Source of the DNA: Rothia mucilaginosa
GTDB lineage: Bacteria; Actinomycetota; Actinomycetes; Actinomycetales; Micrococcaceae
DNA: 64,000 nt
Direction of reading: 5' to 3'
NCBI RefSeq assembly: GCF_019334805.1
Contig: NZ_CP079822.1
Location: 124,001 to 188,000 of the forward strand
Below the pieces are notes generated by a model that was not told where the DNA came from, searched no databases, and saw only the letters and a list, made by a program, of their open reading frames with translations. Below, piece after piece: positions 1 to 64,000 of this stretch. Position 1 is the stretch's first letter, and each line of letters opens with the position of its first letter. Position numbers and translations under genes: made by a program.

Positions 1-84
1 CGCACTGTAACCCTTGTGGACGATACCTGCCAGCCTGAAGACATGCTGGATCTCGAAGAATACCCGGAGGTTTTCGATGCCTAA
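1..84 (+). CDS. opcA: OpcA C-terminus (partial, cut by window edge)
   Basis: The window opens inside a reading frame that gives 27 residues ending EEYPEVFDA before TAA at 82-84. It overlaps the ATG of pgl by 8 bases, the tight coupling expected of the actinobacterial zwf-opcA-pgl operon. OpcA assists assembly and activity of glucose-6-phosphate dehydrogenase. The identity comes mainly from this position, since the visible tail has no diagnostic motif. Confidence 0.6.
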   Translation, partial: RTVTLVDDTCQPEDMLDLEEYPEVFDA

Positions 85-1171
85 GATTCAGAACATGGGC
101 GCATCCACCCCTACCCTGGTGGCGCACCCGACCCGCGAGACTCTCGCAGCGGACGCGGTGACCCGCATCCTCGACATCATTGAGCACGTGCTCTCTGAGC
201 GCACCATCGCCCACATTTCGCTGACCGGCGGCACGATGGGTATCGCTACCTTGAAGGCGTGGGCTGAGAACGAGCGTGTGAAGGATATCGACTGGTCCCG
301 CGTGCACTTCTGGTTCTCCGATGAGCGTTACGTGCCCGAGCGTAGCCCCGAACGTAATGACGGTCAGGCTATTGAGGCGCTGCTCGCTCCCCTGCTGTCG
401 CACGGCCTGGTTGTGGGCAATGTGCACCGTATGGGTCCGTCCGATATTTTCACCGGTCTTGAGGCTGCTGCTGAGCACTACGCTTTCGAGATGCGCGACT
501 ACGCCGGTTCCGCACCGGCTGTGAGCGTGCAGATGCCTGAGGGCGCAACCGAACTGCCGCTGGCTGGCGGTCACGGTGGCGGCGCAGGTCACGAGCACGG
601 CGGCTCCGGCGGTTGTGGTTGCGGTGGCGGCGGTTGCGGTTCTTCTGCACCCGAGCAGTCCATCGAAGAGACCACCCTGGACGAATTTGACGCTGAGGCT
701 ACTGAGCCCGCAGGTGGTTGTGGATGCGGCGGCGGAGGCTGCGGTGGTGGCGGTGGCGGCCAGTGGCCCGCACCGGTCTTTGACATCACCCTGCTGGGCA
801 TGGGCCCGGACGGTCATATTGCTTCCCTGTTCCCGGGCCGTAAGCAGGTTCTGCTGGGTACCGGCCTGCCGGAGGATCCGGTTGAGGGCGGTAAGGCTGT
901 GACCGTGATGGTGTCCGATTCGCCGAAGCCGCCGGCTGAGCGCGTGTCGGTGACCCTGCCGATTATCAATAATTCGCGTCACGTGTTCTTCCTCATCACC
1001 GGTGAGGATAAGCAGGATGCGACCAGCCGCCTTCTGGCTGGCGCGAAGCTGGACGCTGAGGATCTGAACGCTCAGCTGCTGCTGGAAACCCCGGCGGTGG
1101 GTGCGCGCGGTAAGAAGCAGACCCTGATTTTTGCAACCGAGGAGTCGCTGGCTCCTGAGAACCGCCCGTAA
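77..1171 (+). CDS. pgl: 6-phosphogluconolactonase with Gly/Cys/His-rich insert
   Basis: This enzyme hydrolyses 6-phosphogluconolactone to 6-phosphogluconate in the oxidative pentose phosphate pathway. The ATG at 77 is chosen because a CGGAGG box lies 7 bases upstream and the start overlaps the end of opcA; an upstream in-frame ATG at 14 would extend deep into opcA. The 364-aa product shows the family signatures SDERYVP and GMGPDGHIASLFPG. It is about 100 residues longer than typical homologs. The extra length sits mostly at residues about 155-231, a low-complexity insert with His residues followed by two CGCGGGGC blocks (C180, C182, C187 and C215, C217, C222) separated by an acidic spacer. 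The insert comes just before the GxGPDGH active-site loop. The frame is continuous, so this is an insertion and not an error. Metal binding by the insert is an inference. Confidence 0.95.
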   Translation: MPKIQNMGASTPTLVAHPTRETLAADAVTRILDIIEHVLSERTIAHISLTGGTMGIATLKAWAENERVKDIDWSRVHFWFSDERYVPERSPERNDGQAIEALLAPLLSHGLVVGNVHRMGPSDIFTGLEAAAEHYAFEMRDYAGSAPAVSVQMPEGATELPLAGGHGGGAGHEHGGSGGCGCGGGGCGSSAPEQSIEETTLDEFDAEATEPAGGCGCGGGGCGGGGGGQWPAPVFDITLLGMGPDGHIASLFPGRKQVLLGTGLPEDPVEGGKAVTVMVSDSPKPPAERVSVTLPIINNSRHVFFLITGEDKQDATSRLLAGAKLDAEDLNAQLLLETPAVGARGKKQTLIFATEESLAPENRP

Positions 1172-1197
1172 GGTTCGGTTCTGAACTGCACCAAGAT

Positions 1198-1236
1198 AAA
1201 GAGTGGAGCCCCGGATAGTTTCGACTATTCGGGGCT
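1198..1236. repeat. 39-bp direct repeat, left copy (pgl terminator)
   Basis: This segment recurs at 1937-1975 with a single T/C difference. The two copies bracket the hicAB pair. The left copy is also the terminator stem of pgl. Confidence 0.85.
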
Positions 1237-1240
1237 TTTC
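1207..1240 (+). terminator. Rho-independent terminator of pgl
   Basis: A 12-bp stem (AGCCCCGGATAG with CTATTCGGGGCT, one G-T pair) closes a TTTCGA loop and is followed by TTTTC. It lies 35 bases after the pgl stop. Confidence 0.85.
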
Positions 1241-1265
1241 TCTATGGTTTTAAACCAGCCCGAAA

Positions 1266-1286
1266 TGGTACCAGAAGTGGTACTAT
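1266..1286 (+). promoter_or_regulatory. hicAB promoter with repeated TGGTAC operator
   Basis: TGGTACCA (1266-1273) and TGGTACTA (1278-1285) are spaced 12 bases apart centre to centre, a layout suited to a ribbon-helix-helix antitoxin. TACTAT at 1281-1286 can serve as a -10 box. That would put the transcription start at about 1292, the hicA ATG, so the transcript may be leaderless; no Shine-Dalgarno box is visible. No convincing -35 box was found. Confidence 0.5.
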
Positions 1287-1291
1287 AAAGT

Positions 1292-1543
1292 ATGCCGAGT
1301 ATTGAAGATTTAGTCGCGAAGATGGCTACCAGCCCTCAAAACGTTACTTTCACTCAACTTCAAAAGGTATGCACCCATTTCTTTGGAGCGCCGCGTATCC
1401 GCGGATCTCACCACTACTACAGCACGCCCTGGCATGGTGACCCTATTGTCAACATTCAACAGGGAAACTCTGGTAAAGCAAAGAAATACCAAGTCAAGCA
1501 GGCTCTAGCAGCCATTCGAAAACTGGAGAATAACGATGACTAA
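1292..1543 (+). CDS. hicA: HicA-type mRNA interferase toxin
   Basis: This 83-aa protein has the HicA double-stranded-RNA-binding-like fold signature: a GSHHYY segment with the likely catalytic His40, then a C-terminal helix beginning KKYQVKQAL. HicA toxins cleave mRNA and tmRNA until neutralised by HicB. Its stop overlaps the start of the next gene by 8 bases, the usual toxin-first hicAB arrangement. The length is normal for the family. The possible leaderless start and the direct repeats around the pair are noted separately. Confidence 0.88.
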   Translation: MPSIEDLVAKMATSPQNVTFTQLQKVCTHFFGAPRIRGSHHYYSTPWHGDPIVNIQQGNSGKAKKYQVKQALAAIRKLENNDD

Positions 1544-1880
1544 TACTCTCCCCCGCCAGGAGCTCTACACCTACCGCGTCGAGTGGTCTGAAGACGACCA
1601 GGAATTCGTCGGAACCGTCGCCGAATTTCCCAGCCTCTCATACCTGGCCCCAACCTCTACCGAGGCATTCGCAGGTATCCGAGAAGTCGTCGCCGACACC
1701 CTCGAAATTCTTGAAGAAGACGGCCGCGAGGCACCCGAACCGTTCTCTCTGCGTTCCTTCTCAGGACGATTCAACTTGCGTGTTTCACCGCAATTGCATC
1801 GTCGTCTGGTTCAGCAGGCAGCGCTTTCTCACCAGAGCCTGAACCAGTACGTGAGCCAACAGCTCGAAGCGGTCGCCTAA
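1536..1880 (+). CDS. hicB: HicB-type antitoxin with Arc-like DNA-binding tail
   Basis: This 114-aa protein begins with the HicB RNase H-like half (YRVEWSEDDQEFVGTVAEFP). It ends in a ribbon-helix-helix segment (FNLRVSPQLHRRLVQQA, then HQSLNQYVSQQLEAV). The first part binds HicA and the tail should bind the TGGTAC repeats upstream of hicA. The start overlaps hicA, so the two are translationally coupled. Confidence 0.88.
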   Translation: MTNTLPRQELYTYRVEWSEDDQEFVGTVAEFPSLSYLAPTSTEAFAGIREVVADTLEILEEDGREAPEPFSLRSFSGRFNLRVSPQLHRRLVQQAALSHQSLNQYVSQQLEAVA

Positions 1881-1936
1881 GTAAGCCAGCATGTCTTCAT
1901 CATCCAACGAAGATTCCAAAATGTTATGACATGACA

Positions 1937-1975
1937 AAAGAGTGGAGCCCCGGATAGTTTCGACTATCCGGGGCT
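1937..1975. repeat. 39-bp direct repeat, right copy
   Basis: This is a near-identical copy of 1198-1236 (one T/C change), placed 57 bases after hicB. In this copy the stem is extended into a perfect 20-bp palindrome. Confidence 0.85.
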
Positions 1976-1983
1976 CCACTCTT
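1938..1983. terminator. Perfect 20-bp hairpin between convergent genes
   Basis: The arms are perfectly complementary over 20 bp around a TTTCGA loop and end in AAG/CTT. It lies between hicB (rightward) and the TerD-like gene (leftward, stop at 1995), so it can terminate both. Confidence 0.8.
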
Positions 1984-1994
1984 GCTACGCCCGC

Positions 1995-4637
1995 CTACTG
2001 TTCAGTAGCGGCAGGATTCTGCGGCTCTTGTTCCTCCGAAGATTCATCCGCCTCAAAGCCCACGTACAGTGCCGCCAGCGACGGAACCGTCGCCTCCAGC
2101 ACTTGCTGCGCCTCCTCGGGGCTCGGGGTGAGCTTCGCGCCGGTCAGCTGCAGGTACTCGCGCACCGTCATGGGCTGCGCCCAGTCAAAGTGCTCACGCA
2201 CGGCGGTGATGTTCGCGCCAGACTGCAACACGTTAATGCCGTGGGCAAGACCAATATCCGTCACCTTCACGATGGCGTCGGTCTCCTCCGGGATGTCGTA
2301 CGGGTCGCGGTTCTGCAGGTCCACGATGAACGGCAGCACACCGCGGCTCTCAGCGCGCAAGGTGAACTTGGTGTGCACCTGGCTCACCTCATGCACCTCA
2401 CCCACACCTACGGCGGGCACCACCATGAAGCCCGCCTGCAGGTCGTTCACCGCGGCCAGGGTGTGTGCCTCCCCGAAGCCGGAGTACAGCTGCACCACCG
2501 GCACGAGGTAGCACACCTCCGCCTTGAGCGCCTTGCGAGCCTCAATGTCGATGTACTCCCAGGCGCCGCCGGTACCGTCCGTAATGTCGCCGGAGTGGTG
2601 CGCGTAAATGGCGCCCTGGCTGTTTTTCACGGTCTGCGACCAGTAGCTGATCTTGTCCATGTAGTTGCCTTCGGCGTCGAACATCATCAGCGACAGGTCA
2701 ATGTCCACGCCCTCATCCCAGAAGCAGAAGAGGCGAATCACGCCGGTGGGCGGCAGGTGCACCGTGGAGGTGTTGTAGCGGCCCATACCGTCCAGGGAGG
2801 GGCGGGCACTGCGTGTGTTCAGCGGCATGATCGTATCACCCACCTGCTCGGGCAGGTAGATGCTGGTCTCGGCAAGACGGCCGGACAGGCCAATCTCGAC
2901 CAGGCGCTCCAGCAGGTCCAGCACGACCGGGCTGTACTCGCGCGCCGGAATCATGGTGGCGATACCGGTCTTGGACAGGTTCATGCGCTGCGGGGCGGCA
3001 GGCTGAGTCTTCTGAGCGGACGCCGCGCGGCGCTCCTCGCGCTGGCTCGCGGCAGGTTCGGAACCGACCGGGATAGAAGGCAGCGGGTTCTCCGGGCCGG
3101 AATTATCCCCGAAGAACGAGCCCAGCGGGTTCGGGATGCCCGCGTTCTGCATGATGTTCTGAACCCTCGCGACGCCCTCCGGGTTGCGGCGCGCGTAGTC
3201 GGCGAGCTCCCGGTCCTCCTGCACCGCCACTGGGTTGGCGGGGCGCTCCTTCGGCGGGTTCGCGAGCGCATTACGCTGCAGGGCCACCAGGTTACGAATC
3301 TGGACCAGAATGGGCGCGGAAACACGCGGCGCCACGGCGGCAAACGCGTCAAAGATGACCTGCTGGCCGGGGCTCGGCGTGGTATCAATGCCGTAGCGGG
3401 GCGCTTCGAAAGCATCCAGGGCGCGCACCAGCTGGCGTGCAAACACGCCGGGACGGGTCGAGAGCAGACGTGCCACGTTCTGCGCATCCCGGGTTGCGTA
3501 GGCGCGGTCCACCAGCGACTCGAAGCTGTACACCTCGCCGCGGTACAGGTCGTCAGCCCAGCGGCTCAGCGCGGTCAGTGACGGGTAGTCGCCGGGGTGA
3601 ACCGCCTTGACGAGGCGCTTGTACATTTCGGCGGCGGGTGCGCTGTCGTAGCGGGCACCGACCGGGTCAGCTTCCAGCACCCGGTTGAGCAGGTGCGCGA
3701 TGCGGGTGCGTTCGCTACGGCGCAGCTTCAGGCGCGGCGCGGTGCTCAGGCTCAGATCCCCCACCGTGCCGTTGAAACGCAGACGCGAGTAGGCGGCGGC
3801 GAGGGCGAGCGCCTCCTTCATGGTGCGCAAGTGCTCAGCGTCTTCGGGGTGCAGGCAGGCGGCGATGAACACGCGGTTTTCGCGGCTGGTGTTCTCCGGT
3901 CGGGCAGCCGGCAGTGCGTCATGCTGGGCGAGGAAACGGCGCAACGCCACAAGGTCGCGCTGGTCGGTCTGGTTGTACGCCTGCTGCTGACCGAGCAGCT
4001 GCTGGTAGAGGGCACCCGCCATGATCAGGGCGTTCTGCACGCCGCTGACCATCTGCAGGGGTCGGCGGTTGCGTTCCATGCTGGTGAAGTTGGAGCGGCT
4101 CATCGGCTGCTGCCACTCGTAGGGCACGTAGTTCTCGGGCAGGCCGCCAAGGATTCGCTCGGTGCCGTCCGGGTTGTAGTACGGGTTGGAGAGGTAGTGC
4201 ATGATCTGCTCGGTGTAACGCTGCTCGTCGCTGAGCGTCAGGGCGCGCAGATCAAAGTCGCGGCGGAACACGCGGCCGGGGCGGTACCCGTATTCGTAGG
4301 ACCAGATGGTCGCGAACAGGGCAAACTCGTTGGCGCTGGCACGTAGCGCCTGGGCGAGGGACTCGTCGCTGAGGGTCAGACCGCAATCGCTCAGGAAGGA
4401 CACTCGCCCCAGGTCGGTGTCGAATACGCCGGAGTGGTGCCGCTCATTAATGCTCGAGAAGTCCGAGCGGTAGTAGGGGCCGTACAGGTCGGTGAAGACG
4501 TACACGCCGTAGCGGCGCATCAGGATGAGGCGCACGAGGGGGCTGAGGCCCTCGGGCGCTTCGCCGTGAAGGTACGCAGATTCGTTGAGATAGGGTGATT
4601 CTTGCAGGTAGGGGGATGCGTCGTAGGGAGTAGTCAC
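1995..4637 (-). CDS. Large protein with C-terminal TerD-like domain
   Basis: This 880-aa protein starts at a GTG preceded by GGAAAGGA. Residues about 625-790 resemble the TerD/calcium-binding stress fold: CFWDEGVDIDLSLMMFDAEG, then a HHSGDITDG turn and a WEYIDIEARKAL strand-helix. The middle part (about 340-430, VHPGDYPSLTAL followed by LLSTRPGVFARQLVRAL) is like the architecture of the MXAN_6230/SCO0854-type TerD-linked proteins, but no RING cysteine cluster is visible. A Pro/Ala-rich linker (about 480-560) joins the halves, and the N-terminus is Tyr-rich with ASPYL/ESPYL/ESAYL repeats. It is the last gene of the leftward SWIM-DUF6493 operon, although 449 bases separate it from its upstream neighbour. 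TerD proteins are linked to tellurite and envelope or DNA stress responses. The exact role here is unknown. Confidence 0.65.
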   Translation of the reverse strand: MTTPYDASPYLQESPYLNESAYLHGEAPEGLSPLVRLILMRRYGVYVFTDLYGPYYRSDFSSINERHHSGVFDTDLGRVSFLSDCGLTLSDESLAQALRASANEFALFATIWSYEYGYRPGRVFRRDFDLRALTLSDEQRYTEQIMHYLSNPYYNPDGTERILGGLPENYVPYEWQQPMSRSNFTSMERNRRPLQMVSGVQNALIMAGALYQQLLGQQQAYNQTDQRDLVALRRFLAQHDALPAARPENTSRENRVFIAACLHPEDAEHLRTMKEALALAAAYSRLRFNGTVGDLSLSTAPRLKLRRSERTRIAHLLNRVLEADPVGARYDSAPAAEMYKRLVKAVHPGDYPSLTALSRWADDLYRGEVYSFESLVDRAYATRDAQNVARLLSTRPGVFARQLVRALDAFEAPRYGIDTTPSPGQQVIFDAFAAVAPRVSAPILVQIRNLVALQRNALANPPKERPANPVAVQEDRELADYARRNPEGVARVQNIMQNAGIPNPLGSFFGDNSGPENPLPSIPVGSEPAASQREERRAASAQKTQPAAPQRMNLSKTGIATMIPAREYSPVVLDLLERLVEIGLSGRLAETSIYLPEQVGDTIMPLNTRSARPSLDGMGRYNTSTVHLPPTGVIRLFCFWDEGVDIDLSLMMFDAEGNYMDKISYWSQTVKNSQGAIYAHHSGDITDGTGGAWEYIDIEARKALKAEVCYLVPVVQLYSGFGEAHTLAAVNDLQAGFMVVPAVGVGEVHEVSQVHTKFTLRAESRGVLPFIVDLQNRDPYDIPEETDAIVKVTDIGLAHGINVLQSGANITAVREHFDWAQPMTVREYLQLTGAKLTPSPEEAQQVLEATVPSLAALYVGFEADESSEEQEPQNPAATEQ

Positions 4638-5086
4638 GGGTCGTCCTTTCCGTTGGTCTCACCCGACTGTCACCGTCGGTGGTGGTCTATTTTCTTATCG
4701 TAGCGGCGTGGGTGCGAGTTGTCGCTGGGTTTGGTCATCGGTGACCTGGGGGCGCTTAGCTCATTAGCTCGGGGCTTCGGTGGTGCCCAGTTCATGGGCG
4801 GTGCCCGGTCTATGCGGGACGGAAGTTAAAAGAAAAATGGCGGGAAGCGAAGAATCCGACAAATATAAGAAAAAGATATTTCAGAAAGTAGGACTCTTCA
4901 TGATCCGCCATTACCTATAGATTACTCCCGCCCCGCGAGGGGGGTCAAGCCGTTTCGTCACCGAAGCATACTAGGGAGTTTCTACTAGGGGGTTTCTACC
5001 CACCGGTGAGGCTCTAGCTAAGGGGCAAGTAGCCTCACCGGCAGGTAGGTTTTTCGGACTAGGACTCTCGGACTAGGACTCTCGGA
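4638..5086. other. Intergenic region upstream of TerD-like gene
   Basis: No gene is seen in these 449 bases. The part at about 4840-4900 is AT-rich and could hold the promoter of the TerD-like gene, but no clear -35/-10 pair stands out. It also contains a hairpin and a 14-bp tandem repeat, both listed separately. Confidence 0.5.
5003..5041. other. Hairpin downstream of the 966-aa gene
   Basis: CCGGTGAGGCT and AGCCTCACCGG form an 11-bp stem, lengthened by CTACC/GGTAG outside a CA/CA mismatch. The T run (TTTTT at 5050-5054) is on the plus-strand side. It is therefore not a classical terminator for the leftward operon, but could attenuate or process the transcript. Confidence 0.45.
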
Positions 5087-5096
5087 CTAGGACTCC
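5055..5096. repeat. 14-bp tandem repeat x3 over a stop codon
   Basis: CGGACTAGGACTCT occurs three times at 5055, 5069 and 5083; the last copy has one change. The third copy contains the stop codon and last codons of the 966-aa gene, so the repeats arose by duplication of that gene's end. Confidence 0.85.
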
Positions 5097-7987
5097 CCCA
5101 GCAGGGCGAGCGCAGCTTCGCGGGCGGCAAGCGCCTCCTCCGTCTCGCGGGCAGGCACGGCGGCTAGGGCGCGTAGTGCCTTCGCCATGACCGTGGAGCC
5201 CTTCATCTTCGGTTCCAGCTCCGCAGGAATCTCAACCGGCGTGCCGTACAGCTCGGCAAGCTCCACGGCAAGACGCACATAGTCGCCGCCCTTCGTCAGC
5301 CCATCAACCATCGGCAGCAGCAGACGCAGAACCTGCAGCACACGCCAACCCGCCAGCGGACTAATAGCCGACACCTCACGCAGGGTCGCCACCAGGCGGT
5401 TCGGAAGAACCATCCCGTCCTCCAGCGCCCACTTCAGGGTCTCAGCGAAGGTTGACGCATCCAGCAGGCCCGCCTCAAAGAGTGCCGCAATGGCCTCTGC
5501 CGCCGCCAGACGGTACTCAGGATTCTTCGCGCTCGCCACGTAGCCGAGCAGGGTGCAGGTCGGGGCGCCCACCTGCACGGTGGACTCCCTCAACGCGCGC
5601 ATTAGTACGGGAACGGGGGTGACGGTCTTCTCCTCAACGCACTGCGAAGCGGCAAACAGGAAGTATGCCGAGAGCAGGTCCGGGTTGTTCTGAAGCAACC
5701 AGGACGCCCACTCGGTGAGCACGATAATATAGTCGCCCCGCCACCCATCGACGCTATCGAGATTCAGTAGGCACACGAAGGGAATCAAGGCGGTGTTTAA
5801 CACCTCGTAGGCGATGGCTTCCTCGGGGCTCATGCCAGCGGTTGCGTGGCTCAGCGCCTCGCGCGCCTCATCCGCAGTATCCACGATGTCGCCCTTGACC
5901 TGCCACATGGGCTGGTACTTCACGAATTCCTCAACGTTAAAGTTTTCGAAACCTGCCTCGCGAAGACGACCCGACCTGCTGGCCTCCTGGTATTCCCAGA
6001 CTCGATCATTGTCGAGACCACGATTGAAGCCGCTCCAGGGCATATCCAGACCAGAAACAGTACGATAAGTCCAGTCACTGTAGGTAAGCTGACGGGCGGG
6101 TAGTGGTGCGCTCAGCAGACGCACCGTGCGTCCTTCCGTGTGGTACTCTCCCCCGGCGGCGACGGCACGCATCTGCTCGCGGAAGATCTCATAGAGGTCA
6201 CGGTAACCCTTCAACGGCTTGTAGTCAGCATTCCAGAGATGGTGTTTATTCTGAATAGTCAGACGTATCATCTCTTCCTTGCTCAGGAGCGCGTTACTCG
6301 GGCGAGCTCGTGCAACCATCTCACTACGGTCGGAATACTGCAGGAGCGGCGTCAGCTCGGGTAGCTCCCAGGATTTGCACCCCATGGCCTCGGCGTTAGC
6401 TTCCAATACTGCGCGGAGAACAGACATGTAAGCGACGTTGTTGTAGTAATATTCGCTGGCAATCTTGCGCAGGGTACGCAGTTGCTGCTGACCCGCCGGT
6501 GCCAGCTTGTCGGTCGCGGCAAAGTGGTAAAGACGAGCCAGGTTCTCTCCCCTAGTGCGGGGAGATTCGTCCCCGGTAATTCGACCCGAGGTGGTGTTCG
6601 ACTCTTCCGTAATGAGGGTGCAGAACTCATCCAGATTCGCGATGGATGCGACGGGTTCTCGGTGCTCAACGCCGGGCAAGAGCACCGGCGGTACCTCTAC
6701 GGAGGCGCCCGCCGCCTCCGCCTCTTCCGCCTGGGGTAGGCGGTCTTCGGGCAGGCAGGCTTCCGCGGCGCCGCGCAGTTCCAGGGGTAGCACCTCGTAA
6801 GCCTCAAGGATGCGCTCAGCAATGTATTCGGCGAGCGCCAGCTGCTCGGCGGTTTGCGCCTTCTTGCGCTTGGCTTTGCTCAAACCAGCGTACTGGGTGG
6901 CGATGAGCTTGAGCAGGCGCAGGGCACCGCGCTGAATCTTCTTCTCGGTGCGGTAGAGGTTCGCGCCGAGTGCGTCAATGAGCTGTTCCAGCTCGACCTG
7001 TTCGAGCGGTACCAGCTCTGCGTTTTCGTTCTTCTGCAGGGCGGCGGGTGCGCAGGCTTTGAGCACGTTCTGCAGCATGGTCTGGGCGAAACCAACCGAT
7101 GCGCTCGGTTCGGCGGTGAGGACAGCCATAAGCTGCCCGAAGCGTGCCCGGTTCTCCTCATCGGTGGGCTGCAGATCGGTGTAGACGGAGTGGAATGCCG
7201 CCGAGTTGAAGGCGCTGAAATCGCTGGTCAGGCCACGTAGCAGGGCGTCCAGAATCTCGTCGCGGATGTCGAAGTATTCGCCCATGAGGCGGCACAGTTC
7301 CGCGCTTTCGCCCATGTAGTTGCCATAGCCCTTGAAGAGCACCCCTTCGGTGCGGAAAATCGCCCAGAATTCCTGGTCGAGCAGGGTCATGTCACGGGTG
7401 AAGAAGGTTTTGAGCTGGGCGTGATTACTGGTGCTTCCCTTCTTCACGCTGGGCAGGGCTTCGTGCAGGAAAAGGACCAGGTATTCGGGGGCATCGCAGC
7501 TCAGGTTGCGGGCGCGAAGTAGCGTGTAGCAGGTTTCCCAGATCTTCTTCGAGCGCGCCCAAGAGTTCGGCAGCCCCTCAATAAAACGCAGAATCCACTC
7601 CTCGGGGCGTTCGGTGGCGCCGAGCAGGAACGCGTCAATCAGCTGCTGATCGGGTTTACCTTCCCAGAGTAGGGTGCGCATGGCGCGGCCGGCGGAACGG
7701 TGGTATTCCCACGGGTCACCGTCGGGGGTGCGCACGAGCGCCCCGGCAACGTAGGCGGCAAGCGGGGTGCGGTTAATGTGGTCGCTACCGATCACGCTCT
7801 TAGGGGTGAGGGTTCGGGCGAAGGATGCGCGTTCCTCCTCGGTAGCGCCTGTGATGACGGCGTGGTATTCCTGCACGTCAGTTGATTCTGCCTCCATAAG
7901 GGCTTTGAGGGCGGCGCGGCGCTCTTCGAGGGTGCGCTCACCTGCGCTGTGCTCGTTAGGGTTATGCGGCTGGGCGGTATCAGTCAT
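5087..7987 (-). CDS. DUF6493-like giant helical-repeat protein (second copy)
   Basis: This is a 966-aa, mostly alpha-helical protein without signal peptide or membrane segments, so probably cytoplasmic. Its middle (IRDEILDALLRGLTSDFSAF, then a LMAVLTAEPS block) matches the neighbouring 922-aa protein (LIDALLSSLMSDFPAYRVGW, then FLTLFSSPIG). The two are paralogs of the DUF6493 type that accompanies SWIM-domain proteins in actinobacteria. The helix-turn-helix rhythm suggests HEAT-like repeats acting as a scaffold. No catalytic motif was recognised. It starts 78 bases after the stop of the 922-aa gene with a weak AGCAGG box, in the same operon. The function is unknown. Confidence 0.7.
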   Translation of the reverse strand: MTDTAQPHNPNEHSAGERTLEERRAALKALMEAESTDVQEYHAVITGATEEERASFARTLTPKSVIGSDHINRTPLAAYVAGALVRTPDGDPWEYHRSAGRAMRTLLWEGKPDQQLIDAFLLGATERPEEWILRFIEGLPNSWARSKKIWETCYTLLRARNLSCDAPEYLVLFLHEALPSVKKGSTSNHAQLKTFFTRDMTLLDQEFWAIFRTEGVLFKGYGNYMGESAELCRLMGEYFDIRDEILDALLRGLTSDFSAFNSAAFHSVYTDLQPTDEENRARFGQLMAVLTAEPSASVGFAQTMLQNVLKACAPAALQKNENAELVPLEQVELEQLIDALGANLYRTEKKIQRGALRLLKLIATQYAGLSKAKRKKAQTAEQLALAEYIAERILEAYEVLPLELRGAAEACLPEDRLPQAEEAEAAGASVEVPPVLLPGVEHREPVASIANLDEFCTLITEESNTTSGRITGDESPRTRGENLARLYHFAATDKLAPAGQQQLRTLRKIASEYYYNNVAYMSVLRAVLEANAEAMGCKSWELPELTPLLQYSDRSEMVARARPSNALLSKEEMIRLTIQNKHHLWNADYKPLKGYRDLYEIFREQMRAVAAGGEYHTEGRTVRLLSAPLPARQLTYSDWTYRTVSGLDMPWSGFNRGLDNDRVWEYQEASRSGRLREAGFENFNVEEFVKYQPMWQVKGDIVDTADEAREALSHATAGMSPEEAIAYEVLNTALIPFVCLLNLDSVDGWRGDYIIVLTEWASWLLQNNPDLLSAYFLFAASQCVEEKTVTPVPVLMRALRESTVQVGAPTCTLLGYVASAKNPEYRLAAAEAIAALFEAGLLDASTFAETLKWALEDGMVLPNRLVATLREVSAISPLAGWRVLQVLRLLLPMVDGLTKGGDYVRLAVELAELYGTPVEIPAELEPKMKGSTVMAKALRALAAVPARETEEALAAREAALALLGES

Positions 7988-8065
7988 TGGTACCTGCTTT
8001 CAGAGTTGATGGTGAATGGTTGTGAAGAGTTGAACGGAAGTGTTGAACGGGGACCGGTTGAACGG

Positions 8066-10834
8066 TTAGCCCTGCACCTGGTTGAGGATATTCCGGGCGT
8101 ACCGCGCCTTCTGCGAAGAACCGGTCAGCGAACCCAACCAGGCACGCAGCGGCTCATCCACGAGCTGCGCACGGGTGGCAGGGTCGAGAGTCGCCAACGC
8201 CTGGCTGAAGGCGCCCAGCAGCTTACCGAGCGAGTTCGCCCCGGTATCCAGGTGCGGTATGAGGCACGCGAAGAATCGCACCGCCGCCCACGCATCCAGC
8301 TGGGCGAAGTCGGTGAGGGCAAGCGCCCAACGGTTCAGCATCGCCAGCGGCACAAAGTCCACGAAGCCTGCGGTGGCGTCCTCAAGGCTGAGCTGGTCGT
8401 CCAGCACGCGGTGCATGATTTCCACGGCGAGGGAACGAACCTCGACGCGCTGCTCCGAGAAGCCCGCGGCGAACACGAATGCACAGGCGGGACCCCACAC
8501 GCCGGGGTGCGCCGCCAAAGCCAGGTAGAGTTCACGGTCGAAGGCGCTATGGTCCAAGCTGTACCAGTTGCTACTAGCGCAGTAGAAAGCCAGCGGTTCT
8601 GCCCGTGAGGGATAGAGCAGGGCGTACTGTCCTTCTTCGCTGTGGTGGGCGGTGGCGAGTCCGCGGAAAGCGTTCAGCTCGGGGGTGGAAGCACCGTGCG
8701 CCACCCCGTTCAGCTGAAGGCCCCAGCTTTTTTCCCTCTGGGTTACCGTGATGGATTCCAGGTAGGGGTTGACGCGCCCGGTGGCGAGGGTACCGTCAAG
8801 GGCGGAGCGGAGCACACGAATCTGGGTAGGAGCAGAGCGCGGAGCGTCCTGCCCAGCGTTCTTCACGTATTGCTCTTCGAGGCTTTCAAGCAGGGTCAGC
8901 GCCTCAGCGCGGCGGTTCTGCGCATCCTGTCGCTGCTCGTCAGTAGCGTACGGAGGTAGCACCTCCGGCACGCGCACACGCAGTAGCGCCGCCGTAAAAT
9001 CCGGGCGCAGGATGGGGGCTCCGTCAGCCAGGTTCTTGGCGTACCGGCGCACCAGGGTATCCGGATGCACCCACCCACCGAACAGCTCAGGGGTGGCGAT
9101 CGGCGTGTAGCTCTGCCTGCTCTTCAGCGCGCCGAGGGCATCCTTGAACCCGGTGCTGAAGAACGCAGCGTGGCGGGAGTACATGTAGTGCAGGTTCGGC
9201 ACCGTACCGGGGTCTTCCTTCGGGGTCATCTCCGATGCCTGCGCGCGCTCACGCAGCTTCCCGGCGGCGGCAAGAACCGTCAAATGCACGCGCATATCGA
9301 ACCAATCCAGACCCCAGTGGTTCAGCTTTTTCAGGCAGAGGGGAACAAGCTGTTCGAGCAGGTTCGGGCTCTGCGCGGTGCCGTCGGCGCTGAGCAGGTA
9401 GGCGGTGAGCAGTTCCAGCTCCAGCTCGCATCCGGCGTGCGTTTCGGGCTGGTCTGCTTCGTTGAGCGTGTCGGGGATGGCGCAGGGCGCGACCTGGTGG
9501 TGCAGGAGCGCACGGGCGCGTTCTTGCACGTCGGATGCAGTAACGGGGCGCACGGGGGTGTCCCAGTACCGGTGGATTGCGGTGCGGGAGGCGGCGAGCG
9601 CCTCCGCGGCGGCGGCCTCAATGTCAGCAGCTTCAGTGAGGGCGCTTTCCTCACCGCTCCCCTGTCCATTCTCCAGGTCTTGTGCTTCTTCAAGCAGCGG
9701 CGAGCCGTTCTCCTGAATCTGCGCCACAACCAGCGGATCCAGCTGGGAACGGTAGTCGCGGTAGAGTTCACGGGCACGCTCAGCGAACACGATAACGTCG
9801 GCGCTCGCGTCCTCAGCGGCACCAGCCTGCACCCATTCTTCGAGGTGGTTGAGGGCGGCGGCTTGAACCTGCGCGTGGGTGTGGCTGAGCGCCATGACCA
9901 CAGCGTCTTCGTAGGCGGCAGCGTCGAGGGTGCCCGCCCGGTAAAGCGCCTGGAGCATGGTCAGGATTTTGAGTGCGTTTGCCTTGGTTCCGGCGCATAC
10001 GGCGGGTGCCGCGTAGGCGAAAGCGGCGGCATCCAGCGCCTGCGGGTTTTTGCTCCAGAGGCGGTGAATATGCTGCACGCCGAGGGTTACGCTCGGACCG
10101 ATGGGCGAGGAGAAAAGCGTCAGAAATTCGCTCTGACGTGCCGCGATTTCTTCAGCGGTGAGTTTAAGCCCGGTGACCAGGCGTGAAAACCAGCCGACCC
10201 GGTACGCCGGGAAGTCGCTCATGAGGGAGCTTAAGAGCGCGTCAATGAGGCGGTCACGGCTGATCAGCCCGGTTTCGGTGGCTTCGATGAGGGCGCAGGA
10301 CCAGCCGGGGTTGTTGACCTTCTGTGCGGGCTTGTAGGAGTCGCGCTGGGTGAGGGATACGTCCCGGTTACCTTCGACGGCGAGCATGCCCCAGATGAGC
10401 TCTTCACGCAGTTGCTTATCTTCACGCAGCAGCGGGAGGATCAGCTCGCGGTCACAGTTGATGAGGGCGGTGTAGTATTCCTCGTTGTGTTTGAGGCGCG
10501 CCCCGCCGTAGAGCTCAGCTAGGCGCATGGCAACGCCTCCGGTGAACCAGCCGAACTCTGCGTAGGCTTTCACGCGGTCCTGCGTGACGGTTCCGGGCGT
10601 GTTTTTGCCGAGCTGGGATCCGTAGGGGGTGGTGACAATGTCGAAGTACTGCCAGCGGCGGTAAATCTGTTCGAGGGTGCCACCGACCGCCAGGATATTG
10701 GCGAGATTGCGGTTGAAGTGCATGATGTCGCTCCAGGTTTTCTGTTGCCTGAGGAGCGGGTGAATGACTTCGCCGGGAAGCGGCTCGGTGATGACCCCTT
10801 CGGGGAAGGTGTGCGTTTCGGGGCGTTTGCTCAT
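8066..10834 (-). CDS. DUF6493-like giant helical-repeat protein (first copy)
   Basis: This 922-aa soluble, helix-rich protein carries the DUF6493-type core at about residues 150-280 (WSCALIEATETGLISRDRLI, then LKLTAEEIAARQSEF). It continues through HEAT-like helices, an acidic linker rich in Glu and Ala (about 390-420) and a C-terminal helical region. It is the paralog of the downstream 966-aa protein. The ATG at 10834 follows GAAAGACC, a weak ribosome site, 82 bases after the SWIM gene. Operon membership suggests that it works with the SWIM and TerD-like proteins. No enzymatic residues were recognised. Confidence 0.72.
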   Translation of the reverse strand: MSKRPETHTFPEGVITEPLPGEVIHPLLRQQKTWSDIMHFNRNLANILAVGGTLEQIYRRWQYFDIVTTPYGSQLGKNTPGTVTQDRVKAYAEFGWFTGGVAMRLAELYGGARLKHNEEYYTALINCDRELILPLLREDKQLREELIWGMLAVEGNRDVSLTQRDSYKPAQKVNNPGWSCALIEATETGLISRDRLIDALLSSLMSDFPAYRVGWFSRLVTGLKLTAEEIAARQSEFLTLFSSPIGPSVTLGVQHIHRLWSKNPQALDAAAFAYAAPAVCAGTKANALKILTMLQALYRAGTLDAAAYEDAVVMALSHTHAQVQAAALNHLEEWVQAGAAEDASADVIVFAERARELYRDYRSQLDPLVVAQIQENGSPLLEEAQDLENGQGSGEESALTEAADIEAAAAEALAASRTAIHRYWDTPVRPVTASDVQERARALLHHQVAPCAIPDTLNEADQPETHAGCELELELLTAYLLSADGTAQSPNLLEQLVPLCLKKLNHWGLDWFDMRVHLTVLAAAGKLRERAQASEMTPKEDPGTVPNLHYMYSRHAAFFSTGFKDALGALKSRQSYTPIATPELFGGWVHPDTLVRRYAKNLADGAPILRPDFTAALLRVRVPEVLPPYATDEQRQDAQNRRAEALTLLESLEEQYVKNAGQDAPRSAPTQIRVLRSALDGTLATGRVNPYLESITVTQREKSWGLQLNGVAHGASTPELNAFRGLATAHHSEEGQYALLYPSRAEPLAFYCASSNWYSLDHSAFDRELYLALAAHPGVWGPACAFVFAAGFSEQRVEVRSLAVEIMHRVLDDQLSLEDATAGFVDFVPLAMLNRWALALTDFAQLDAWAAVRFFACLIPHLDTGANSLGKLLGAFSQALATLDPATRAQLVDEPLRAWLGSLTGSSQKARYARNILNQVQG

Positions 10835-10916
10835 GGTGGTCTTTCGGGTGGAAGCTGAGGCGAGCTTTTGGGGCGTCGTCTTTTAGCGCGGTGCGTGGTG
10901 CGCCGGGGCGTTTACC

Positions 10917-12326
10917 CTAGCCGGCGGCGTGTTCTCGGTAGAGAATGCTAACCGCCAGCGCGTGCTTGCAGGGACCGCGCGTACCGCGGTACTTCAGCCA
11001 CCAGGGGCAGGAGCAGAGGTACCCCTCCACAGCGTACGGGTCGGCGGGCAACACCACGGTGTACGTATTCTCGCCGCTGCGCACGCTGTACTCACCGGTA
11101 CCGTGCTCCCCCGCCCCGACCCGCTCAATGGCGCCGGAGTCGGCAAGCTTTTTCGCGCCGACCAGGCGCGGGTGCATGGCGGTCAGCGCCTCCGGATGCA
11201 CGGGCAGCGGGCGGTGGAAATACTCGCCAGCGTGCGCGTCAAAACCAACCTGACCGGAGGAAGCCAGCAGGGCGAGGGCGTCGCGGGTTGCCGCCTCGTC
11301 CAGGCCGGCGCGGGCAGACATGACGGGCACGTCAATGCGCGGCTCGAAGGAGAGCAGCACGCTGAGCATGTCAGCGTTCCGGGCGGTGTTCGGGTTAGAC
11401 AGCGCCTGCAGCACGGACCCCTCACCTGAGAATCCGCGTGACTTTTCGGGGCTCAGACCAATACTCAGGCGTGCGCCGGGCAGGTGCGCCACCCACACGC
11501 TGGGCACGGGCGCGTTACCGGCGGTTACGGGCTCGCTGTAGGCGTCCAGGCGCTGAATGTGGCGGATGAGCGGCTCAAGCACGCGCAGACGCTCGGGGCC
11601 CGCCACGCATACGGATCCGGCGGTGGCGCGGGTGGCAAGCCGCAGGGAACGCACGGCGCGGGTCGCCCACAGGACCGCCTTGGTGCTGGAGTTACGCGGC
11701 AGGGAGTGGATGAAGGTTCGGGCGGCGGCAGCGTCCAGGCTGTGCACGGGGCTCATGCGGGATGAGAGCATCTGCGTTTCTGCAAAGCCCTTGAGCCAGC
11801 GGATGGGCAGCGGCACTTTTTCTTCCATGACGGAGCCGTCAAGGGTGGTGGTGAGCAGCCCGTCGTCGCCGACGTTCAGGTGGATGGGCTCCCCTGCCCT
11901 GAGGGAGGCGAGCGCGGCACGCAGGGGCGGGTTGACGTCTACGTTGGTGACGCCTACGGCGCTGTGGCTGGCGTCGAGCGCGCTGGAGTCAACGTCGAGG
12001 CGCGCGTACACTCCGCAGCAGGCGCTGAAGGATTCGAAGCGCAGGCCTTCGGCGGTGCTGGTGACGACGGGGTCTGCGGCGCGTAGGGCTCCGGCGAGGG
12101 AGCTGGGCGGCACGTAGAAGCGGGTGCGGGCGACCCTGGCGACGACCAGTAATGCGGTGGCGTAGACGTCTGCTCGTTCGAGGAACCCGGAGAAGAAGTA
12201 CGGGTGGGAGGCGGCACCTTCAGGGGTGCTGCCGCCGCTGGTGGCGAGGCTGAGCGCGCGGGAGTCGGCGCCGTCGATGAGGGCTGACGGGGCGGTGTAC
12301 GTGTAGTCGAGGGTGTAGGCGCTCAT
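10917..12326 (-). CDS. SWIM zinc-finger protein
   Basis: The ATG at 12326 (MSAYTLDYTY) is preferred over an in-frame ATG at 12419 because the extra 31 residues would run into the secG terminator and look non-coding. AAAGG precedes the chosen start. The 469-aa protein ends in a SWIM motif, CSCPWW...GPCKHALAVS (CxCx(n)CxH), at about residues 450-463. The N-terminal part (LSLATSGGSTPEG, FESFSACCGVYARLD, VDVNPPLRAAL, VPLPIRWLKGFAE) matches the actinobacterial SWIM proteins found beside DUF6493 genes. SWIM domains bind zinc and mediate DNA or protein contacts. It is first in the operon and is a likely recognition subunit (inference). Confidence 0.82.
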   Translation of the reverse strand: MSAYTLDYTYTAPSALIDGADSRALSLATSGGSTPEGAASHPYFFSGFLERADVYATALLVVARVARTRFYVPPSSLAGALRAADPVVTSTAEGLRFESFSACCGVYARLDVDSSALDASHSAVGVTNVDVNPPLRAALASLRAGEPIHLNVGDDGLLTTTLDGSVMEEKVPLPIRWLKGFAETQMLSSRMSPVHSLDAAAARTFIHSLPRNSSTKAVLWATRAVRSLRLATRATAGSVCVAGPERLRVLEPLIRHIQRLDAYSEPVTAGNAPVPSVWVAHLPGARLSIGLSPEKSRGFSGEGSVLQALSNPNTARNADMLSVLLSFEPRIDVPVMSARAGLDEAATRDALALLASSGQVGFDAHAGEYFHRPLPVHPEALTAMHPRLVGAKKLADSGAIERVGAGEHGTGEYSVRSGENTYTVVLPADPYAVEGYLCSCPWWLKYRGTRGPCKHALAVSILYREHAAG

Positions 12327-12419
12327 GGCTTCTTTGCCTTTCGTATGTGGTGTATATGTCCTATCATGCCGTAAAGATTCGCGCCCCGCTACCGCTTTCG
12401 TCATTGCCGTTTGGTGCAT

Positions 12420-12457
12420 AAAAAATCCCCGGCATTCTCGGTTGAGAAGTGCCGGGG
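12420..12457 (-). terminator. Terminator of secG
   Basis: CCCCGGCA...TGCCGGGG with an inner TTCTC/GAGAA pairing is followed on the minus strand by ATTTTTTAT. It separates the secG transcript from the SWIM operon. Confidence 0.85.
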
Positions 12458-12516
12458 AGAAGCTCTATTGGCTCACCCTCGGTGGGGTGGGCGTGGGCTC
12501 TGATGAGAGGCTCTGA

Positions 12517-12774
12517 CTAGACCACAATCTGGCCGTTGAAGCGCAGGGCCAGGCCGTACAGGACCACTGCGATAACCCAGATGACGATTACGGTCACGGT
12601 CAGGCGAATCAGGTTCTTCGACGCCATACCGGAGGAGTTCAGGGAGTTGGTCATACCGCCACCGAACATGTCGGAGAGGCCGCCGCCCTGACCGCGGTTG
12701 AGCAGCACAAGCATCACTGCGATCACGCTGGTGATGGCAATGATGACCATGAGTACGTTCATGATGACGTCCAT
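12517..12774 (-). CDS. secG: Preprotein translocase subunit SecG
   Basis: This 85-aa protein has two membrane helices (about residues 3-24 and 56-76) joined by the conserved loop LLNRGQGGGLSDMFGG. SecG sits in the plasma membrane and assists SecYEG-mediated export. An AAGGAAGG box precedes the ATG. Its place after tpiA, with a small membrane protein between, fits the actinobacterial gap-pgk-tpi-secG order. Confidence 0.95.
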   Translation of the reverse strand: MDVIMNVLMVIIAITSVIAVMLVLLNRGQGGGLSDMFGGGMTNSLNSSGMASKNLIRLTVTVIVIWVIAVVLYGLALRFNGQIVV

Positions 12775-12882
12775 GGGGACCTTCCTTCGTTGTCTTCTGG
12801 TGGGGTGCCTGGGCTGCGGGGCGCAGACAGACGGGTTTAACTATACGCTACAGCCGCCATTCGGTCACGTTGAGGCGGCTTT

Positions 12883-13347
12883 TTACGCGGCGCGGTTGGT
12901 GCGGCGCTGGTACTCGCTGGGGGTCAGCTGCAGGGCCGCGGGCCGGTCGGTGAGCACGCGCTGGGCGGTGAGCTCATCGCCCTCAGTGTCGTAGGCGCGC
13001 ACGTACCCGCCGTCGATGAGGTAGTAGGTGAACTGCTGCGCGGCTGCCCAGTAGGCGCCTCCTCCGGCGTAGAAGCCCTGGTCAACCCAGTCGCGCAGGG
13101 TGAGGGTCACGGGGATTTCCGGTGAGGAGGTACGGCTGTAGAGCTGGTCGAGGAATGCTTCTCGGCGGCTCTCGAAGTACTGGTATTCGGGCGAGGGTTC
13201 CTGGTATTCTGCGCCGCCTGCGTAGCCGATGTTGCCGCCGTCATTGCCGGGTAGGCGCGGGGCACTCACTTTGCGGTTGCGCAGGTAGCTGTAGAGGATC
13301 ATGCCGACGAGGGCTGCGACGACCAGAGAAAAACCAAAGCTGAACAT
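12883..13347 (-). CDS. Single-pass membrane protein of unknown function
   Basis: This 154-aa protein has an N-terminal membrane helix (SLVVAALVGMILYSYL), a basic stop-transfer (RNRK), a flexible Gly/Pro/Tyr linker and a soluble C-terminal part (about 65-154) beginning YFESRREAFLDQLYSR. No family was recognised. It lies between tpiA and secG on the same strand and could be co-transcribed with secG, whose ATG is 108 bases downstream. Confidence 0.7.
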   Translation of the reverse strand: MFSFGFSLVVAALVGMILYSYLRNRKVSAPRLPGNDGGNIGYAGGAEYQEPSPEYQYFESRREAFLDQLYSRTSSPEIPVTLTLRDWVDQGFYAGGGAYWAAAQQFTYYLIDGGYVRAYDTEGDELTAQRVLTDRPAALQLTPSEYQRRTNRAA

Positions 13348-13507
13348 GCCGTTAAGTGTACGGGGCGAACCGCGGGGTCGGCGTATTCTGGGCGGGTTTT
13401 GCGGTTAGGGGCGAACGCGCCCGGCTCTTACACCTGAGTCATACACCAGCCTTCCTACGCTCGTCTCTTGCCCCCCCGCCGCTAACTCGGTGGCGGTTTA
13501 ATGGTTC

Positions 13508-13540
13508 AGCGCCCGGTCGGGTGGGTACCCGCCGGGCGCT
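13508..13540 (-). terminator. Hairpin downstream of tpiA
   Basis: AGCGCCCGG-T-CGGGT and ACCCG-CCGGGCGCT pair around GGGT, starting 35 bases past the tpiA stop. The following T-rich tract is poor. Confidence 0.6.
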
Positions 13541-13574
13541 GTAACGCTATGAGACGCTGTGGTGCGTCGGGGTT

Positions 13575-14351
13575 TTATGCGTCGAAGCGTGCGATTGCTG
13601 CGAATTCGTCAGCCTGCAGGGATGCGCCACCGACGAGCACGCCGTCCACGTCTTCCTTGCCCATGATGGAGGGTGCGGAGGAGGACTTGACGGAGCCGCC
13701 GTAGAGAACGCGGACCTTCTCTGCAACGTCTGCGGAGTAGAGCTTAGCGATTTCTGCGCGGATTGCTGCGGACATTTCCTGTGCGTCGTCTGCGGTTGCG
13801 ACCTTGCCGGTGCCGATTGCCCAGACGGGCTCGTATGCGATGACGAGGGTTTCTGCCTGCTCTGCGGTCAGACCTGCGATGGAGCCGCGCAGCTGCTCGA
13901 GGGTGTACTCGACGTGGGTGCCTGCTTCGCGGATTTCGAGGGGCTCACCGACGCAGAGGACGGGGGTCAGGCCGTGCTTGTATGCTGCCTGGACCTTTGC
14001 CGCGCACAGCTCGTCGCTTTCGTGGTGGTAGGTGCGGCGCTCGGAGTGGCCGACGAGCACGAAGGTTGCGCCGAGCTTGGAGAGGAATGCGCCGGAGATT
14101 TCGCCGGTGTATGCGCCGGAGTCGTGGACGGAGAGGTCCTGGCCGCCGTAGAGGATGTCCAGCTTGTCGCCTTCGACGAGGGTCTGCACGGAGCGGATGT
14201 CGGTGAAGGGCGGGAAGACGGCTACTTCGGTTGCGGAGAAGTTGAAGTTTGCGTCGTCGAGGGTCCATGCGAGCTTCTGGACGAGGGTGACTGCCTCTGC
14301 GTGGTTGAGGTTCATCTTCCAGTTGCCTGCGATGAGGGGCTTACGCGACAT
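13575..14351 (-). CDS. tpiA: Triosephosphate isomerase
   Basis: It interconverts dihydroxyacetone phosphate and glyceraldehyde 3-phosphate. The 258-aa TIM barrel has AGNWKMN (substrate-binding Asn and Lys), GHSERR (catalytic His) and [12 protein letters not shown] (catalytic Glu). TAAGGAGCG precedes the ATG. It keeps the gap-pgk-tpiA direction, but in this genome the nine-gene DUF6318-like array and a small membrane protein separate it from pgk. Confidence 0.98.
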
Positions 14352-14417
14352 AGTTCGCTCCTTAGCTTTCCCGCGCGGTATGCCGGGCGGGGTTGTTGTT
14401 CGGAATTTTCCTTTTCT

Positions 14418-14446
14418 ATTTTAGAGGGTTGGCGGCATATTTTCAC
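14418..14446 (-). promoter_or_regulatory. Putative tpiA promoter
   Basis: On the minus strand GTGAAA (14446-14441) and TAAAAT (14423-14418) are spaced 17 bases, about 67 bases upstream of the tpiA ATG. This gives tpiA its own start site, consistent with its separation from pgk. Confidence 0.5.
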
Positions 14447-14525
14447 TGGTTCGGCGCGGTTTTATGCTGTGCCTTGACTATTCTCACCCCGCGTTCGCTG
14501 ATTGCGCGGAACCCCGGATACGAAG

Positions 14526-14566
14526 TACCGGCAGGGTGGAGCTTAGGGGGCTCTACCCTGCCGGTA
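14526..14566 (-). terminator. Terminator downstream of 191-aa membrane protein
   Basis: A 17-bp stem, TACCGGCAGGGTGGAGC with GCTCTACCCTGCCGGTA (one wobble), starts 30 bases past the stop of the leftward 191-aa gene. Confidence 0.7.
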
Positions 14567-14595
14567 TTCTGCCGGTGATGTTTGTCTACGGTGTG

Positions 14596-15171
14596 TTAGT
14601 AGCCGCCTCGGAGAAGGTACGAGGTGTAGCAGAAAAAGACAATCGTCAAAACAATCACAAGAAGCGCGGTAGCGCGCGCACTTATGGCGAGGGAACGACC
14701 CCAAGGCAGCTTTCGGGTAGCGATCTTCTCAACGATGAGCGCCGCAAGAGCACAGTAGGTGAAGCAGACACACAGCAAAACAACAAACGAAATGATGAGA
14801 GTAGCCGTTGCTACCGAGGAAGATTCCCAATAGGCGTAATACATCCAGAGGTAGGGACTATTTGCAATGAAGAAGGCCGTGAATCCGCCGGTGGGGAGGC
14901 AGATAAGCGAGTACAGGCCCATGCGCTTAGGCTCTGCGGGCGCGGGTGCTACCGCCTCGGCGGGAGCTGCGGAGGCGACACCAGCTGCAGCAGGGTCATG
15001 CTCGGGGCTCTGGAGGACGGTTGCGGCAGGTGCCGCAGTGGCTTCTACCGTGATGCTTTCTGCAGCGTTGTTCTGCACGGTATTTTCCTGTGCAGCATTG
15101 CTCTGCACAGTATTGTCCGGCAAGTGGCTAGCCTGCGCGGGCACGCCGGGGTTCTGGGGCGACTGTTCCAT
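14596..15171 (-). CDS. Membrane protein with disordered N-terminus
   Basis: This 191-aa protein begins with about 80 residues rich in Ala, Pro, Gln, Asn and Thr, including NTVQSNAA/NTVQNNAA repeats. Three predicted membrane helices follow (about 85-105, 114-143 and 160-183). CTAGGAGACAT precedes the ATG. No family was recognised. It follows the DUF6318-like array in the same direction and may be its last transcription partner. Confidence 0.65.
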   Translation of the reverse strand: MEQSPQNPGVPAQASHLPDNTVQSNAAQENTVQNNAAESITVEATAAPAATVLQSPEHDPAAAGVASAAPAEAVAPAPAEPKRMGLYSLICLPTGGFTAFFIANSPYLWMYYAYWESSSVATATLIISFVVLLCVCFTYCALAALIVEKIATRKLPWGRSLAISARATALLVIVLTIVFFCYTSYLLRGGY

Positions 15172-15240
15172 ATGTCTCCTAGGGTGGTTGGTGTGGTGTG
15201 GTTATCGGTGAGGGCGTGCGGCTACCGGGAAGGTGGGTTC

Positions 15241-16122
15241 TTATACCTCTAGTCCTTCGAGGGAGAATCCCGGAGGGTATAGCGGCGTGGCGTCCTTATC
15301 GTCTTCCACGAGCACCCAGCGGCCGCGCAGGTGCTCCGCGCAGAGGAAAGCGTATTCTTCCTCACCGGTCTTCAAGAACTTATCGATGGGTAACTTCTCC
15401 CCCGTTTGGGACACGTAGAAGACAGCCTCATCGCGAATACGTCGTCTTGCCTGATATTCGCTGATATTACGGCTGTTCTTTTGGCGTCTACCGATACCGG
15501 GAATCGTAACCTGTACGCGGTACACGTCCTGATTGGCGATAAGCCAACCGCGGTTTTCCCGGTACAGCCGAAGAAGCTCGGGAGAAATGATCTCTTCGGG
15601 GTTGATTACTTCAGAGAGCGGTTTGGTATCTCCGGTGTAGTAGAAATAGTTCAGGGCGGCATAAAAGTACGCTTGAAAAATGTAGAAACCACCGCGGTTA
15701 TACTCATTCATTCCCGGCTGCAGAACAGGGTACGGCACATTCTGGGCGGCACGCTCTTCGGTGGCGGGCACGTACCTGCCGTTGCGTTCATAGGCGGTGT
15801 ACACCATAAACCCCGCTGCGCTTCCACGGTCTACGTAACCAGCATCAAACTTCTCGTCAGGTTCTAGAGCGATTAGTGCCCTATCCCGTTTAAGAAGGCG
15901 TATTTTCTGCTTTTCCTCATTGGTGGCGAGGATACCGGTCTGTCGACCGACGAAGAGGGCACCAAGGGCTCCCACGCCTGCTACAGCGAGGGTACGACGA
16001 GAAAAACGGGGCTTTCGCGGCTCCTGCTGATGAGCAAGTAGCTGACCAGAAGATACCGGAGGAGCTTCCTGGGAGGAATTCTGCTGGGCGCTCGTCTCCT
16101 GTTCCTTACGTTGGGGCTCCAT
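15241..16122 (-). CDS. DUF6318-like anchored protein, type A (copy A1)
   Basis: The ATG at 16122 is used because AAGGAGG lies just upstream and it directly follows the stop of B1; a longer frame to 16164 would overlap B1. The 293-aa product has a Gln/Pro-rich cytoplasmic tail, then a Tat-like anchor (RFSRRTLAVAGVGALGALF, about residues 37-58). Its extracytoplasmic domain contains RYVPATEERAAQNVPYPV and ALNYFYYTGDTKPLS, the hallmark of DUF6318-type actinobacterial envelope proteins. The domain ends in HLRGRWVLVEDDKD and YPPGF. The function of the family is unknown. It pairs with B1 upstream. Confidence 0.7.
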   Translation of the reverse strand: MEPQRKEQETSAQQNSSQEAPPVSSGQLLAHQQEPRKPRFSRRTLAVAGVGALGALFVGRQTGILATNEEKQKIRLLKRDRALIALEPDEKFDAGYVDRGSAAGFMVYTAYERNGRYVPATEERAAQNVPYPVLQPGMNEYNRGGFYIFQAYFYAALNYFYYTGDTKPLSEVINPEEIISPELLRLYRENRGWLIANQDVYRVQVTIPGIGRRQKNSRNISEYQARRRIRDEAVFYVSQTGEKLPIDKFLKTGEEEYAFLCAEHLRGRWVLVEDDKDATPLYPPGFSLEGLEV

Positions 16123-16124
16123 TG

Positions 16125-16727
16125 TTATGCCTCCTTCTTTTCGGGGATGAAGTGGATGTCCCATCCGGGATCGAGGAAACGGGAGCGCAGGGTGCCGTGG
16201 ATTGCTCCGTCGCGAAGGAGTCCGCGCGTGTCGAATTCGGTGATGGGCTGTAGCTGCCCGGTATCTTTCCGGAAGACTTTTGCTTCGGGGAGGATGTCGA
16301 ATTTGACGTTCCAGTCGAAGATTTTTTGTTCTTCGTTGTGGATGCGCGGTTGTGCTTCGAGAATGTGCATGGTCAAGATTTGTTGGTTGGGGGTGATGAC
16401 CCAGCCTTTTCCGTCGTCAAAGATATCTTGGATGGCGGGGAAGAATAGTTCTTCGGCGGTCATTGCATATTCGAGGCGGCGCGAATCGGATGCCAAAAGC
16501 ATATAGTTTTGGCATTGATAGTAGTAGATATTATAGAATTCCAAATCAGCGGACGTTAGAAATTTAGTAAACGTATAGCTGTAGTCTGGCGGCGGCGCAG
16601 AATATGCAGGGTGTTGCTGGTCTGCCGGGGTATAAATTCCAATCATGTCAGTATCGACAAGATGGTATGCTCCCCTATAGTCCTCTTGGTTGAAGAATTT
16701 TTTAGTCCACTCCGGGTCGACAGTCAT
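16125..16727 (-). CDS. DUF6318-like protein, type B (copy B1)
   Basis: The start at 16727 (MTVDPEW) is chosen for its AAGGAGAGG box and because other B copies begin at the same distance from the DYxG motif. The 200-aa product has YTPADQQHPAYSAPPPDY, YYQCQNYMLLASDSRRLE, a GKGWVITPNQ block and FDTRGLLRDGAIHGTLRSR. It aligns with the type A domain (PATEEHPAQNVPYPV region) and so is a divergent DUF6318 relative. No signal peptide is visible, unlike A types and B2, so export is uncertain. Its stop is 2 bases before the A1 start. Confidence 0.62.
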   Translation of the reverse strand: MTVDPEWTKKFFNQEDYRGAYHLVDTDMIGIYTPADQQHPAYSAPPPDYSYTFTKFLTSADLEFYNIYYYQCQNYMLLASDSRRLEYAMTAEELFFPAIQDIFDDGKGWVITPNQQILTMHILEAQPRIHNEEQKIFDWNVKFDILPEAKVFRKDTGQLQPITEFDTRGLLRDGAIHGTLRSRFLDPGWDIHFIPEKKEA

Positions 16728-16785
16728 TTCCTCTCCTTCTAAAAATATGTCTCTGATCGCCAAATGCTATTTTGAATTCACGAAT

Positions 16786-17652
16786 CTATTTCGTGTATCC
16801 GGCGACAGAAACACCCTTGGGCAACAAAAGATCCCCTTGTAGATTTTCGTCAACGCTTACCCAGCGTCCATCCAAAAACTCTCCGTAGAAATCTATAGTT
16901 GGGTGGCGGTCAGTATGAAACATATCCCGAAAATATTTCACTTCGCCGGTATCGCGATACACAAAATAGGCGTCTCCATATATCGACAATTCCGTCTGCA
17001 GCTTGTATATTTTTCGTCCCTGAATCTCTCGGCTACCGTATCCGTGAGTTTCCACCATATACGATTCAATTTCTTGATCCGAAACAATCCACCCCTGGTT
17101 ATTGGCTATAAATTCGTACACATTGGGAAAGATAACTTTCTCGGGGTCAACAATCTTTGCTAGGGGTTCAAGATCACCGGTCAAATACCCGTAGTTCTTG
17201 GCAGCGTTATAGTAGGCGAAGAACAAGTACATACCTGAAATATCGTATGTATTCATCTTCTCGCGGATAACTGGGTAGGGTACATTCTGTGCGGGTGCCT
17301 CACGGGTTGCGGGAACGTAGAGACCGTCCTTGCGGTATGCGGTGTACACCAGCCGACCAGATAGACCTGCTGCAGTATTCTTGTAGCTTTCCTCTGCAAT
17401 TGTTGTTGCAGGCTCGGCGGCGGCTAGTGCTTGGTTTCGCTTCCATGAGGCATCTTCTTGCGCGATTCGCTCGTTTAGCGAAGCTTTCCAGTTTGAGCCA
17501 GCCACATACAGACCCGATGCTGCGGCAGTGCCTACTACAGCAGATCCCAGTAACAGGGCACGACGAGAGATTTTGGGGTTCTTTTTCTGCTCTGATGGGT
17601 TATTGCCGGTTGAGGATTCCCGAAGAGCAGGAGTGTTATTGTTTTCCTTCAC
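16786..17652 (-). CDS. DUF6318-like anchored protein, type A (copy A2)
   Basis: A GTG at 17652 preceded by AAAGGAAAGG and 14 bases after the B2 stop is the likely start. A longer frame to 17736 would overlap B2 without a ribosome site. The 288-aa product has a Tat-like anchor (ISRRALLLGSAVVGTAAASG) and the domain signature YVPATREAPAQNVPYPV with AKNYGYLTGDLEPLAKIV. It ends with FLDGRWVSVDENL. It is AT-richer than the glycolytic genes around the array. Confidence 0.7.
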   Translation of the reverse strand: MKENNNTPALRESSTGNNPSEQKKNPKISRRALLLGSAVVGTAAASGLYVAGSNWKASLNERIAQEDASWKRNQALAAAEPATTIAEESYKNTAAGLSGRLVYTAYRKDGLYVPATREAPAQNVPYPVIREKMNTYDISGMYLFFAYYNAAKNYGYLTGDLEPLAKIVDPEKVIFPNVYEFIANNQGWIVSDQEIESYMVETHGYGSREIQGRKIYKLQTELSIYGDAYFVYRDTGEVKYFRDMFHTDRHPTIDFYGEFLDGRWVSVDENLQGDLLLPKGVSVAGYTK

Positions 17653-17666
17653 TGTTTTCCTTTCCT

Positions 17667-18428
17667 TTAGTTCCCCTGCACTGGGCCATATGTGGGGGTA
17701 AAGTTGACTTCCCACTTGGGGTCCAGGAATCGACACACCATAGTTCCGTAGATGGACCCACCTGTAACAATGTTGCGAGTGTCAAAATCAGTAATCGGGT
17801 AGAGCTTTTTCTCCCCCACGATAAAGACTTTCGCCTCTGGTTTCAGGTCGTATCGAACGTTAATTTCGCATACGTGATTTGCTTCATCCACAATACGGGG
17901 CTGAGGTTCAAGAATCGTGAAATTAAGAATTCGCTGGTTCGGGGTAATGACCCAGCCACTAGCGTTGTCGTAGAGTTCTTGAATGGTGGGGAAGAACAAT
18001 CCGCCTAACATATTTTCAAGATGAAGTCGTCGCGAGTCTCCGGATAGAAGCATATAGTTCTGATAATTTGCATAATAAGTGACCGCGATATTCATGGAAG
18101 AAGCCGTCATATTACGCTCATATGTGCTGTTGTAGTATGGCGGCGGCGCTGCGTATGCGGGATGTTCTTCCATTGCCGGTTCATATATGCCGATATTAAA
18201 TACATTTTTTGGATCATTGATTGCCTTGCGGTAATCATAATCGTCATGGAATGGTTTTGCGTAGGCATTGTGCTTTGGAGAAGCGCTAGCTGTTGCCGAA
18301 GGGGTTTCTTTTGAGTTATTTTCTTTGGTTTTTGGCGTGGATGAGCAGGCGCTCAAAGCTAGGACGCTACCAACGCCAAGCACGCCCTTCATAAACCCTC
18401 TACGAGAAGTAGGGTAAATAATACTCAC
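17667..18428 (-). CDS. DUF6318-like lipoprotein, type B (copy B2)
   Basis: This 253-aa protein is the only type B copy with a signal: SRRGFMKGVLGVGSVLALSAC is a twin-arginine signal with an LSAC lipobox (Cys28), so it is a predicted Tat lipoprotein. A Ser/Thr/Lys-rich linker leads to the B domain (YEPAMEEHPAYAAPPPYY, ANYQNYMLLSGDSRRLH, ASGWVITPNQ, FDTRNIVTGGSIYGT). The GTG start follows CAAGGA. It opens the leftward unit B2-A2-B1-A1. Confidence 0.72.
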   Translation of the reverse strand: MSIIYPTSRRGFMKGVLGVGSVLALSACSSTPKTKENNSKETPSATASASPKHNAYAKPFHDDYDYRKAINDPKNVFNIGIYEPAMEEHPAYAAPPPYYNSTYERNMTASSMNIAVTYYANYQNYMLLSGDSRRLHLENMLGGLFFPTIQELYDNASGWVITPNQRILNFTILEPQPRIVDEANHVCEINVRYDLKPEAKVFIVGEKKLYPITDFDTRNIVTGGSIYGTMVCRFLDPKWEVNFTPTYGPVQGN

Positions 18429-18788
18429 AGCAATAATCCTTGAGGTTACATAAATTTTCTACATTTGTTGGGAGTTGAAATATCTACTGCATCAACTTAC
18501 AAAGAACATTCATTGTTCAGACAACAAATGAAATCATTAAACGAATACATACCTTTAGCGAGTCAGCATCTAACTTGTCGGCGTTAGATGCTTGAGCCGC
18601 ATCGTGAGAGCCGCGTTGTAAGAGCTTTAGCGCACTCACCTTGAAAAGGCACAGGGACGGCATAAGCCTGAAAAGTAACCATAAATTTAGCTTCCGGAAG
18701 TTGAAGTTGATGTGACGGTGAACGAGCTTCCTCGCCCACCCTTCAAGGTAACACACGCGCCCGCGGCACACGAACCCAGCAGGACGGA

Positions 18789-18836
18789 TTCCACCTCCCG
18801 TTGCTTCCACCTCCCATTGTTTCCACCTCCCCCAGC
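18789..18836. repeat. 16-bp tandem repeat x3
   Basis: TTCCACCTCCC(G/A)TTG(C/T) is repeated at 18789, 18805 and 18821; the third copy diverges at its end. It is non-coding. Confidence 0.85.
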
Positions 18837-18872
18837 CAACCGCGAAGAGCCCACCAGGAAAGCCCAGCAAGA

Positions 18873-18916
18873 AACCCCCGCCAGCACAGTACCAAAAGTA
18901 CTGCCCGGCGGGGGTT
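18873..18916 (-). terminator. Terminator of A3
   Basis: AACCCCCGCC and GGCGGGGGTT close a stem with inner CAGTA/TACTG pairing, followed on the minus strand by TTTCTTG. It lies just past the A3 stop at 18941. Confidence 0.8.
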
Positions 18917-18940
18917 CCTCAAGAAGCCACATGGAGAAAG

Positions 18941-19792
18941 CTACAGCTGCCCAAATCCTCGCGGGTAGATCGGCTCGTAGGTGTTACGGTTGCTGTAGCC
19001 GTCGCGGTCAACCACAATCACCCACTGCCCACGCAGATGCTCCACAGCCAGCGAGAAACGCCCCAGATACCTCAAATATTTGCGGATATCCTGCTTCTCA
19101 CCCGTCTCAGTCACATAAAACGCAAGGTCCTTAGCCTTAGTCGTGTACAGGGTACTCACCAGGATATTTCGACTCGTATTTTTAGCCTTTTCACCCGCAA
19201 CAAGATTATCAGCAACGTTGGCGCTCAGCACATTCTTATCAGCCGAGATAACCCACCCGCGCTTCTCCCTGTACAGGCGAAGAATTTCGGGGTGTAGCAC
19301 CTTTTCCGGGTCCGTGACCTTAGAAAGAGGCTCAGTATCGCCCGTGTGGTAGAAGTAGTTCATCGACGCAAAGAAGTACGCCAAGAACGCGTACAAGCCG
19401 CCGCGGTCGTAGTTATCCATTCCGGGCTGCTGAATAGGGTACGGCACGTTCTGCGCCGCCTGCGCCTCCGTGGCAGGAATGAAGCGGCCCTTACGCTCAA
19501 ACGCCGTGTAGACGAGCGGCCCGGAGGAAGGCCCCATAGTGTTCAGCGCATCGTACTTCTCCGTGGGTTCCAGGCGCACAAATTCCTGGTCACGCTTCTT
19601 ATCGGTTTGGGATTCTGAACCCATCTCGTTGAGCAGTTTGGTACCCCAGCCAAAAGCTATCGCGACGAGGGCGGCGCCAGCGAACACGCCAGCCCGTATA
19701 AACCTGGCGCGAGATATCACACGCCTCATGTACGCTCGTTGCTCGTTATATCCGGGTCCGCCGTATCCTGGTCCACCAAAGTTATTCGTCAT
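18941..19792 (-). CDS. DUF6318-like anchored protein, type A (copy A3)
   Basis: The 283-aa product begins with a Gly/Tyr-rich stretch and an anchor (FIRAGVFAGAALVAIAFGWG, about residues 32-51) that lacks the canonical SRRxFL twin arginine of other A copies. The domain signature is RFIPATEAQAAQNVPYPI plus SMNYFYHTGDTEPLSKV and HLRGQWVIVVDRDG. A GGGAGGGGAG box precedes the ATG. It follows B3 by 16 bases in one unit. Confidence 0.7.
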   Translation of the reverse strand: MTNNFGGPGYGGPGYNEQRAYMRRVISRARFIRAGVFAGAALVAIAFGWGTKLLNEMGSESQTDKKRDQEFVRLEPTEKYDALNTMGPSSGPLVYTAFERKGRFIPATEAQAAQNVPYPIQQPGMDNYDRGGLYAFLAYFFASMNYFYHTGDTEPLSKVTDPEKVLHPEILRLYREKRGWVISADKNVLSANVADNLVAGEKAKNTSRNILVSTLYTTKAKDLAFYVTETGEKQDIRKYLRYLGRFSLAVEHLRGQWVIVVDRDGYSNRNTYEPIYPRGFGQL

Positions 19793-19808
19793 GTTGCTCT
19801 CCCCTCCC

Positions 19809-20399
19809 CTAACTCAAACTATTTTCTGAAATGAATTGGACGGGCCTCCACTCATTCGTGAATTGTGTGCGTAGAGCCCCGTGTATTGCGCCGTCACGGA
19901 TCAGACCGCGCGTATCAAAATCGGTGATGGGGTACACCTGGTTCGTGTCTTTGCGGTACACCTGAACTTCGGGAAGAATATCGAACCGCACATTCCATTC
20001 CACAATTTTTAGCGTCTCGTCGATGAGGCGCGGCTGCCCCTCAAGCAGGTTCATGGTCAGAATCTTGGGATTAGGAGTAATGACCCAGCCCCTGCCCTCT
20101 TCGTAGAGGTCCTGAATAGTTGGGAAGAACATTTCTTCACTGATATTGTCCATCCTCAGAACTGCAGGTTCGGAGGCGAGAATCATGTAGTTTTGGCAGG
20201 CGTAGTAGTAGCCCAGGTAGGGACGCAGGTTTGACACCTCGTAAGCACTCGACGTGTACCTCACCCCAGGGGCGGGTGCTGAGTAGGCGGGGTGGTCCCG
20301 GTTTGCGGGCGTGTAGGGCCCGATCACGTGGTCGGCAACATACGGGTATGTTCCGGTGTAGTCTTTTTCGTCAAAAAGCGTTTGAGCGTTTACGGTCAT
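19809..20399 (-). CDS. DUF6318-like protein, type B (copy B3)
   Basis: This 196-aa protein starts after AAGGAGGGAAAG. It has YTPANRDHPAYSAPAPGV, YYACQNYMILASEPAVLR, a GRGWVITPNP block and FDTRGLIRDGAIHGALR, as in the other B copies. There is no signal peptide. It is first in the B3-A3 unit. Confidence 0.62.
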   Translation of the reverse strand: MTVNAQTLFDEKDYTGTYPYVADHVIGPYTPANRDHPAYSAPAPGVRYTSSAYEVSNLRPYLGYYYACQNYMILASEPAVLRMDNISEEMFFPTIQDLYEEGRGWVITPNPKILTMNLLEGQPRLIDETLKIVEWNVRFDILPEVQVYRKDTNQVYPITDFDTRGLIRDGAIHGALRTQFTNEWRPVQFISENSLS

Positions 20400-20610
20400 T
20401 CTTTCCCTCCTTGGATTCCGTATTCACAAGCTATCGAGTTCACGAGCTGCCGAGGTGGTTCTGGGCTGCTCGCGGGCGGCTAGGTTCAGCGCCTGGGCGT
20501 CTTCGCCCGTCCGCCTTTGGCTGTCCGTCTTGCTTGTCTGTATTTGCTTGCCTGTAGAGGTGCGTGCACTCCCTGCCTCGCTCCCCCTCGACTATCTTGA
20601 GGTTGCCGGC

Positions 20611-20820
20611 CGGGGTCCTCTATATTTCCAGTCTATTAGAGCTATTCCTCTGTGTCCCCGATAGAAGCGGTACGCTGCGGAATCCACAGCATATAGCCAG
20701 GAAACAGTATGTAAACACCCGCAAGGATAACTAACCAGGCATGCGCAGGTATGCAGAAACCCCCGCCGGAACGGTACCGAAATACCGCCCCAACGGAGGT
20801 TCCTGTTCTAAAACTCTGCG
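20611..20820. repeat. Duplicated intergenic segment, copy 1
   Basis: It shares long matches with 23548-23745, including CACAGCATATAGCCAGGAAA and the terminator core. This indicates duplication of a module containing terminator plus promoter. Confidence 0.75.
20758..20802 (-). terminator. Terminator of A4
   Basis: AACCCCCGCCG...CGGAGGTT with inner CGGTA/TACCG pairing is followed on the minus strand by TTTCTGC. It is nearly identical to the pgk terminator at 23691. Confidence 0.75.
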
Positions 20821-20868
20821 CCAAATCTACTTCCCAAATGGAGTATTCAGCAACTTCCACATATCGGT

Positions 20869-21741
20869 TTAGTATCTTATTTTATGAAAACCGGGAGGAT
20901 ATAGAGGCATCAAATCATCTTGATTGTTAATCAAAACCCATCGCCCTTTCAAGTTTTCTACATATGAACTAAACCTACTGCTTTTAAACGTCTCATAGTG
21001 GTCAAGGCGAATCTTTTCCCCCGACTCTGGAATAAAGAAATGCCCTACCCGGTGAAGAAAAGATTCCACACTACAATCAAAAATATTCCGCTTAGTATAC
21101 TCAAATCTTTTACCCGGGGAAAAAGCAGCAGAATTAATGGATACCTCATTAAATATCTCATCATCACAGATAAGCCATCCGCGCTTTTCTTGATAGAACT
21201 GGAGGATTTCAGGCTCAAGAACATCTTCCGGCTTCACTATCTTAGAAAGAGGCTCAGTATCTCCCGTGAGGTAAAAATATTTCAGAGACGCATAATAGTA
21301 AGCAACAAAAACATATAATCCGGACCTGGTGTATTTATTCATACCCGGATGCAATACAGGGTAGGGAACATTCTGCGCCGCGTGTTCTTCCGTTGCAGGA
21401 ATATACCGCCCGCTGCGCTCATACGCAGTGTAAATGAGCAATCTACTAGATTTTTCGAGCTCCTCCTGATAGTCGTACGGCTCTTTCGGTTCCATGTCTA
21501 TATATCTTTGGTGCTGAAGCCGTAGATGCGCTTCCCGTCGCTCATCATACGTTCCCAGCAAGCCAGCACGATACCCCGCAGAAACGAGTAGCCCAACACC
21601 CAAAGCGCCTACGCCCACTCTGCCTAAAAAGACACGGCGGCTAACGGGACGGTTCTTCCGAAGTTCAGGCTGATAATTGGGTTGGGAATATGGGTCGGAA
21701 TACGGGGTTGGATATGGGTTAGGACCGCTGTTGATACTCAT
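20869..21741 (-). CDS. DUF6318-like anchored protein, type A (copy A4)
   Basis: This 290-aa protein has a Tyr/Pro-rich leader (NPYPTPYSDPYSQPNYQP), a Tat-like anchor (VSRRVFLGRVGVGALGVGLL) and the domain signature RYIPATEEHAAQNVPYPV plus SLKYFYLTGDTEPLSKI. It ends with NLKGRWVLINNQDD and YPPGF. Its ATG overlaps the stop of B4 by 4 bases (ATGA), showing translational coupling. It is noticeably AT-rich. Confidence 0.7.
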   Translation of the reverse strand: MSINSGPNPYPTPYSDPYSQPNYQPELRKNRPVSRRVFLGRVGVGALGVGLLVSAGYRAGLLGTYDERREAHLRLQHQRYIDMEPKEPYDYQEELEKSSRLLIYTAYERSGRYIPATEEHAAQNVPYPVLHPGMNKYTRSGLYVFVAYYYASLKYFYLTGDTEPLSKIVKPEDVLEPEILQFYQEKRGWLICDDEIFNEVSINSAAFSPGKRFEYTKRNIFDCSVESFLHRVGHFFIPESGEKIRLDHYETFKSSRFSSYVENLKGRWVLINNQDDLMPLYPPGFHKIRY

Positions 21742-22391
21742 GATGCCTTCTCCTCTGACGCATTGTTGGTACCTTCTGGGATAAAACTGATTGTTGGTCT
21801 TTCTCCCTTTGTTCTCACCGTTCTTACCGTTCTTACCGTTCTTACCGTTCTCATCGTGCCATGTATTGATCCGTCACGAAGCAGGCCACGCGTATCAAAT
21901 TCAGCGATGGGATGCATCTCTCCGGTATCTTTTCGATACACTTTTGCCTCGGGATGAATATCAAATCGCACCTTCCACTCAGTTACCTCTTGCTCCGAGC
22001 GTGTAATATGCGGCTGGGCTTCAAGAACGTGCAGGCTGAGAATCCTAGTATCAGGTGTAACTACCCAACCTTTACCCTCTTCGAAGAGATCTCGAATAGC
22101 CGGGAAAAAGTTTTCATCCTCCCTCCACGGGTCTTCTAAACCCCTTATATCAGACGCTAAAAGCGCATAATTTTGGCAGGAGTAATAATAGATATAATTG
22201 AAAAGCTCCCGAACAAAGCTAATTGCTGATTGCCGCGTATAATCATAATCCGGGATAGGTGCAGAATATGCGGGATGATCCTGATTCGCCGGAATATACT
22301 CGCCAGTTAAACAAGCGGTTGCTAACGAATACTCTCCCGAGAAATCGTCCATGTATATAAATTCCTTAGGCAATTTTTCGCTATCTATCAT
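21738..22391 (-). CDS. DUF6318-like protein, type B with TVR repeats (copy B4)
   Basis: The start at 22391 (MIDSEK) is preferred because AAGGAAG precedes it and the distance to the DFSG motif equals that in B1; an in-frame ATG exists at 22436. The 217-aa product has YIPANQDHPAYSAPIPDY, YYSCQNYALLASD and GKGWVVTPDT, and FDTRGLLRDGSIHGTMR as the other B copies. Where they read about RSRFLDPGW, it has four TVR units from a 9-bp tandem repeat. It is coupled to A4 downstream. Confidence 0.62.
   Translation of the reverse strand: MIDSEKLPKEFIYMDDFSGEYSLATACLTGEYIPANQDHPAYSAPIPDYDYTRQSAISFVRELFNYIYYYSCQNYALLASDIRGLEDPWREDENFFPAIRDLFEEGKGWVVTPDTRILSLHVLEAQPHITRSEQEVTEWKVRFDIHPEAKVYRKDTGEMHPIAEFDTRGLLRDGSIHGTMRTVRTVRTVRTVRTKGERPTISFIPEGTNNASEEKAS
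21811..21852. repeat. 9-bp in-frame minisatellite in B4
   Basis: ACCGTTCTT occurs at 21817, 21826, 21835 and (as ACCGTTCTC) at 21844. It encodes repeated Thr-Val-Arg on the minus strand. Unit number can change without frame loss. Confidence 0.9.
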
Positions 22392-22509
22392 TTTCTTCTT
22401 CCTTACACTCATCTTTGGACGTACAACAAAACCCACTACGGATGGGGCTTAATAGGGAGGCTGGCAGCTGCTCGCATCTCCTAACTGAGGTTACATTAAG
22501 AACCAAATC

Positions 22510-23448
22510 TTAAGATTTACCGGTATGGGAACCATCTGCAGGGTACATCGGTGTCCAGTCCTCGTCCTTCATCAATAGGGTCCACCGGCTGTTCAGATGC
22601 TCAGCTTCCATCCTCTCTCCATCGTCGTACGATGATTCTCGCCCCAGAGGACTCCGATATTTGTAAAGAGATAATTTTTCACCAATACTTGGAATATAGA
22701 AATACCCTATGTAGGATTCTTTCTCCTCCACCCCCAGTAAGCACCTTAGAATGTGTCGTCCATTCCGCTCAGACATCGATACCTCATCCGGACTACTCGT
22801 TGGGAAATAAATCCACGCCTTGCACACATCATCTTTCGATATAACCCATCCGCGCTTCTCCCGGTAAAGACGAAGCATTGTTTCAGGAAGGACAGCCTCC
22901 GGCTCAACAACCTTCGACAGCGGCTCGGTATCTCCCGTGTAATAGAAGTAGTTGAGGGCCGCACAAAAATACCCCATGAAGGTCAGAAAACCCTGCAGAC
23001 TATATTCGTGCATCTCCGGTTGAGGTACAGGATACGGCACATTCTGGGCGGGGTGCTCCTCAGTCGCGGGCACAAACTCACCGCGGCTTTCGTAGGCGGT
23101 ATACGTAAGAGGAACATCCTTATACAGATAAGACTTATCGATTACCCCCACGAATTCTTGATCCGGTTCAAGAGCAGCCAAAGCCCGATCCTTTTGAGCC
23201 TGCTGTTCTTTCTCTTCAGCTTCCTGCTTCTTTTTACGTTCCTCTTCAAGCTCCTCCGGAGTCTTAATCAGGCCCGTGCACCGGCTAACAACCGCTGCCG
23301 TAAGAACACCTACGCCGGCATACCCCAGCGTCCGCCGGGAAAAACGCTTCTTCTTCTCTGGGCTCTGCGTATGATTCTGCCCCGGGTTCTCCTCAGAGGT
23401 CTGCTCCGGAGCCTGGCTCATTGAATTGCCGTCATTGTTAGTGGTCAT
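22510..23448 (-). CDS. DUF6318-like anchored protein, type A (copy A5)
   Basis: The ATG at 23448 follows GGAGGAG; the longer frame to 23685 covers the pgk terminator and is rejected. The 312-aa protein has a Gln/Glu/Asn-rich tail, a Tat-like anchor (RFSRRTLGYAGVGVLTAAVV), then a highly charged coiled-coil-like stretch rich in Glu and Lys (about residues 70-90). The domain reads FVPATEEHPAQNVPYPV and ALNYFYYTGDTEPLSKV. It is first of the unit A5-B4-A4, directly downstream of pgk. Confidence 0.7.
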   Translation of the reverse strand: MTTNNDGNSMSQAPEQTSEENPGQNHTQSPEKKKRFSRRTLGYAGVGVLTAAVVSRCTGLIKTPEELEEERKKKQEAEEKEQQAQKDRALAALEPDQEFVGVIDKSYLYKDVPLTYTAYESRGEFVPATEEHPAQNVPYPVPQPEMHEYSLQGFLTFMGYFCAALNYFYYTGDTEPLSKVVEPEAVLPETMLRLYREKRGWVISKDDVCKAWIYFPTSSPDEVSMSERNGRHILRCLLGVEEKESYIGYFYIPSIGEKLSLYKYRSPLGRESSYDDGERMEAEHLNSRWTLLMKDEDWTPMYPADGSHTGKS

Positions 23449-23547
23449 TGGTGCTCCTCCACAGATTTCGTGAAATACCGCGATGTATTTTATGAAGTTG
23501 CAGCCCCCGTACCACGTGTAGCAGACGATGCCCCGTAGGCCGCGGGA

Positions 23548-23745
23548 ACCTCTACAATTCCAGTCTAGTAAAGCCGTCTCTGCCCCTCCCAAGTACAAGC
23601 CGCGTACCCAGGGAACCCACAGCATATAGCCAGGAAACAGCCCCAAAACCCACCCGCATAGGGTAAGCCGGGCATGAGCGGGCATGCAGAAACCCCCGCC
23701 GGAACGGTACCGAAATACCGCCCCGACGGGGGTTCCTTACACTAA
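23548..23745. repeat. Duplicated intergenic segment, copy 2
   Basis: This is the presumed ancestral copy, containing the pgk terminator and the upstream region of A5. It matches 20611-20820 in order and orientation with scattered changes. Confidence 0.75.
23691..23734 (-). terminator. Terminator of pgk
   Basis: AACCCCCGCCGG...CGACGGGGGTT with inner CGGTA/TACCG pairing lies 40 bases past the pgk stop, with TTTCTGC after it on the minus strand. Confidence 0.8.
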
Positions 23746-23773
23746 AACCGTGTACTAAACCTGTGCATCCAGA

Positions 23774-24997
23774 TTAGGCGCCCAGTGCCTCCAGGCCGGG
23801 CAGGGTCTTACCCTCAATGTACTCGAGGGAAGCGCCACCACCGGTGGAGATGTGGCCGAACTGCTCATCCTTGAAGCCCAGGTTACGGACTGCAGAAGCA
23901 GAGTCGCCACCACCAATGATGGAGAATGCGTCAGAGTCGACGATAGCCTGTGCAACCGCGCGGGTACCCTCAGCGAAGGGAGCAATCTCGAACACGCCAA
24001 CGGGGCCATTCCAGAAGATGGTCTTTGCGCCCTTAATCTTCTCAGCGAAGGTCTCAGCGGTCTTGGGGCCAATGTCCAGACCCTCAGCCTCTGCACCCAG
24101 CTTGCCGCCGGTCAGGTCCTCAATGGGGCGGATCTCGGTGTTAGCATCAGCGGAGAATGCGTCAGCCCAAACAACGTCCACTGCGGTGATGATCTCGGTG
24201 CCCTTCTCGGGAGCTTCCTTCATGTAACGCAGAACGTTCTCGACCTGGTCCTTCTCCAGCAGCGACTGGCCGACCTCGTAGCCCTGTGCGTATGCGAAGG
24301 TGTAGCCCATGCCGCCACCAATGAGGATGGTGTCAGCCTTGCCGATCAGGTTGTCAATCACAGCGAGCTTATCGGAAACCTTAGCGCCACCCATGACCAC
24401 GACGAAGGGACGCTCGGGGTCGTTCAGGGTCTTAGCCAGAACGTCAACTTCCTTCTTCACCAGGTCACCCAGGTATGCGGGCAGACGCTTAGCAACGTCG
24501 TAGACAGAAGCGTGCTTGCGGTGAACTGCACCGAATGCGTCGTTCACGTATGCGCCGTTCTCGCCGGTCAGTGCGACCAGCTCGTCAGCGAACTCGCCGC
24601 GCTCTGCGTCGTCCTTGGAGGTCTCGCGTGCGTCGTAGCGGACGTTCTCAACGACCAGAACTTCGCCGTCAGCCAGGGCTGCTGCCTTAGCCTTTGCGTC
24701 CTCGCCTACCAGGTCGGTTGCAACCTTCACGGGCACAGATGCCAGCTCAGCCAGGCGTGCAGCTGCCGGTGCGATGGAGTACTGGGGGTCGACCTTGCCC
24801 TTGGGGCGGCCCAGGTGTGCGGTCACGATAACGCGTGCACCAGCCTTGGCAAGCTTCTCAATGACGGGCAGGGATGCGCGGACGCGGCCGTCGTCGGTGA
24901 CAACGCCGTCCTTCAGAGGTACGTTCAGGTCGGAACGGACGAGAACGTGGCGGCCTGCGACGCCTTCTTCGAGCAGTTCGGACAGTGCCTTAGCCAT
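23774..24997 (-). CDS. pgk: Phosphoglycerate kinase
   Basis: It transfers phosphate from 1,3-bisphosphoglycerate to ADP in glycolysis. The start at 24997 (MAKALSELLEEG) has an AGGAGGAA box; an ATG at 25042 lies in the promoter region and is rejected. The 407-aa protein shows VRSDLNVPL, the VTAHLGRPKG substrate loop, GGAKVSDK, FWNGPVGVFE and the nucleotide-binding GGGDSASAV. It lies downstream of gap, with its own promoter and a terminator on each side. Confidence 0.98.
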   Translation of the reverse strand: MAKALSELLEEGVAGRHVLVRSDLNVPLKDGVVTDDGRVRASLPVIEKLAKAGARVIVTAHLGRPKGKVDPQYSIAPAAARLAELASVPVKVATDLVGEDAKAKAAALADGEVLVVENVRYDARETSKDDAERGEFADELVALTGENGAYVNDAFGAVHRKHASVYDVAKRLPAYLGDLVKKEVDVLAKTLNDPERPFVVVMGGAKVSDKLAVIDNLIGKADTILIGGGMGYTFAYAQGYEVGQSLLEKDQVENVLRYMKEAPEKGTEIITAVDVVWADAFSADANTEIRPIEDLTGGKLGAEAEGLDIGPKTAETFAEKIKGAKTIFWNGPVGVFEIAPFAEGTRAVAQAIVDSDAFSIIGGGDSASAVRNLGFKDEQFGHISTGGGASLEYIEGKTLPGLEALGA

Positions 24998-25047
24998 AGG
25001 AATTCCTCCTGGATAGGTGGGTTTATATACCGTTTCCATCATACCGA

Positions 25048-25075
25048 ATACTAGGGTGTTTGACAGCCTAGTAAA
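25048..25075 (-). promoter_or_regulatory. Putative pgk promoter
   Basis: On the minus strand TTTACT (25075-25070) and TAGTAT (25053-25048) are separated by 16 bases, about 45 bases upstream of the pgk ATG. Confidence 0.6.
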
Positions 25076-25239
25076 TAGTTTTTAGATGGTGTTTCTCCGC
25101 GGAATATCGCGGATATTCGCACTCTCTATCAGCTATTTTCTTACGGTATTTTTGACCCAAAAAGGGCGACGGAAACCAGTATGTTGATACGTTTTTTGGG
25201 GTTTTATTCAAGGCCCTCATAAAGAGTCTTGGTACAGAA

Positions 25240-25277
25240 AACCCCGACTCCCCCGCTTGATGCGGTGGTGCCGGGGT
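25240..25277 (-). terminator. Terminator of gap
   Basis: AACCCCG and CGGGGTT with inner pairing of CCGC/GCGG around TTGAT are followed on the minus strand by TTTTCTG. Confidence 0.8.
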
Positions 25278-25341
25278 TCACTATGCGTTAGTTACGCGGG
25301 GTGACGCTTACACTCGGTGAGCGTCGCAAGCCTATTGGGGC

Positions 25342-26856
<1,515 letters not shown>

Positions 26857-27939
26857 CTAGTACACCACCATCGCAACAGCGCCCAAACCCGAATGAGCCG
26901 ACAGCACCGGCGGCAACGCACTCACCAAAAACTCCGGGGCCGAAGAAGCGGCGGCATCATGAACTAGGGAGCTCTCCCCCAGCATCTGCTGAACCTGCTC
27001 ATACAGCTGCACCGCCTGCGCCGCATTACCCACATGATGCACCGCAACCACCTCACCGCGCGGGGATGCGGCAAGCGAAGAACTAGCGAGGTCGGCGGCG
27101 GCAGAGCCCACTGAAGCAGAGCTGAGCGCCGCCGAATGCTGATGCTCACGGCAAGTCTGCACGGTCACCTCCACCAGGCGCTCCAGGGCGCGCGCAGCAG
27201 TGCGGGGGCGCTCCACATACGCCAGCTTGCCCTCAGTAATCGTGCCAATCGGCTTGATCTGGAACATCTGGCCCACCATCGCCAACGCCGGGGAAACGCG
27301 ACCACCGCGGCGCAAGGCATCCAGGGTCGGGATATAGAAGTAGAGCGTGGAATGCTCGCAGACCGACTGAATGTAGTCCACCAGCTGCGCCGCAGTTGGA
27401 TAGTCAGGGCTCGGATAGTCAGGAGTCGGATACTCAGGGTTCGGATTCTCAACGCGCAAGCCTGCGGAGGCAGAGTTCAGCACCTCCAGGGCTCGCACCA
27501 CCGCATGACCGTAAGCGCCCGCGACCGTGCGGCTATCCACCACGCTCACGCCCTGAGAACCCAGGCGGCTCAGGCGGGCGCCGGTGCGTGCCGCCTCCAC
27601 CGTGCCCGAGAGTTCACCGGACAGATGCACCGACACCACATGCGTAAAACCTCGCGACGCCAACTCGTCATACACATCAGCAAACACGCCCGGCGCGGGC
27701 CCGGAAGTGCTCACCGTCTGACCCATCACGTGCGCGAGCATAATCGCCTCATCCACCTCGGCGGCGGTCAAATCCTGCAGCTGACGATCCGGCTCACCGG
27801 GCGTGCGAATAGTCACCGGCATCGGAACCAGCACAAAATTACCGCGAGCGCTCAGGCGCTGCACGAGCTCCGGGTCGAGGGCGGCGGCGCTATCGGTCAC
27901 CACGGCAATGCGGTTCTCTGCTTTATTCTCTCGCTCCAT
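26857..27939 (-). CDS. DegV family fatty-acid-binding protein
   Basis: DegV proteins bind fatty acids, and in some bacteria serve as FakB subunits of fatty acid kinase. The start at 27939 (MERENK) follows GAAGAAGGGCC. The 360-aa product has VVTDSAAAL, MGQTVSTSGPAPG, VSVHLSGELSGT, VVDSRTVAGAYG and a LDALRRGGRVSP segment. An insert of EYP/DYP-P units near residue 170-178 comes from a 15-bp tandem repeat. No FakA kinase gene is nearby. Confidence 0.85.
   Translation of the reverse strand: MERENKAENRIAVVTDSAAALDPELVQRLSARGNFVLVPMPVTIRTPGEPDRQLQDLTAAEVDEAIMLAHVMGQTVSTSGPAPGVFADVYDELASRGFTHVVSVHLSGELSGTVEAARTGARLSRLGSQGVSVVDSRTVAGAYGHAVVRALEVLNSASAGLRVENPNPEYPTPDYPSPDYPTAAQLVDYIQSVCEHSTLYFYIPTLDALRRGGRVSPALAMVGQMFQIKPIGTITEGKLAYVERPRTAARALERLVEVTVQTCREHQHSAALSSASVGSAAADLASSSLAASPRGEVVAVHHVGNAAQAVQLYEQVQQMLGESSLVHDAAASSAPEFLVSALPPVLSAHSGLGAVAMVVY
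27398..27442. repeat. 15-bp in-frame tandem repeat in degV gene
   Basis: Three 15-bp units start at 27398, 27413 and 27428 (consensus GGATAGTCAGGGCTC) and encode YPxPD-type repeats on the minus strand. Confidence 0.85.
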
Positions 27940-28040
27940 ATTCCGGCCCTTCTTCCGGTTCGTCAGTGCGTGATTCGATGACGAACCCTCTCCTAGCGTT
28001 CCCTGAACATTATGGCACTCATCACTACCGCAGTACAGCA

Positions 28041-28098
28041 AAGCCCCGCCGCGCCTCCGGCACGTTCCGTAGAACGAACCGAAGCCACAGCGGGGCTT
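28041..28098 (-). terminator. Terminator of leuS
   Basis: AAGCCCCGC and GCGGGGCTT enclose a second small hairpin (CGTTC/GAACG). It lies 35 bases past the leuS stop. Confidence 0.7.
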
Positions 28099-28132
28099 GT
28101 ACTTTATCTAAGAAACTTCTTTATCTAAGACC

Positions 28133-30628
28133 CTAGATCACGATGTTCACGAGCTTAGGCGCACGCACAATCACCTTGCGGATCTCGGCGTCACCAATCG
28201 AACGCTGAACAGCGGCATCCGCCAGAGCCAGCTCCTGAAGCTCCTGCTCGGAAATATCCTTCGCAACCTCCAGGCGAGCCTTGACCTTGCCCTTAATCTG
28301 CACGATAGCGGTGACGGTGTCATCCACCAGCAGAGCCGGGTCAACCTTGGGGAAGCCCGCGGTCAGAACCGGGGTGTCGTGGCCGAGAGCGTGCCACATG
28401 TCCTCAGCGGTGTAGGGTGCGTACAGAGACAGCAGAATCGCGATAGTCTCAGCAGCCTTACGGACAGCCGGGTCAGCCGCACCAGCACCGGAGTCAATAG
28501 CCTTACGGGTAGCGTTCACAAGCTCCATGGTCTTAGCAACAACCACGTTGAACTTGCCGTTATCCAGCAGGCCCTGAACCTCGTGCACGGTGCGAGCAAT
28601 CAGCTTCTGCAGCTCCAGGTCACCGGTGGTTGCGTCCACACCGGGTTCGCTGGTGACATCCTGAGCCACACGCCATGCGCGAGCCAGGAACTTCTGCGAA
28701 CCGGACGGGGAAACATCCGCCCAGTCCACGTCATCCTCGGGCGGGGACGCGAAAATCATGGTGGTGCGGATAGCGTCCACACCGAACTTGTCGAGCTGCT
28801 CGCCCAGGTTCACGCCGTTACCCAGCGACTTGGACATCGCCTTGCCGCCGTTGAGCACCTGACCCTGGTTCATGAGCGCCTTGAACGGCTCATCGTGCTT
28901 GATCAGGCCCAGGTCGCGAACAACCTTGGTGAAGAAGCGTGCGTACAGCAGGTGCAGAATAGCGTGCTCCACACCGCCCACGTACATGTCGACGGCACCC
29001 CACTCGCTCATAGCCTGCGGGTCGAAGGGGCCCTCATCGTAGTTCGGGGAAACGTAACGCAGGAAGTACCAGGAGGAATCCACGAAGGTGTCCATGGTGT
29101 CCGAGTCACGGCGAGCCTGCTTGCCACACTCGGGGCAAGGCACAATCGCCCAGTCATCGGCAGCAGCAAGAGGCGACTGGCCCTTAGGAGCCAGCTGCTC
29201 ACCGCGCAGGTTATCGGGCAGCAGCACCGGCAGCTGATCCTCAGGAACCAGAACCTCGCCACAATCCTCACAGTGAATCACGGGGATGGGGGTGCCCCAG
29301 AAACGCTGGCGGGACAGCAGCCAGTCACGCAGACGGTAAATGACCTTACCCTCACCGGTGCCGGCAGCCTCAACCAGCTCAATAGCCTTAGCAATCGCCT
29401 CAGCCTTCGGCAGGCCGGTCAGCTCACCCGAGTTGATGAGCACGCCGTCACCAGCCGCAGCAATACCGCTGGTAGCCGGGTCCTCAGCGCCCTCAACGTC
29501 CAGAACCTTCACGATGGGCAGGTCGAACTTCAGGGCGAACTCAAGGTCGCGCTGGTCGTGCGCGGGCACAGCCATAATCGCGCCGGTACCGTAATCGGCG
29601 AGCACGTAGTCAGAAGCCCAGACGGGCAGCTTTGCGCCGGTCAGCGGGTTGATTGCGTAGCGGCCGGTGAACACGCCGGTCTTCTCGCGGTCGGAGGACT
29701 GGCGGTCAATATCGCTCAGTGCCTTAATGTCTTCGCGGTACTGCTCCAGGGCAGCCTTGTGCTCGGGTGCCACGATCTGCTCGGCGAACGCCGCATCCGC
29801 AGCAACCACGATGAAGGTTGCGCCGTACAGGGTGTCCGGGCGGGTGGTGAACACGGTGAAGGACTCAGCGGGCTGGTCCTCGGTCGCCTCAATCTCGAAG
29901 CGCACCTCAGCACCCTCAGAGCGGCCAATCCAGTTGCGCTGCATGAGCAGAACGCGGTCGGGCCACTTGCCCTCCAGCTGCTCCATGTCGTCCAGCAACT
30001 GCTGTGCGTAATCGGTAATCTTGAAGTACCACTGGTTCAGCGACTTCTTAGTCACGGTAGTACCGCAACGCTCACACGCACCGTTCACAACCTGCTCGTT
30101 CGCGAGCACAGTCTGGTCCTTGGGGCACCAGTTGACCATGGAGTCCTTACGGTACGCCAGGCCCTTCTTGTAGAACTGCTCGAACAGCCACTGAGTCCAC
30201 TTGTAGTACTCGGGGTCCGAGGTGTGCAGGCGGCGGCTCCAGTCAGCGGCAATAGCGTAACGCTTGAAGGACTCAGCCTGAGTCTCAATGTTCTTGTACG
30301 TCCACTCCTTGGGGTGAGTGTCGTTCTTAATGGCTGCGTTCTCAGCGGGCAGGCCGAAGGAGTCCCAGCCAATCGGGTGCAGAACATCGTAGCCGCACTG
30401 CTTGAAGTAGCGGGCGTTCATGTCACCAATAGCGAATGCCTCCGCGTGACCCATGTGAAGGTCACCGGAGGGGTACGGGAACATATCCAGCACATACTTG
30501 CGGCCCTTGGGGGCGTCACCGGTGGGCTGGAAAACCTTCGTTTCGTCCCAGTAGGGGCGCCACTTGGCTTCCATAGCGCGGAAGTCGTACGCATTTTCGT
30601 TGCGTTCGGTCTCTACCTGAGCAGACAC
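28133..30628 (-). CDS. leuS: Leucyl-tRNA synthetase
   Basis: This class I synthetase charges tRNA-Leu. The 831-aa protein has the HIGH-type motif HMGH at residues 58-61, the editing domain with [13 protein letters not shown], a zinc-site-like CEDCGE and CPECGK pair, and the KMSKS-type motif AMSKS near residue 596. It starts [10 protein letters not shown] and is a single complete frame of normal length. It is transcribed away from the hydrolase gene at 30887. Confidence 0.98.
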
Positions 30629-30886
30629 AGCGATTCCTTAAATAAAGACAGGTTGATAAAAACTTAACCCTCCAAGTGTAACGCGAAACCCGCACCGCGC
30701 CAGAGTTGAGGCCGCACCGACTACCAAATGGACGGCACCGCCCGCGCGAGCGCCCGTCCGGCCACCGGCGCGATTACCCGCCCGGCCGCCGATGCGTCAG
30801 GCGGGTTTCAGAGGTCTTTCAGGCTTCTCCCCTAGAATTAAGAACGGGACTTCGCCGTCCCAGTACCCAACCCGCGAAAGGTACCC
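30629..30886. other. Divergent promoter region leuS / hydrolase
   Basis: No gene is seen. TAGAAT at 30833-30838 is a good -10 candidate for the rightward hydrolase gene, giving a leader of about 45 bases. Confidence 0.45.
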
Positions 30887-31942
30887 ATGACCTCCACCGT
30901 TACCCCGCACTCCCCCAACACCTCAGTTCTTGAGGGCGTGCCCGGCCCGCTCATTCCCGGCACCCGCCACGACGCCCTCATCGGTGACGGCGCGCAGGCA
31001 GTCATGACCCGCTACTGGCAGTACGGCAAAGGCATGAACGACGGCACCTTCCCCGAAGGCTCCTACCCCGTACTGCTCGTGCACGGCTTCCGCGGCGACC
31101 ACCACGGCCTGGAAATCATTGCGAACTACCTGCTGAAGCTCATCCCGAACGTCAGTATTATCAGCCCCGACCTGCCCGGCTTTGGCCGCTCCGCAGACCT
31201 GCCCGAAAATGCCCAGGGCAAAAACACTCAGGGCGAAGACAATATCAACGCGTACGTGGCGTGGCTGAACAACTTTGTGAAGCACACCAACCCCGCCCGC
31301 GAGAACGCACAGCCCCTACCGCTGCACCTGATCGGCCACTCCTTCGGCTCCATCGTCACCAGCGCCTTCGCCGCCACACACCCGAACTCGCTCGCACTGC
31401 TCTCGCTCATCAACCCCATCAGCGAACCCGCCCTCGAAGGTAGCCAGCGCGTCGCCTCCCGCCTCGCCTCCCTCTACTACCGCGCCGGCGCGGCACTACC
31501 CGAAAAAATCGGCTACCCGCTACTGCGTTCGCAGCTGATTACCCGCGCCTCCAGCGAAGTCATGATGCGCACCAAAGACAAGGCAATGCGCCGCTTCATC
31601 AACGGCCAGCACGCCGCCTACTTCGGCTCCTTCGGCTCCCGCCGCGGAGTGCTCAGCGCCTACGAAGCGTCCATTACGCACACCGCCGCCGAATACGCCG
31701 CCGCCATCCGGGTGCCGGTGCAAATGCTCGTCGCCGAAGACGACGACCTGGGCACCCCCGAAACAGCTCGCGCCATGTACGCGACGCTGACCTCCCGCGA
31801 CCTGCCCGCTACTTCGACCAGCGCCCGTGAGCGCCTGGACATGATCCCCGAAGTCGGGCACCTCATCCACTACGAAACCCCTCGCCGAGCCGCGGAACTC
31901 ATCGCCGATTTCGCCGCCGGCCACTCAGGGAACGAGAAGTAA
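30887..31942 (+). CDS. Alpha/beta hydrolase
   Basis: This 351-aa cytoplasmic hydrolase follows GCGAAAGG. It has the oxyanion strand VLLVHGFRG, SPDLPGFGRS, the nucleophile elbow GHSFGS (Ser near residue 150), an acid-loop region AEDDDLGTP and the catalytic His in EVGHLIHYE. The substrate cannot be told from sequence. The stop is 9 bases before the glycosyltransferase start, so the two genes form an operon. Confidence 0.85.
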   Translation: MTSTVTPHSPNTSVLEGVPGPLIPGTRHDALIGDGAQAVMTRYWQYGKGMNDGTFPEGSYPVLLVHGFRGDHHGLEIIANYLLKLIPNVSIISPDLPGFGRSADLPENAQGKNTQGEDNINAYVAWLNNFVKHTNPARENAQPLPLHLIGHSFGSIVTSAFAATHPNSLALLSLINPISEPALEGSQRVASRLASLYYRAGAALPEKIGYPLLRSQLITRASSEVMMRTKDKAMRRFINGQHAAYFGSFGSRRGVLSAYEASITHTAAEYAAAIRVPVQMLVAEDDDLGTPETARAMYATLTSRDLPATSTSARERLDMIPEVGHLIHYETPRRAAELIADFAAGHSGNEK

Positions 31943-31951
31943 GGAACCAAC

Positions 31952-33079
31952 ATGAAACTCATGGTTGACGCCCGATACACCCGTATCGGCTTCCACGACG
32001 GCATCAGCCGCTACACCGCGTCCCTGCTGGGCGCGCTCAAAACCCTCGTCGACACCGGTGACGAAGCCGCCGCCGACCTCGACCTGACCATGATTATTAG
32101 CGACGAGCGTCAGCTGGACATGCTGCCGGACCTGCCGCACGTGAAAATCTGCTCGCCCACCGGCCCGCTCGAACCGACCGCCTCCCTGCAGCTGAACAAG
32201 TACGCGGCGGACGTGGTGTTCTCCCCCATGCAGACTATCGGCTCCACCGGACGCAAATTCAAGCTGATTCTCACCCTGCACGACCTGATCTACTACTCGC
32301 ACCCGACCCCGCCCGGGTTCCTGCCCGCACCGGTGCGCGTGGGCTGGCGGCTCTTCCATAAGACCTACACCCCGCAGCGCTTCCTGCTCAATCACGGCGA
32401 CGCGGTCGTGACGGTTTCTGAGTCGACCGCCTCGCTGATTCGTGAGCACGAGCTGACCACCAAGCCGCTGTTTGTGGTGCCCAACGCCCCGCAGCCCGGC
32501 AGCGTTGTTTCCCGCCAGACCGCGCTGGAACGCGCTACCACCCGCGAAGAGCAGCCCGTCAAGCACCTGGTGTACATGGGTTCGTTCATGCCGTACAAGA
32601 ACGTTGAAACCCTGCTGCTAGCGATGCGTTCCCTGCCGGATTACCGCCTGCACCTGCTGTCGAAGATGCCACCGCAGCGCCTGGTGCAGCTCACTGACGA
32701 ACGCCTCATCGGTGAGAACGTGGAGGTGCACAACGGCGTGAGCGACGAGGAGTACCAGCAGCTGCTCCGCCAGGCGCACGCCCTGGTAACCGCCTCCCGC
32801 GAGGAGGGTTACGGCCTGCCCGTGGTTGAGGCTCAGGCTGCCGGTTGCCCCGCGGTGATTAGTGACATCCCGATTTTCCGTGAGATCGCGCCGCACGCCG
32901 TGTTCGCGCCGATTGACGGTGCCCCGGAGGCGCACGCCGCCGACTGGGTGAAGGCTATCCGTTCTCTGGAGGACACCGCCGTTCGCGAGCGCGTGATTAT
33001 TGACGGCCTGTCGGATGTGCGCCGCTACTCCTGGCGCGACTCGGCGCTCAAGCTACTGGAGGTCGTGCGCGGGCTCTAG
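31952..33079 (+). CDS. GT4-type glycosyltransferase
   Basis: This 375-aa GT-B enzyme has MVDARYTRIGFHDGISRY at the N-terminus, VVTVSESTASLI and VYMGSFMPYKNVETLLLA in the hinge region, and an E-x7-E motif within EEGYGLPVVEAQAAGCP (about residue 280). Such enzymes retain the anomeric configuration and transfer sugars from nucleotide donors. The acceptor is unknown; the coupled alpha/beta hydrolase may act in the same glycan or lipid pathway (inference). Confidence 0.85.
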   Translation: MKLMVDARYTRIGFHDGISRYTASLLGALKTLVDTGDEAAADLDLTMIISDERQLDMLPDLPHVKICSPTGPLEPTASLQLNKYAADVVFSPMQTIGSTGRKFKLILTLHDLIYYSHPTPPGFLPAPVRVGWRLFHKTYTPQRFLLNHGDAVVTVSESTASLIREHELTTKPLFVVPNAPQPGSVVSRQTALERATTREEQPVKHLVYMGSFMPYKNVETLLLAMRSLPDYRLHLLSKMPPQRLVQLTDERLIGENVEVHNGVSDEEYQQLLRQAHALVTASREEGYGLPVVEAQAAGCPAVISDIPIFREIAPHAVFAPIDGAPEAHAADWVKAIRSLEDTAVRERVIIDGLSDVRRYSWRDSALKLLEVVRGL

Positions 33080-33403
33080 GGCCTGCGTTGGGCAAAGAAA
33101 TGCCGCCGCACTCCCCCGAAACTCGGGAGGGTGCGGCGGCATTTTACATCTGTATCGAATTTCCAGCCTGTAACAATGACCATAGGCTTTGCAGTTGCTA
33201 GACGATTCGTAGGAATGTCGCTTCCTCTCACACAGATGAGACCTCTATAAATCCCAATACTCAGGAAAAAGACGTTGCAGTATAGGTTACGTATAGAGCA
33301 TCTATATCTTGAAGCGACTACTTATGTCAATAGACAAATATGTAACATCGGGCATGCAATAAACTTCCATAATTATAATATGGCCAAAACCTTACAGAGA
33401 GGA
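33080..33403. other. Intergenic region with terminator, then AT-rich DNA
   Basis: It contains the GT terminator and then a sharp drop in GC from about 33150 onward. No gene was recognised. Confidence 0.5.
33098..33145 (+). terminator. Terminator of hydrolase-GT operon
   Basis: A perfect 22-bp stem (AAATGCCGCCGCACTCCC and onward) closes a short AAC loop and is followed by a T run. Confidence 0.92.
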
Positions 33404-34624
33404 TTAACTAGTTAATGTCAATAGGGAAACGAAATTCAAGAAGAAGAAACCAGTTATTCCTGCACAAGATCCAAAAATAAATGAACAAACATATAAATCT
33501 CGAGGTCTAATCTTTACCCCAGCCTTTTTGTCCCAGTACAAATAAGGACTGTAACCATAGACATAATTATTGAATTGCCAGAAATACATCATGGAAATTA
33601 ACAAAAAGGGAGCAAAAAGCAAAAAATATAGAAGTGACTGAGAGGTGAATCTTAAATCTCCAAAAAACATCCCGGAATACGTTGAAATAGCGAAAAAAGC
33701 GTAAATAATTATAAAAATTTTATAATTCCCTGGATGCTTGGTAGAATTCTTGCTCCCCAGATTCAAATTAAGCAGGTCTAGAATACTTCCAGAAACAACC
33801 TTGCGCATTATAGGCCAATTCAAAAAATATGATTTAATTGAATGCGCAAAAGGATTGAATGCAGGAATTAATCGTGACCTACCCTCTGAATGCAAGAGCG
33901 ATACAGAGTTCCCCACAAGATCAGACGTGAATGAATGGTTTTGCCAAGCGATATTACCCCCTATATCCACAGCTTGAGATTTAGACAATTCATTTATGGA
34001 ATTTTTATAGAGAATATAGAAAGTAGCAGCATAGAATAAAGTTAAAAGCCCATAAGATTTTCCTAATGGCATCCCTTGGTACGCTAGAACAGTAAAGAAA
34101 ATAAAGGAATACATGCTTCCCATCAATGTGAAAAAAATCAATAAATTCTTCACAAAGAACCTAATCTTACGGTAACGACTGCCATTCAAATCCCGCAATA
34201 AACTCACCGGGGCAAATCCGCTACCAAAAGTAATTAGATTAATCTTATCCCTTCCGAGATTTTGCATGTGATGAATCGCCATAACCGAAAGATAAGCTCC
34301 CATGGAATGGGCGATAACAATAACTGAACTACAGCTATTATATAATTTCTGAATATCGTTTCGAACAATGATGACAGGATTATTTCGATTAGTTTTTCCA
34401 TTGGATATTTCATCAATCTGCACATAAAGCCAAATCAACAAGATTGCAATAGACTTAATCTTTATAAACAGACGCACCCAAGATTTTACATCACATAGAA
34501 CAATAAAAATATCTATAATTTTCCTAAGGATTTTTATTAACATCAAGAAAGAATTTCTGAGCCCTTTTTTGAACCCTTTTTTATACAACCAGTAAAGGTA
34601 AATAATAATTAGTGCTACAATCAC
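33404..34624 (-). CDS. Membrane alpha/beta-hydrolase-like protein, C-terminal part (locus 1)
   Basis: This 406-codon frame has many membrane helices and a lipase-like nucleophile elbow VIVIAHSMGAYLS followed by TFGSGFAPVSLL. The nominal GTG at 34624 has no ribosome site and lies inside a hydrophobic segment. The frame stays open upstream (GRFSQDGVDALIGAVI) to the (TA)6 tract at 34677-34690. Removing one TA would join it to the gene at 34651-35268, so it is probably the second half of one protein. The DNA is far more AT-rich than its neighbours, a sign of transfer. Its paralog is the frame at 36753-38420. Confidence 0.6.
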   Translation of the reverse strand: MIVALIIIYLYWLYKKGFKKGLRNSFLMLIKILRKIIDIFIVLCDVKSWVRLFIKIKSIAILLIWLYVQIDEISNGKTNRNNPVIIVRNDIQKLYNSCSSVIVIAHSMGAYLSVMAIHHMQNLGRDKINLITFGSGFAPVSLLRDLNGSRYRKIRFFVKNLLIFFTLMGSMYSFIFFTVLAYQGMPLGKSYGLLTLFYAATFYILYKNSINELSKSQAVDIGGNIAWQNHSFTSDLVGNSVSLLHSEGRSRLIPAFNPFAHSIKSYFLNWPIMRKVVSGSILDLLNLNLGSKNSTKHPGNYKIFIIIYAFFAISTYSGMFFGDLRFTSQSLLYFLLFAPFLLISMMYFWQFNNYVYGYSPYLYWDKKAGVKIRPRDLYVCSFIFGSCAGITGFFFLNFVSLLTLTS

Positions 34625-34650
34625 TGTGATTACTGCACCAATTAGTGCAT

Positions 34651-35268
34651 CTACCCCATCTTGTGAAAATCTTCCCTTATATATATATAAGAAATTATAA
34701 CAAAGAGTGAAATAAATGCAGTGAGGAACTTTACGTGTGACACGCAGGTAGCCAATAGGGATATTAGAAGATAATTAAGTGCTTTTAGGGAACCAATGAA
34801 AAGACTGATTACAAAGCCAACTAAAGAATATGCATTGCCTATATAATTTTTTAAATTAACTTTGCCGTTTAGATTATTCCAGTGGGATTCACGAAATATA
34901 ATATCAGCTCTCTTATTTTCCTTTGAAGGTCCCATTTCTATAACTGGACACCTGGCCTTCGTAACAGTTTTATCTAATTCAACAAATAAAATTTCTTTAT
35001 TTTCCTCAAGTTCTTTCTTAATTGGTTCATACATCGCTTTGAATGTATCCCCTTTTTGTTGGTCTCCTATTCCATGCACGAAAAGGACGCCTAAATCATA
35101 TTTTTTATTATTCTGATTGTTTTGTTTAGTTACCGCTTGAGATTTTTGATTGTTCTGTACTGCAGTATTTTCCCCTGTCGGGTTAGACAATTGTCCCTCA
35201 AAACTAACACCGGAATCTTGCGATGTCTCCTGGGGCCTTGATGAATCCTGTGACAACTCTTCTGTCAT
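34651..35268 (-). CDS. Alpha/beta-hydrolase-like protein, N-terminal part (locus 1)
   Basis: The ATG at 35268 (MTEELSQ) follows a strong AAGGAGG box. The 205-aa product has a Gln/Asn/Ser-rich leader, then LGVLFVHGIGDQQKGDTF (the oxyanion-hole strand of a lipase-like fold) and two membrane segments. It stops just after the TA tract. The catalytic serine region is in the next frame. Alone it would lack a nucleophile. It is AT-rich throughout. Confidence 0.6.
   Translation of the reverse strand: MTEELSQDSSRPQETSQDSGVSFEGQLSNPTGENTAVQNNQKSQAVTKQNNQNNKKYDLGVLFVHGIGDQQKGDTFKAMYEPIKKELEENKEILFVELDKTVTKARCPVIEMGPSKENKRADIIFRESHWNNLNGKVNLKNYIGNAYSLVGFVISLFIGSLKALNYLLISLLATCVSHVKFLTAFISLFVIISYIYIREDFHKMG
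34676..34691. repeat. (TA)6 tract at frame break
   Basis: The run lies where the coding potential switches frame. Loss of one TA makes frames 35268-34651 and 34624-33404 continuous, reading SYIYKGRFSQDGVDAL across the junction. Confidence 0.75.
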
Positions 35269-35438
35269 AGTCTTCCTCCTTGAAACTAGATGTACGTACG
35301 TCGTCATACAATGGCACTGGCCTCCTACGGCCAGCCTCACCCATTATATAAAAACGTGAAGCAAAAACTGCCATAAAGCCTTGTCAACCCACAACCAAAG
35401 ACCAATAGTGACATGCGCCATCTCATAGCGAAAACAGA

Positions 35439-35483
35439 AATACCGCCGCACTCCCCCGGTTCTCGGGAGGGTGCGGCGGCATT
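35439..35483 (-). terminator. Terminator of 83-aa gene (35657-35908)
   Basis: An approximately 19-bp stem (CCGCCGCACTCCCCCG with CGGGAGGGTGCGGCGG) is followed on the minus strand by ATTTCTGTTTT. It closely resembles the terminator at 33098. Confidence 0.85.
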
Positions 35484-35656
35484 CTCGTATTCAGTTTATG
35501 GTCGTCGGTAGGTATGTTTCCTGTACAGGGGCGGCGAGGCTACACCTTCCGGATGCGCCCTCAGGGTGCCCGACGCGAAGCGAGGGCGGGTTCCCTGCGT
35601 AGGCGCGGAGGAAGTGTGTAGCGAACCGCCCCAGCATCACACCGGAGCAAAAATCC

Positions 35657-35908
35657 TTAGACCGCAGGGAAGCTACCGGTACGAGCCGCTTCCTTCGCAG
35701 CCAGCTCATCCGCATGACCGTAAGCGTAGAAAATCTTCGCATCATCCAGCTCAGCAAAACGAGCCAGGTAGCGGCACACCGCGCCACGCTGAGCCTTAGT
35801 CATCGAAGAGAGCAGCACAGCGTCCGGGTGGGTGATGCCATTGTCGCGGCTCGGTGCCGATTCGCCAAATTCCGGCTCGTAATCATAGGCAATATTGGTG
35901 AAACTCAT
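35657..35908 (-). CDS. Small protein of unknown family (copy 1)
   Basis: The start at 35908 (MSFTNI) follows AAGGAAAGG and gives 83 aa. The second half has AVCRYLARFAELDDAKIFYAYGHADELA, nearly identical to the neighbouring copy 2; the first half keeps a Tyr-Glu-Pro and HPDAVLLSSMT pattern. No signal peptide or membrane segment is seen. No family was recognised. It lies between the two broken hydrolase loci. Confidence 0.65.
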   Translation of the reverse strand: MSFTNIAYDYEPEFGESAPSRDNGITHPDAVLLSSMTKAQRGAVCRYLARFAELDDAKIFYAYGHADELAAKEAARTGSFPAV

Positions 35909-36210
35909 CGGTGAGTACCTTTCCTTGGGGCGTTTCTGAGTGGAGCGCCGCAACAATGCAGGCACTGCCGGAGGTAACACCGCGAAAAGAACCTACGGAA
36001 ATCACAGGAAGTCTCTTCGCAGTAGCGGTTGTGATACCTCTAAACTACCCAAGAGCCAATCAATGTTCAAGAACCATCAGGGAACGCCCCGATAGTGGAC
36101 ACATCCCCGGTTGTCAGGAAGAAATCAGGGCATCATAGCGGCGTATGCCCCCGAGGTCTCAGCCAAGCTAAAACCTGTCTGAAAGCTACCTGAAAGCCAG
36201 CCTGAAAAGC

Positions 36211-36251
36211 AGAAATGCTGCCGCACTCACGAGGAGTGCAGCAGCATTTCT
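36211..36251 (-). terminator. Terminator of 83-aa gene (36270-36521)
   Basis: AGAAATGCTGC(C)GCACTC pairs with GAGTGCAGCAGCATTTCT around a short loop, starting 18 bases past the stop. Confidence 0.85.
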
Positions 36252-36269
36252 AAAAACTAACGATGCAGG

Positions 36270-36521
36270 CTACGCCATAGTTGCGTAGAGACCGCGTTCA
36301 GCGTCCTTACGAGCCAGTTCGTAAGCGTGACCGTACGCGTAGAAAATCTTTGCGTCATCCAGCTCAGCGAAGCGCGCCAAGTAGCGGTAAACAGCTCCTC
36401 GTTCTGCGCTGGTCATGTCGGAAAGCAACACGGGGTCCGGGTGCATGACGCCGTAATTGTGTACAGAAGCAGACCCGCCGCATGCAGGTTCGTATGCGGG
36501 GGCGATCATAGTCTGAGTCAC
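36270..36521 (-). CDS. Small protein of unknown family (copy 2)
   Basis: This 83-aa product starts at GTG 36521 (MTQTMIAP). It shares RYLARFAELDDAKIFYAYGH with copy 1. The tandem copies are separated by about 360 bases with independent terminators, so each is its own transcription unit. Confidence 0.65.
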   Translation of the reverse strand: MTQTMIAPAYEPACGGSASVHNYGVMHPDPVLLSDMTSAERGAVYRYLARFAELDDAKIFYAYGHAYELARKDAERGLYATMA

Positions 36522-36752
36522 CAGTATTCATCTTTCGTTGGTGCGCACGGTTGTGAAGCGTACGCGAAGTTGAGTGATAGATACTGCCAACACCACCTCG
36601 ACAAGCGCCGAAATAGTATCCGCAGTGCTGAATATATTACCGTGGATACGGAGACTACGCCAATTAGAATCAGCCAAACCCCAACAAATCTTAGGTGCAC
36701 ACGAATGCATAAAAATTCTGGGGTGCCCTTCCAACGGCACCGCCTAAGCACC

Positions 36753-38420
36753 CTAAACTACAGCGCTCTGCCCTGCTTTACTCTCCTGCTTTTTCTCCCC
36801 TGCGAGGTTATGTTCCTCTGCATCCTCAGCGTCTTCATCCTCACCGTCAAGACCCAGAAGAGCCGTCACCATCGGCAAAGGATTGAACTCGCTCAGCTGA
36901 CCCGTGCGGTCCACCTTGCGCATCATGAACGCACGCTGCAAACGCCGCTGAGTCCACGGCGAAAGCACCATCATCAGCAGCGCCTCCACCACAAAAATGC
37001 CGACCAGAATCCACAGCAGCAGATCCGAAGAACCCGCCTGCTCACGCAGCTGCTGAGCATCCGCCACCAGACGGTCAAAACCCTCCGAATGTAGGTGCGA
37101 CGTATCAAGTCCCGTCAACGCGGACAGGCTCACCGGCGACGCCACATTCAGTAGCACCGACAGCATCAGCAGAAGCACCGCATACAGCCCGTAATGCATG
37201 GTGCGCATCCACTTCTTCACGCGCGCAAAACCGCGGTTCAGTTCCGCGCCAATATCGGTGAAATCCGCTGCCTTCTGCGCCTGCTCCCCCGCCGGCATCA
37301 TGTGCGGAATCAGGCGGTGCGAAAGCATCAACGGCACCGGCGAGCACGCATCAAAATACTGCATGTGACTATTCACCGACGGGCCCGGCAGGGTCACAAA
37401 GCTGACATCCACACCGGCGGGCTGAGTGATATTCGACCTGCCGATACTGTCTCCACGAGCGGAAATCTCGCACCGGTCAGCCACATCAAGATCCTGCAAC
37501 ATCGGCGCGTAGGCGCGCACATACAGGTGGCAGGCGCTACGCACCGACATCATGAGCACCAGAATCAGCGCGCCCCAAAACGCCACGGAGGTAGCGGTCA
37601 GCTCAGGGACCGAGCCCTCAACACGTAGCTGAACCAGCAGCAGCATGAATACCGCGTACAGCATGAAAACGCCGTGCACGAAGAGCACCGGAATCAGCCA
37701 CTTCACGTAGGCGCGCGTGCCGTACGGGTTCACCAGGCGCACATCCGCCGGGGTGTTTGCTGAGGTATTTTCGGAGGCGGTTTTCTTGCGGACAATACGC
37801 GCCCACCCCTTCAACGCACCCGGCACGCTCGCAACCAGCGGCACCACACTCAACGACAGGGGCACCAGCATCGCATGATGCAGCAGCAAACGGTACGGGC
37901 TGAACAGCAGGGACGCCTCCACCAGCCAGGAGAACGCCGCAACCGCGCTCACCCACAGCAGCATGGCGCGGTTACGGTAGCTGCCTGCAGCATCCAGATG
38001 CCCCGGAATGTCGTTGCGGTCACTGGCGATAATGCTAATCGGGACCAGGCCACTACCCAGGCCGTAGAAGAAACGAATCGGCTTCTTACCCGCCGCCGCA
38101 CGACGACGCAGAAGCTCATAGCTCAAATAGCCGCCCTGCGAATGGGCAATAATACCCACCGCATCGCTACGGGAACTCAAATCGTCCAGCTGACGATCCA
38201 GACGCGCATAAATACGCTCCAAATCACGCGACTCCGGGCTGGTCGCCGTCTGAATCAGCTGCGTCGGAATAGCCTTCATCAGCGCCCACAGCTCACGGGC
38301 ACGACGAGCCAAAACCCAGCCCACAATACCAAGGCCGAGCGCCGCCGCCAGACCCGTAAATGCACCCTGCGGAGTACCCAGAGACGCCACAAAAGCATCA
38401 CGGAACGTCATGAGCGCCAT
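36753..38420 (-). CDS. Membrane alpha/beta-hydrolase-like protein, C-terminal part (locus 2)
   Basis: This 555-codon frame has repeated membrane helices and the nucleophile elbow VGIIAHSQGGYLS followed by FFYGLGSGLVPIS, matching locus 1. ATG 38420 has only a weak GGTGGGCGG upstream and overlaps the preceding frame by 23 bases. The protein could be a separately translated partner or the distal half of a frameshifted gene. GC content is normal for the window. Confidence 0.6.
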   Translation of the reverse strand: MALMTFRDAFVASLGTPQGAFTGLAAALGLGIVGWVLARRARELWALMKAIPTQLIQTATSPESRDLERIYARLDRQLDDLSSRSDAVGIIAHSQGGYLSYELLRRRAAAGKKPIRFFYGLGSGLVPISIIASDRNDIPGHLDAAGSYRNRAMLLWVSAVAAFSWLVEASLLFSPYRLLLHHAMLVPLSLSVVPLVASVPGALKGWARIVRKKTASENTSANTPADVRLVNPYGTRAYVKWLIPVLFVHGVFMLYAVFMLLLVQLRVEGSVPELTATSVAFWGALILVLMMSVRSACHLYVRAYAPMLQDLDVADRCEISARGDSIGRSNITQPAGVDVSFVTLPGPSVNSHMQYFDACSPVPLMLSHRLIPHMMPAGEQAQKAADFTDIGAELNRGFARVKKWMRTMHYGLYAVLLLMLSVLLNVASPVSLSALTGLDTSHLHSEGFDRLVADAQQLREQAGSSDLLLWILVGIFVVEALLMMVLSPWTQRRLQRAFMMRKVDRTGQLSEFNPLPMVTALLGLDGEDEDAEDAEEHNLAGEKKQESKAGQSAVV

Positions 38421-39210
38421 AGCCGCCCACCAGCCACAGCGCCACGTTCACAAACCGCGCCGTAGAACGTAGCAGGTGCCCGGCACGCTCACGCCAGGTC
38501 GCGCCGGGGCGCTCGTAGTAGAAGCAGAACATCAAAAACAGCGGCAAAACCGTCGCCAACCAGGGCAAATGCTCCTTCAACGGGCGGTAATGCTTGGGTC
38601 GCCAGAAGCCCTCCTGAAAAAGGAGGCTGCGGCGAGTGACCGTGCGAACCGGGCGCGGCTTCGGCTGAGGCAGGCGCGGAAGCTCAAGGTTCGGCAGCTC
38701 GATATTCGGGAAATCAATGTTCGGGAGCTCTACCTTGGGAAGCTCAATTTTCGGCAGCTCAATCTTAGGGAGCTCTACTTTAGGCAGTTCCACCTTGGGC
38801 AGCTCAACCTTCGGAAGTTCAATTTTCGGCAGACTGATTCTTGTAGATTCTTTGGACTCGGAGGCTTCGGCGGGTTCTTCCTGCGCGGAGTTCTCTTCAA
38901 CCTGCGGGCTTTCCTCAACCGGGTCGGCTGGGTCAGCAGGGTACTCCGTGCGCTCAATCGTCAACGAATACGTCAACTCGCTGTGGTGGCTCAGCGGGTT
39001 CACCTCGGCGGCAGGCGGGAAGGTATCACCGTCAGGAATCACCTCAACACGAACCCGCGCAGAAGCCTCTGCAGCAGGGTTCTCTTCGGAGGCGGCGACA
39101 GAATCCGTGTTCAGCGCCAGCAGAGTCTGCACACTATGCGCCACCGGCTTGCCAAAATACGCGAGCGTCTCGCCGTGATTCTGGTAGCCGATACCGTGAA
39201 CCAGCAGCAC
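38398..39210 (-). CDS. Hydrolase-like protein with KxELP repeats (locus 2 middle part)
   Basis: This frame is marked from the GTG at 39210 (LLVHGIGYQNHGETLAYF), the lipase-like oxyanion strand. It stays open upstream to about 39270 (SALHRKGQHHDAAV), where it meets the frame that begins at ATG 39338. It contains ten pentapeptides of the type (K/N)(I/V/L)(E/D)(L/F)P and two membrane segments. It ends in frame conflict with the 555-codon frame. It is probably part of one original protein of about 860 aa. Confidence 0.5.
   Translation of the reverse strand: MLLVHGIGYQNHGETLAYFGKPVAHSVQTLLALNTDSVAASEENPAAEASARVRVEVIPDGDTFPPAAEVNPLSHHSELTYSLTIERTEYPADPADPVEESPQVEENSAQEEPAEASESKESTRISLPKIELPKVELPKVELPKVELPKIELPKIELPKVELPNIDFPNIELPNLELPRLPQPKPRPVRTVTRRSLLFQEGFWRPKHYRPLKEHLPWLATVLPLFLMFCFYYERPGATWRERAGHLLRSTARFVNVALWLVGGYGAHDVP
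38680..38832. repeat. 15-bp coding repeat (KxELP)x10
   Basis: About ten degenerate 15-bp units encode KVELP/KIELP/NIELP on the minus strand, an extended proline-punctuated spacer. Unit number could vary by recombination without frame loss. Confidence 0.88.
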
Positions 39211-39338
39211 CGCCGCATCATGGTGCTGGCCCTTGCGGTGCAGGGCACTCTCGGATGCGCAGAAGCATACTCAGCCAGCCGTTGCTGCTCACCATCAGAC
39301 AGCGCACTACCCTTCAGCAGATGAGGCACCTTCGACAT
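39111..39338 (-). pseudogene. Start fragment of locus 2 hydrolase, frameshifted
   Basis: ATG 39338 has a strong GGAGGTGAG box and encodes MSKVPHLLKGSALSDGEQQR and LAEYAS. At GCGC (39257-39260) the coding sense passes to the next frame (ASESALHRKGQHHDAAVLLV): deleting one GC joins them. This is the probable true N-terminus of the gene at 38398-39210. Confidence 0.55.
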
Positions 39339-39450
39339 GCCTCTCACCTCCTCGCCTCTGCGCACAGCGCGCCCGCAAACCCGCGTAGCTCAACGCCCAA
39401 CCCGGGGCAAAAACCGCCCCTCACTAGAACACTACAGCACGACTAGAAAA

Positions 39451-41904
39451 TCACAGCACGTCCAAGCCGTCACAGCGAATCTGAACCGGGCGCTCCCCCA
39501 CGTTCTTCTTCAACGCCGCAATCGTTGCACGCGTAGCACGCAACTCACGGGTCACGTGCTGGGCAATGCCGTACGAGAAGAACATCAGGGTACGCCAATC
39601 GCCCTGAACCGGCGCCTCCTCAGAATCCTCCTCAAGAGACTCCGACCAGGCAAAATACCCCTGATCCAGAGGAACCGGACCCACAATACGCAACTGCTCA
39701 CGCACCCGCTCCGGCAACGCAGAAGAACCCAAGAGCTCCTCCATGAAGGCGCGAACATCCGCCTCCGCACCGGTCACCGCAGCCGTACGAACCGCCGGAG
39801 GCAGACCCGTCTGCGCGCGCTCCTCCAGCTCCTGACGAGCAAACCACGCCGGATCCCAACGCACCAGCGCCTGCTCCACCGGCGACGGCGAAGCAGTCGT
39901 CACCACCGTACCCTCAAGAGCCGCCGGACGAACCAACGCCGCCGCATTCAACCAGCGACGCAACGCCGCCTCCGGAGCACGCAAGGAATCAAAACGAAGC
40001 ATCTTATCGGCATCCAGAAGAAGCGCCGCCGCATAGCCGCCAAAAGCCACCGGCTCAGCACCCGGAGTCGCCACCACCAACGCAGGCTCAGGACCAACCG
40101 ACGCCCGCACATGATCACCCGCCGAAGAAATCACCGGAACATTCGGGAACGCACGACCCAGCTCCTCAGCAGTACGAGTCGCACCCGCCGCCGAATAACG
40201 CCAATGCGTAAAACCACACTCAGAACAACGCCACTGCTGCGCCAAATGACCGCACCACGAACACGACGGAACCGACGAACCCGAAGCCACCGACAAAGGC
40301 CCACTACACTCGCCACAACGCGCCGGCATGCGGCAACGCTCGCACGAAAACGACGGAATATAACCGCTACGCGCCACCTGCACCAACACAGGACCACGCG
40401 CCAACGCCCGACGAGCATGCTCAAACGCCAGGTGAGGAATACGCGCCATCGCCGCCAACGGGTCACGCGCCAACTCAAACTCCGAACCCGTCGAAAAAAT
40501 ACGCGGCGAATAATCACGCACCAACGCACGCGGCGCACGCACATGAGACGCCCAGCGGGTACGCACCAGACGCGCCGCCTCACTACTCATGCTGAACCCG
40601 GCAAACAGCGCCGCAGTATTCTCAGCAGAAGCACGCAGAAGCAACACATCACGGGCATGACAATACGGGGCGCGCTGCTCCACCAGCGAAGAATCGCCGT
40701 CATCCCAGCACACCACCAGGCCCAGGTTCGCCACCGGCGCGTATGCGGCGGCGCGGGTACCAATCACCACCGGAACCTGCCCCAAACGAGCCTTCACAAA
40801 ACCGTGATAGCGAGTATGCGGAGTCGAATCAGAACTCAAACGCACAAACGAGTCAGCGGGCAGACGCTCGGCGAGCGCCGCCTCCAGAAGATCCAGGTTC
40901 TTAGCGGTCGGAACCACCGCAATAGCGCCGCGACCGCTGGCAGCAGCAGCCGCGAGTGCGGTCGCCAAAACATCCGCCCACGTGTGCTCCAGGTGGCCGG
41001 GAAGAACCGTCATCACGGAGCGGGTCGCGGCACCGGCGGCAACATCTTCAATGAACTCCGCGCCGTTCTCGTAATCGGAAAAGACGGAGGCGGCATCCGG
41101 CGCATCCGGGTTCAGCGCCGGCGGATCCAGCACGAAGGGCGCGGGCGCGCCGGGAGTGGCAAGCCAGGCGTACGGGTCGGTAGCGCTGGAGGCGGCGGAG
41201 ACGGCATCAGGCTCAGATTCCGCACACTCAGGTTCCGCGATTTCGGGAGCGTTTTCCTGCGGCTTCTCCCCCGCGCTCGCCGGGGTGCTCTCGGAGACGT
41301 TCTCCGGGGTGCTCTCGGGGGCATCGGAAGTGCTTACCGGGGCAGAATCACCCAAATACGCCGACTCATAACCCGGCAGAAGGGGCGCGTACTTCTTATC
41401 CAGCGCGGCAATACGCGGCGGCACCGCCAGACGTAGCACGTTTGCCACCGTGGAGGCGTAACGGTCAGCAAGCGCCTCGGCAAGCGCAAAAATTTCGGGC
41501 GCAACAGAGGGCACACGCGACAGCACCGACTTGAGCGGCAGCAGCGAGGTGCGCGTCCAATCAGTCGTGGCGGCGCGCTCCTCAATGTAACCGGTCAGCT
41601 CGTGGCCGTTGAACAGCACGCGCACGCGAGCGCCGGGCACCGCATCCTCACTCAGCTCGGCGGGCACGCGGTAATCAAACGTGCGGTCCACCTGCGGCAG
41701 GGTGCTATCCACGCGCACACGCGCCACAGGGTTCGGCACGCCGCTCGCCTCCAACTCGGCGGCAACGTTTACCGGCTCCGGGGCGGCAGGAATCAGGGCA
41801 TCACGAAGAGCAGGAAATCCCTGCAACAGGTCAAGCTGTTGCAGGGATTCCTGCTGAGCACCCAACGGTGCCGAAGAGTTCGATTCAGAACTGCTCTGAG
41901 TCAC
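39451..41904 (-). CDS. priA: Primosomal protein N' (PriA), actinobacterial type
   Basis: PriA reloads the replisome at stalled forks. The 817-aa protein keeps the N-terminal DNA-binding part (VDSTLPQVDRTFDYRVP), and a zinc-binding block of paired Cys (CERC, CGEC, CSWC, CSEC; about residues 518-565). The helicase core is degenerate: the Walker A region reads AIAVVPTAKNLDLL and the DEAH box is replaced by CWDDGDSS, as in actinobacterial PriA proteins that are thought to lack helicase activity. An acidic Glu/Ala/Ser-rich linker (about 180-240) is extra. It is transcribed after metK. Confidence 0.93.
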   Translation of the reverse strand: MTQSSSESNSSAPLGAQQESLQQLDLLQGFPALRDALIPAAPEPVNVAAELEASGVPNPVARVRVDSTLPQVDRTFDYRVPAELSEDAVPGARVRVLFNGHELTGYIEERAATTDWTRTSLLPLKSVLSRVPSVAPEIFALAEALADRYASTVANVLRLAVPPRIAALDKKYAPLLPGYESAYLGDSAPVSTSDAPESTPENVSESTPASAGEKPQENAPEIAEPECAESEPDAVSAASSATDPYAWLATPGAPAPFVLDPPALNPDAPDAASVFSDYENGAEFIEDVAAGAATRSVMTVLPGHLEHTWADVLATALAAAAASGRGAIAVVPTAKNLDLLEAALAERLPADSFVRLSSDSTPHTRYHGFVKARLGQVPVVIGTRAAAYAPVANLGLVVCWDDGDSSLVEQRAPYCHARDVLLLRASAENTAALFAGFSMSSEAARLVRTRWASHVRAPRALVRDYSPRIFSTGSEFELARDPLAAMARIPHLAFEHARRALARGPVLVQVARSGYIPSFSCERCRMPARCGECSGPLSVASGSSVPSCSWCGHLAQQWRCSECGFTHWRYSAAGATRTAEELGRAFPNVPVISSAGDHVRASVGPEPALVVATPGAEPVAFGGYAAALLLDADKMLRFDSLRAPEAALRRWLNAAALVRPAALEGTVVTTASPSPVEQALVRWDPAWFARQELEERAQTGLPPAVRTAAVTGAEADVRAFMEELLGSSALPERVREQLRIVGPVPLDQGYFAWSESLEEDSEEAPVQGDWRTLMFFSYGIAQHVTRELRATRATIAALKKNVGERPVQIRCDGLDVL

Positions 41905-41937
41905 CCGAATCTGCGTGCTCCTCTACCCTGACAGATA

Positions 41938-43143
41938 TTAGGAGGAGGACACTGCCGAACGCAGTGCATCCACGCGGTTCAGGCGCTCCCAGGTGAATTC
42001 CGGTTCGGTACGACCGAAGTGGCCGTGAGCTGCGGTCTTCTTGTAAATCGGGCGGCGCAGATCCAGTTCGTTAATGATTGCCAGCGGGCGCAGGTCGAAG
42101 ACCTCATGCACAGCCTTCTCAATCTTAATCGGGTCGACCTTCTCGGTGCCGAAGGTTTCAACGTACAGACCGACCGGCGCTGCCTGGCCGATAGCGTATG
42201 CAACCTGAACCTCGGCGCGGTCAGCAAGACCGGCACCCACAATGTTCTTCGCAACCCAACGCATTGCGTACGCTGCGGAACGGTCCACCTTCGACGGGTC
42301 CTTACCGGAGAACGCGCCACCACCGTGACGAGCCGAACCGCCGTAGGTGTCCACAATGATCTTGCGGCCGGTCAGGCCCGCGTCACCCACGGGGCCACCC
42401 TGAACGAAGCGGCCAGCGGGGTTCACAATGAACTTGGCGTTGGAGGAATCCAGCTCGACGCTGCCCAGAACCGGTGCGATAACGTGCTTCTCAATGTCTG
42501 CACGCAGGTCAGCCAGGTCGTAGCTTGCGGTGTGCTGGCTCGAAACAACGACGGTGTCCACAGAGACAGGCACATTGTTCGAATCGTAGCCGAGGGTCAC
42601 CTGAGTCTTGCCGTCGGGGCGCAGCTCGGTCAGCAGGCCGTCCTTACGGACCTTGGTCAGACGCTCAGAGAGGCGGTGCGCCAGCCAAATCGGGGCGGGC
42701 ATCAGCACGTTCGTCTCGTTCGAAGCGTAACCGAACATGATGCCCTGGTCGCCCGCACCCTGGCGGTCGTACTCGTCAGCAGCAATGCCCTGACGAACCT
42801 CGAGGGACTCGTACACGCCGGCGTTAATGTCCGGGGACTGCTCACCAATGGATACGGACACGCCGCAGAACTCGCCGTCGAAGCCGCGGGTAGAGGAATC
42901 GTAGCCGATACCCAGAATGGTCTCGCGCACGATGGAGGGGATTTCGACGTAGCTGGAGGTGGTTACCTCACCAGCAACATGCACCTGACCGGTGGTTACC
43001 ATGGTCTCCACAGCAACGTTCGCTGCGGGATCCTGGGCGATGATGCCGTCAAGGATGGCGTCAGAAATCTGGTCACAAATCTTATCGGGGTGGCCTTCAG
43101 TCACCGACTCGCTGGTGAATAGGCGCAGATGGTTATTACTCAC
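41938..43143 (-). CDS. metK: S-adenosylmethionine synthetase
   Basis: It makes S-adenosylmethionine from methionine and ATP. The approximately 401-aa protein has [20 protein letters not shown], the [12 protein letters not shown] signature and the [16 protein letters not shown] loop. Two GTG starts are possible (43152 and 43143); 43143 (SNNHLRLF) is preferred because GAGTGGA lies just upstream. The metK-priA order is common in actinobacteria. Confidence 0.97.
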
Positions 43144-43209
43144 GGTTTCCACTCTACTGGTTGAGGGCGCGCGAAGATAGCGCGCTCGTAATGATGACGG
43201 TTTCCTTCA

Positions 43210-43215
43210 ATTATG
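43210..43215 (-). promoter_or_regulatory. Possible -10 box of metK
   Basis: CATAAT on the minus strand lies about 67 bases upstream of metK. No convincing -35 and no SAM riboswitch were recognised. Confidence 0.3.
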
Positions 43216-43295
43216 ACACGTTTGTTAAGCGCTATTACGAGGCGGGGTGTTGCATTCATACCCCGGGCGGGCCTTCACTCAGCGCCAGCAGGCAC

Positions 43296-43336
43296 TTAGG
43301 TCAGCGCCGCCAGAGGATTAGGTCAGCGCCGCCAGA
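43296..43336. repeat. 19-bp direct repeat at uvrC 3' end
   Basis: TTAGGTCAGCGCCGCCAGA occurs at 43296-43314 and 43318-43336. The second copy contains the uvrC stop and last codons, so the first is a duplicated tail. Confidence 0.85.
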
Positions 43337-45258
43337 ATCTTCTGAGCCAACGCCGGACCAATACCCGGCACCGCCGTCAGCTCCTCGGCGCTCGCCTGCT
43401 TAATCTGAGCCACCGACCCGAAATGCTTAATCAGCGCGGAACGCTTCACCTCGCCCAAACCGGGCACCTCATCCAGGGCGGAGGCGACCATCGCCTTACC
43501 GCGCTTGGAACGGTGGAAGGTGATAGCGAAACGGTGCGCCTCATCGCGGATGCGCTGCACCAGGTACAGCGCCTGCGAGGTGCGCGGCAGCACGACCGGG
43601 TAGTCGTCGTCCGGTAGCCACAGTTCCTCCAGGCGCTTAGCGATGCCGGCAACGTACACATCCGTAATGCCCAAATCGCTCAACGCGGCGGAGGCGGCAG
43701 CCACCTGAGGCGGGCCGCCGTCCACGAGCACCAGGTTCGGCGGGTAGGCAAACTTCGCAGGCTCGGGCGTGGAGGCGCCAATCTCGCCGGAGTGCACGGG
43801 CGCAGCTTCGCGTTCCGCCTGCTGCGCCAGGTGCCTCTTGAAGCGGCGCGTGATGACGTCGTACATGCTGGCGGTATCATCACGCGCAGCGTCGCCGGTA
43901 ATGCTGTAGGTGCGGTAGGCGTTCTTCGCGGGCATGCCGTCCTCAAAGACGACCATGGAGGCAACCACGTTCGTGCCCTGCACATGCGAAATGTCGTAGC
44001 ACTCGATGCGCAGCAGCGGGTCGGGCAGTTCCAGCGCCTCCTGCAGCTCCACAAGGGAGGCGCTGCGCGTGGTCAAATCACCGGCACGGCGACTCTTGTG
44101 CAGGGTCAGCGACTGGCGCGCATTCTCGGCAACCGTCTTCATGAGTTCTGCCTTGTCGCCGCGCTGCGGGACGCTAATCTCCACGGGGCCGCCGCGCACC
44201 TCCGCCAGCCAGGACGCCAGCTGCTCCTTATTCTCGGGCTCCACCGGCACGAGCACGGAACGCGGAATATCGTAGCTGTTCAGGCTCTTCTCGGCGTCCT
44301 TCTGGGAGGCGAGGCTCGCCGCAATATCGCTGTACACCTGCGCGATGAGCTGCTCGATGAGCTGTGCGTCGGTGCTGTCGTTGACCTTCTCCACGATCCA
44401 GCCGCGCTGGCCGCGGATCCTGCCGCCGCGCACGAAGAACACCTGAACGGACGCCTCCAGGTCGTCCTCAGCGTAGGCGAACAGGTCAGCATCCACGGTC
44501 GCGCCGAGCACCACGGCGTTACGCTCAAACGCCTTAGTCAGCGCGGCAATATCGTCACGAAGAATCGCGGCGCGCTCAAAGTCCATATCAGCGGCGGCGG
44601 CCTTCATTTCTGCGGTCAACTGGGCGATATGCTTCTCAGCGCCACCACCCATAAACCGGGTCAGCCCGCGCGCCAACTCGCGATGCTCCTCGGCGCTAAT
44701 CTTGCCCACGCACGGCGCCGCGCACTTATCGATATAGCCGAGCAGGCAGGGCCGGCCACTATTCTTCGCGCGGTTAAACACGCCGTTCGTGCAGGTACGC
44801 ACCGGGAAGACGCGCAGCAGCGCATCCAGGGTTTCACGAATCGCCCACGCCTGCGAATACGGGCCAAAATAGCGCACGCCCTTACGGCGCTCGCCGCGAG
44901 TGACCATCGCGCGCGGGTACACGTCATTGACGGTAATCGCCAGGTACGGGTACGACTTATCGTCGCGGAACGCAATGTTGAAGCGCGGCGAAAACTCCTT
45001 AATCCAGGTGTATTCAAGCTGCAGCGATTCCATCTCGCTCGCCACCACGGTCCACTCCACGCTCGCCGCTGTATGCACCATCGCGTAGGTCTTCGGGCTC
45101 AGCGTCTGCGGGGACGCAAAATAGCTGTTGAGGCGGTTGCGCAGGTTCTTCGCCTTACCCACGTAGATGACGCGGCCGTCGGCATCGCGGAAACGGTAAA
45201 CACCCGGGTCGGTGGGGATTTCGCCGGGGGCGGGGCGGTAGCTGGAAGGCTCTGCCAT
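43318..45258 (-). CDS. uvrC: Excinuclease ABC subunit C
   Basis: UvrC makes both incisions in nucleotide excision repair. The 646-aa protein has the GIY-YIG nuclease (DPGVYRFRDADGRVIYVGKA), a UVR domain (DMDFERAAILRDDI), the RNase H-like C nuclease (IECYDISHVQGTNVVASMVV) and C-terminal helix-hairpin-helix motifs. GAGGAGAAAG precedes the ATG. In many actinobacteria rapZ and whiA follow uvrC; neither is next to it here. Confidence 0.97.
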   Translation of the reverse strand: MAEPSSYRPAPGEIPTDPGVYRFRDADGRVIYVGKAKNLRNRLNSYFASPQTLSPKTYAMVHTAASVEWTVVASEMESLQLEYTWIKEFSPRFNIAFRDDKSYPYLAITVNDVYPRAMVTRGERRKGVRYFGPYSQAWAIRETLDALLRVFPVRTCTNGVFNRAKNSGRPCLLGYIDKCAAPCVGKISAEEHRELARGLTRFMGGGAEKHIAQLTAEMKAAAADMDFERAAILRDDIAALTKAFERNAVVLGATVDADLFAYAEDDLEASVQVFFVRGGRIRGQRGWIVEKVNDSTDAQLIEQLIAQVYSDIAASLASQKDAEKSLNSYDIPRSVLVPVEPENKEQLASWLAEVRGGPVEISVPQRGDKAELMKTVAENARQSLTLHKSRRAGDLTTRSASLVELQEALELPDPLLRIECYDISHVQGTNVVASMVVFEDGMPAKNAYRTYSITGDAARDDTASMYDVITRRFKRHLAQQAEREAAPVHSGEIGASTPEPAKFAYPPNLVLVDGGPPQVAAASAALSDLGITDVYVAGIAKRLEELWLPDDDYPVVLPRTSQALYLVQRIRDEAHRFAITFHRSKRGKAMVASALDEVPGLGEVKRSALIKHFGSVAQIKQASAEELTAVPGIGPALAQKILAALT

Positions 45259-45356
45259 GGGTACTTTCTCCTCGCTCTACTGGGCTTTCTACTGGACTTT
45301 CTGCGGGGTTGCCGCTGCTGGGGCTACCGGGGGCATCCCAGGCTCGCGCATACGAC

Positions 45357-45419
45357 AAACCGCGCATCCTACACCCATCTCCCCCATAACGCGGGGGTCG
45401 GTGCGTGAATGCGCGGTTT
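45357..45419 (-). terminator. Terminator of plsC-like gene
   Basis: AAACCGCGCAT and ATGCGCGGTTT enclose an inner CCCCC/GGGGG hairpin, located between plsC (stop 45449) and uvrC. Confidence 0.7.
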
Positions 45420-45448
45420 AAGTCTACGCGGTATAGGCGGCGAGTGCC

Positions 45449-46129
45449 CTAGCCTGCGTCACGTGCGGCTGAGGGCGAAACGTTGTACTCATGCTTTCGC
45501 GCCTGACCGGACAGCTGAGCAATCTCATCCATGATCGTGTCGGTGGTGACGCGGCGCTGCTTGCCGGTCATCTTCTCACCGGTCTTCTCAAAGTAAAGCG
45601 GCTTGCCCACACGAATCGTGAAGCGGCGCGGGTAAATCATGTTCGAGCCGGGCTTCTGCAGGCGGTCGGTGCCAATCAGACCAACCGGAACCACGGGCGC
45701 GCCGGTCATGTGCGCCAGCCACGCCACACCAATCTTGCCGCGGTACAGGTAGCCGTCGCGGGAGCGGGTGCCCTCGGGGTAAATGCCGAAGACCTTACCC
45801 TCCTGCAGCTTCTCCAGGGCAATATCGAGTGCCTTGAGCGATTCGGAACGGTCGGAGCGGTTCACGGGAATGATGTCCACGGCTTCGAAGAATGCCTTCA
45901 TCATCTTGCCGCGCGGGCCGGGGGTGTTCACGTACTCAGCCTTGGCGAGGAACGCCACGCGGCGCGGCATCATGGCGGAAATAATGATGGAGTCCAGGAA
46001 GGACAGGTGGTTGGAGGCGACAATCACCGGGCCGGTGGCGGGGAAGTTTTCGAGTCCGGTCACGCGGGCGCGGAAGACGGTGCGCAGGATTCCGGTGACT
46101 GCTTTCTGGGTGGATTTGTAGAGAAGCAC
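45449..46129 (-). CDS. 1-acylglycerol-3-phosphate acyltransferase (PlsC family)
   Basis: It acylates lysophosphatidate in phospholipid synthesis at the inner face of the membrane. The 226-aa protein has the catalytic H-x4-D motif NHLSFLD (His41, Asp46), the acceptor motif YPEGTRSRDG and the VPVGLIGTDRL block. Its GTG start follows AGGAGAG. It forms a single-gene transcription unit. Confidence 0.9.
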   Translation of the reverse strand: MLLYKSTQKAVTGILRTVFRARVTGLENFPATGPVIVASNHLSFLDSIIISAMMPRRVAFLAKAEYVNTPGPRGKMMKAFFEAVDIIPVNRSDRSESLKALDIALEKLQEGKVFGIYPEGTRSRDGYLYRGKIGVAWLAHMTGAPVVPVGLIGTDRLQKPGSNMIYPRRFTIRVGKPLYFEKTGEKMTGKQRRVTTDTIMDEIAQLSGQARKHEYNVSPSAARDAG

Positions 46130-46376
46130 GTGAACTCTCCTGAGGTGCCGATAGATTGCGGGCTGTGGCGGCGGTCCGCCGTGGATGCGGGGTAAGTGGC
46201 CCCTTCTGAGGGTACACCGTGTGGGTGCACAGAATCTGTACTGAAAAAATTTGTACTGTGTTTAGTAGTACCGAGTTTTATTATTCCACACCCGAGTGTA
46301 GGAACGTGAGGGGTGCCGCATTCCCCTTCCACATGCTGGGATGCGCCTCCCACCAATAATTTCGGCAAGATTTCCG

Positions 46377-46424
46377 GTAGAAGCTCAAGTAGAAGCCCGA
46401 GTAGGAACCCGAGTAAGAGTCCTG
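46377..46424. repeat. 12-bp tandem repeat x4
   Basis: GTAGAAGCCCGA-like units begin at 46377, 46389, 46401 and 46413. Confidence 0.8.
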
Positions 46425-46605
46425 ATTGAGGGAGCCTGCATAGCTTCCGCCCTATGTTCCCCCGTTGCAGGCTGGTAAGTAGTCACGGAAGCTAAGGATT
46501 CAACCTCAACGTAACATTCGAACTTTTTTGCCTTGTAACTGTGGCTTTTATGCCTGAATACGCCTGTCATATTGTGACGATACGTCAGCAAAGTTTCGTA
46601 AATAC

Positions 46606-46618
46606 GCATTTAATATGC
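46606..46618. promoter_or_regulatory. Candidate NO-responsive operator upstream of norB
   Basis: GCATTTAATATGC is a palindrome with GCAT/ATGC arms about 135 bases before norB, in AT-rich DNA. NsrR-type repressors use GCAT-containing palindromes in other bacteria; the assignment here is an inference. Confidence 0.35.
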
Positions 46619-46752
46619 AAAAATGAGAGCAGGGTGGGCTGTCGCACCTCCCTCAAGGACGATTCACCCTGAACATAGTGAGCCGCCCCTCCAGCGGATG
46701 TGCGTCGGAACCACTCCACCTACACAATCCACGCACACTGGAGACATACACT

Positions 46753-49170
46753 ATGGCTACAAAACCCGTCTCGCGTGCGCAGGCAGCAAAGATTGCCCGC
46801 CGCTCAGACACGGTCGGTGCCTATGCCGGAAAAGGCTGGGTACAGGCTGTTGCGTTTGTGATGCTCCTGGGCTTCACCATTATGGCAGTCCTTGCAATGC
46901 GCACCTACGCACTCTCCATGCCGCTCCCCGATAAAATCGTCGGCAACGACGGCAAAACTATCGCAACCCAAGAACAGATCCTGCACGGTCAGGAACTGTT
47001 CCAGGGACGCGGCCTGCAGCAGTACGGATCCGTGCTCGGTCACGGTGCCTACCTCGGCCCCGACTACACTGCAGAATACCTGCGCCTGACCACCGATGCT
47101 GCCGTCAAGGAGTACCGTGAACAGGGCAAGCAGGACCCCCGCGAACTCGTCAAGAACGAGTGGCGCAAGGAGAACAAGTACGACGAGCAGACTAAGACCA
47201 TCACCTGGTCCGCTGGTGAGACCAAGGGCTACCAGCTCATGCTCAAGCACTACCGTGAAACCCTCATGAAGGGTGACACCTCGCAGGGCCTGTTCCCCGA
47301 CGCCATTAAGAACGACGAAGAACTGCACGACCTCGTCGCATTCTTCGGCTGGACCGCATGGGCATCGGCGGCAGACCGCCCCGACCAGCCCTACTCCTAC
47401 ACCAACAACTGGCCTTCCGAACCCAACGTGGACAACAAGCCCACCGCGGATCTGATGGTCTGGTCGGCACTCTCCCTGATTGCCCTCATCGGTGGTACCG
47501 GTCTGATGTTCGCCATCTACGGCCGCTGGTCCCGCGCTATCGGCTGGCACGCGGAAGAGGCACCCGTCCTCGACTTCCGTCAGCCCGACGAAGTTCGCCT
47601 GACCCCCTCGCAGAAGGCAGCCTGCCTGCTCTTCGCAACGATCCTGGTGCTGTTCCTGCTGCAGGCTCTGGTGGGTGCACTCACCGAGCACTACCGTGAA
47701 GAACTCACCGGCTTCTTCGGTATCGACATGGGCCAGCTGTTGCCCTACACGGTATCTCGAACCTGGCACCTTCAGCTCTCCCTCTTCTGGACCGCAGGCG
47801 CGTTCCTGGCGGGCGGTATCTTCATCGCCCCGCTGATTACCCGCCGCGAACCCAAGAAGCAGGGCCTGCTTACCTACGTTCTCATCGGCGCCGTGGTCTT
47901 CGTGGTCCTCGGCTCGCTGCTGAACGAATGGTTCTCTCAGAAGGGCCTCATCCCCAAGGAACTCACCGGCTTCTTCTCGCAGCAGTGGGAGTTCCTGGAC
48001 CTGCCGCGATTCTTCCAGATCCTGCTCACCGCGGGTATGTTCATCTGGATCGTCATCGTCTGGCGTACCCTCTCCGCTCGTCTGAAGGGCTCGAAGAAGA
48101 CCTCCCTGCCGTGGCTGTTCCTCTTCTCCGGCCTCGCCATCCCCATGTTCTACGCGGTCGGCCTGCTCGCAGGTCAGCGTACCCACGTGACCGTCGCCGA
48201 ATTCTGGCGATTCTGGGTGGTTCACCTCTGGGTGGAGGACTTCCTCGAACTGTTCACCACCGTGATGGTGGCGTACATCTTCGTGCTGCTCGGCGTGGTC
48301 CGCGAGCGCATCGCAATCTCCATCATCATGATGGACGCTGTGCTCTACTCCGCCGGTGGTGTGATCGGTACTCTGCACCACACCTACTTCGTCGGTACCC
48401 CCTCCGAGCAGATGGCATTCGGTGCGTTCTTCTCGGCTGCTGAGGTTATCCCGCTGACCTTCCTGACCGTTGAGGCGTGGGGCTTCATGCAGCTGGGTGC
48501 CCGCCAGTACTCCAACCGCACCAAGCCTTTCCCGCACCGTTGGGCTGTTATGTTCCTGATTGCTGTGGGCTTCTGGAACTTCCTCGGCGCAGGTGTGTTC
48601 GGCTTCCTGATTAACCTGCCGATCGTGTCCTACTTCGAGATTGGTACCGCGCTGACCGCAAACCACGCACACGCATCCATGATGGGTGTGTACGGTATGC
48701 TAGCGATCGCGTTCGCGGTATTTGGTCTGCGCTACCTGATCCCTGAGGACAAGTGGCCTGAGAAGGGTCTGAAGTTCTCCTTCTGGACCCTGAACATTGG
48801 TCTGCTGTGGATGTCCTTCATCTCGCTGCTGCCGCTGGGTATTGCTCAGCTGTACAAGTCCGTGGGTGAAGGCTACTACGAGGCTCGTTCCTTCGCGTTC
48901 ATTCACGACGGTGCTTCCGCCGTGATGGGTTGGATGCGTATGCCCGGTGACGTGATTTTCCTGGTCGGCATTATCCCGCTGATTAAGCTGGCGCTGCTGG
49001 GTATCAAGGAGATCTTCTCCAAGAACGCTAAGGAAACCGTCCTGGAGCTGCCCGAACCGCCGCTGTACGAGGTGGTTGAGGACGCTCGCATCGCAGAGTT
49101 CGCCGGCGCTAAGGCTGCCGAGGAGCTGCCCGAGCAGACCAGCCCCTACCGTAGCGATCGTCGAGGCTAA
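46753..49170 (+). CDS. norB: Quinol-dependent nitric oxide reductase
   Basis: qNOR reduces NO to N2O with quinol electrons in the plasma membrane. The start at 46753 (MATKPV) follows GGAGA; a GTG frame to 46678 is rejected. The 805-aa single subunit has the fused N-terminal hydrophilic part (GLQQYGSVLGHGAYLGPDYT) and about 12-14 membrane helices. Metal ligands are visible: RTWHLQLSLFW (residue ~341), HLWVEDFLELFT (~491, including Glu), LHHTYFVGTP (~541) and TANHAHASMMGVYGM (~636). It is translationally linked to the next gene, 2 bases away. No other nitrogen-oxide gene is in the window, so it may act in NO detoxification. Confidence 0.97.
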   Translation: MATKPVSRAQAAKIARRSDTVGAYAGKGWVQAVAFVMLLGFTIMAVLAMRTYALSMPLPDKIVGNDGKTIATQEQILHGQELFQGRGLQQYGSVLGHGAYLGPDYTAEYLRLTTDAAVKEYREQGKQDPRELVKNEWRKENKYDEQTKTITWSAGETKGYQLMLKHYRETLMKGDTSQGLFPDAIKNDEELHDLVAFFGWTAWASAADRPDQPYSYTNNWPSEPNVDNKPTADLMVWSALSLIALIGGTGLMFAIYGRWSRAIGWHAEEAPVLDFRQPDEVRLTPSQKAACLLFATILVLFLLQALVGALTEHYREELTGFFGIDMGQLLPYTVSRTWHLQLSLFWTAGAFLAGGIFIAPLITRREPKKQGLLTYVLIGAVVFVVLGSLLNEWFSQKGLIPKELTGFFSQQWEFLDLPRFFQILLTAGMFIWIVIVWRTLSARLKGSKKTSLPWLFLFSGLAIPMFYAVGLLAGQRTHVTVAEFWRFWVVHLWVEDFLELFTTVMVAYIFVLLGVVRERIAISIIMMDAVLYSAGGVIGTLHHTYFVGTPSEQMAFGAFFSAAEVIPLTFLTVEAWGFMQLGARQYSNRTKPFPHRWAVMFLIAVGFWNFLGAGVFGFLINLPIVSYFEIGTALTANHAHASMMGVYGMLAIAFAVFGLRYLIPEDKWPEKGLKFSFWTLNIGLLWMSFISLLPLGIAQLYKSVGEGYYEARSFAFIHDGASAVMGWMRMPGDVIFLVGIIPLIKLALLGIKEIFSKNAKETVLELPEPPLYEVVEDARIAEFAGAKAAEELPEQTSPYRSDRRG

Positions 49171-49172
49171 CC

Positions 49173-50003
49173 ATGCCTGAGCAGATTGCTGGAGTTTCTT
49201 TCCTCGTGTGGCTGGCCTGCGTGTACGCGTTCGGCCTGGTCGCCGTGGGTTGGGGCTTCGATATTCTCGCCAAGCGCACCAGCCAGCGCATGGTGGCGGC
49301 GCGAACCTTCGGGTTCACCTACCACGAAGAGAGCGACGCGTGGCTCTGCCCCGAAGACCAGTGGCTGTGGGCGACCGCATTCGACTCGGATAACCGAGTG
49401 ATGCGTTACCGCGCCAAGCCCAGCGTGTGCAACACCTGCCCGATTAAGGACAGCTGCACCGTCTCAGCGAACGGCCGCGAGCTCACCCGTGAAGTGGACG
49501 AATGGCCCTACTCCGAGTCGGGTCGTTTCCACCGCGGGCTGGCGGTTGCTGTCTCGTTGCTGGGTGTGGTCATCCTGATTGGTGCCGCCATCGTCTGGCA
49601 CTCCCCGCTGGAGCTTCTGGTGGAGGGTGCCGCCGCGGTGGTCTGCCTGTCGCTGACCTACCCGCTGGCTGTGAAGCTCATGCGTTCCCCCGCGAACTTC
49701 GAGAACGATCCGAAGCATATTCACGCATCCACCGCTGACGAATCGGTGAACGTGAAGATGGACCGTTTCGCGGCGAAGTGGGGTGGCGTGTCGAATGAGC
49801 GTAAGCGCCGTACCGAGCAGACCCGCAAGCAGATGATTGCGGATGCAACCCTGCCGGTTCGTACCTCTGCCCTCGACCCGGACCGCCCCGCATGGAGCGG
49901 TACCGGCACCTCGGTTCCGCGTCTGCATAAGACCACGAACGAGGTATTGCAACAGCAGAACCTTGCTGATGCTCAGGCCGCTGAGGAAATGGCGAAGAAG
50001 TAG
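49173..50003 (+). CDS. Two-helix membrane protein with zinc-ribbon-like loop
   Basis: This 276-aa protein starts 2 bases after the norB stop with a GAGG box inside norB. A first membrane helix (about 8-28) precedes a loop with WLCPEDQWLW and YRAKPSVCNTCPIKDSC, a four-Cys pattern resembling transposase zinc ribbons. Two more hydrophobic helices follow (about 123-165). The C-terminal cytoplasmic tail is basic. Operon position suggests a qNOR accessory or assembly factor (inference). No firm family was identified. Confidence 0.7.
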   Translation: MPEQIAGVSFLVWLACVYAFGLVAVGWGFDILAKRTSQRMVAARTFGFTYHEESDAWLCPEDQWLWATAFDSDNRVMRYRAKPSVCNTCPIKDSCTVSANGRELTREVDEWPYSESGRFHRGLAVAVSLLGVVILIGAAIVWHSPLELLVEGAAAVVCLSLTYPLAVKLMRSPANFENDPKHIHASTADESVNVKMDRFAAKWGGVSNERKRRTEQTRKQMIADATLPVRTSALDPDRPAWSGTGTSVPRLHKTTNEVLQQQNLADAQAAEEMAKK

Positions 50004-50289
50004 CGCTGCATAGGTTTTTCCGTTCCGGCGGCTGACCGGCTGGCTGGTCCCGTCTGTTAGCTTCGGCGGCTACCCCGTGTGGATTTCTCTTTTGAGTTTT
50101 CCATGCGGGGTACCGCTAAAGCACCGACCGCCGCGATGTACGCCGGGACGGGAAATTCCCCTCCCAAACTCCCCACACAGCCCGGTACCGGGCAACACCC
50201 ACTACCTACACCCCTACTACCTGAACCGTACGAGGCGCGGGCAGGTGGGCACACATACCGTCCTCCCCCAATACTTGTGAAGGAAAACC
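50004..50289. other. Intergenic region before the slipin gene
   Basis: No gene and no clear terminator was recognised. Only the GAAGGAAAA ribosome site of the next gene stands out. Confidence 0.4.
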
Positions 50290-51063
50290 ATGGATCCCGT
50301 CACTTTGGCAACTATCCTCATCCCAGTTGCCGTCATTGTTCTTTTTATTCTGATTCGTATGTTCCGCGTCATCCCCGAATACGAGCGTGGCATCTCTTTC
50401 CGCTTCGGTCACCTGCGCTCGGAACTGAAGCCCGGCCTGAACATCGTCTTCCCCCTCGTCGACTCCCTGCAGCGCGTTGATATGCGTGTCATCACCCTGA
50501 CCATTCCCCCGCAGGAAGTCATCACCAAGGACAACGTCCCTGCCCGCGTGAACGCCGTGGTCCTCTTCCGCGTGACCAACGCCAAGAACGCCGTGCTTGA
50601 GGTTGAAAACTACCCGATTGCCACCAGCCAGATTGCGCAGACCACCCTGCGTTCCCTGCTCGGTCGCGTTGACCTGGACACCCTGCTCGCACACCGCGAG
50701 GACCTGAACGAGGACCTGCGTTCCATCATCGGTTCGCGCACCGAGCCGTGGGGTATTCAGGTGGAGCTCGTCGAAATTAAGGACGTTGAGATTCCCGAGG
50801 CTATGCAGCGCGCCATGGCTCGCGAGGCTGAGGCTGAGCGTGAGCGCCGCGCAAAGATCATTTCGGCACGCGGTGAGCTGGAGGCTTCGAGCGAGCTGAA
50901 GGAAGCGTCCGACATTCTGAGCCAGTCCCCCGCCTCCCTGCAGCTGCGTTACCTGCAGACCCTGCTGGAGCTGGGTGCCGACCAGAACTCGACCGTGGTC
51001 TTCCCGCTGCCCATGGACGTGATTGGCCCGCTCATGGGTGCGCTCAAGGGCGAGAGCAAGTAG
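50290..51063 (+). CDS. SPFH/band-7 protein, slipin family
   Basis: This 257-aa protein has one N-terminal membrane helix (about 6-24) followed by the band-7 domain (IPEYERGISFRFG, LKPGLNIVFPLVD, VITKDNVPARVNAVVLFRV, TLRSLLGRVDLDTLLAHRE). A charged coiled coil follows (AREAEAERERRAKIISARGE). Slipins and stomatins scaffold membrane microdomains. GAAGGAAAACC precedes the ATG. The partner NfeD protease gene is not nearby. Confidence 0.9.
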   Translation: MDPVTLATILIPVAVIVLFILIRMFRVIPEYERGISFRFGHLRSELKPGLNIVFPLVDSLQRVDMRVITLTIPPQEVITKDNVPARVNAVVLFRVTNAKNAVLEVENYPIATSQIAQTTLRSLLGRVDLDTLLAHREDLNEDLRSIIGSRTEPWGIQVELVEIKDVEIPEAMQRAMAREAEAERERRAKIISARGELEASSELKEASDILSQSPASLQLRYLQTLLELGADQNSTVVFPLPMDVIGPLMGALKGESK

Positions 51064-51611
51064 GCTACTCCCCTTCCCTGATGTACTAGCCTGAAGTACC
51101 CGCCGCGGCGGCTGACCCGCAGCGGTGAACATAGAAATATCCCGTGCAGATGAGAGTATCTGCACGGGATATTTCTATGCGGGATTCATACGCAAAACGC
51201 TTTCAAGCCGAATGCTTTCAAACGGAGCCCCCAGAAGAAAACCCGGGAGGAAAACCCGGGAAGGAAGGCGTTTGGCCCGCCGCGGGGGTTGGATGAGGTG
51301 GTTGCGACGGGCCAAACTTTCCTAGGTCGGCTACACACCGTAGAGGTGCGGGCGCGGCAGGTACATCAGCCAGTTGGGTGAGGGGCCGGAATCCTACCGC
51401 AAACGGTTTTCACCGACGCCTTAAGCATAACCGGCACACACCCCGAACCGGCGGCAGTCTGAGTGAAGCATCAATCACCCATCTCACGCCATGCCGGGGC
51501 GGTATTCAGCCCAGAATCGGCACCTAAAGCACCGGTACCTCAAGCACCGGCGAGCTGGCTACAGCGCAACCCCTAGCGCGGCGCCCGTCAGCTAGCGCAG
51601 CGCCCAGCAAA
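51064..51611. other. Intergenic region between convergent genes
   Basis: It contains the slipin terminator and a second hairpin (GTTTGGCCCG at 51270 with CGGGCCAAAC at 51308-51317, followed by TTTCCT). Repeats of GGAAAACCCGGG (51248-51260) lie between. No gene was recognised, though the second hairpin could end a small RNA. Confidence 0.45.
51131..51178 (+). terminator. Terminator of slipin gene
   Basis: A perfect 21-bp stem (ATAGAAATATCCCGTGCAGA and its complement) surrounds GAGAGT. Confidence 0.85.
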
Positions 51612-53357
51612 CTAACGCAATGCTCGGTGCGCCTGGTCAAAGAACTCACGCTCGTACACGCACGCCGACAGGTACGCCCGCGCCGCACGCACACGCTGAG
51701 CCGGTGAAGCCGCCTCAAACGCACGCTCCACCTCCGCGAGGCTACGCGCCACCTCCGCGGCGAACTCTTCGCCACCGTACAGGCTCAACCACTCCGCGTA
51801 CGGGTGGTCCGCGTGATTCTGTGAGGAGAGCACAGCGCCCACTTCTTCGTACAGCCAGTAGCAGGGCAGGATTGCCGCGGCACCGACCACGTAATCATCA
51901 CCGGCGGCGGAGGCACGCAGGAAATTCGTGTACCCCATCGTAATCGGCGAGGGCCCACCCAGACGCGCACGGTTCGCCAGCCAGCCCTCGTGCAGCTGCG
52001 ATTCGGCGGCAATCGCCTCGTGCGCACCGGCCGCCCAGTGCACCTGTGCCGCAGCGGTATCAGCACGCGCCGAGAGAGTCGCGAGCGCACGCGAATAGTC
52101 GCGCAGGTAGAGGGCATCCTGGTCCAGGTAGAAGGAGAACAGGTCCTCGTCGAGGGTGCCGTCACCGAGGGCACGCACGAAGGGCAGGTCCAGGATCTGG
52201 TGCCAGGTTTCGCCACCGGCTGCCCAGAGGGCGGCGGTCCACGGACCGGCAGGCTTAACGACGGCTTCACCGGCGGGCACGGGGCTGACCGGCAGCAGAC
52301 GCTCCGGGCTGGTGCCGTCAAGAGCATTGCCCTCAGAGTCGGTGGTGGCGAGCAGGTGATGCCACGGGTACGCGGAGGCGGCAGCTTCCAGACGGCGGGC
52401 ACGGGCGGCGTGGTCCACCGGGCCGTGGCCCTCACCGGAGCCCACCTGCAACCCGGCGCCTGCGGCGATGGATTCGTGGAGCCAGCGGGTGCTCCACTGC
52501 AGGGCGCGGTGGGTGTCTTCGCTGGTCAGAGCATTCTTCTCGCCCTCAGAAGATTCTGCGGCTTCGGTATGCTGGAGCAGTTCCACGCCCAGGCGGGTTG
52601 CCAGCGAGGAGGACAGGGAGCATCCGGTGCCGTGCGTATTGCGGCTGTCCAGGCGCGGGGTGCGCACGTGGGCGCAGGTGCCGTCCGGGAAGACCGCGGT
52701 GTTACCGGCGTCCTGACCGCACAGGTGGCCGCCCTTCACAATCACGGTGGTTCCGGTCGCCGCCGCAAGGTTTGCCGCCTGCTCATGCGCCTCATCAAAG
52801 GTCTGGGCGGGCTCCTTCTGGCAGAGCACGGCAAGCTCCGGAATGTTCGGGGTAATCACATCCACGAGCGGCACGAGGTCGCGCAGCGCCTGCTCCGCTT
52901 CCGCCTGTAGCAGCCGGTCACCGCTAGAAGCAATCATGACCGGGTCGAGCACGACCACGGGCACGGGATGCTCACTCAGCCAGGTGCGGACAGTACGAAT
53001 CGTATCTGCGTCACCGAGCATACCGATTTTTACGGCGTCAACCGTGACGTCATCAAAAACGGCGGCAAGCTGCGCGGTCAAAAATTCCAGAGGCGGGGTG
53101 AATACTTCACGCACTCCGCAGGTGTTCTGGGCGACCAGTGAGGTGGTCACGCACATGCCGTAACCGCCGGATGCAGTAATGGATTTGAGGTCCGCCTGAA
53201 TACCCGCACCGCCGGAGGGGTCGGTTCCCGCAATGGACAGGACCCTCGGCACCCTAGAGGTCCCAGGTACCCCGGGAGTTCCGGAAGCGCTCGCGCCGGG
53301 TGCAGGGTTAGAGGGGTTGGTGGGTGCGCACGCGGGCGCGGTAGGCTGCTCTGCCAT
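51612..53357 (-). CDS. thiD: ThiD-TenA fusion (HMP-P kinase / thiaminase II)
   Basis: This 581-aa bifunctional thiamine enzyme has an N-terminal hydroxymethylpyrimidine (phosphate) kinase (SIAGTDPSGGAGIQADLKS at about 41-59, VVLDPVMIASSG, IVKGGH, NTHGTGCSLSSSLA). The C-terminal TenA domain (about 369-581: WHQILDLPFVRALGDG, LPCYWLYEEVG with the probable catalytic Cys near 497, and YEREFFDQA with the conserved Glu) salvages degraded pyrimidine. A poorly conserved linker joins them. It is directly controlled by the TPP riboswitch whose end overlaps its ribosome site. Confidence 0.95.
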   Translation of the reverse strand: MAEQPTAPACAPTNPSNPAPGASASGTPGVPGTSRVPRVLSIAGTDPSGGAGIQADLKSITASGGYGMCVTTSLVAQNTCGVREVFTPPLEFLTAQLAAVFDDVTVDAVKIGMLGDADTIRTVRTWLSEHPVPVVVLDPVMIASSGDRLLQAEAEQALRDLVPLVDVITPNIPELAVLCQKEPAQTFDEAHEQAANLAAATGTTVIVKGGHLCGQDAGNTAVFPDGTCAHVRTPRLDSRNTHGTGCSLSSSLATRLGVELLQHTEAAESSEGEKNALTSEDTHRALQWSTRWLHESIAAGAGLQVGSGEGHGPVDHAARARRLEAAASAYPWHHLLATTDSEGNALDGTSPERLLPVSPVPAGEAVVKPAGPWTAALWAAGGETWHQILDLPFVRALGDGTLDEDLFSFYLDQDALYLRDYSRALATLSARADTAAAQVHWAAGAHEAIAAESQLHEGWLANRARLGGPSPITMGYTNFLRASAAGDDYVVGAAAILPCYWLYEEVGAVLSSQNHADHPYAEWLSLYGGEEFAAEVARSLAEVERAFEAASPAQRVRAARAYLSACVYEREFFDQAHRALR

Positions 53358-53366
53358 GATCGATAA

Positions 53367-53435
53367 TCCCTTCGCTAGTTCGAACTAGAGCAGGTTCAAT
53401 GGGTGATTCTCTCAGCCTTGAGTGTTCTGACGCCG
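53367..53435 (-). ncRNA. TPP riboswitch (THI element)
   Basis: Read on the minus strand, it contains GGCTGAGAGAA, ACCCATTGAACCTG, a CTAGTTCGAACTAG hairpin and GCGAAGGGA, the conserved core of thiamine pyrophosphate riboswitches. The final AAGGGA is also the only Shine-Dalgarno candidate, 12 bases before the thiD-tenA ATG. TPP binding should therefore hide the ribosome site and block translation. Confidence 0.92.
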
Positions 53436-53704
53436 TTTCGTGCGCCCACTGTGCCGTATGCCCCGTATACCCTTCATTGGGCGGGGTGGGCTGGTGTTGG
53501 GCGGGTTGCGGGCGTCTCAAGGCACCCCATATCGCTCTGCCAGGTTATCACAACGATTCTCAGGAGCTGAAAGTTTTGCGGGGGCCCAGCGAATCTCTCC
53601 GAAATTTTCGTTTGAGCATTGCGTTGCTGCACCCCCACTCCGGCTCAGGTTTTTCAGCGCAGGTTTCAGCGTACATCCCACCCAGAACTCGCCCATTAAA
53701 GAGC

Positions 53705-53739
53705 AGTGCCCGGCACCGCTTCACACGGTACCGGGCACT
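53705..53739 (-). terminator. Terminator of ABC exporter operon
   Basis: AGTGCCCGG(C)ACCG pairs with CGGTACCGGGCACT around CTTCACA, with GCTCTTTAAT after it on the minus strand. Confidence 0.8.
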
Positions 53740-53763
53740 ATCAACCGGGCTTATCCTCCGGGC

Positions 53764-55512
53764 TTAGGTCAGGGCGAAAATCTCTGCCGGTGAACCCTCC
53801 GCAATGATCCTACCCTCGTGCAGCAGGACCGCACGGTCAGCCAGGGAGGCGATACGCGCATCGTGCGAGATAATCAGCACCGCACGGTTCGCCAGCACGG
53901 CGCTCAGGGACTCGGTTGCGTCCGCGAGTTCCAGCTGGGTGGTGGACTCGTCCAGAATCACGGCGTGCGGGTCAGCCAGCACAATACGTGCCAGTGCCAG
54001 CTGCTGAATCTGGTCGCGGGTCAGAGGCGAATCTGCGCCGCTGACGACGGTGTCCATGCCCTGCGGCAGGTCACGCCACCAGCGGGCACCGACAGCGTCC
54101 AGTGCCTCGCCCATCTGCTCGACGGTTGCATCCGGCACGACCACCGTAAAGTTATCGGCGAGAGTACCGAAGAAGACGTGTGCTTCCTGGGTGCAGACCA
54201 GCAGGCGCGGGCGGCCGTCGGCGGCGGCATCGGTCGGGAAGTCGCCGTGACCCACCGGGCGACCCATCACGCTGATGGTGCCGTCCAGGGCGGTCAGCGA
54301 ACCACCAATCAGACGCGCCAGGGTGGTCTTACCCGAGCCGGAGCGGCCCACCAGGGCGAGCGCCTCGCCGCGGCGAATCTTCAGGTTGATGCCTTCCAGA
54401 ACGAGAGCGTCCGGCGAGTAGCCGTAGGATATGTCGGTGCAGTCAATGGCGTACTCCGGGTTCTTCACGGCTTCATCAGACACGGCGGCGAAGGCTTCGG
54501 CGCGGTGCTGTGCACGCGTCTCACGCTGCTTCTTCGCCAGGGAAACCACACCAAACACGCGGCCCATGTTCACGAGCATGATGCGCAGGCTGCTGACGTG
54601 GTGGTTCAGCATGTCGGCGAGGATTCGCAGGCTGAATACCATGACCGAGGCGGTTGCCACGGCGCCCCAGCTTGCCCAGCCGAGAGCCACGCAGGCGGCG
54701 CCCCAGAGCATGCACAGAACCGTGGGGATCCAGGCGTTGATAGCATCCACGGTGAAGTACAGCTGGCGGATGCGCACCATGCCCAGCTGTGCGGCGAACT
54801 GGCGCTTGTTCTCACCGGCGAAGGCGTCTTCGCGGGCGGCGTGAACACCCAGCTCACGGATCGTGGAGGTGCCGCGAATGTTCTCAGTCAGCACGCTGTT
54901 GAGGTCACTCACGCGCTCCTGGGCGGTCTGGTTGCGTGCCGCCATGAGCGGCAGCATCTTCGACATGATGAGGGCAAGACCGGCAATCATGGGCAGCATA
55001 ATCAGACCCATTGCGGGGCTCACAAACGCCAGGGAGATTGTGGAAATCAGGAAGTACAGCAGCACGTAGATTGCGCCGAGCAGGTCCTCGCTGACGGACT
55101 TGGCTGCCGAGGAGAGGTCGTCGGTCACGCGGGTCAGCAGGTCGCCACTACCGGCTTCTTCCACGGTGCGTGCGTCCAGGTCGAGGGTGCCGTCGAGGGT
55201 GTCCTGGTTGGCGTCACGGGTGACGAGCGCACCCAGTCGCGCCGCACTGTACGAGGAGACCATGAGGGTCACTGCCTGCACGATGAACGCCGCCAGGATA
55301 ATCAGAATCGGCTGCCACGGGTAGCTGGAGAACTTGCCCGCCACCACGTCGTCCACGGTGGCACCAATCTGCAGGGGCACCACCGCACCCATGAGGGTGC
55401 TGACCATGTAGATGACGAAGGTGTAGAGGGCGCGTCCCTTATGCGCCGCGAGGTAGTTCCACATGCGGTGTGCCACGTAGGCGGGGGTTTCGATGGGGAG
55501 CTGCTTTGCCAT
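53764..55512 (-). CDS. ABC exporter half-transporter, intact Walker A
   Basis: This 582-aa protein has six membrane helices (about 25-330) and an ATPase domain. Walker A (LVGRSGSGKTTLARLIGG, near 389) and Walker B (AVILDEST, near 517) are intact, but the signature motif is degenerate (LTRDQIQQLALAR instead of LSGGQ, near 496). Its ATG is one base after the stop of the partner gene, whose end supplies the AGGAGGTG box. The pair forms a heterodimeric exporter with one competent ATP site. The substrate is unknown. Confidence 0.92.
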   Translation of the reverse strand: MAKQLPIETPAYVAHRMWNYLAAHKGRALYTFVIYMVSTLMGAVVPLQIGATVDDVVAGKFSSYPWQPILIILAAFIVQAVTLMVSSYSAARLGALVTRDANQDTLDGTLDLDARTVEEAGSGDLLTRVTDDLSSAAKSVSEDLLGAIYVLLYFLISTISLAFVSPAMGLIMLPMIAGLALIMSKMLPLMAARNQTAQERVSDLNSVLTENIRGTSTIRELGVHAAREDAFAGENKRQFAAQLGMVRIRQLYFTVDAINAWIPTVLCMLWGAACVALGWASWGAVATASVMVFSLRILADMLNHHVSSLRIMLVNMGRVFGVVSLAKKQRETRAQHRAEAFAAVSDEAVKNPEYAIDCTDISYGYSPDALVLEGINLKIRRGEALALVGRSGSGKTTLARLIGGSLTALDGTISVMGRPVGHGDFPTDAAADGRPRLLVCTQEAHVFFGTLADNFTVVVPDATVEQMGEALDAVGARWWRDLPQGMDTVVSGADSPLTRDQIQQLALARIVLADPHAVILDESTTQLELADATESLSAVLANRAVLIISHDARIASLADRAVLLHEGRIIAEGSPAEIFALT

Positions 55513-55513
55513 G

Positions 55514-57415
55514 CTAGTTCACCTCCTGATTCTGAGTAGTTGAGGGAGTTCCCGAGTCGGCGGCCGGGTAGCCGTCGCGTTCCATGCGGCGGGTCGTCTC
55601 CGCGGTCGTGGAGACAACGTAGACCTGCTCCAAATCCTGCAGCAGGCCGGGGTAGCCGACGGGCAGGCGGTCGCTACCGATCTGGGTTTCCATCGCATCG
55701 TAGATGTAGCGCTGGCTGGGTTCGTCCACAGAGTTCAGCGGCTCGGTCAGGATGAGCACCTGCGCATCCTGCGCGAGTGCGCGGGCGAGTGCCAGTCGCT
55801 GACGCTGACCACCGGAGAGGTTCGCGCCTTCGCTGGTGATGCGGGCGGCGAAGTAGTCTTCGGGGTTGCGTCCGCCCAGACGGTAGGCGATTTCGCGGGA
55901 GTCGGTAATCTTCAGCAGCTCTTGGTCCTTTGCCTGTGCCAGCTCCTCGTCGGGGTTCGGCACGGTGCCCAGGCGCAGGTGCTCCTGCAGGGTTCCCGCG
56001 AAAATCATGGGGTTCGGTTCGCTCAGTAGCACGCGGCGGCCGGAGGCGTCCTTGAGGTCCTCTCCCCCACGTCGCAGGGTGCGGGCGAGTGCCTCGGCGT
56101 AGTCCTGCGCGGTGAGGTTGTAGTCGCGCGGGTTGACGTACACGATGCGCGGGTTGCTGGCACCGGCGGGGGCGACGGGTACGGGCATCTCAAGGGTGCT
56201 CGCCTCAACTGCCTGTTCGGCGCGTGCCAGCTGCGCCATTTCTTCGTCGGTGCGCGGGCTCTTCAGCACGCCCTGGCGTACGCCCGCGTGACCTTCGAGT
56301 CGGGCGACCTTGGCGAGCGCAATCTTGGCGTATCGCCATGAGGTGAGGAAGTTCTGAGTAATCCAGATGGGGCCACCCATCATCGCGATAATGGAGGCGA
56401 CGGTCACCAGGGACGCGGCGGGCGTGTCGGATACCCAGCGGCCGTTTTCGACGTGGCCGGTGAGGGCGAAGCCGATGCCGAGCAGGGTCACGACACCGCC
56501 GAGCAGCGCGCGGATGAGGTACATCCAGCGGTGCGTCTTTTCGTAGCGCATGTAGCTGTCGAAGACTTCGTCGGTGGCTCGGTGGTAGCGTTCACGCATC
56601 TGCTCTTCCGCGCCGAGGCCGGCGATGGTGCGCAGACCGGTGGCGATGTCGGAGGCGCGTGAGGAGGCTTCACCGTCCTTTTCGCGGTATTCGCCGATTT
56701 TGGATTCGAGGAAGGTCGAGTACCAGGCGATAACGCTAACCACGATAATCGTGCCGATGAGGGTCACGATCGCTGTGACGGGGTTGATGAGCCAGAGCTG
56801 CACGGCACCGAGGGTCGCGACGATCATGGCGTTGACGAATAGCGGCAGTGAGAAGTAGACGTCCGTAATGCGGCGTACGTCTTTGTTCATGACGGTGACC
56901 GCTTCGCCGGAGTCTACGCCAGCGCGGGTGCGTCCCATGAGTCGGTTGATGTAGATGCGCCAGTCGCGGCCGAGTTCCGCACTGAGGGTCATGGAGGTAC
57001 CCCAGCCGAAGAACTCGTTAATCACGATGAAGGTGATAGCGGCGACGACGACCCAGAACATGGGCCAGGCGTCGTGGGCTTTGCCAGCGATGTGCTGGTT
57101 GATGAATTGACCCACCATGACGGGGATCATGATTGCGCCGATGCCTGCGGTGGTTTCACCCGCGATGGGGATTGCCCAGCGGTGCCAGGGGTATTTGTGT
57201 CCGGGCGCGGTGACTCGCAGGGCGAGGCGCTTCTTGAGGGCTTCTTCTTCAGCCTTGCGCTGTTCGCTACCGGTTACTTCCTGTGCAGCTTTTTTCTGCG
57301 CAGTTTTCTTCTGAGCGGCTTTTTCCTGCGTGGTTTTGTTATGCATGGATTCTTCATGCGTAGCTTCTTCACGCGCAGCGTTTTCTTGCGCCTTGTCAGC
57401 GTTGTATTCAGTCAT
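55514..57415 (-). CDS. ABC exporter half-transporter, Walker A missing
   Basis: This 633-aa protein has a long, charged N-terminal tail (about 65 residues, with KAAQKK-type repeats), six membrane helices and an ATPase-like domain. The Walker A loop cannot be found (the region reads RIVYVNPRDYNLTAQDYAEA). The signature LSGGQRQRLALARAL (near 533) is perfect, and Walker B is altered (VLILTEPLNSVD). It complements the downstream subunit, which has Walker A but no signature. AAGGAGAG precedes the ATG. Confidence 0.92.
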   Translation of the reverse strand: MTEYNADKAQENAAREEATHEESMHNKTTQEKAAQKKTAQKKAAQEVTGSEQRKAEEEALKKRLALRVTAPGHKYPWHRWAIPIAGETTAGIGAIMIPVMVGQFINQHIAGKAHDAWPMFWVVVAAITFIVINEFFGWGTSMTLSAELGRDWRIYINRLMGRTRAGVDSGEAVTVMNKDVRRITDVYFSLPLFVNAMIVATLGAVQLWLINPVTAIVTLIGTIIVVSVIAWYSTFLESKIGEYREKDGEASSRASDIATGLRTIAGLGAEEQMRERYHRATDEVFDSYMRYEKTHRWMYLIRALLGGVVTLLGIGFALTGHVENGRWVSDTPAASLVTVASIIAMMGGPIWITQNFLTSWRYAKIALAKVARLEGHAGVRQGVLKSPRTDEEMAQLARAEQAVEASTLEMPVPVAPAGASNPRIVYVNPRDYNLTAQDYAEALARTLRRGGEDLKDASGRRVLLSEPNPMIFAGTLQEHLRLGTVPNPDEELAQAKDQELLKITDSREIAYRLGGRNPEDYFAARITSEGANLSGGQRQRLALARALAQDAQVLILTEPLNSVDEPSQRYIYDAMETQIGSDRLPVGYPGLLQDLEQVYVVSTTAETTRRMERDGYPAADSGTPSTTQNQEVN

Positions 57416-57852
57416 TCAACGTCTCTCCTTTCTCTTACCCTATTCCTTTATCAATGTGGCACGCAACACTATGAGTGCATTAGTGGGGCGTGTCGTTATT
57501 TTGTGCAACGTATCTGGGGCGTGTATCAACCGCGCAATATAAGCCGGCATCAATCGGCGGACTTGAACCTACGCGGTCATTTATTCGGCGCGGTAATTCA
57601 TGCGACCTGGCGCCCTGTGGTGTGTAGCCCTACAATATAGAGCCCTGTGCGTTCAACCTTCTGAACGCAGACTTTCTGAGTGCAGGGTTGTGCATCGCTG
57701 CACCTAACCTGCACCTAAAGCGCTTTGTTCTACCCTACCTGAACTTTGCGGTTTCCCGCATTAGAGCACGCGCCTTCGCGCCCCTGCCGAGTTGTTCCCT
57801 CGTAACGATAACGCCCCCGCGCCCGCCCTATTCCCGATAGACTGGAATTCTC
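57416..57852. other. Divergent promoter region ABC exporter / helicase
   Basis: No gene is seen in these 437 bases. The helicase side has a clear -10 box (listed separately). The exporter promoter could not be assigned. Confidence 0.45.
57838..57843 (+). promoter_or_regulatory. -10 box of helicase gene, likely leaderless
   Basis: TAGACT ends 9 bases before the helicase ATG at 57853, and no ribosome site is visible. Transcription would start at or next to the ATG. Confidence 0.55.
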
Positions 57853-60453
57853 ATGAGTATTTTGAATTTTCTTTCTCCCTCGCTGGGCGAGAACCCCGGC
57901 GACTACAATCGACGCGATTTCAAGGTCAACCCCCTCACCGCCGAAGAAATCTATGAGGCGTTCACCGAGTGGATTTCGACCCGCGGTATGACCCTGTACC
58001 CCGCCCAGGACGAGGCCGTTCTGAGCATTGCCGCCGGACATAACGTGGTGCTGGCAACCCCGACCGGTTCGGGCAAGTCCACCGTGGCTGTTGCCGCGCA
58101 TTTTACGGGCCTGGCGACCGGCCAGCGTTCCTACTACACCGCCCCCATTAAGGCGCTGGTATCTGAGAAGTTCTTTGACCTGATCAATATTTTTGGTGCC
58201 GAGAACGTGGGCATGATTACCGGCGACTCCGCCATTAATACGGAGGCGCCCATTATCTGCTGCACCGCGGAGATTCTCGCCAATATTGCCCTGCGCGAGG
58301 GTAAGGACGCGGACCTCTGCCAGGTCATCATGGACGAGTTCCACTTCTACTCTGACCCGCAGCGCGGCTGGGCGTGGCAGCTTCCCCTGCTGGAGCTTCC
58401 GCAGGCGCAGTTCCTGCTGATGAGCGCGACCCTGGGCGATACGACTCGCTTCCAGGAGGAGATGACGGCGCTGACCGGTCGCGAGAGTGACCTGGTGGCG
58501 CATTCTGAGCGTCCTATTCCGCTGCACTTCTACTACTCCACCACCCCGGTTCAGGAGACGGTGCAGGAGCTCGTGCAGACCAAGCAGACTCCGGTCTACA
58601 TTGTGCATTTCTCGCAGAAGGCGGCGCTGGAGCAGGCGAATGCGCTGCTGTCGGTGGCTATTGCTTCGAAGGAAGATAAGGAACGCATTGCCGAGCTGAT
58701 TGCTAAGTTCCGTTTCGGTCCGGGTTTCGGTAAGGCGCTGAATAAGCTGGTGCGTGCCGGTATCGGTATTCACCACGCGGGTATGCTGCCCAAGTACCGC
58801 CGCCTCGTGGAGCAGCTGGCTCAGGAGGGTCTGCTCAAGGTGATTTGCGGTACCGACACCCTGGGTGTGGGTATTAACGTGCCGATTCGTACCGTGCTGA
58901 TTACGGCGCTGTCGAAGTTTGATGGTGCCCGTAGCCGCCGTCTGCGTGCCCGCGAGTTCCACCAGATTGCTGGACGCGCCGGCCGCGCCGGTTTTGATAC
59001 CGCCGGCACCGTGGTGGTTCAGGCACCCGAGCACGATATTGAGAATGCTCGCCTGTTGGCTAAGGCTCAGGCGAAGTTCGGTGACGACACCAAGCGCATT
59101 AACCAGTCGCTGTCCTCCAAGCGTAAGAAGGCGCCGGAAGGCTTCGTTGGCTGGTCCGAGAAGACCTTCGACCAGCTGGTAGAGGCCGCCCCGGAGCCGC
59201 TGACCTCCTCCTTCGACATCACCCACTCGATGCTGCTGAACCTGATGCACCGCCCGGAGAACCCGGTCATTGCTGCGTACCGCATCATCCAGGAGAACCA
59301 CGAGTCGCCTGCGCGCCGCCGCGAGCTGCTGCGCAAGGCAATTGGCATCTACAAGGAGCTGCTGACCGGCGGCGTGATTGAGCGAACCAACACCCCGGAC
59401 GAGCACGGCTCCTACCTGCGCCTGACCGAGGACCTGCAGGATAACTTTGCCCTGAACCAGCCGCTGTCCGCTTTTGCGGTCGCCGCGCTGGAATTGCTCG
59501 ACCCCGAATCCCCCAGCTACGCGCTGGACGCGCTCTCCCTCATTGAGGCGACCCTGGATTCGCCGAACCAGGTGCTGTACGCACAGGAACGCAAGGCGAA
59601 GAACGAACTGTCGGCACAGCTGAAGGCGGACGGTGTGGACTACACCGAACGCATGAACGAGCTGGACAAGGTCACCTACCCGCAGCCCCTGGCGGAGCTC
59701 ATTGATCAGGCGTACACGACCTACAAGCAGTCGGCCCCGTGGGTTGCACGTTTTGAGCCGCGCCCCAAGTCGATTGTGCGTGACATGTACGAACGCGCGA
59801 TGGGCTTCAACGACTTCGTGCAGTACTACTCGCTCGAACGCGCCGAGGGTGTGCTTCTGCGTTACCTCTCTGACGCGTACAAGGCACTGCGCCACACCAT
59901 CCCCGATTCTGCCGTGACCGACGAGCTCGACGACATCATCGAGTGGCTCGGCGAGCTCGTGCGCCAGACCGACTCCTCCCTGGTGGACGAGTGGGAGAAG
60001 CTGGCTGCCGGCGAAGACACCGCGACCATTGCGGCAGAGCACGCCTCCATCGAGGAGGAAGAGCCTCCCGCCGTGACGAAGAACCTGCGCGCCTTCCGCG
60101 TGATGGTGCGCAACGCCCTCTTCCGCCGTGTGGAGCTCTTCGCTGAGGAGCGTGACCGTGCCCTGGGCGCGATGGACGAATGGTGCGGCTGGGATGCCGA
60201 CCGCTGGGCGGACGCCATGGACGACTACTTCGACACCTACGATGACATCTACACGGACGCCGACGCGCGCTCGCCTCGCCTGGTCAGCATGGATGAGGAC
60301 ACCACCGCGCATCCGGGCGTGTGGAAGGTTCAGCAGAGCTTCGCCGACCCCGAAGACAACTTTGACTTCGGTATTCGTGCCGAGGTTGATTTGGCGGCCT
60401 CCGATGAGGCTGGCTACCCGGTGCTGAAGATCCTGAGCGTGGGCGAGTTCTAA
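57853..60453 (+). CDS. Ski2-like DEAD/DEAH-box helicase (DUF3516 type)
   Basis: This 866-aa helicase has the Q-like region, Walker A ATPTGSGKST (near 69), DEFH (near 160), the SAT motif LMSATLGD, IGIHHAGMLPKYRR and motif VI QIAGRAGRAGFDT (near 371). A long helical C-terminal half (about 430-866) is of the DUF3516 kind found in actinobacterial members. Such proteins resemble RNA helicases of the Ski2/Mtr4 group. The start is probably leaderless. Confidence 0.92.
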   Translation: MSILNFLSPSLGENPGDYNRRDFKVNPLTAEEIYEAFTEWISTRGMTLYPAQDEAVLSIAAGHNVVLATPTGSGKSTVAVAAHFTGLATGQRSYYTAPIKALVSEKFFDLINIFGAENVGMITGDSAINTEAPIICCTAEILANIALREGKDADLCQVIMDEFHFYSDPQRGWAWQLPLLELPQAQFLLMSATLGDTTRFQEEMTALTGRESDLVAHSERPIPLHFYYSTTPVQETVQELVQTKQTPVYIVHFSQKAALEQANALLSVAIASKEDKERIAELIAKFRFGPGFGKALNKLVRAGIGIHHAGMLPKYRRLVEQLAQEGLLKVICGTDTLGVGINVPIRTVLITALSKFDGARSRRLRAREFHQIAGRAGRAGFDTAGTVVVQAPEHDIENARLLAKAQAKFGDDTKRINQSLSSKRKKAPEGFVGWSEKTFDQLVEAAPEPLTSSFDITHSMLLNLMHRPENPVIAAYRIIQENHESPARRRELLRKAIGIYKELLTGGVIERTNTPDEHGSYLRLTEDLQDNFALNQPLSAFAVAALELLDPESPSYALDALSLIEATLDSPNQVLYAQERKAKNELSAQLKADGVDYTERMNELDKVTYPQPLAELIDQAYTTYKQSAPWVARFEPRPKSIVRDMYERAMGFNDFVQYYSLERAEGVLLRYLSDAYKALRHTIPDSAVTDELDDIIEWLGELVRQTDSSLVDEWEKLAAGEDTATIAAEHASIEEEEPPAVTKNLRAFRVMVRNALFRRVELFAEERDRALGAMDEWCGWDADRWADAMDDYFDTYDDIYTDADARSPRLVSMDEDTTAHPGVWKVQQSFADPEDNFDFGIRAEVDLAASDEAGYPVLKILSVGEF

Positions 60454-60507
60454 GGCTCCAATTGAGACTCCGCCCGAGGCTCTGCCCAGATGTTGCCCGT
60501 AGTGGGC

Positions 60508-60513
60508 TAGAAT
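60508..60513 (+). promoter_or_regulatory. -10 box of pip
   Basis: TAGAAT lies about 40 bases upstream of the probable TTG start. No good -35 was seen. Confidence 0.4.
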
Positions 60514-60552
60514 ACAGAGTATCTATCTATTTGAATGAAAGAAGGTTCACCG

Positions 60553-61986
60553 TTGACCGTTTCTTCGCTTCCCAAGGTTGAGTACCGCAAGGGTTCGGTC
60601 GTCAAGCACGACGGCTACGAGATTACCGACCACTGGTTCCAGGTTCCCCTGACCCACGGTCTGATTTTCTCCAAGGGCAAGGATGCCGCTCTCTCCTCCC
60701 GTTTCGCGGACCAGACCATCACCGTGTTCGCCCGCGAGGTTGTGAGCACCAACGAGACTCTGACCGTTTCGGCTGATAAGCGTCCTTACATTGTGTACCT
60801 GCAGGGCGGCCCCGGTTTCGGTTCGCCGAAGACCGGCTCCATTGGCGGCTGGATTGCTGAGCTGGCGAAGACTCACCGCGTGGTTCTTCTGGATCAGCGC
60901 GGTACCGGCATGTCTTCCCCGCTGTCTGCTCGCAACATCACCGCTGTGGGTGACCCGCAGGTTCAGGCTGAGTACACTGAGCTGTTCCGTGCGGACTCCA
61001 TCATCGCTGACGCGGAGGCTGTCCGCGAGGTGCTGCTGGCTGACCGTGCCGACAAGCGCTGGTCCACCATTGGCCAGTCCTTCGGTGGCTTCCTGACCCT
61101 GTCCTACCTGTCGTTCGCACCGCAGTCGCTGCGTGACTGCCGCATCACCGCAGGTCTGGCACCGATTCGTACCTCCGTGGACAACGTCTACCAGCACACC
61201 TTCGACCGCATGAAGGAACGTGTTGAGGAGTACTACAGCTGGTTCCCCGAGGACGCCGAGCTGGCAACCCGCATTGCTGAGCACCTGCGCACCCACAAGG
61301 AGTACCTGCCCACCGGTGAGCGTCTGACCGATCACCGCTTCCAGATGGCTGGTCACTTCCTGGGTGGCCGCTGGCGCGAGCGCGGTCTGCACTACTTCCT
61401 GGAGACCGCTTTCGCTGAGGGTAACGACCACCTCTCCGATCAGTTCCTGACCGCTATGGGTGCCGAGGTGACCTTCCAGGCGAACCCGCTGTACGCCCTG
61501 ATGCACGAGACCATTTACGCTGACGGCCCCGCTGACGGCGTTCTGCCCGGCATCCCCGGCTACGAACTGTCCCCCTCCCCCGCGCCGACCAACTGGTCTG
61601 CTGCTCGCGTGGCGGCTTCCCGCCCCGAGTTCGCACCGGATGCGGACCGTCTGCTCTTCACCGGCGAGCACATCTTCCCCTGGTACTACGAGGAGGATCC
61701 CTCGCTGCGTCCGCTGGCTGAGGTTGCTAACCTGCTGGCTGAGAAGAAGGACTGGGGTCGCCTGTACGACCACGCACAGCTGCACAAGAACGAGGTTCCC
61801 GTGGTGGCTGCGGCGTACAACCCGGACGTGTACGTGGACTTTGAGCACTCCATGGAGACCGCTCGCTGGGTTGGTAACACTCAGGTGTGGACCTCGAAGA
61901 CCCACCACCACGATGGTTTCGGTTCTGACCCGCTGACCATTCTGGGTCACCTGAAGAACATGCTGGCTGAGGTTCACAACCAGTAA
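60553..61986 (+). CDS. pip: Proline iminopeptidase (S33 family)
   Basis: It removes N-terminal proline from peptides in the cytoplasm. A TTG at 60553 is proposed as start because GAAAGAAGG lies 7 bases before it; the upstream ATG at 60535 precedes that ribosome site. The 477-aa protein has the oxyanion motif QGGPGFGSP (near 90), DQRGTGMSSP and the nucleophile GQSFGGF (Ser near 174). A cap domain follows, and a C-terminal THHHDGFG supplies His. It is longer than the minimal approximately 310-aa enzymes. Confidence 0.88.
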   Translation: MTVSSLPKVEYRKGSVVKHDGYEITDHWFQVPLTHGLIFSKGKDAALSSRFADQTITVFAREVVSTNETLTVSADKRPYIVYLQGGPGFGSPKTGSIGGWIAELAKTHRVVLLDQRGTGMSSPLSARNITAVGDPQVQAEYTELFRADSIIADAEAVREVLLADRADKRWSTIGQSFGGFLTLSYLSFAPQSLRDCRITAGLAPIRTSVDNVYQHTFDRMKERVEEYYSWFPEDAELATRIAEHLRTHKEYLPTGERLTDHRFQMAGHFLGGRWRERGLHYFLETAFAEGNDHLSDQFLTAMGAEVTFQANPLYALMHETIYADGPADGVLPGIPGYELSPSPAPTNWSAARVAASRPEFAPDADRLLFTGEHIFPWYYEEDPSLRPLAEVANLLAEKKDWGRLYDHAQLHKNEVPVVAAAYNPDVYVDFEHSMETARWVGNTQVWTSKTHHHDGFGSDPLTILGHLKNMLAEVHNQ

Positions 61987-62045
61987 TTCTTCGCCGGGTA
62001 GTCATTCTGCCCCGGGTTTATCCCCGAATATATTTTGATATAGCT

Positions 62046-62085
62046 AAAGCCCCTCACCCCGGTTGATCCGGTGTGAGGGGCTTTC
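62046..62085. terminator. Bidirectional terminator pip / terC
   Basis: AAAGCCCCTCAC(C)CCGG pairs with CCGGTGTGAGGGGCTTT around TTGAT, between two convergent genes. Confidence 0.88.
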
Positions 62086-62130
62086 GTGTGAGCGCTTAGC
62101 CTGGTGAGGCTGCACGCTCAGTAGCTCAAA

Positions 62131-63336
62131 CTACTTCGAGGAGGAAGCGTGCGCATCCTGTGCGGTGCGGGCACGCATCACGAGGGCGTGGTATTCGTCT
62201 TCCTTCTCGATCAGCTCGTCACGCAGCTTGGCGGGAATGGCGTTGAGCTTCTCGGTTTCCTTCTGCCAGCGGGCGGTGATGTCCGCACGCTCGGCGGCGG
62301 GTGCATCCTCGGGCAGTGCCAGGTACTTCTCGGAGAGCGCCTGAACACGCTGAATGGTCTGCAGCGCGCGGCCCTTGGGGCTGAGCAGCGAGGCAAGCAC
62401 GGTAATGATCAGGACGCCCACGATGACCATCAGCGACATTTCGGTGCTGATTTCGACCACGTGCACGGGCTCGCCGTGGTTGATGAACGGCAGGTTATTC
62501 TCGTGCATTGCGTGCAGGATGAGCTTCACACCAATGAACGCGAGGATGGTCGCCAGGCCGTAGGAGAGGTAGACGAGGCGGTCCAGCAGGCCGTCAATAA
62601 GGAAGTACAGCTGGCGCAGACCCATGAGGGAGAACGCGGTCGCGGTGAACACAATGTAGACGGACTGGGTGAGGCCGAAGATCGCGGGGATCGAGTCGAG
62701 CGCGAAGAGCAGGTCGGAACCAGCGATAGCGACCATGACGAGCATCATGGGGGTCATGACGCGCTTGCCGTTTTCGATGGTGAAGAGCTTGTCACCGTCG
62801 AAGTGGTCGCTGGTCTTCAGGTACTTCTTGGCGAGGCGGACCATGATGTTGTCGGCTTCGTCATCGCCGTCACCTTCGGTGATTTCGTCCTTGAGCAGGT
62901 TACCTGCGGTCATGAGCAGGACCAGGCCGAAGATGTAGAACACCCAAGCGAAGGAGTTGATGATCGCTGCGCCGGCGAAGATGAAGGAGCCGCGCGCCAG
63001 GATCGCGAAGACAATACCGAAGAGCAGAACCTTCTGCTGATTCTCACGGGCGACACGGAAGGTGCCCATAATAATCATGAAAACGAAGAGGTTATCGACC
63101 GAGAGAGCTTCTTCGGTGATGTAGCCTGCATAGAATTCGGTGGCAGCGGAGGGGCCGTTCGTCACGAAAATATACAGACCGAACAGCATCGCGATGCCGA
63201 TGTAAATACTCGACCAGATGGCCGCTTCCTTGACGGAAGGTTCGTGCGCCTTACGAACGTGGAACACGAAGTCGAAGGCCAACAGACCCGCGATGATGAG
63301 AATAGTAACCAACCATTGCAACCCGGTAACTTCCAT
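62131..63336 (-). CDS. TerC/Alx family membrane protein (Mn exporter-like)
   Basis: This 401-aa protein has about nine membrane helices with the family's acidic ligands in YITEEALSVDNLFVF and IAGSDLLFALDSIPAIF. The C-terminal tail (about 335-401) is charged and helical. TerC/Alx proteins are implicated in manganese efflux and metalation of exported proteins, and the Mn riboswitch upstream fits that. It is unrelated by sequence to the TerD-like protein at 1995-4637, although both names come from tellurite loci. Confidence 0.93.
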   Translation of the reverse strand: MEVTGLQWLVTILIIAGLLAFDFVFHVRKAHEPSVKEAAIWSSIYIGIAMLFGLYIFVTNGPSAATEFYAGYITEEALSVDNLFVFMIIMGTFRVARENQQKVLLFGIVFAILARGSFIFAGAAIINSFAWVFYIFGLVLLMTAGNLLKDEITEGDGDDEADNIMVRLAKKYLKTSDHFDGDKLFTIENGKRVMTPMMLVMVAIAGSDLLFALDSIPAIFGLTQSVYIVFTATAFSLMGLRQLYFLIDGLLDRLVYLSYGLATILAFIGVKLILHAMHENNLPFINHGEPVHVVEISTEMSLMVIVGVLIITVLASLLSPKGRALQTIQRVQALSEKYLALPEDAPAAERADITARWQKETEKLNAIPAKLRDELIEKEDEYHALVMRARTAQDAHASSSK

Positions 63337-63365
63337 GGGGAGCCTTTCTTGTGGTGTGCGTACAG

Positions 63366-63472
63366 GACCACAAGTCTCTCCCGCCGACCTTAATGGAGGT
63401 CGGCTCGATTCACCGGTTAGGCGCCTTCGGCTAACGTGCTGACGATGAGTCGATTGGTGGGATACTCCCTTG
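63366..63472 (-). ncRNA. yybP-ykoY manganese riboswitch
   Basis: The minus strand begins AAGGGAGTATCCC and ends CGGCGGGAGAGACTTG, with two internal hairpins (TTAGCCGAAGGCGCCTAA and CCGACCTCCATTAAGGTCGG). This order matches the yybP-ykoY class upstream of terC-type genes. The terC ATG follows 30 bases later. Confidence 0.8.
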
Positions 63473-63483
63473 CTCGGTGAACG

Positions 63484-63489
63484 ATTATA
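63484..63489 (-). promoter_or_regulatory. Promoter -10 box of terC leader
   Basis: A perfect TATAAT on the minus strand lies 12 bases before the riboswitch. The -35 region (CTGTGC at an 18-base spacing) is weak. Confidence 0.65.
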
Positions 63490-63719
63490 CAGCAGGTTGG
63501 GGTTTTCGCACAGGAGCCCCTCCGGGAGAACTTTCAGGAGCTAGGTGCACCGAAACGCCGCATCCGGCGGGGTTGACCTGTCGGATGCGGCGTTCTGCGT
63601 GACGAATACACGCTGTCTAGTTGGGGGTCTAGCTGGCGCCACTATTAGTTTGACAACATGTAGAGCGGCGTATTGCAGACCAGCACTACACAGATCAACA
63701 CCGTGCAACAAGCCCATAC

Positions 63720-63763
63720 AAAAGTAGCCCTCCCCGTGAACTATTACGGGGAGGGCTACTTTT
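63720..63763 (-). terminator. Terminator of right-edge gene
   Basis: A perfect 18-bp stem (AAAAGTAGCCCTCCCCGT with its complement) surrounds GAACTATT, just past the stop at 63771. Confidence 0.92.
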
Positions 63764-63770
63764 CATTCAG

Positions 63771-64000
63771 TTAGGAGACCATGTTGAAGGTCGGCGGGGT
63801 GAACGCAATCGCATTGACCTGCTTGTTCGTATCAAGCGTGCCGTTCTCCTGAATCGTCGGGACGGTAATAACCACCTCGAACTGGTACATGCCTTCCATG
63901 AGCGTATTACCACGCAACGCAAAACGCGCGGAGATGCCGGTCGCCTTATCATTCACGCTCGACGCAAACGGAATGACCTGACCCTGAACAGTCTGAGTCT
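63771..64000 (-). CDS. C-terminus of unknown protein (cut by window edge)
   Basis: The frame is open to the right edge (TQTVQGQVIPFASSVNDKA at the edge) and ends TPPTFNMVS. The visible 76 residues are beta-strand-rich and lack Cys (RFALRGNTLMEGMYQFEVVI). No family was recognised. Confidence 0.65.
   Translation of the reverse strand, partial: TQTVQGQVIPFASSVNDKATGISARFALRGNTLMEGMYQFEVVITVPTIQENGTLDTNKQVNAIAFTPPTFNMVS

Follow-up and report, generated by a model that had tools for sequence, protein, structure and literature searches.

What does a SWIM zinc-finger gene do when it lies beside giant genes of the DUF6493 family and a TerD-like gene, between pgl and secG, in the oral bacterium Rothia mucilaginosa? 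The window analysed here, a stretch of 64,000 nucleotides of contig NZ_CP079822.1, contains such a set. A first-pass annotation read its four leftward genes as a single operon for a multi-subunit stress, defence or nucleic-acid machine.

Gene organisation of the locus

All four minus-strand open reading frames given by the first-pass annotation were recovered (Table 1), and all four genes are under purifying selection. The frame of the SWIM gene also contains an upstream ATG at 12419. Because this ATG directly adjoins the T-run of a terminator-like hairpin that follows secG, the annotated start at 12326 is the more likely one.

Table 1. Features of the SWIM/DUF6493/TerD-like locus and its flanks, in window coordinates.
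Feature	Position	Strand	Basis or remark
pgl, flank of the insertion site	74..1171	(+)	named by eye and by the first-pass annotation
hicAB-like pair, independent of the module	1292..1880	(+)	HicB, Pfam 2.3e-14; HicA by eye only
TerD-like protein, 880 aa, diverged SCO0854 relative without RING finger	1995..4637	(-)	
Hydrophobic reading frame, 33 codons, in the TerD-like leader	4810..4911	(-)	candidate only
Conserved leader of the TerD-like gene, promoter-like TTGACC-18-TAATCT	4825..4962	(-)	motif by eye
Strong hairpin, stem of ~20 bp, 3' of the 966-aa gene	4996..5049	(-)	folding; possible transcription end
DUF6493 protein, 966 aa, second clade (expanded in the sister species)	5087..7987	(-)	Pfam, tree
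DUF6493 protein, 922 aa, first ancient clade	8066..10834	(-)	Pfam, tree, helical prediction
SWIM-clamp gene	10917..12326	(-)	469 aa from ATG 12326; open frame 10917-12419
SWIM zinc finger, CxC...CxH	10944..11063	(-)	residues 453-492; Pfam and motif alignment
Putative winged helix of the SWIM protein	11214..11423	(-)	residues 333-402; secondary structure, name is our reading
Predicted PCNA-type sliding clamp of the SWIM protein	11445..12197	(-)	residues 75-325, 500-aa numbering
secG, flank of the insertion site	12517..12774	(-)	named by eye and by the first-pass annotation

A predicted clamp fold in the SWIM protein

The zinc finger annotated at the end of the SWIM protein is confirmed both by Pfam (SWIM, 7.7e-7) and by the CxC...CxH motif, which is present in all 60 aligned rows of the family. 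The predicted structure, a monomer model, contains a complete two-domain fold of the PCNA type that matches PCNA and 9-1-1 structures, and 9 of the 17 conserved lysine or arginine residues fall in assigned helices of this predicted clamp. At the sequence level no Pfam clamp family matches the protein up to an E-value of 1, and PDB sequences searched with a profile of the 60 rows yield no clamp up to an E-value of 10. On the strength of the model we predict that the SWIM protein combines a complete DNA sliding-clamp fold of the PCNA type with a probable winged helix and the SWIM finger.

The clamp for which bacteria are known is the three-domain beta clamp. With PCNA, 9-1-1 and beta clamps the SWIM protein would share the complete two-domain PCNA-type fold, here with conserved basic residues in its helices, but it has no detectable sequence similarity to them, it is bacterial and accessory, it carries the additional finger and probable winged helix, and its neighbour here is a HEAT-like protein rather than an AAA+ loader. 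If true, bacteria would have an unexpected second clamp, a conserved and mobile one of the PCNA type joined to a SWIM finger.

The same fold matches are what would be expected if the protein were a housekeeping or stress DNA-repair clamp, acting like 9-1-1 in genome maintenance with the HEAT proteins as repair scaffolds and the TerD-like protein as a stress sensor. In the genus of G302, SWIM and the SCO0854 TerD family also show a weak tendency to occur together, both being present in 50 of 246 genomes against 37 expected (uncorrected p = 7e-4). This count takes no account of shared ancestry, in the 35 genomes with matches over the cut-off the tendency is not significant (p = 0.19), and the genes are unlinked where compared; we do not use a functional link between them as support. 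The patchy distribution, the plasmid copies, the presence across phyla and the gene loss described below ill suit a housekeeping role, and we regard a repair clamp as unlikely.

Distribution and neighbours of the SWIM-DUF6493 pair

SWIM and DUF6493, whose neighbourhoods the first-pass annotation described as known in actinobacteria, form a real conserved unit: the two genes are adjacent in 71 of 80 loci. The distribution of the pair is patchy and crosses phyla, and one pair belongs to Comamonas testosteroni; some copies lie on plasmids, where TA genes and an integrase adjoin them, and losses of genes are seen. No phage carriage was found. We counted as recurrent neighbours those clusters, not overlapping SWIM or DUF6493, that were seen in at least 8 of the 80 loci. 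By their representatives they are ABC transporters, found in 22 loci, LacI regulators in 10, short-chain dehydrogenases in 9, sigma factors in 8 and, also in 8, a cluster without a Pfam match; they lie at scattered positions. No clamp-loader gene is among them. The first-pass annotation had called for a survey of DUF6493 neighbourhoods for MoxR and vWA partners; neither occurs among the representatives of the recurrent clusters.

The MoxR-vWA ternary conflict systems, too, are large accessory systems of Actinobacteria that comprise several genes and have helical parts, and the available portion of the text describing them does not mention SWIM (eLife 2020, PMC7159879). They differ from the present set, in whose four proteins Pfam finds no MoxR, vWA or VMAP domain. 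Among the matches listed in our literature search, the coverage of which leaves out most subscription papers, there is no published account of the SWIM-DUF6493 pair, and DUF6493 is not named.

A named counterpart comes from PADLOC. Its SWIM_XIII model, which we take to be the SWIM protein of type XIII retrons, matches our protein at 4.4e-46, and the match covers most of clamp plus finger; over that length the two belong to the same protein family. Type XIII retrons carry a SWIM and a HEAT-type protein. One could imagine a relative of their effector that has no reverse transcriptase, in which the clamp-SWIM protein and its HEAT partner are kept inactive and arrest growth by jamming replication once they are released when infection disturbs the DNA; the TA genes and integrase beside the plasmid copies would fit. 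However, the locus differs from a retron in having neither a reverse transcriptase nor a recognised retron RNA: RVT_1 has 0 matches in the whole genome, no Rfam family scores above cut-off in 1000-13000, and a crude search for motifs in the sampled loci, a weak test, gave 5 matches, none of which looks reverse-transcriptase-like to us. Nor did any PADLOC model match the three DUF6493 proteins tested. We hold such a retron-effector relative to be possible but doubtful.

Variation among the DUF6493 proteins

The 922-aa protein is recognised by Pfam as DUF6493 at 8.1e-14, the 966-aa protein only at 6e-4, below the cut-off. The helical repeats noted earlier are supported, and both proteins are predicted to be HEAT-like solenoids. 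In a hand-picked set of 30 aligned partner proteins, PF20103 (DUF6493) matches 27, while the other two families, DUF7824 and DUF7825, match 10 and 9; in comparison with proteins of the DUF6493-DUF7824-DUF7825 kind, those studied here differ in occurring as variable arrays.

The first-pass annotation described two paralogues as paired scaffolds, but they are not a fixed pair: copy number varies between genomes, and within Rothia the same site carries 2, 3 or 9 partner genes. The three intact copies of G595 are 38-39% identical to each other, and for this genome an assembly duplication is rejected as the source of the array because the copies are so dissimilar. Near the carboxy-terminal end these copies share 84-86% identity in a block of 50 aligned columns, and large parts of the second half ahead of that block show only 11-57%. 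The idea of a uniformly hypervariable centre holds only in part, as the amino-terminal half of these copies is likewise only moderately conserved. Strong positive selection is also rejected (dN/dS 0.14-0.22). In the sister species the site holds nine copies, several of them frameshifted. The copies of R. aeria diverge in trees; since frameshifts there affect not only several DUF6493 copies but also pgl and the SWIM gene, that array may reflect assembly errors or decay. The Rothia series of 2, 3 and 9 genes is natural material on the possibility that HEAT proteins serve as interchangeable specificity arms.

The TerD-like gene

The TerD-like end proposed for the 880-aa protein finds weak support from three comparisons. 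The protein matches NCBIfam NF041916, the MXAN_6230/SCO0854 RING-TerD family, at 2e-39 but with 135.5 bits, far below the cut-off of 600; its residues 642-732 match three true TerD proteins by profile comparison at E 1.2e-4 (probability 55%); and tblastn against the same three gives 26-32% identity in alignments of 77-92 residues, with E-values from 1e-5 to 9e-4 that come from a tiny database. On the other hand, Pfam finds no match of any kind in it. No RING was found in it, though one was found in L159, a full-length relative, and among the loci examined its linkage to SWIM-DUF6493 is peculiar to Rothia.

The single four-gene operon is not confirmed as drawn, as a 449-bp gap with a strong hairpin (141 nt folding at -54.6 kcal/mol, z = -3.2) and a conserved leader precedes the TerD-like gene. 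The leader is conserved in 4 of 4 genomes, and its promoter-like motif was seen by eye, a scan with the promoter consensus having found none there. A structured RNA in the gap was considered and rejected: no Rfam family scores above cut-off, and the hairpin is not kept in G101.

The TerD-like gene is linked to SWIM and DUF6493 in R. aeria and in three genomes of the R. mucilaginosa type. This linkage and the TerD-like region itself are the points in favour of the first-pass view of the four genes as one Ter-type stress or metal-response unit. Nevertheless, that view is highly improbable: PF02342 (TerD) has 0 matches in the whole genome, the gene has its own leader, and G002 retains it at a site that has lost its DUF6493 genes. 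Outside Rothia it is absent within the flanks of every SWIM locus examined, the family elsewhere is unlinked to SWIM-DUF6493 where positions were compared, and a conserved four-gene operon there is rejected because a profile built from the 880-aa family and searched against 90 loci matches Rothia only. The notion of a nucleic-acid machine is helped by the predicted clamp. The TerD-like gene is no general part of the module; its protein is a Rothia add-on that probably senses or restrains the module.

Possible mechanism

Starting from the observed anatomy of the genes, the conservation of the pair, the varying DUF6493 copy number at one site, the patchy spread across phyla and the purifying selection, we propose that these genes likely act together as a mobile module for surveillance of DNA or against phages. 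We see an even chance that the SWIM protein is a sliding clamp encircling DNA, with DUF6493 proteins as loading or recognition arms that detect foreign or damaged DNA. The finger protein would form a ring through its predicted PCNA-type clamp, whose conserved basic helices may contact the DNA, and the winged helix and SWIM finger would hold the DNA or a partner. The giant HEAT-like solenoids, likely the arms of the clamp, could dock on it by their constant carboxy-terminal end while the divergent centre reads the target, and the pay-off would be defence. The unexplained SWIM-DUF6493 pair thereby gains a concrete biochemical hypothesis.

More tentatively, and with a distinctly smaller chance of being correct, the clamp-winged-helix-SWIM protein may represent a second, mobile bacterial clamp of the PCNA type, loaded by or carrying exchangeable giant HEAT arms from expandable gene arrays. 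It would then serve as an immune checkpoint for foreign DNA and would also be the effector of type XIII retrons. The clamp reading would then predict a possible action at the effector end of a whole retron type.

The insertion site

The hicAB genes had been taken as part of the insertion. In G600 and G101 they are missing from the interval that separates the TerD-like gene from pgl, and they were therefore either gained independently here or lost there; HicB is confirmed by Pfam and HicA identified by eye. That the set itself is inserted between pgl and secG is borne out by the relatives examined, in most of which the site is empty. The comparison returned 30 Rothia pgl loci, pgl being present in 34 of 35 genomes, and 6 of these loci come from genomes that have SWIM or TerD-like genes. 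Among the remaining 24, one locus ends at a contig edge and one (G611) shows no secG within 1.5 kb; in the other 22, secG converges directly on pgl.

Gene anatomy and selection

The four minus-strand genes of the first-pass annotation are real open reading frames. The SWIM frame can open at 12419, but the ATG there lies directly against the T-run of a hairpin that follows secG and resembles a terminator, which makes the originally annotated start at 12326 the likelier one; residue numbers of the SWIM protein follow the 500-aa frame. Gaps of 82 and 78 bp separate the first three genes, and the TerD-like gene lies a further 449 bp on. A tandem repeat of three perfect copies overlaps the end of the 966-aa gene.

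Features of the locus and its surroundings (window positions)
Feature	Position	Strand
pgl	74-1171	+
hicAB-like pair	1292-1880	+
TerD-like gene, 880 aa	1995-4637	-
33-codon hydrophobic reading frame	4810-4911	-
14-bp tandem repeat	5054-5095	
DUF6493 gene, 966 aa	5087-7987	-
DUF6493 gene, 922 aa	8066-10834	-
SWIM gene	10917-12326	-
secG	12517-12774	-
Nine tandem paralogues	15241-23685	-

Comparison of three R. mucilaginosa-type genomes gives SWIM a dN/dS of 0.03-0.06, each DUF6493 gene 0.14-0.22 and the TerD-like gene 0.16-0.21; the value for tpiA is 0.00-0.08. All four genes are kept by selection, and SWIM, the gene of the predicted clamp, is the most constrained of them.

The SWIM-DUF6493 pair

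The pairing of SWIM with DUF6493 is solid. Scanning genome contigs with a three-sequence alignment gave 163 SWIM relatives, and the best 80 loci were retained. Most of these come from Actinobacteria; Comamonadaceae, one further betaproteobacterial bin and one bin of Gemmatimonadota are also represented. By a DUF6493 profile that we built from 23 chosen proteins, 71 of these 80 loci have a partner no more than 600 bp from SWIM (downstream on the same strand in 62 of the 71), 4 more have one within 5 kb, and 5 have none in the flanks. Pfam DUF6493 (PF20103) is matched by 27 of 30 aligned partners. Some of the neighbour clusters found in at least 8 of the 80 loci overlie SWIM or DUF6493 in other frames; the remainder, at scattered positions, comprise ABC transporters, LacI regulators, dehydrogenases, sigma factors and a cluster with no Pfam match.

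The window SWIM protein also matches the PADLOC model SWIM_XIII, which, going by its PADLOC name, we take to be the SWIM protein of type XIII retrons; no reverse transcriptase was found in the whole genome of the window strain. Across 396 sampled genomes of the phylum, SWIM adjoins a PF20103 gene in all four other genomes with a PF20103 match, and five of the nine other SWIM_XIII-matching genomes have no such match, two of these five matching the finger end only.

The predicted fold is likewise solid. We infer a clamp-like ring that would bind DNA through its own finger, with giant HEAT proteins assisting it; these could dock by their constant end and read targets with their variable parts, possibly in defence.

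Insertion site and DUF6493 arrays in Rothia

Insertion of the module between pgl and secG, as first proposed, is borne out by the relatives. The pgl gene was found in 34 of 35 Rothia genomes and 30 loci were returned. Six of these loci are from genomes that carry SWIM or a TerD-like gene; among the 24 others, secG and pgl converge directly in 22. Of the two exceptions, one is cut by a contig end and the other (genome G611) lacks secG within 1.5 kb and shows no SWIM or DUF6493 in 20 kb. SWIM relatives occur in 6 of the 35 genomes and the TerD-like protein in 5, plus one weak 81-residue match. The proposal that hicAB was inserted along with the module is not supported: the window strain has the pair, genomes G600 and G101 do not have it next to pgl, and it thus came or went independently.

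At the same site, genome G595 (2.5 Mb) lacks a TerD-like gene and has SWIM with three intact genes of the 966 type (884, 888 and 891 aa). In R. aeria (AP017895) SWIM is accompanied by nine copies of the 966 type and then the TerD-like gene; SWIM and several of the copies are frameshifted in this assembly. In G002 SWIM is truncated, DUF6493 is absent, and the TerD-like gene is intact at a contig end. The G595 copies are 38-39% identical pairwise, with a block near the carboxy-terminal end at 84-86%. In trees, G595 copies 1 and 3 fall together with copies 2 and 4 of R. aeria, on branches of up to 0.13, which argues for gain or loss of entire genes around those held in common; the likeness of G595 copy 2 to R. 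aeria copy 3 is judged by first residues only. At a second R. aeria site (locus L125, 9334-16465), which lacks SWIM, the TerD-like gene is broken and a DUF6493 gene of the 922 type is fragmented.

Mobility

The simplest account of the locus is a mobile accessory module. SWIM relatives occur in 8 plasmid-collection records, one of which, at 11.9 Mb, is surely a chromosome. On a Diaphorobacter plasmid a DNA-binding protein and a site-specific integrase lie beside VapBC, followed by SWIM-DUF6493-DUF6493, and an Asticcacaulis plasmid carries SWIM-DUF6493. The context on Streptomyces plasmids includes a Fic toxin and, separately, IS elements, these together with a large unnamed neighbour where DUF6493 would be; one Streptomyces plasmid has a 32% identical relative with no DUF6493 annotated. 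No phage record or viral contig carrying the module was found.

The TerD-like protein and neighbouring genes

The TerD-like end assigned to the 880-aa protein is supported, but weakly: residues 642-732 match three true, Pfam-confirmed TerD proteins in a profile comparison (E 1.2e-4, probability 55%), tblastn against the same three, a very small database, gives E values of 1e-5 to 9e-4, and the SCO0854 family is matched at 2e-39, under its curated cut-off. No RING finger was found in this protein. In the genus of genome G302, probably Streptomyces, the SWIM and SCO0854 families co-occur slightly above expectation, unlinked wherever positions were compared. The leader of the TerD-like gene is kept in 4 of 4 genomes and has a promoter-like pair by eye; a consensus promoter scan reported no promoter there. 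The leader also contains the short hydrophobic frame.

Between tpiA and a pgk-like gene lie the nine tandem paralogues, each of which shows BLAST similarity to other members. They form two subfamilies, of about 200 aa and about 300 aa, and several have Tat-like or membrane starts by eye. The set looks like a second expanded array, possibly surface-exposed.
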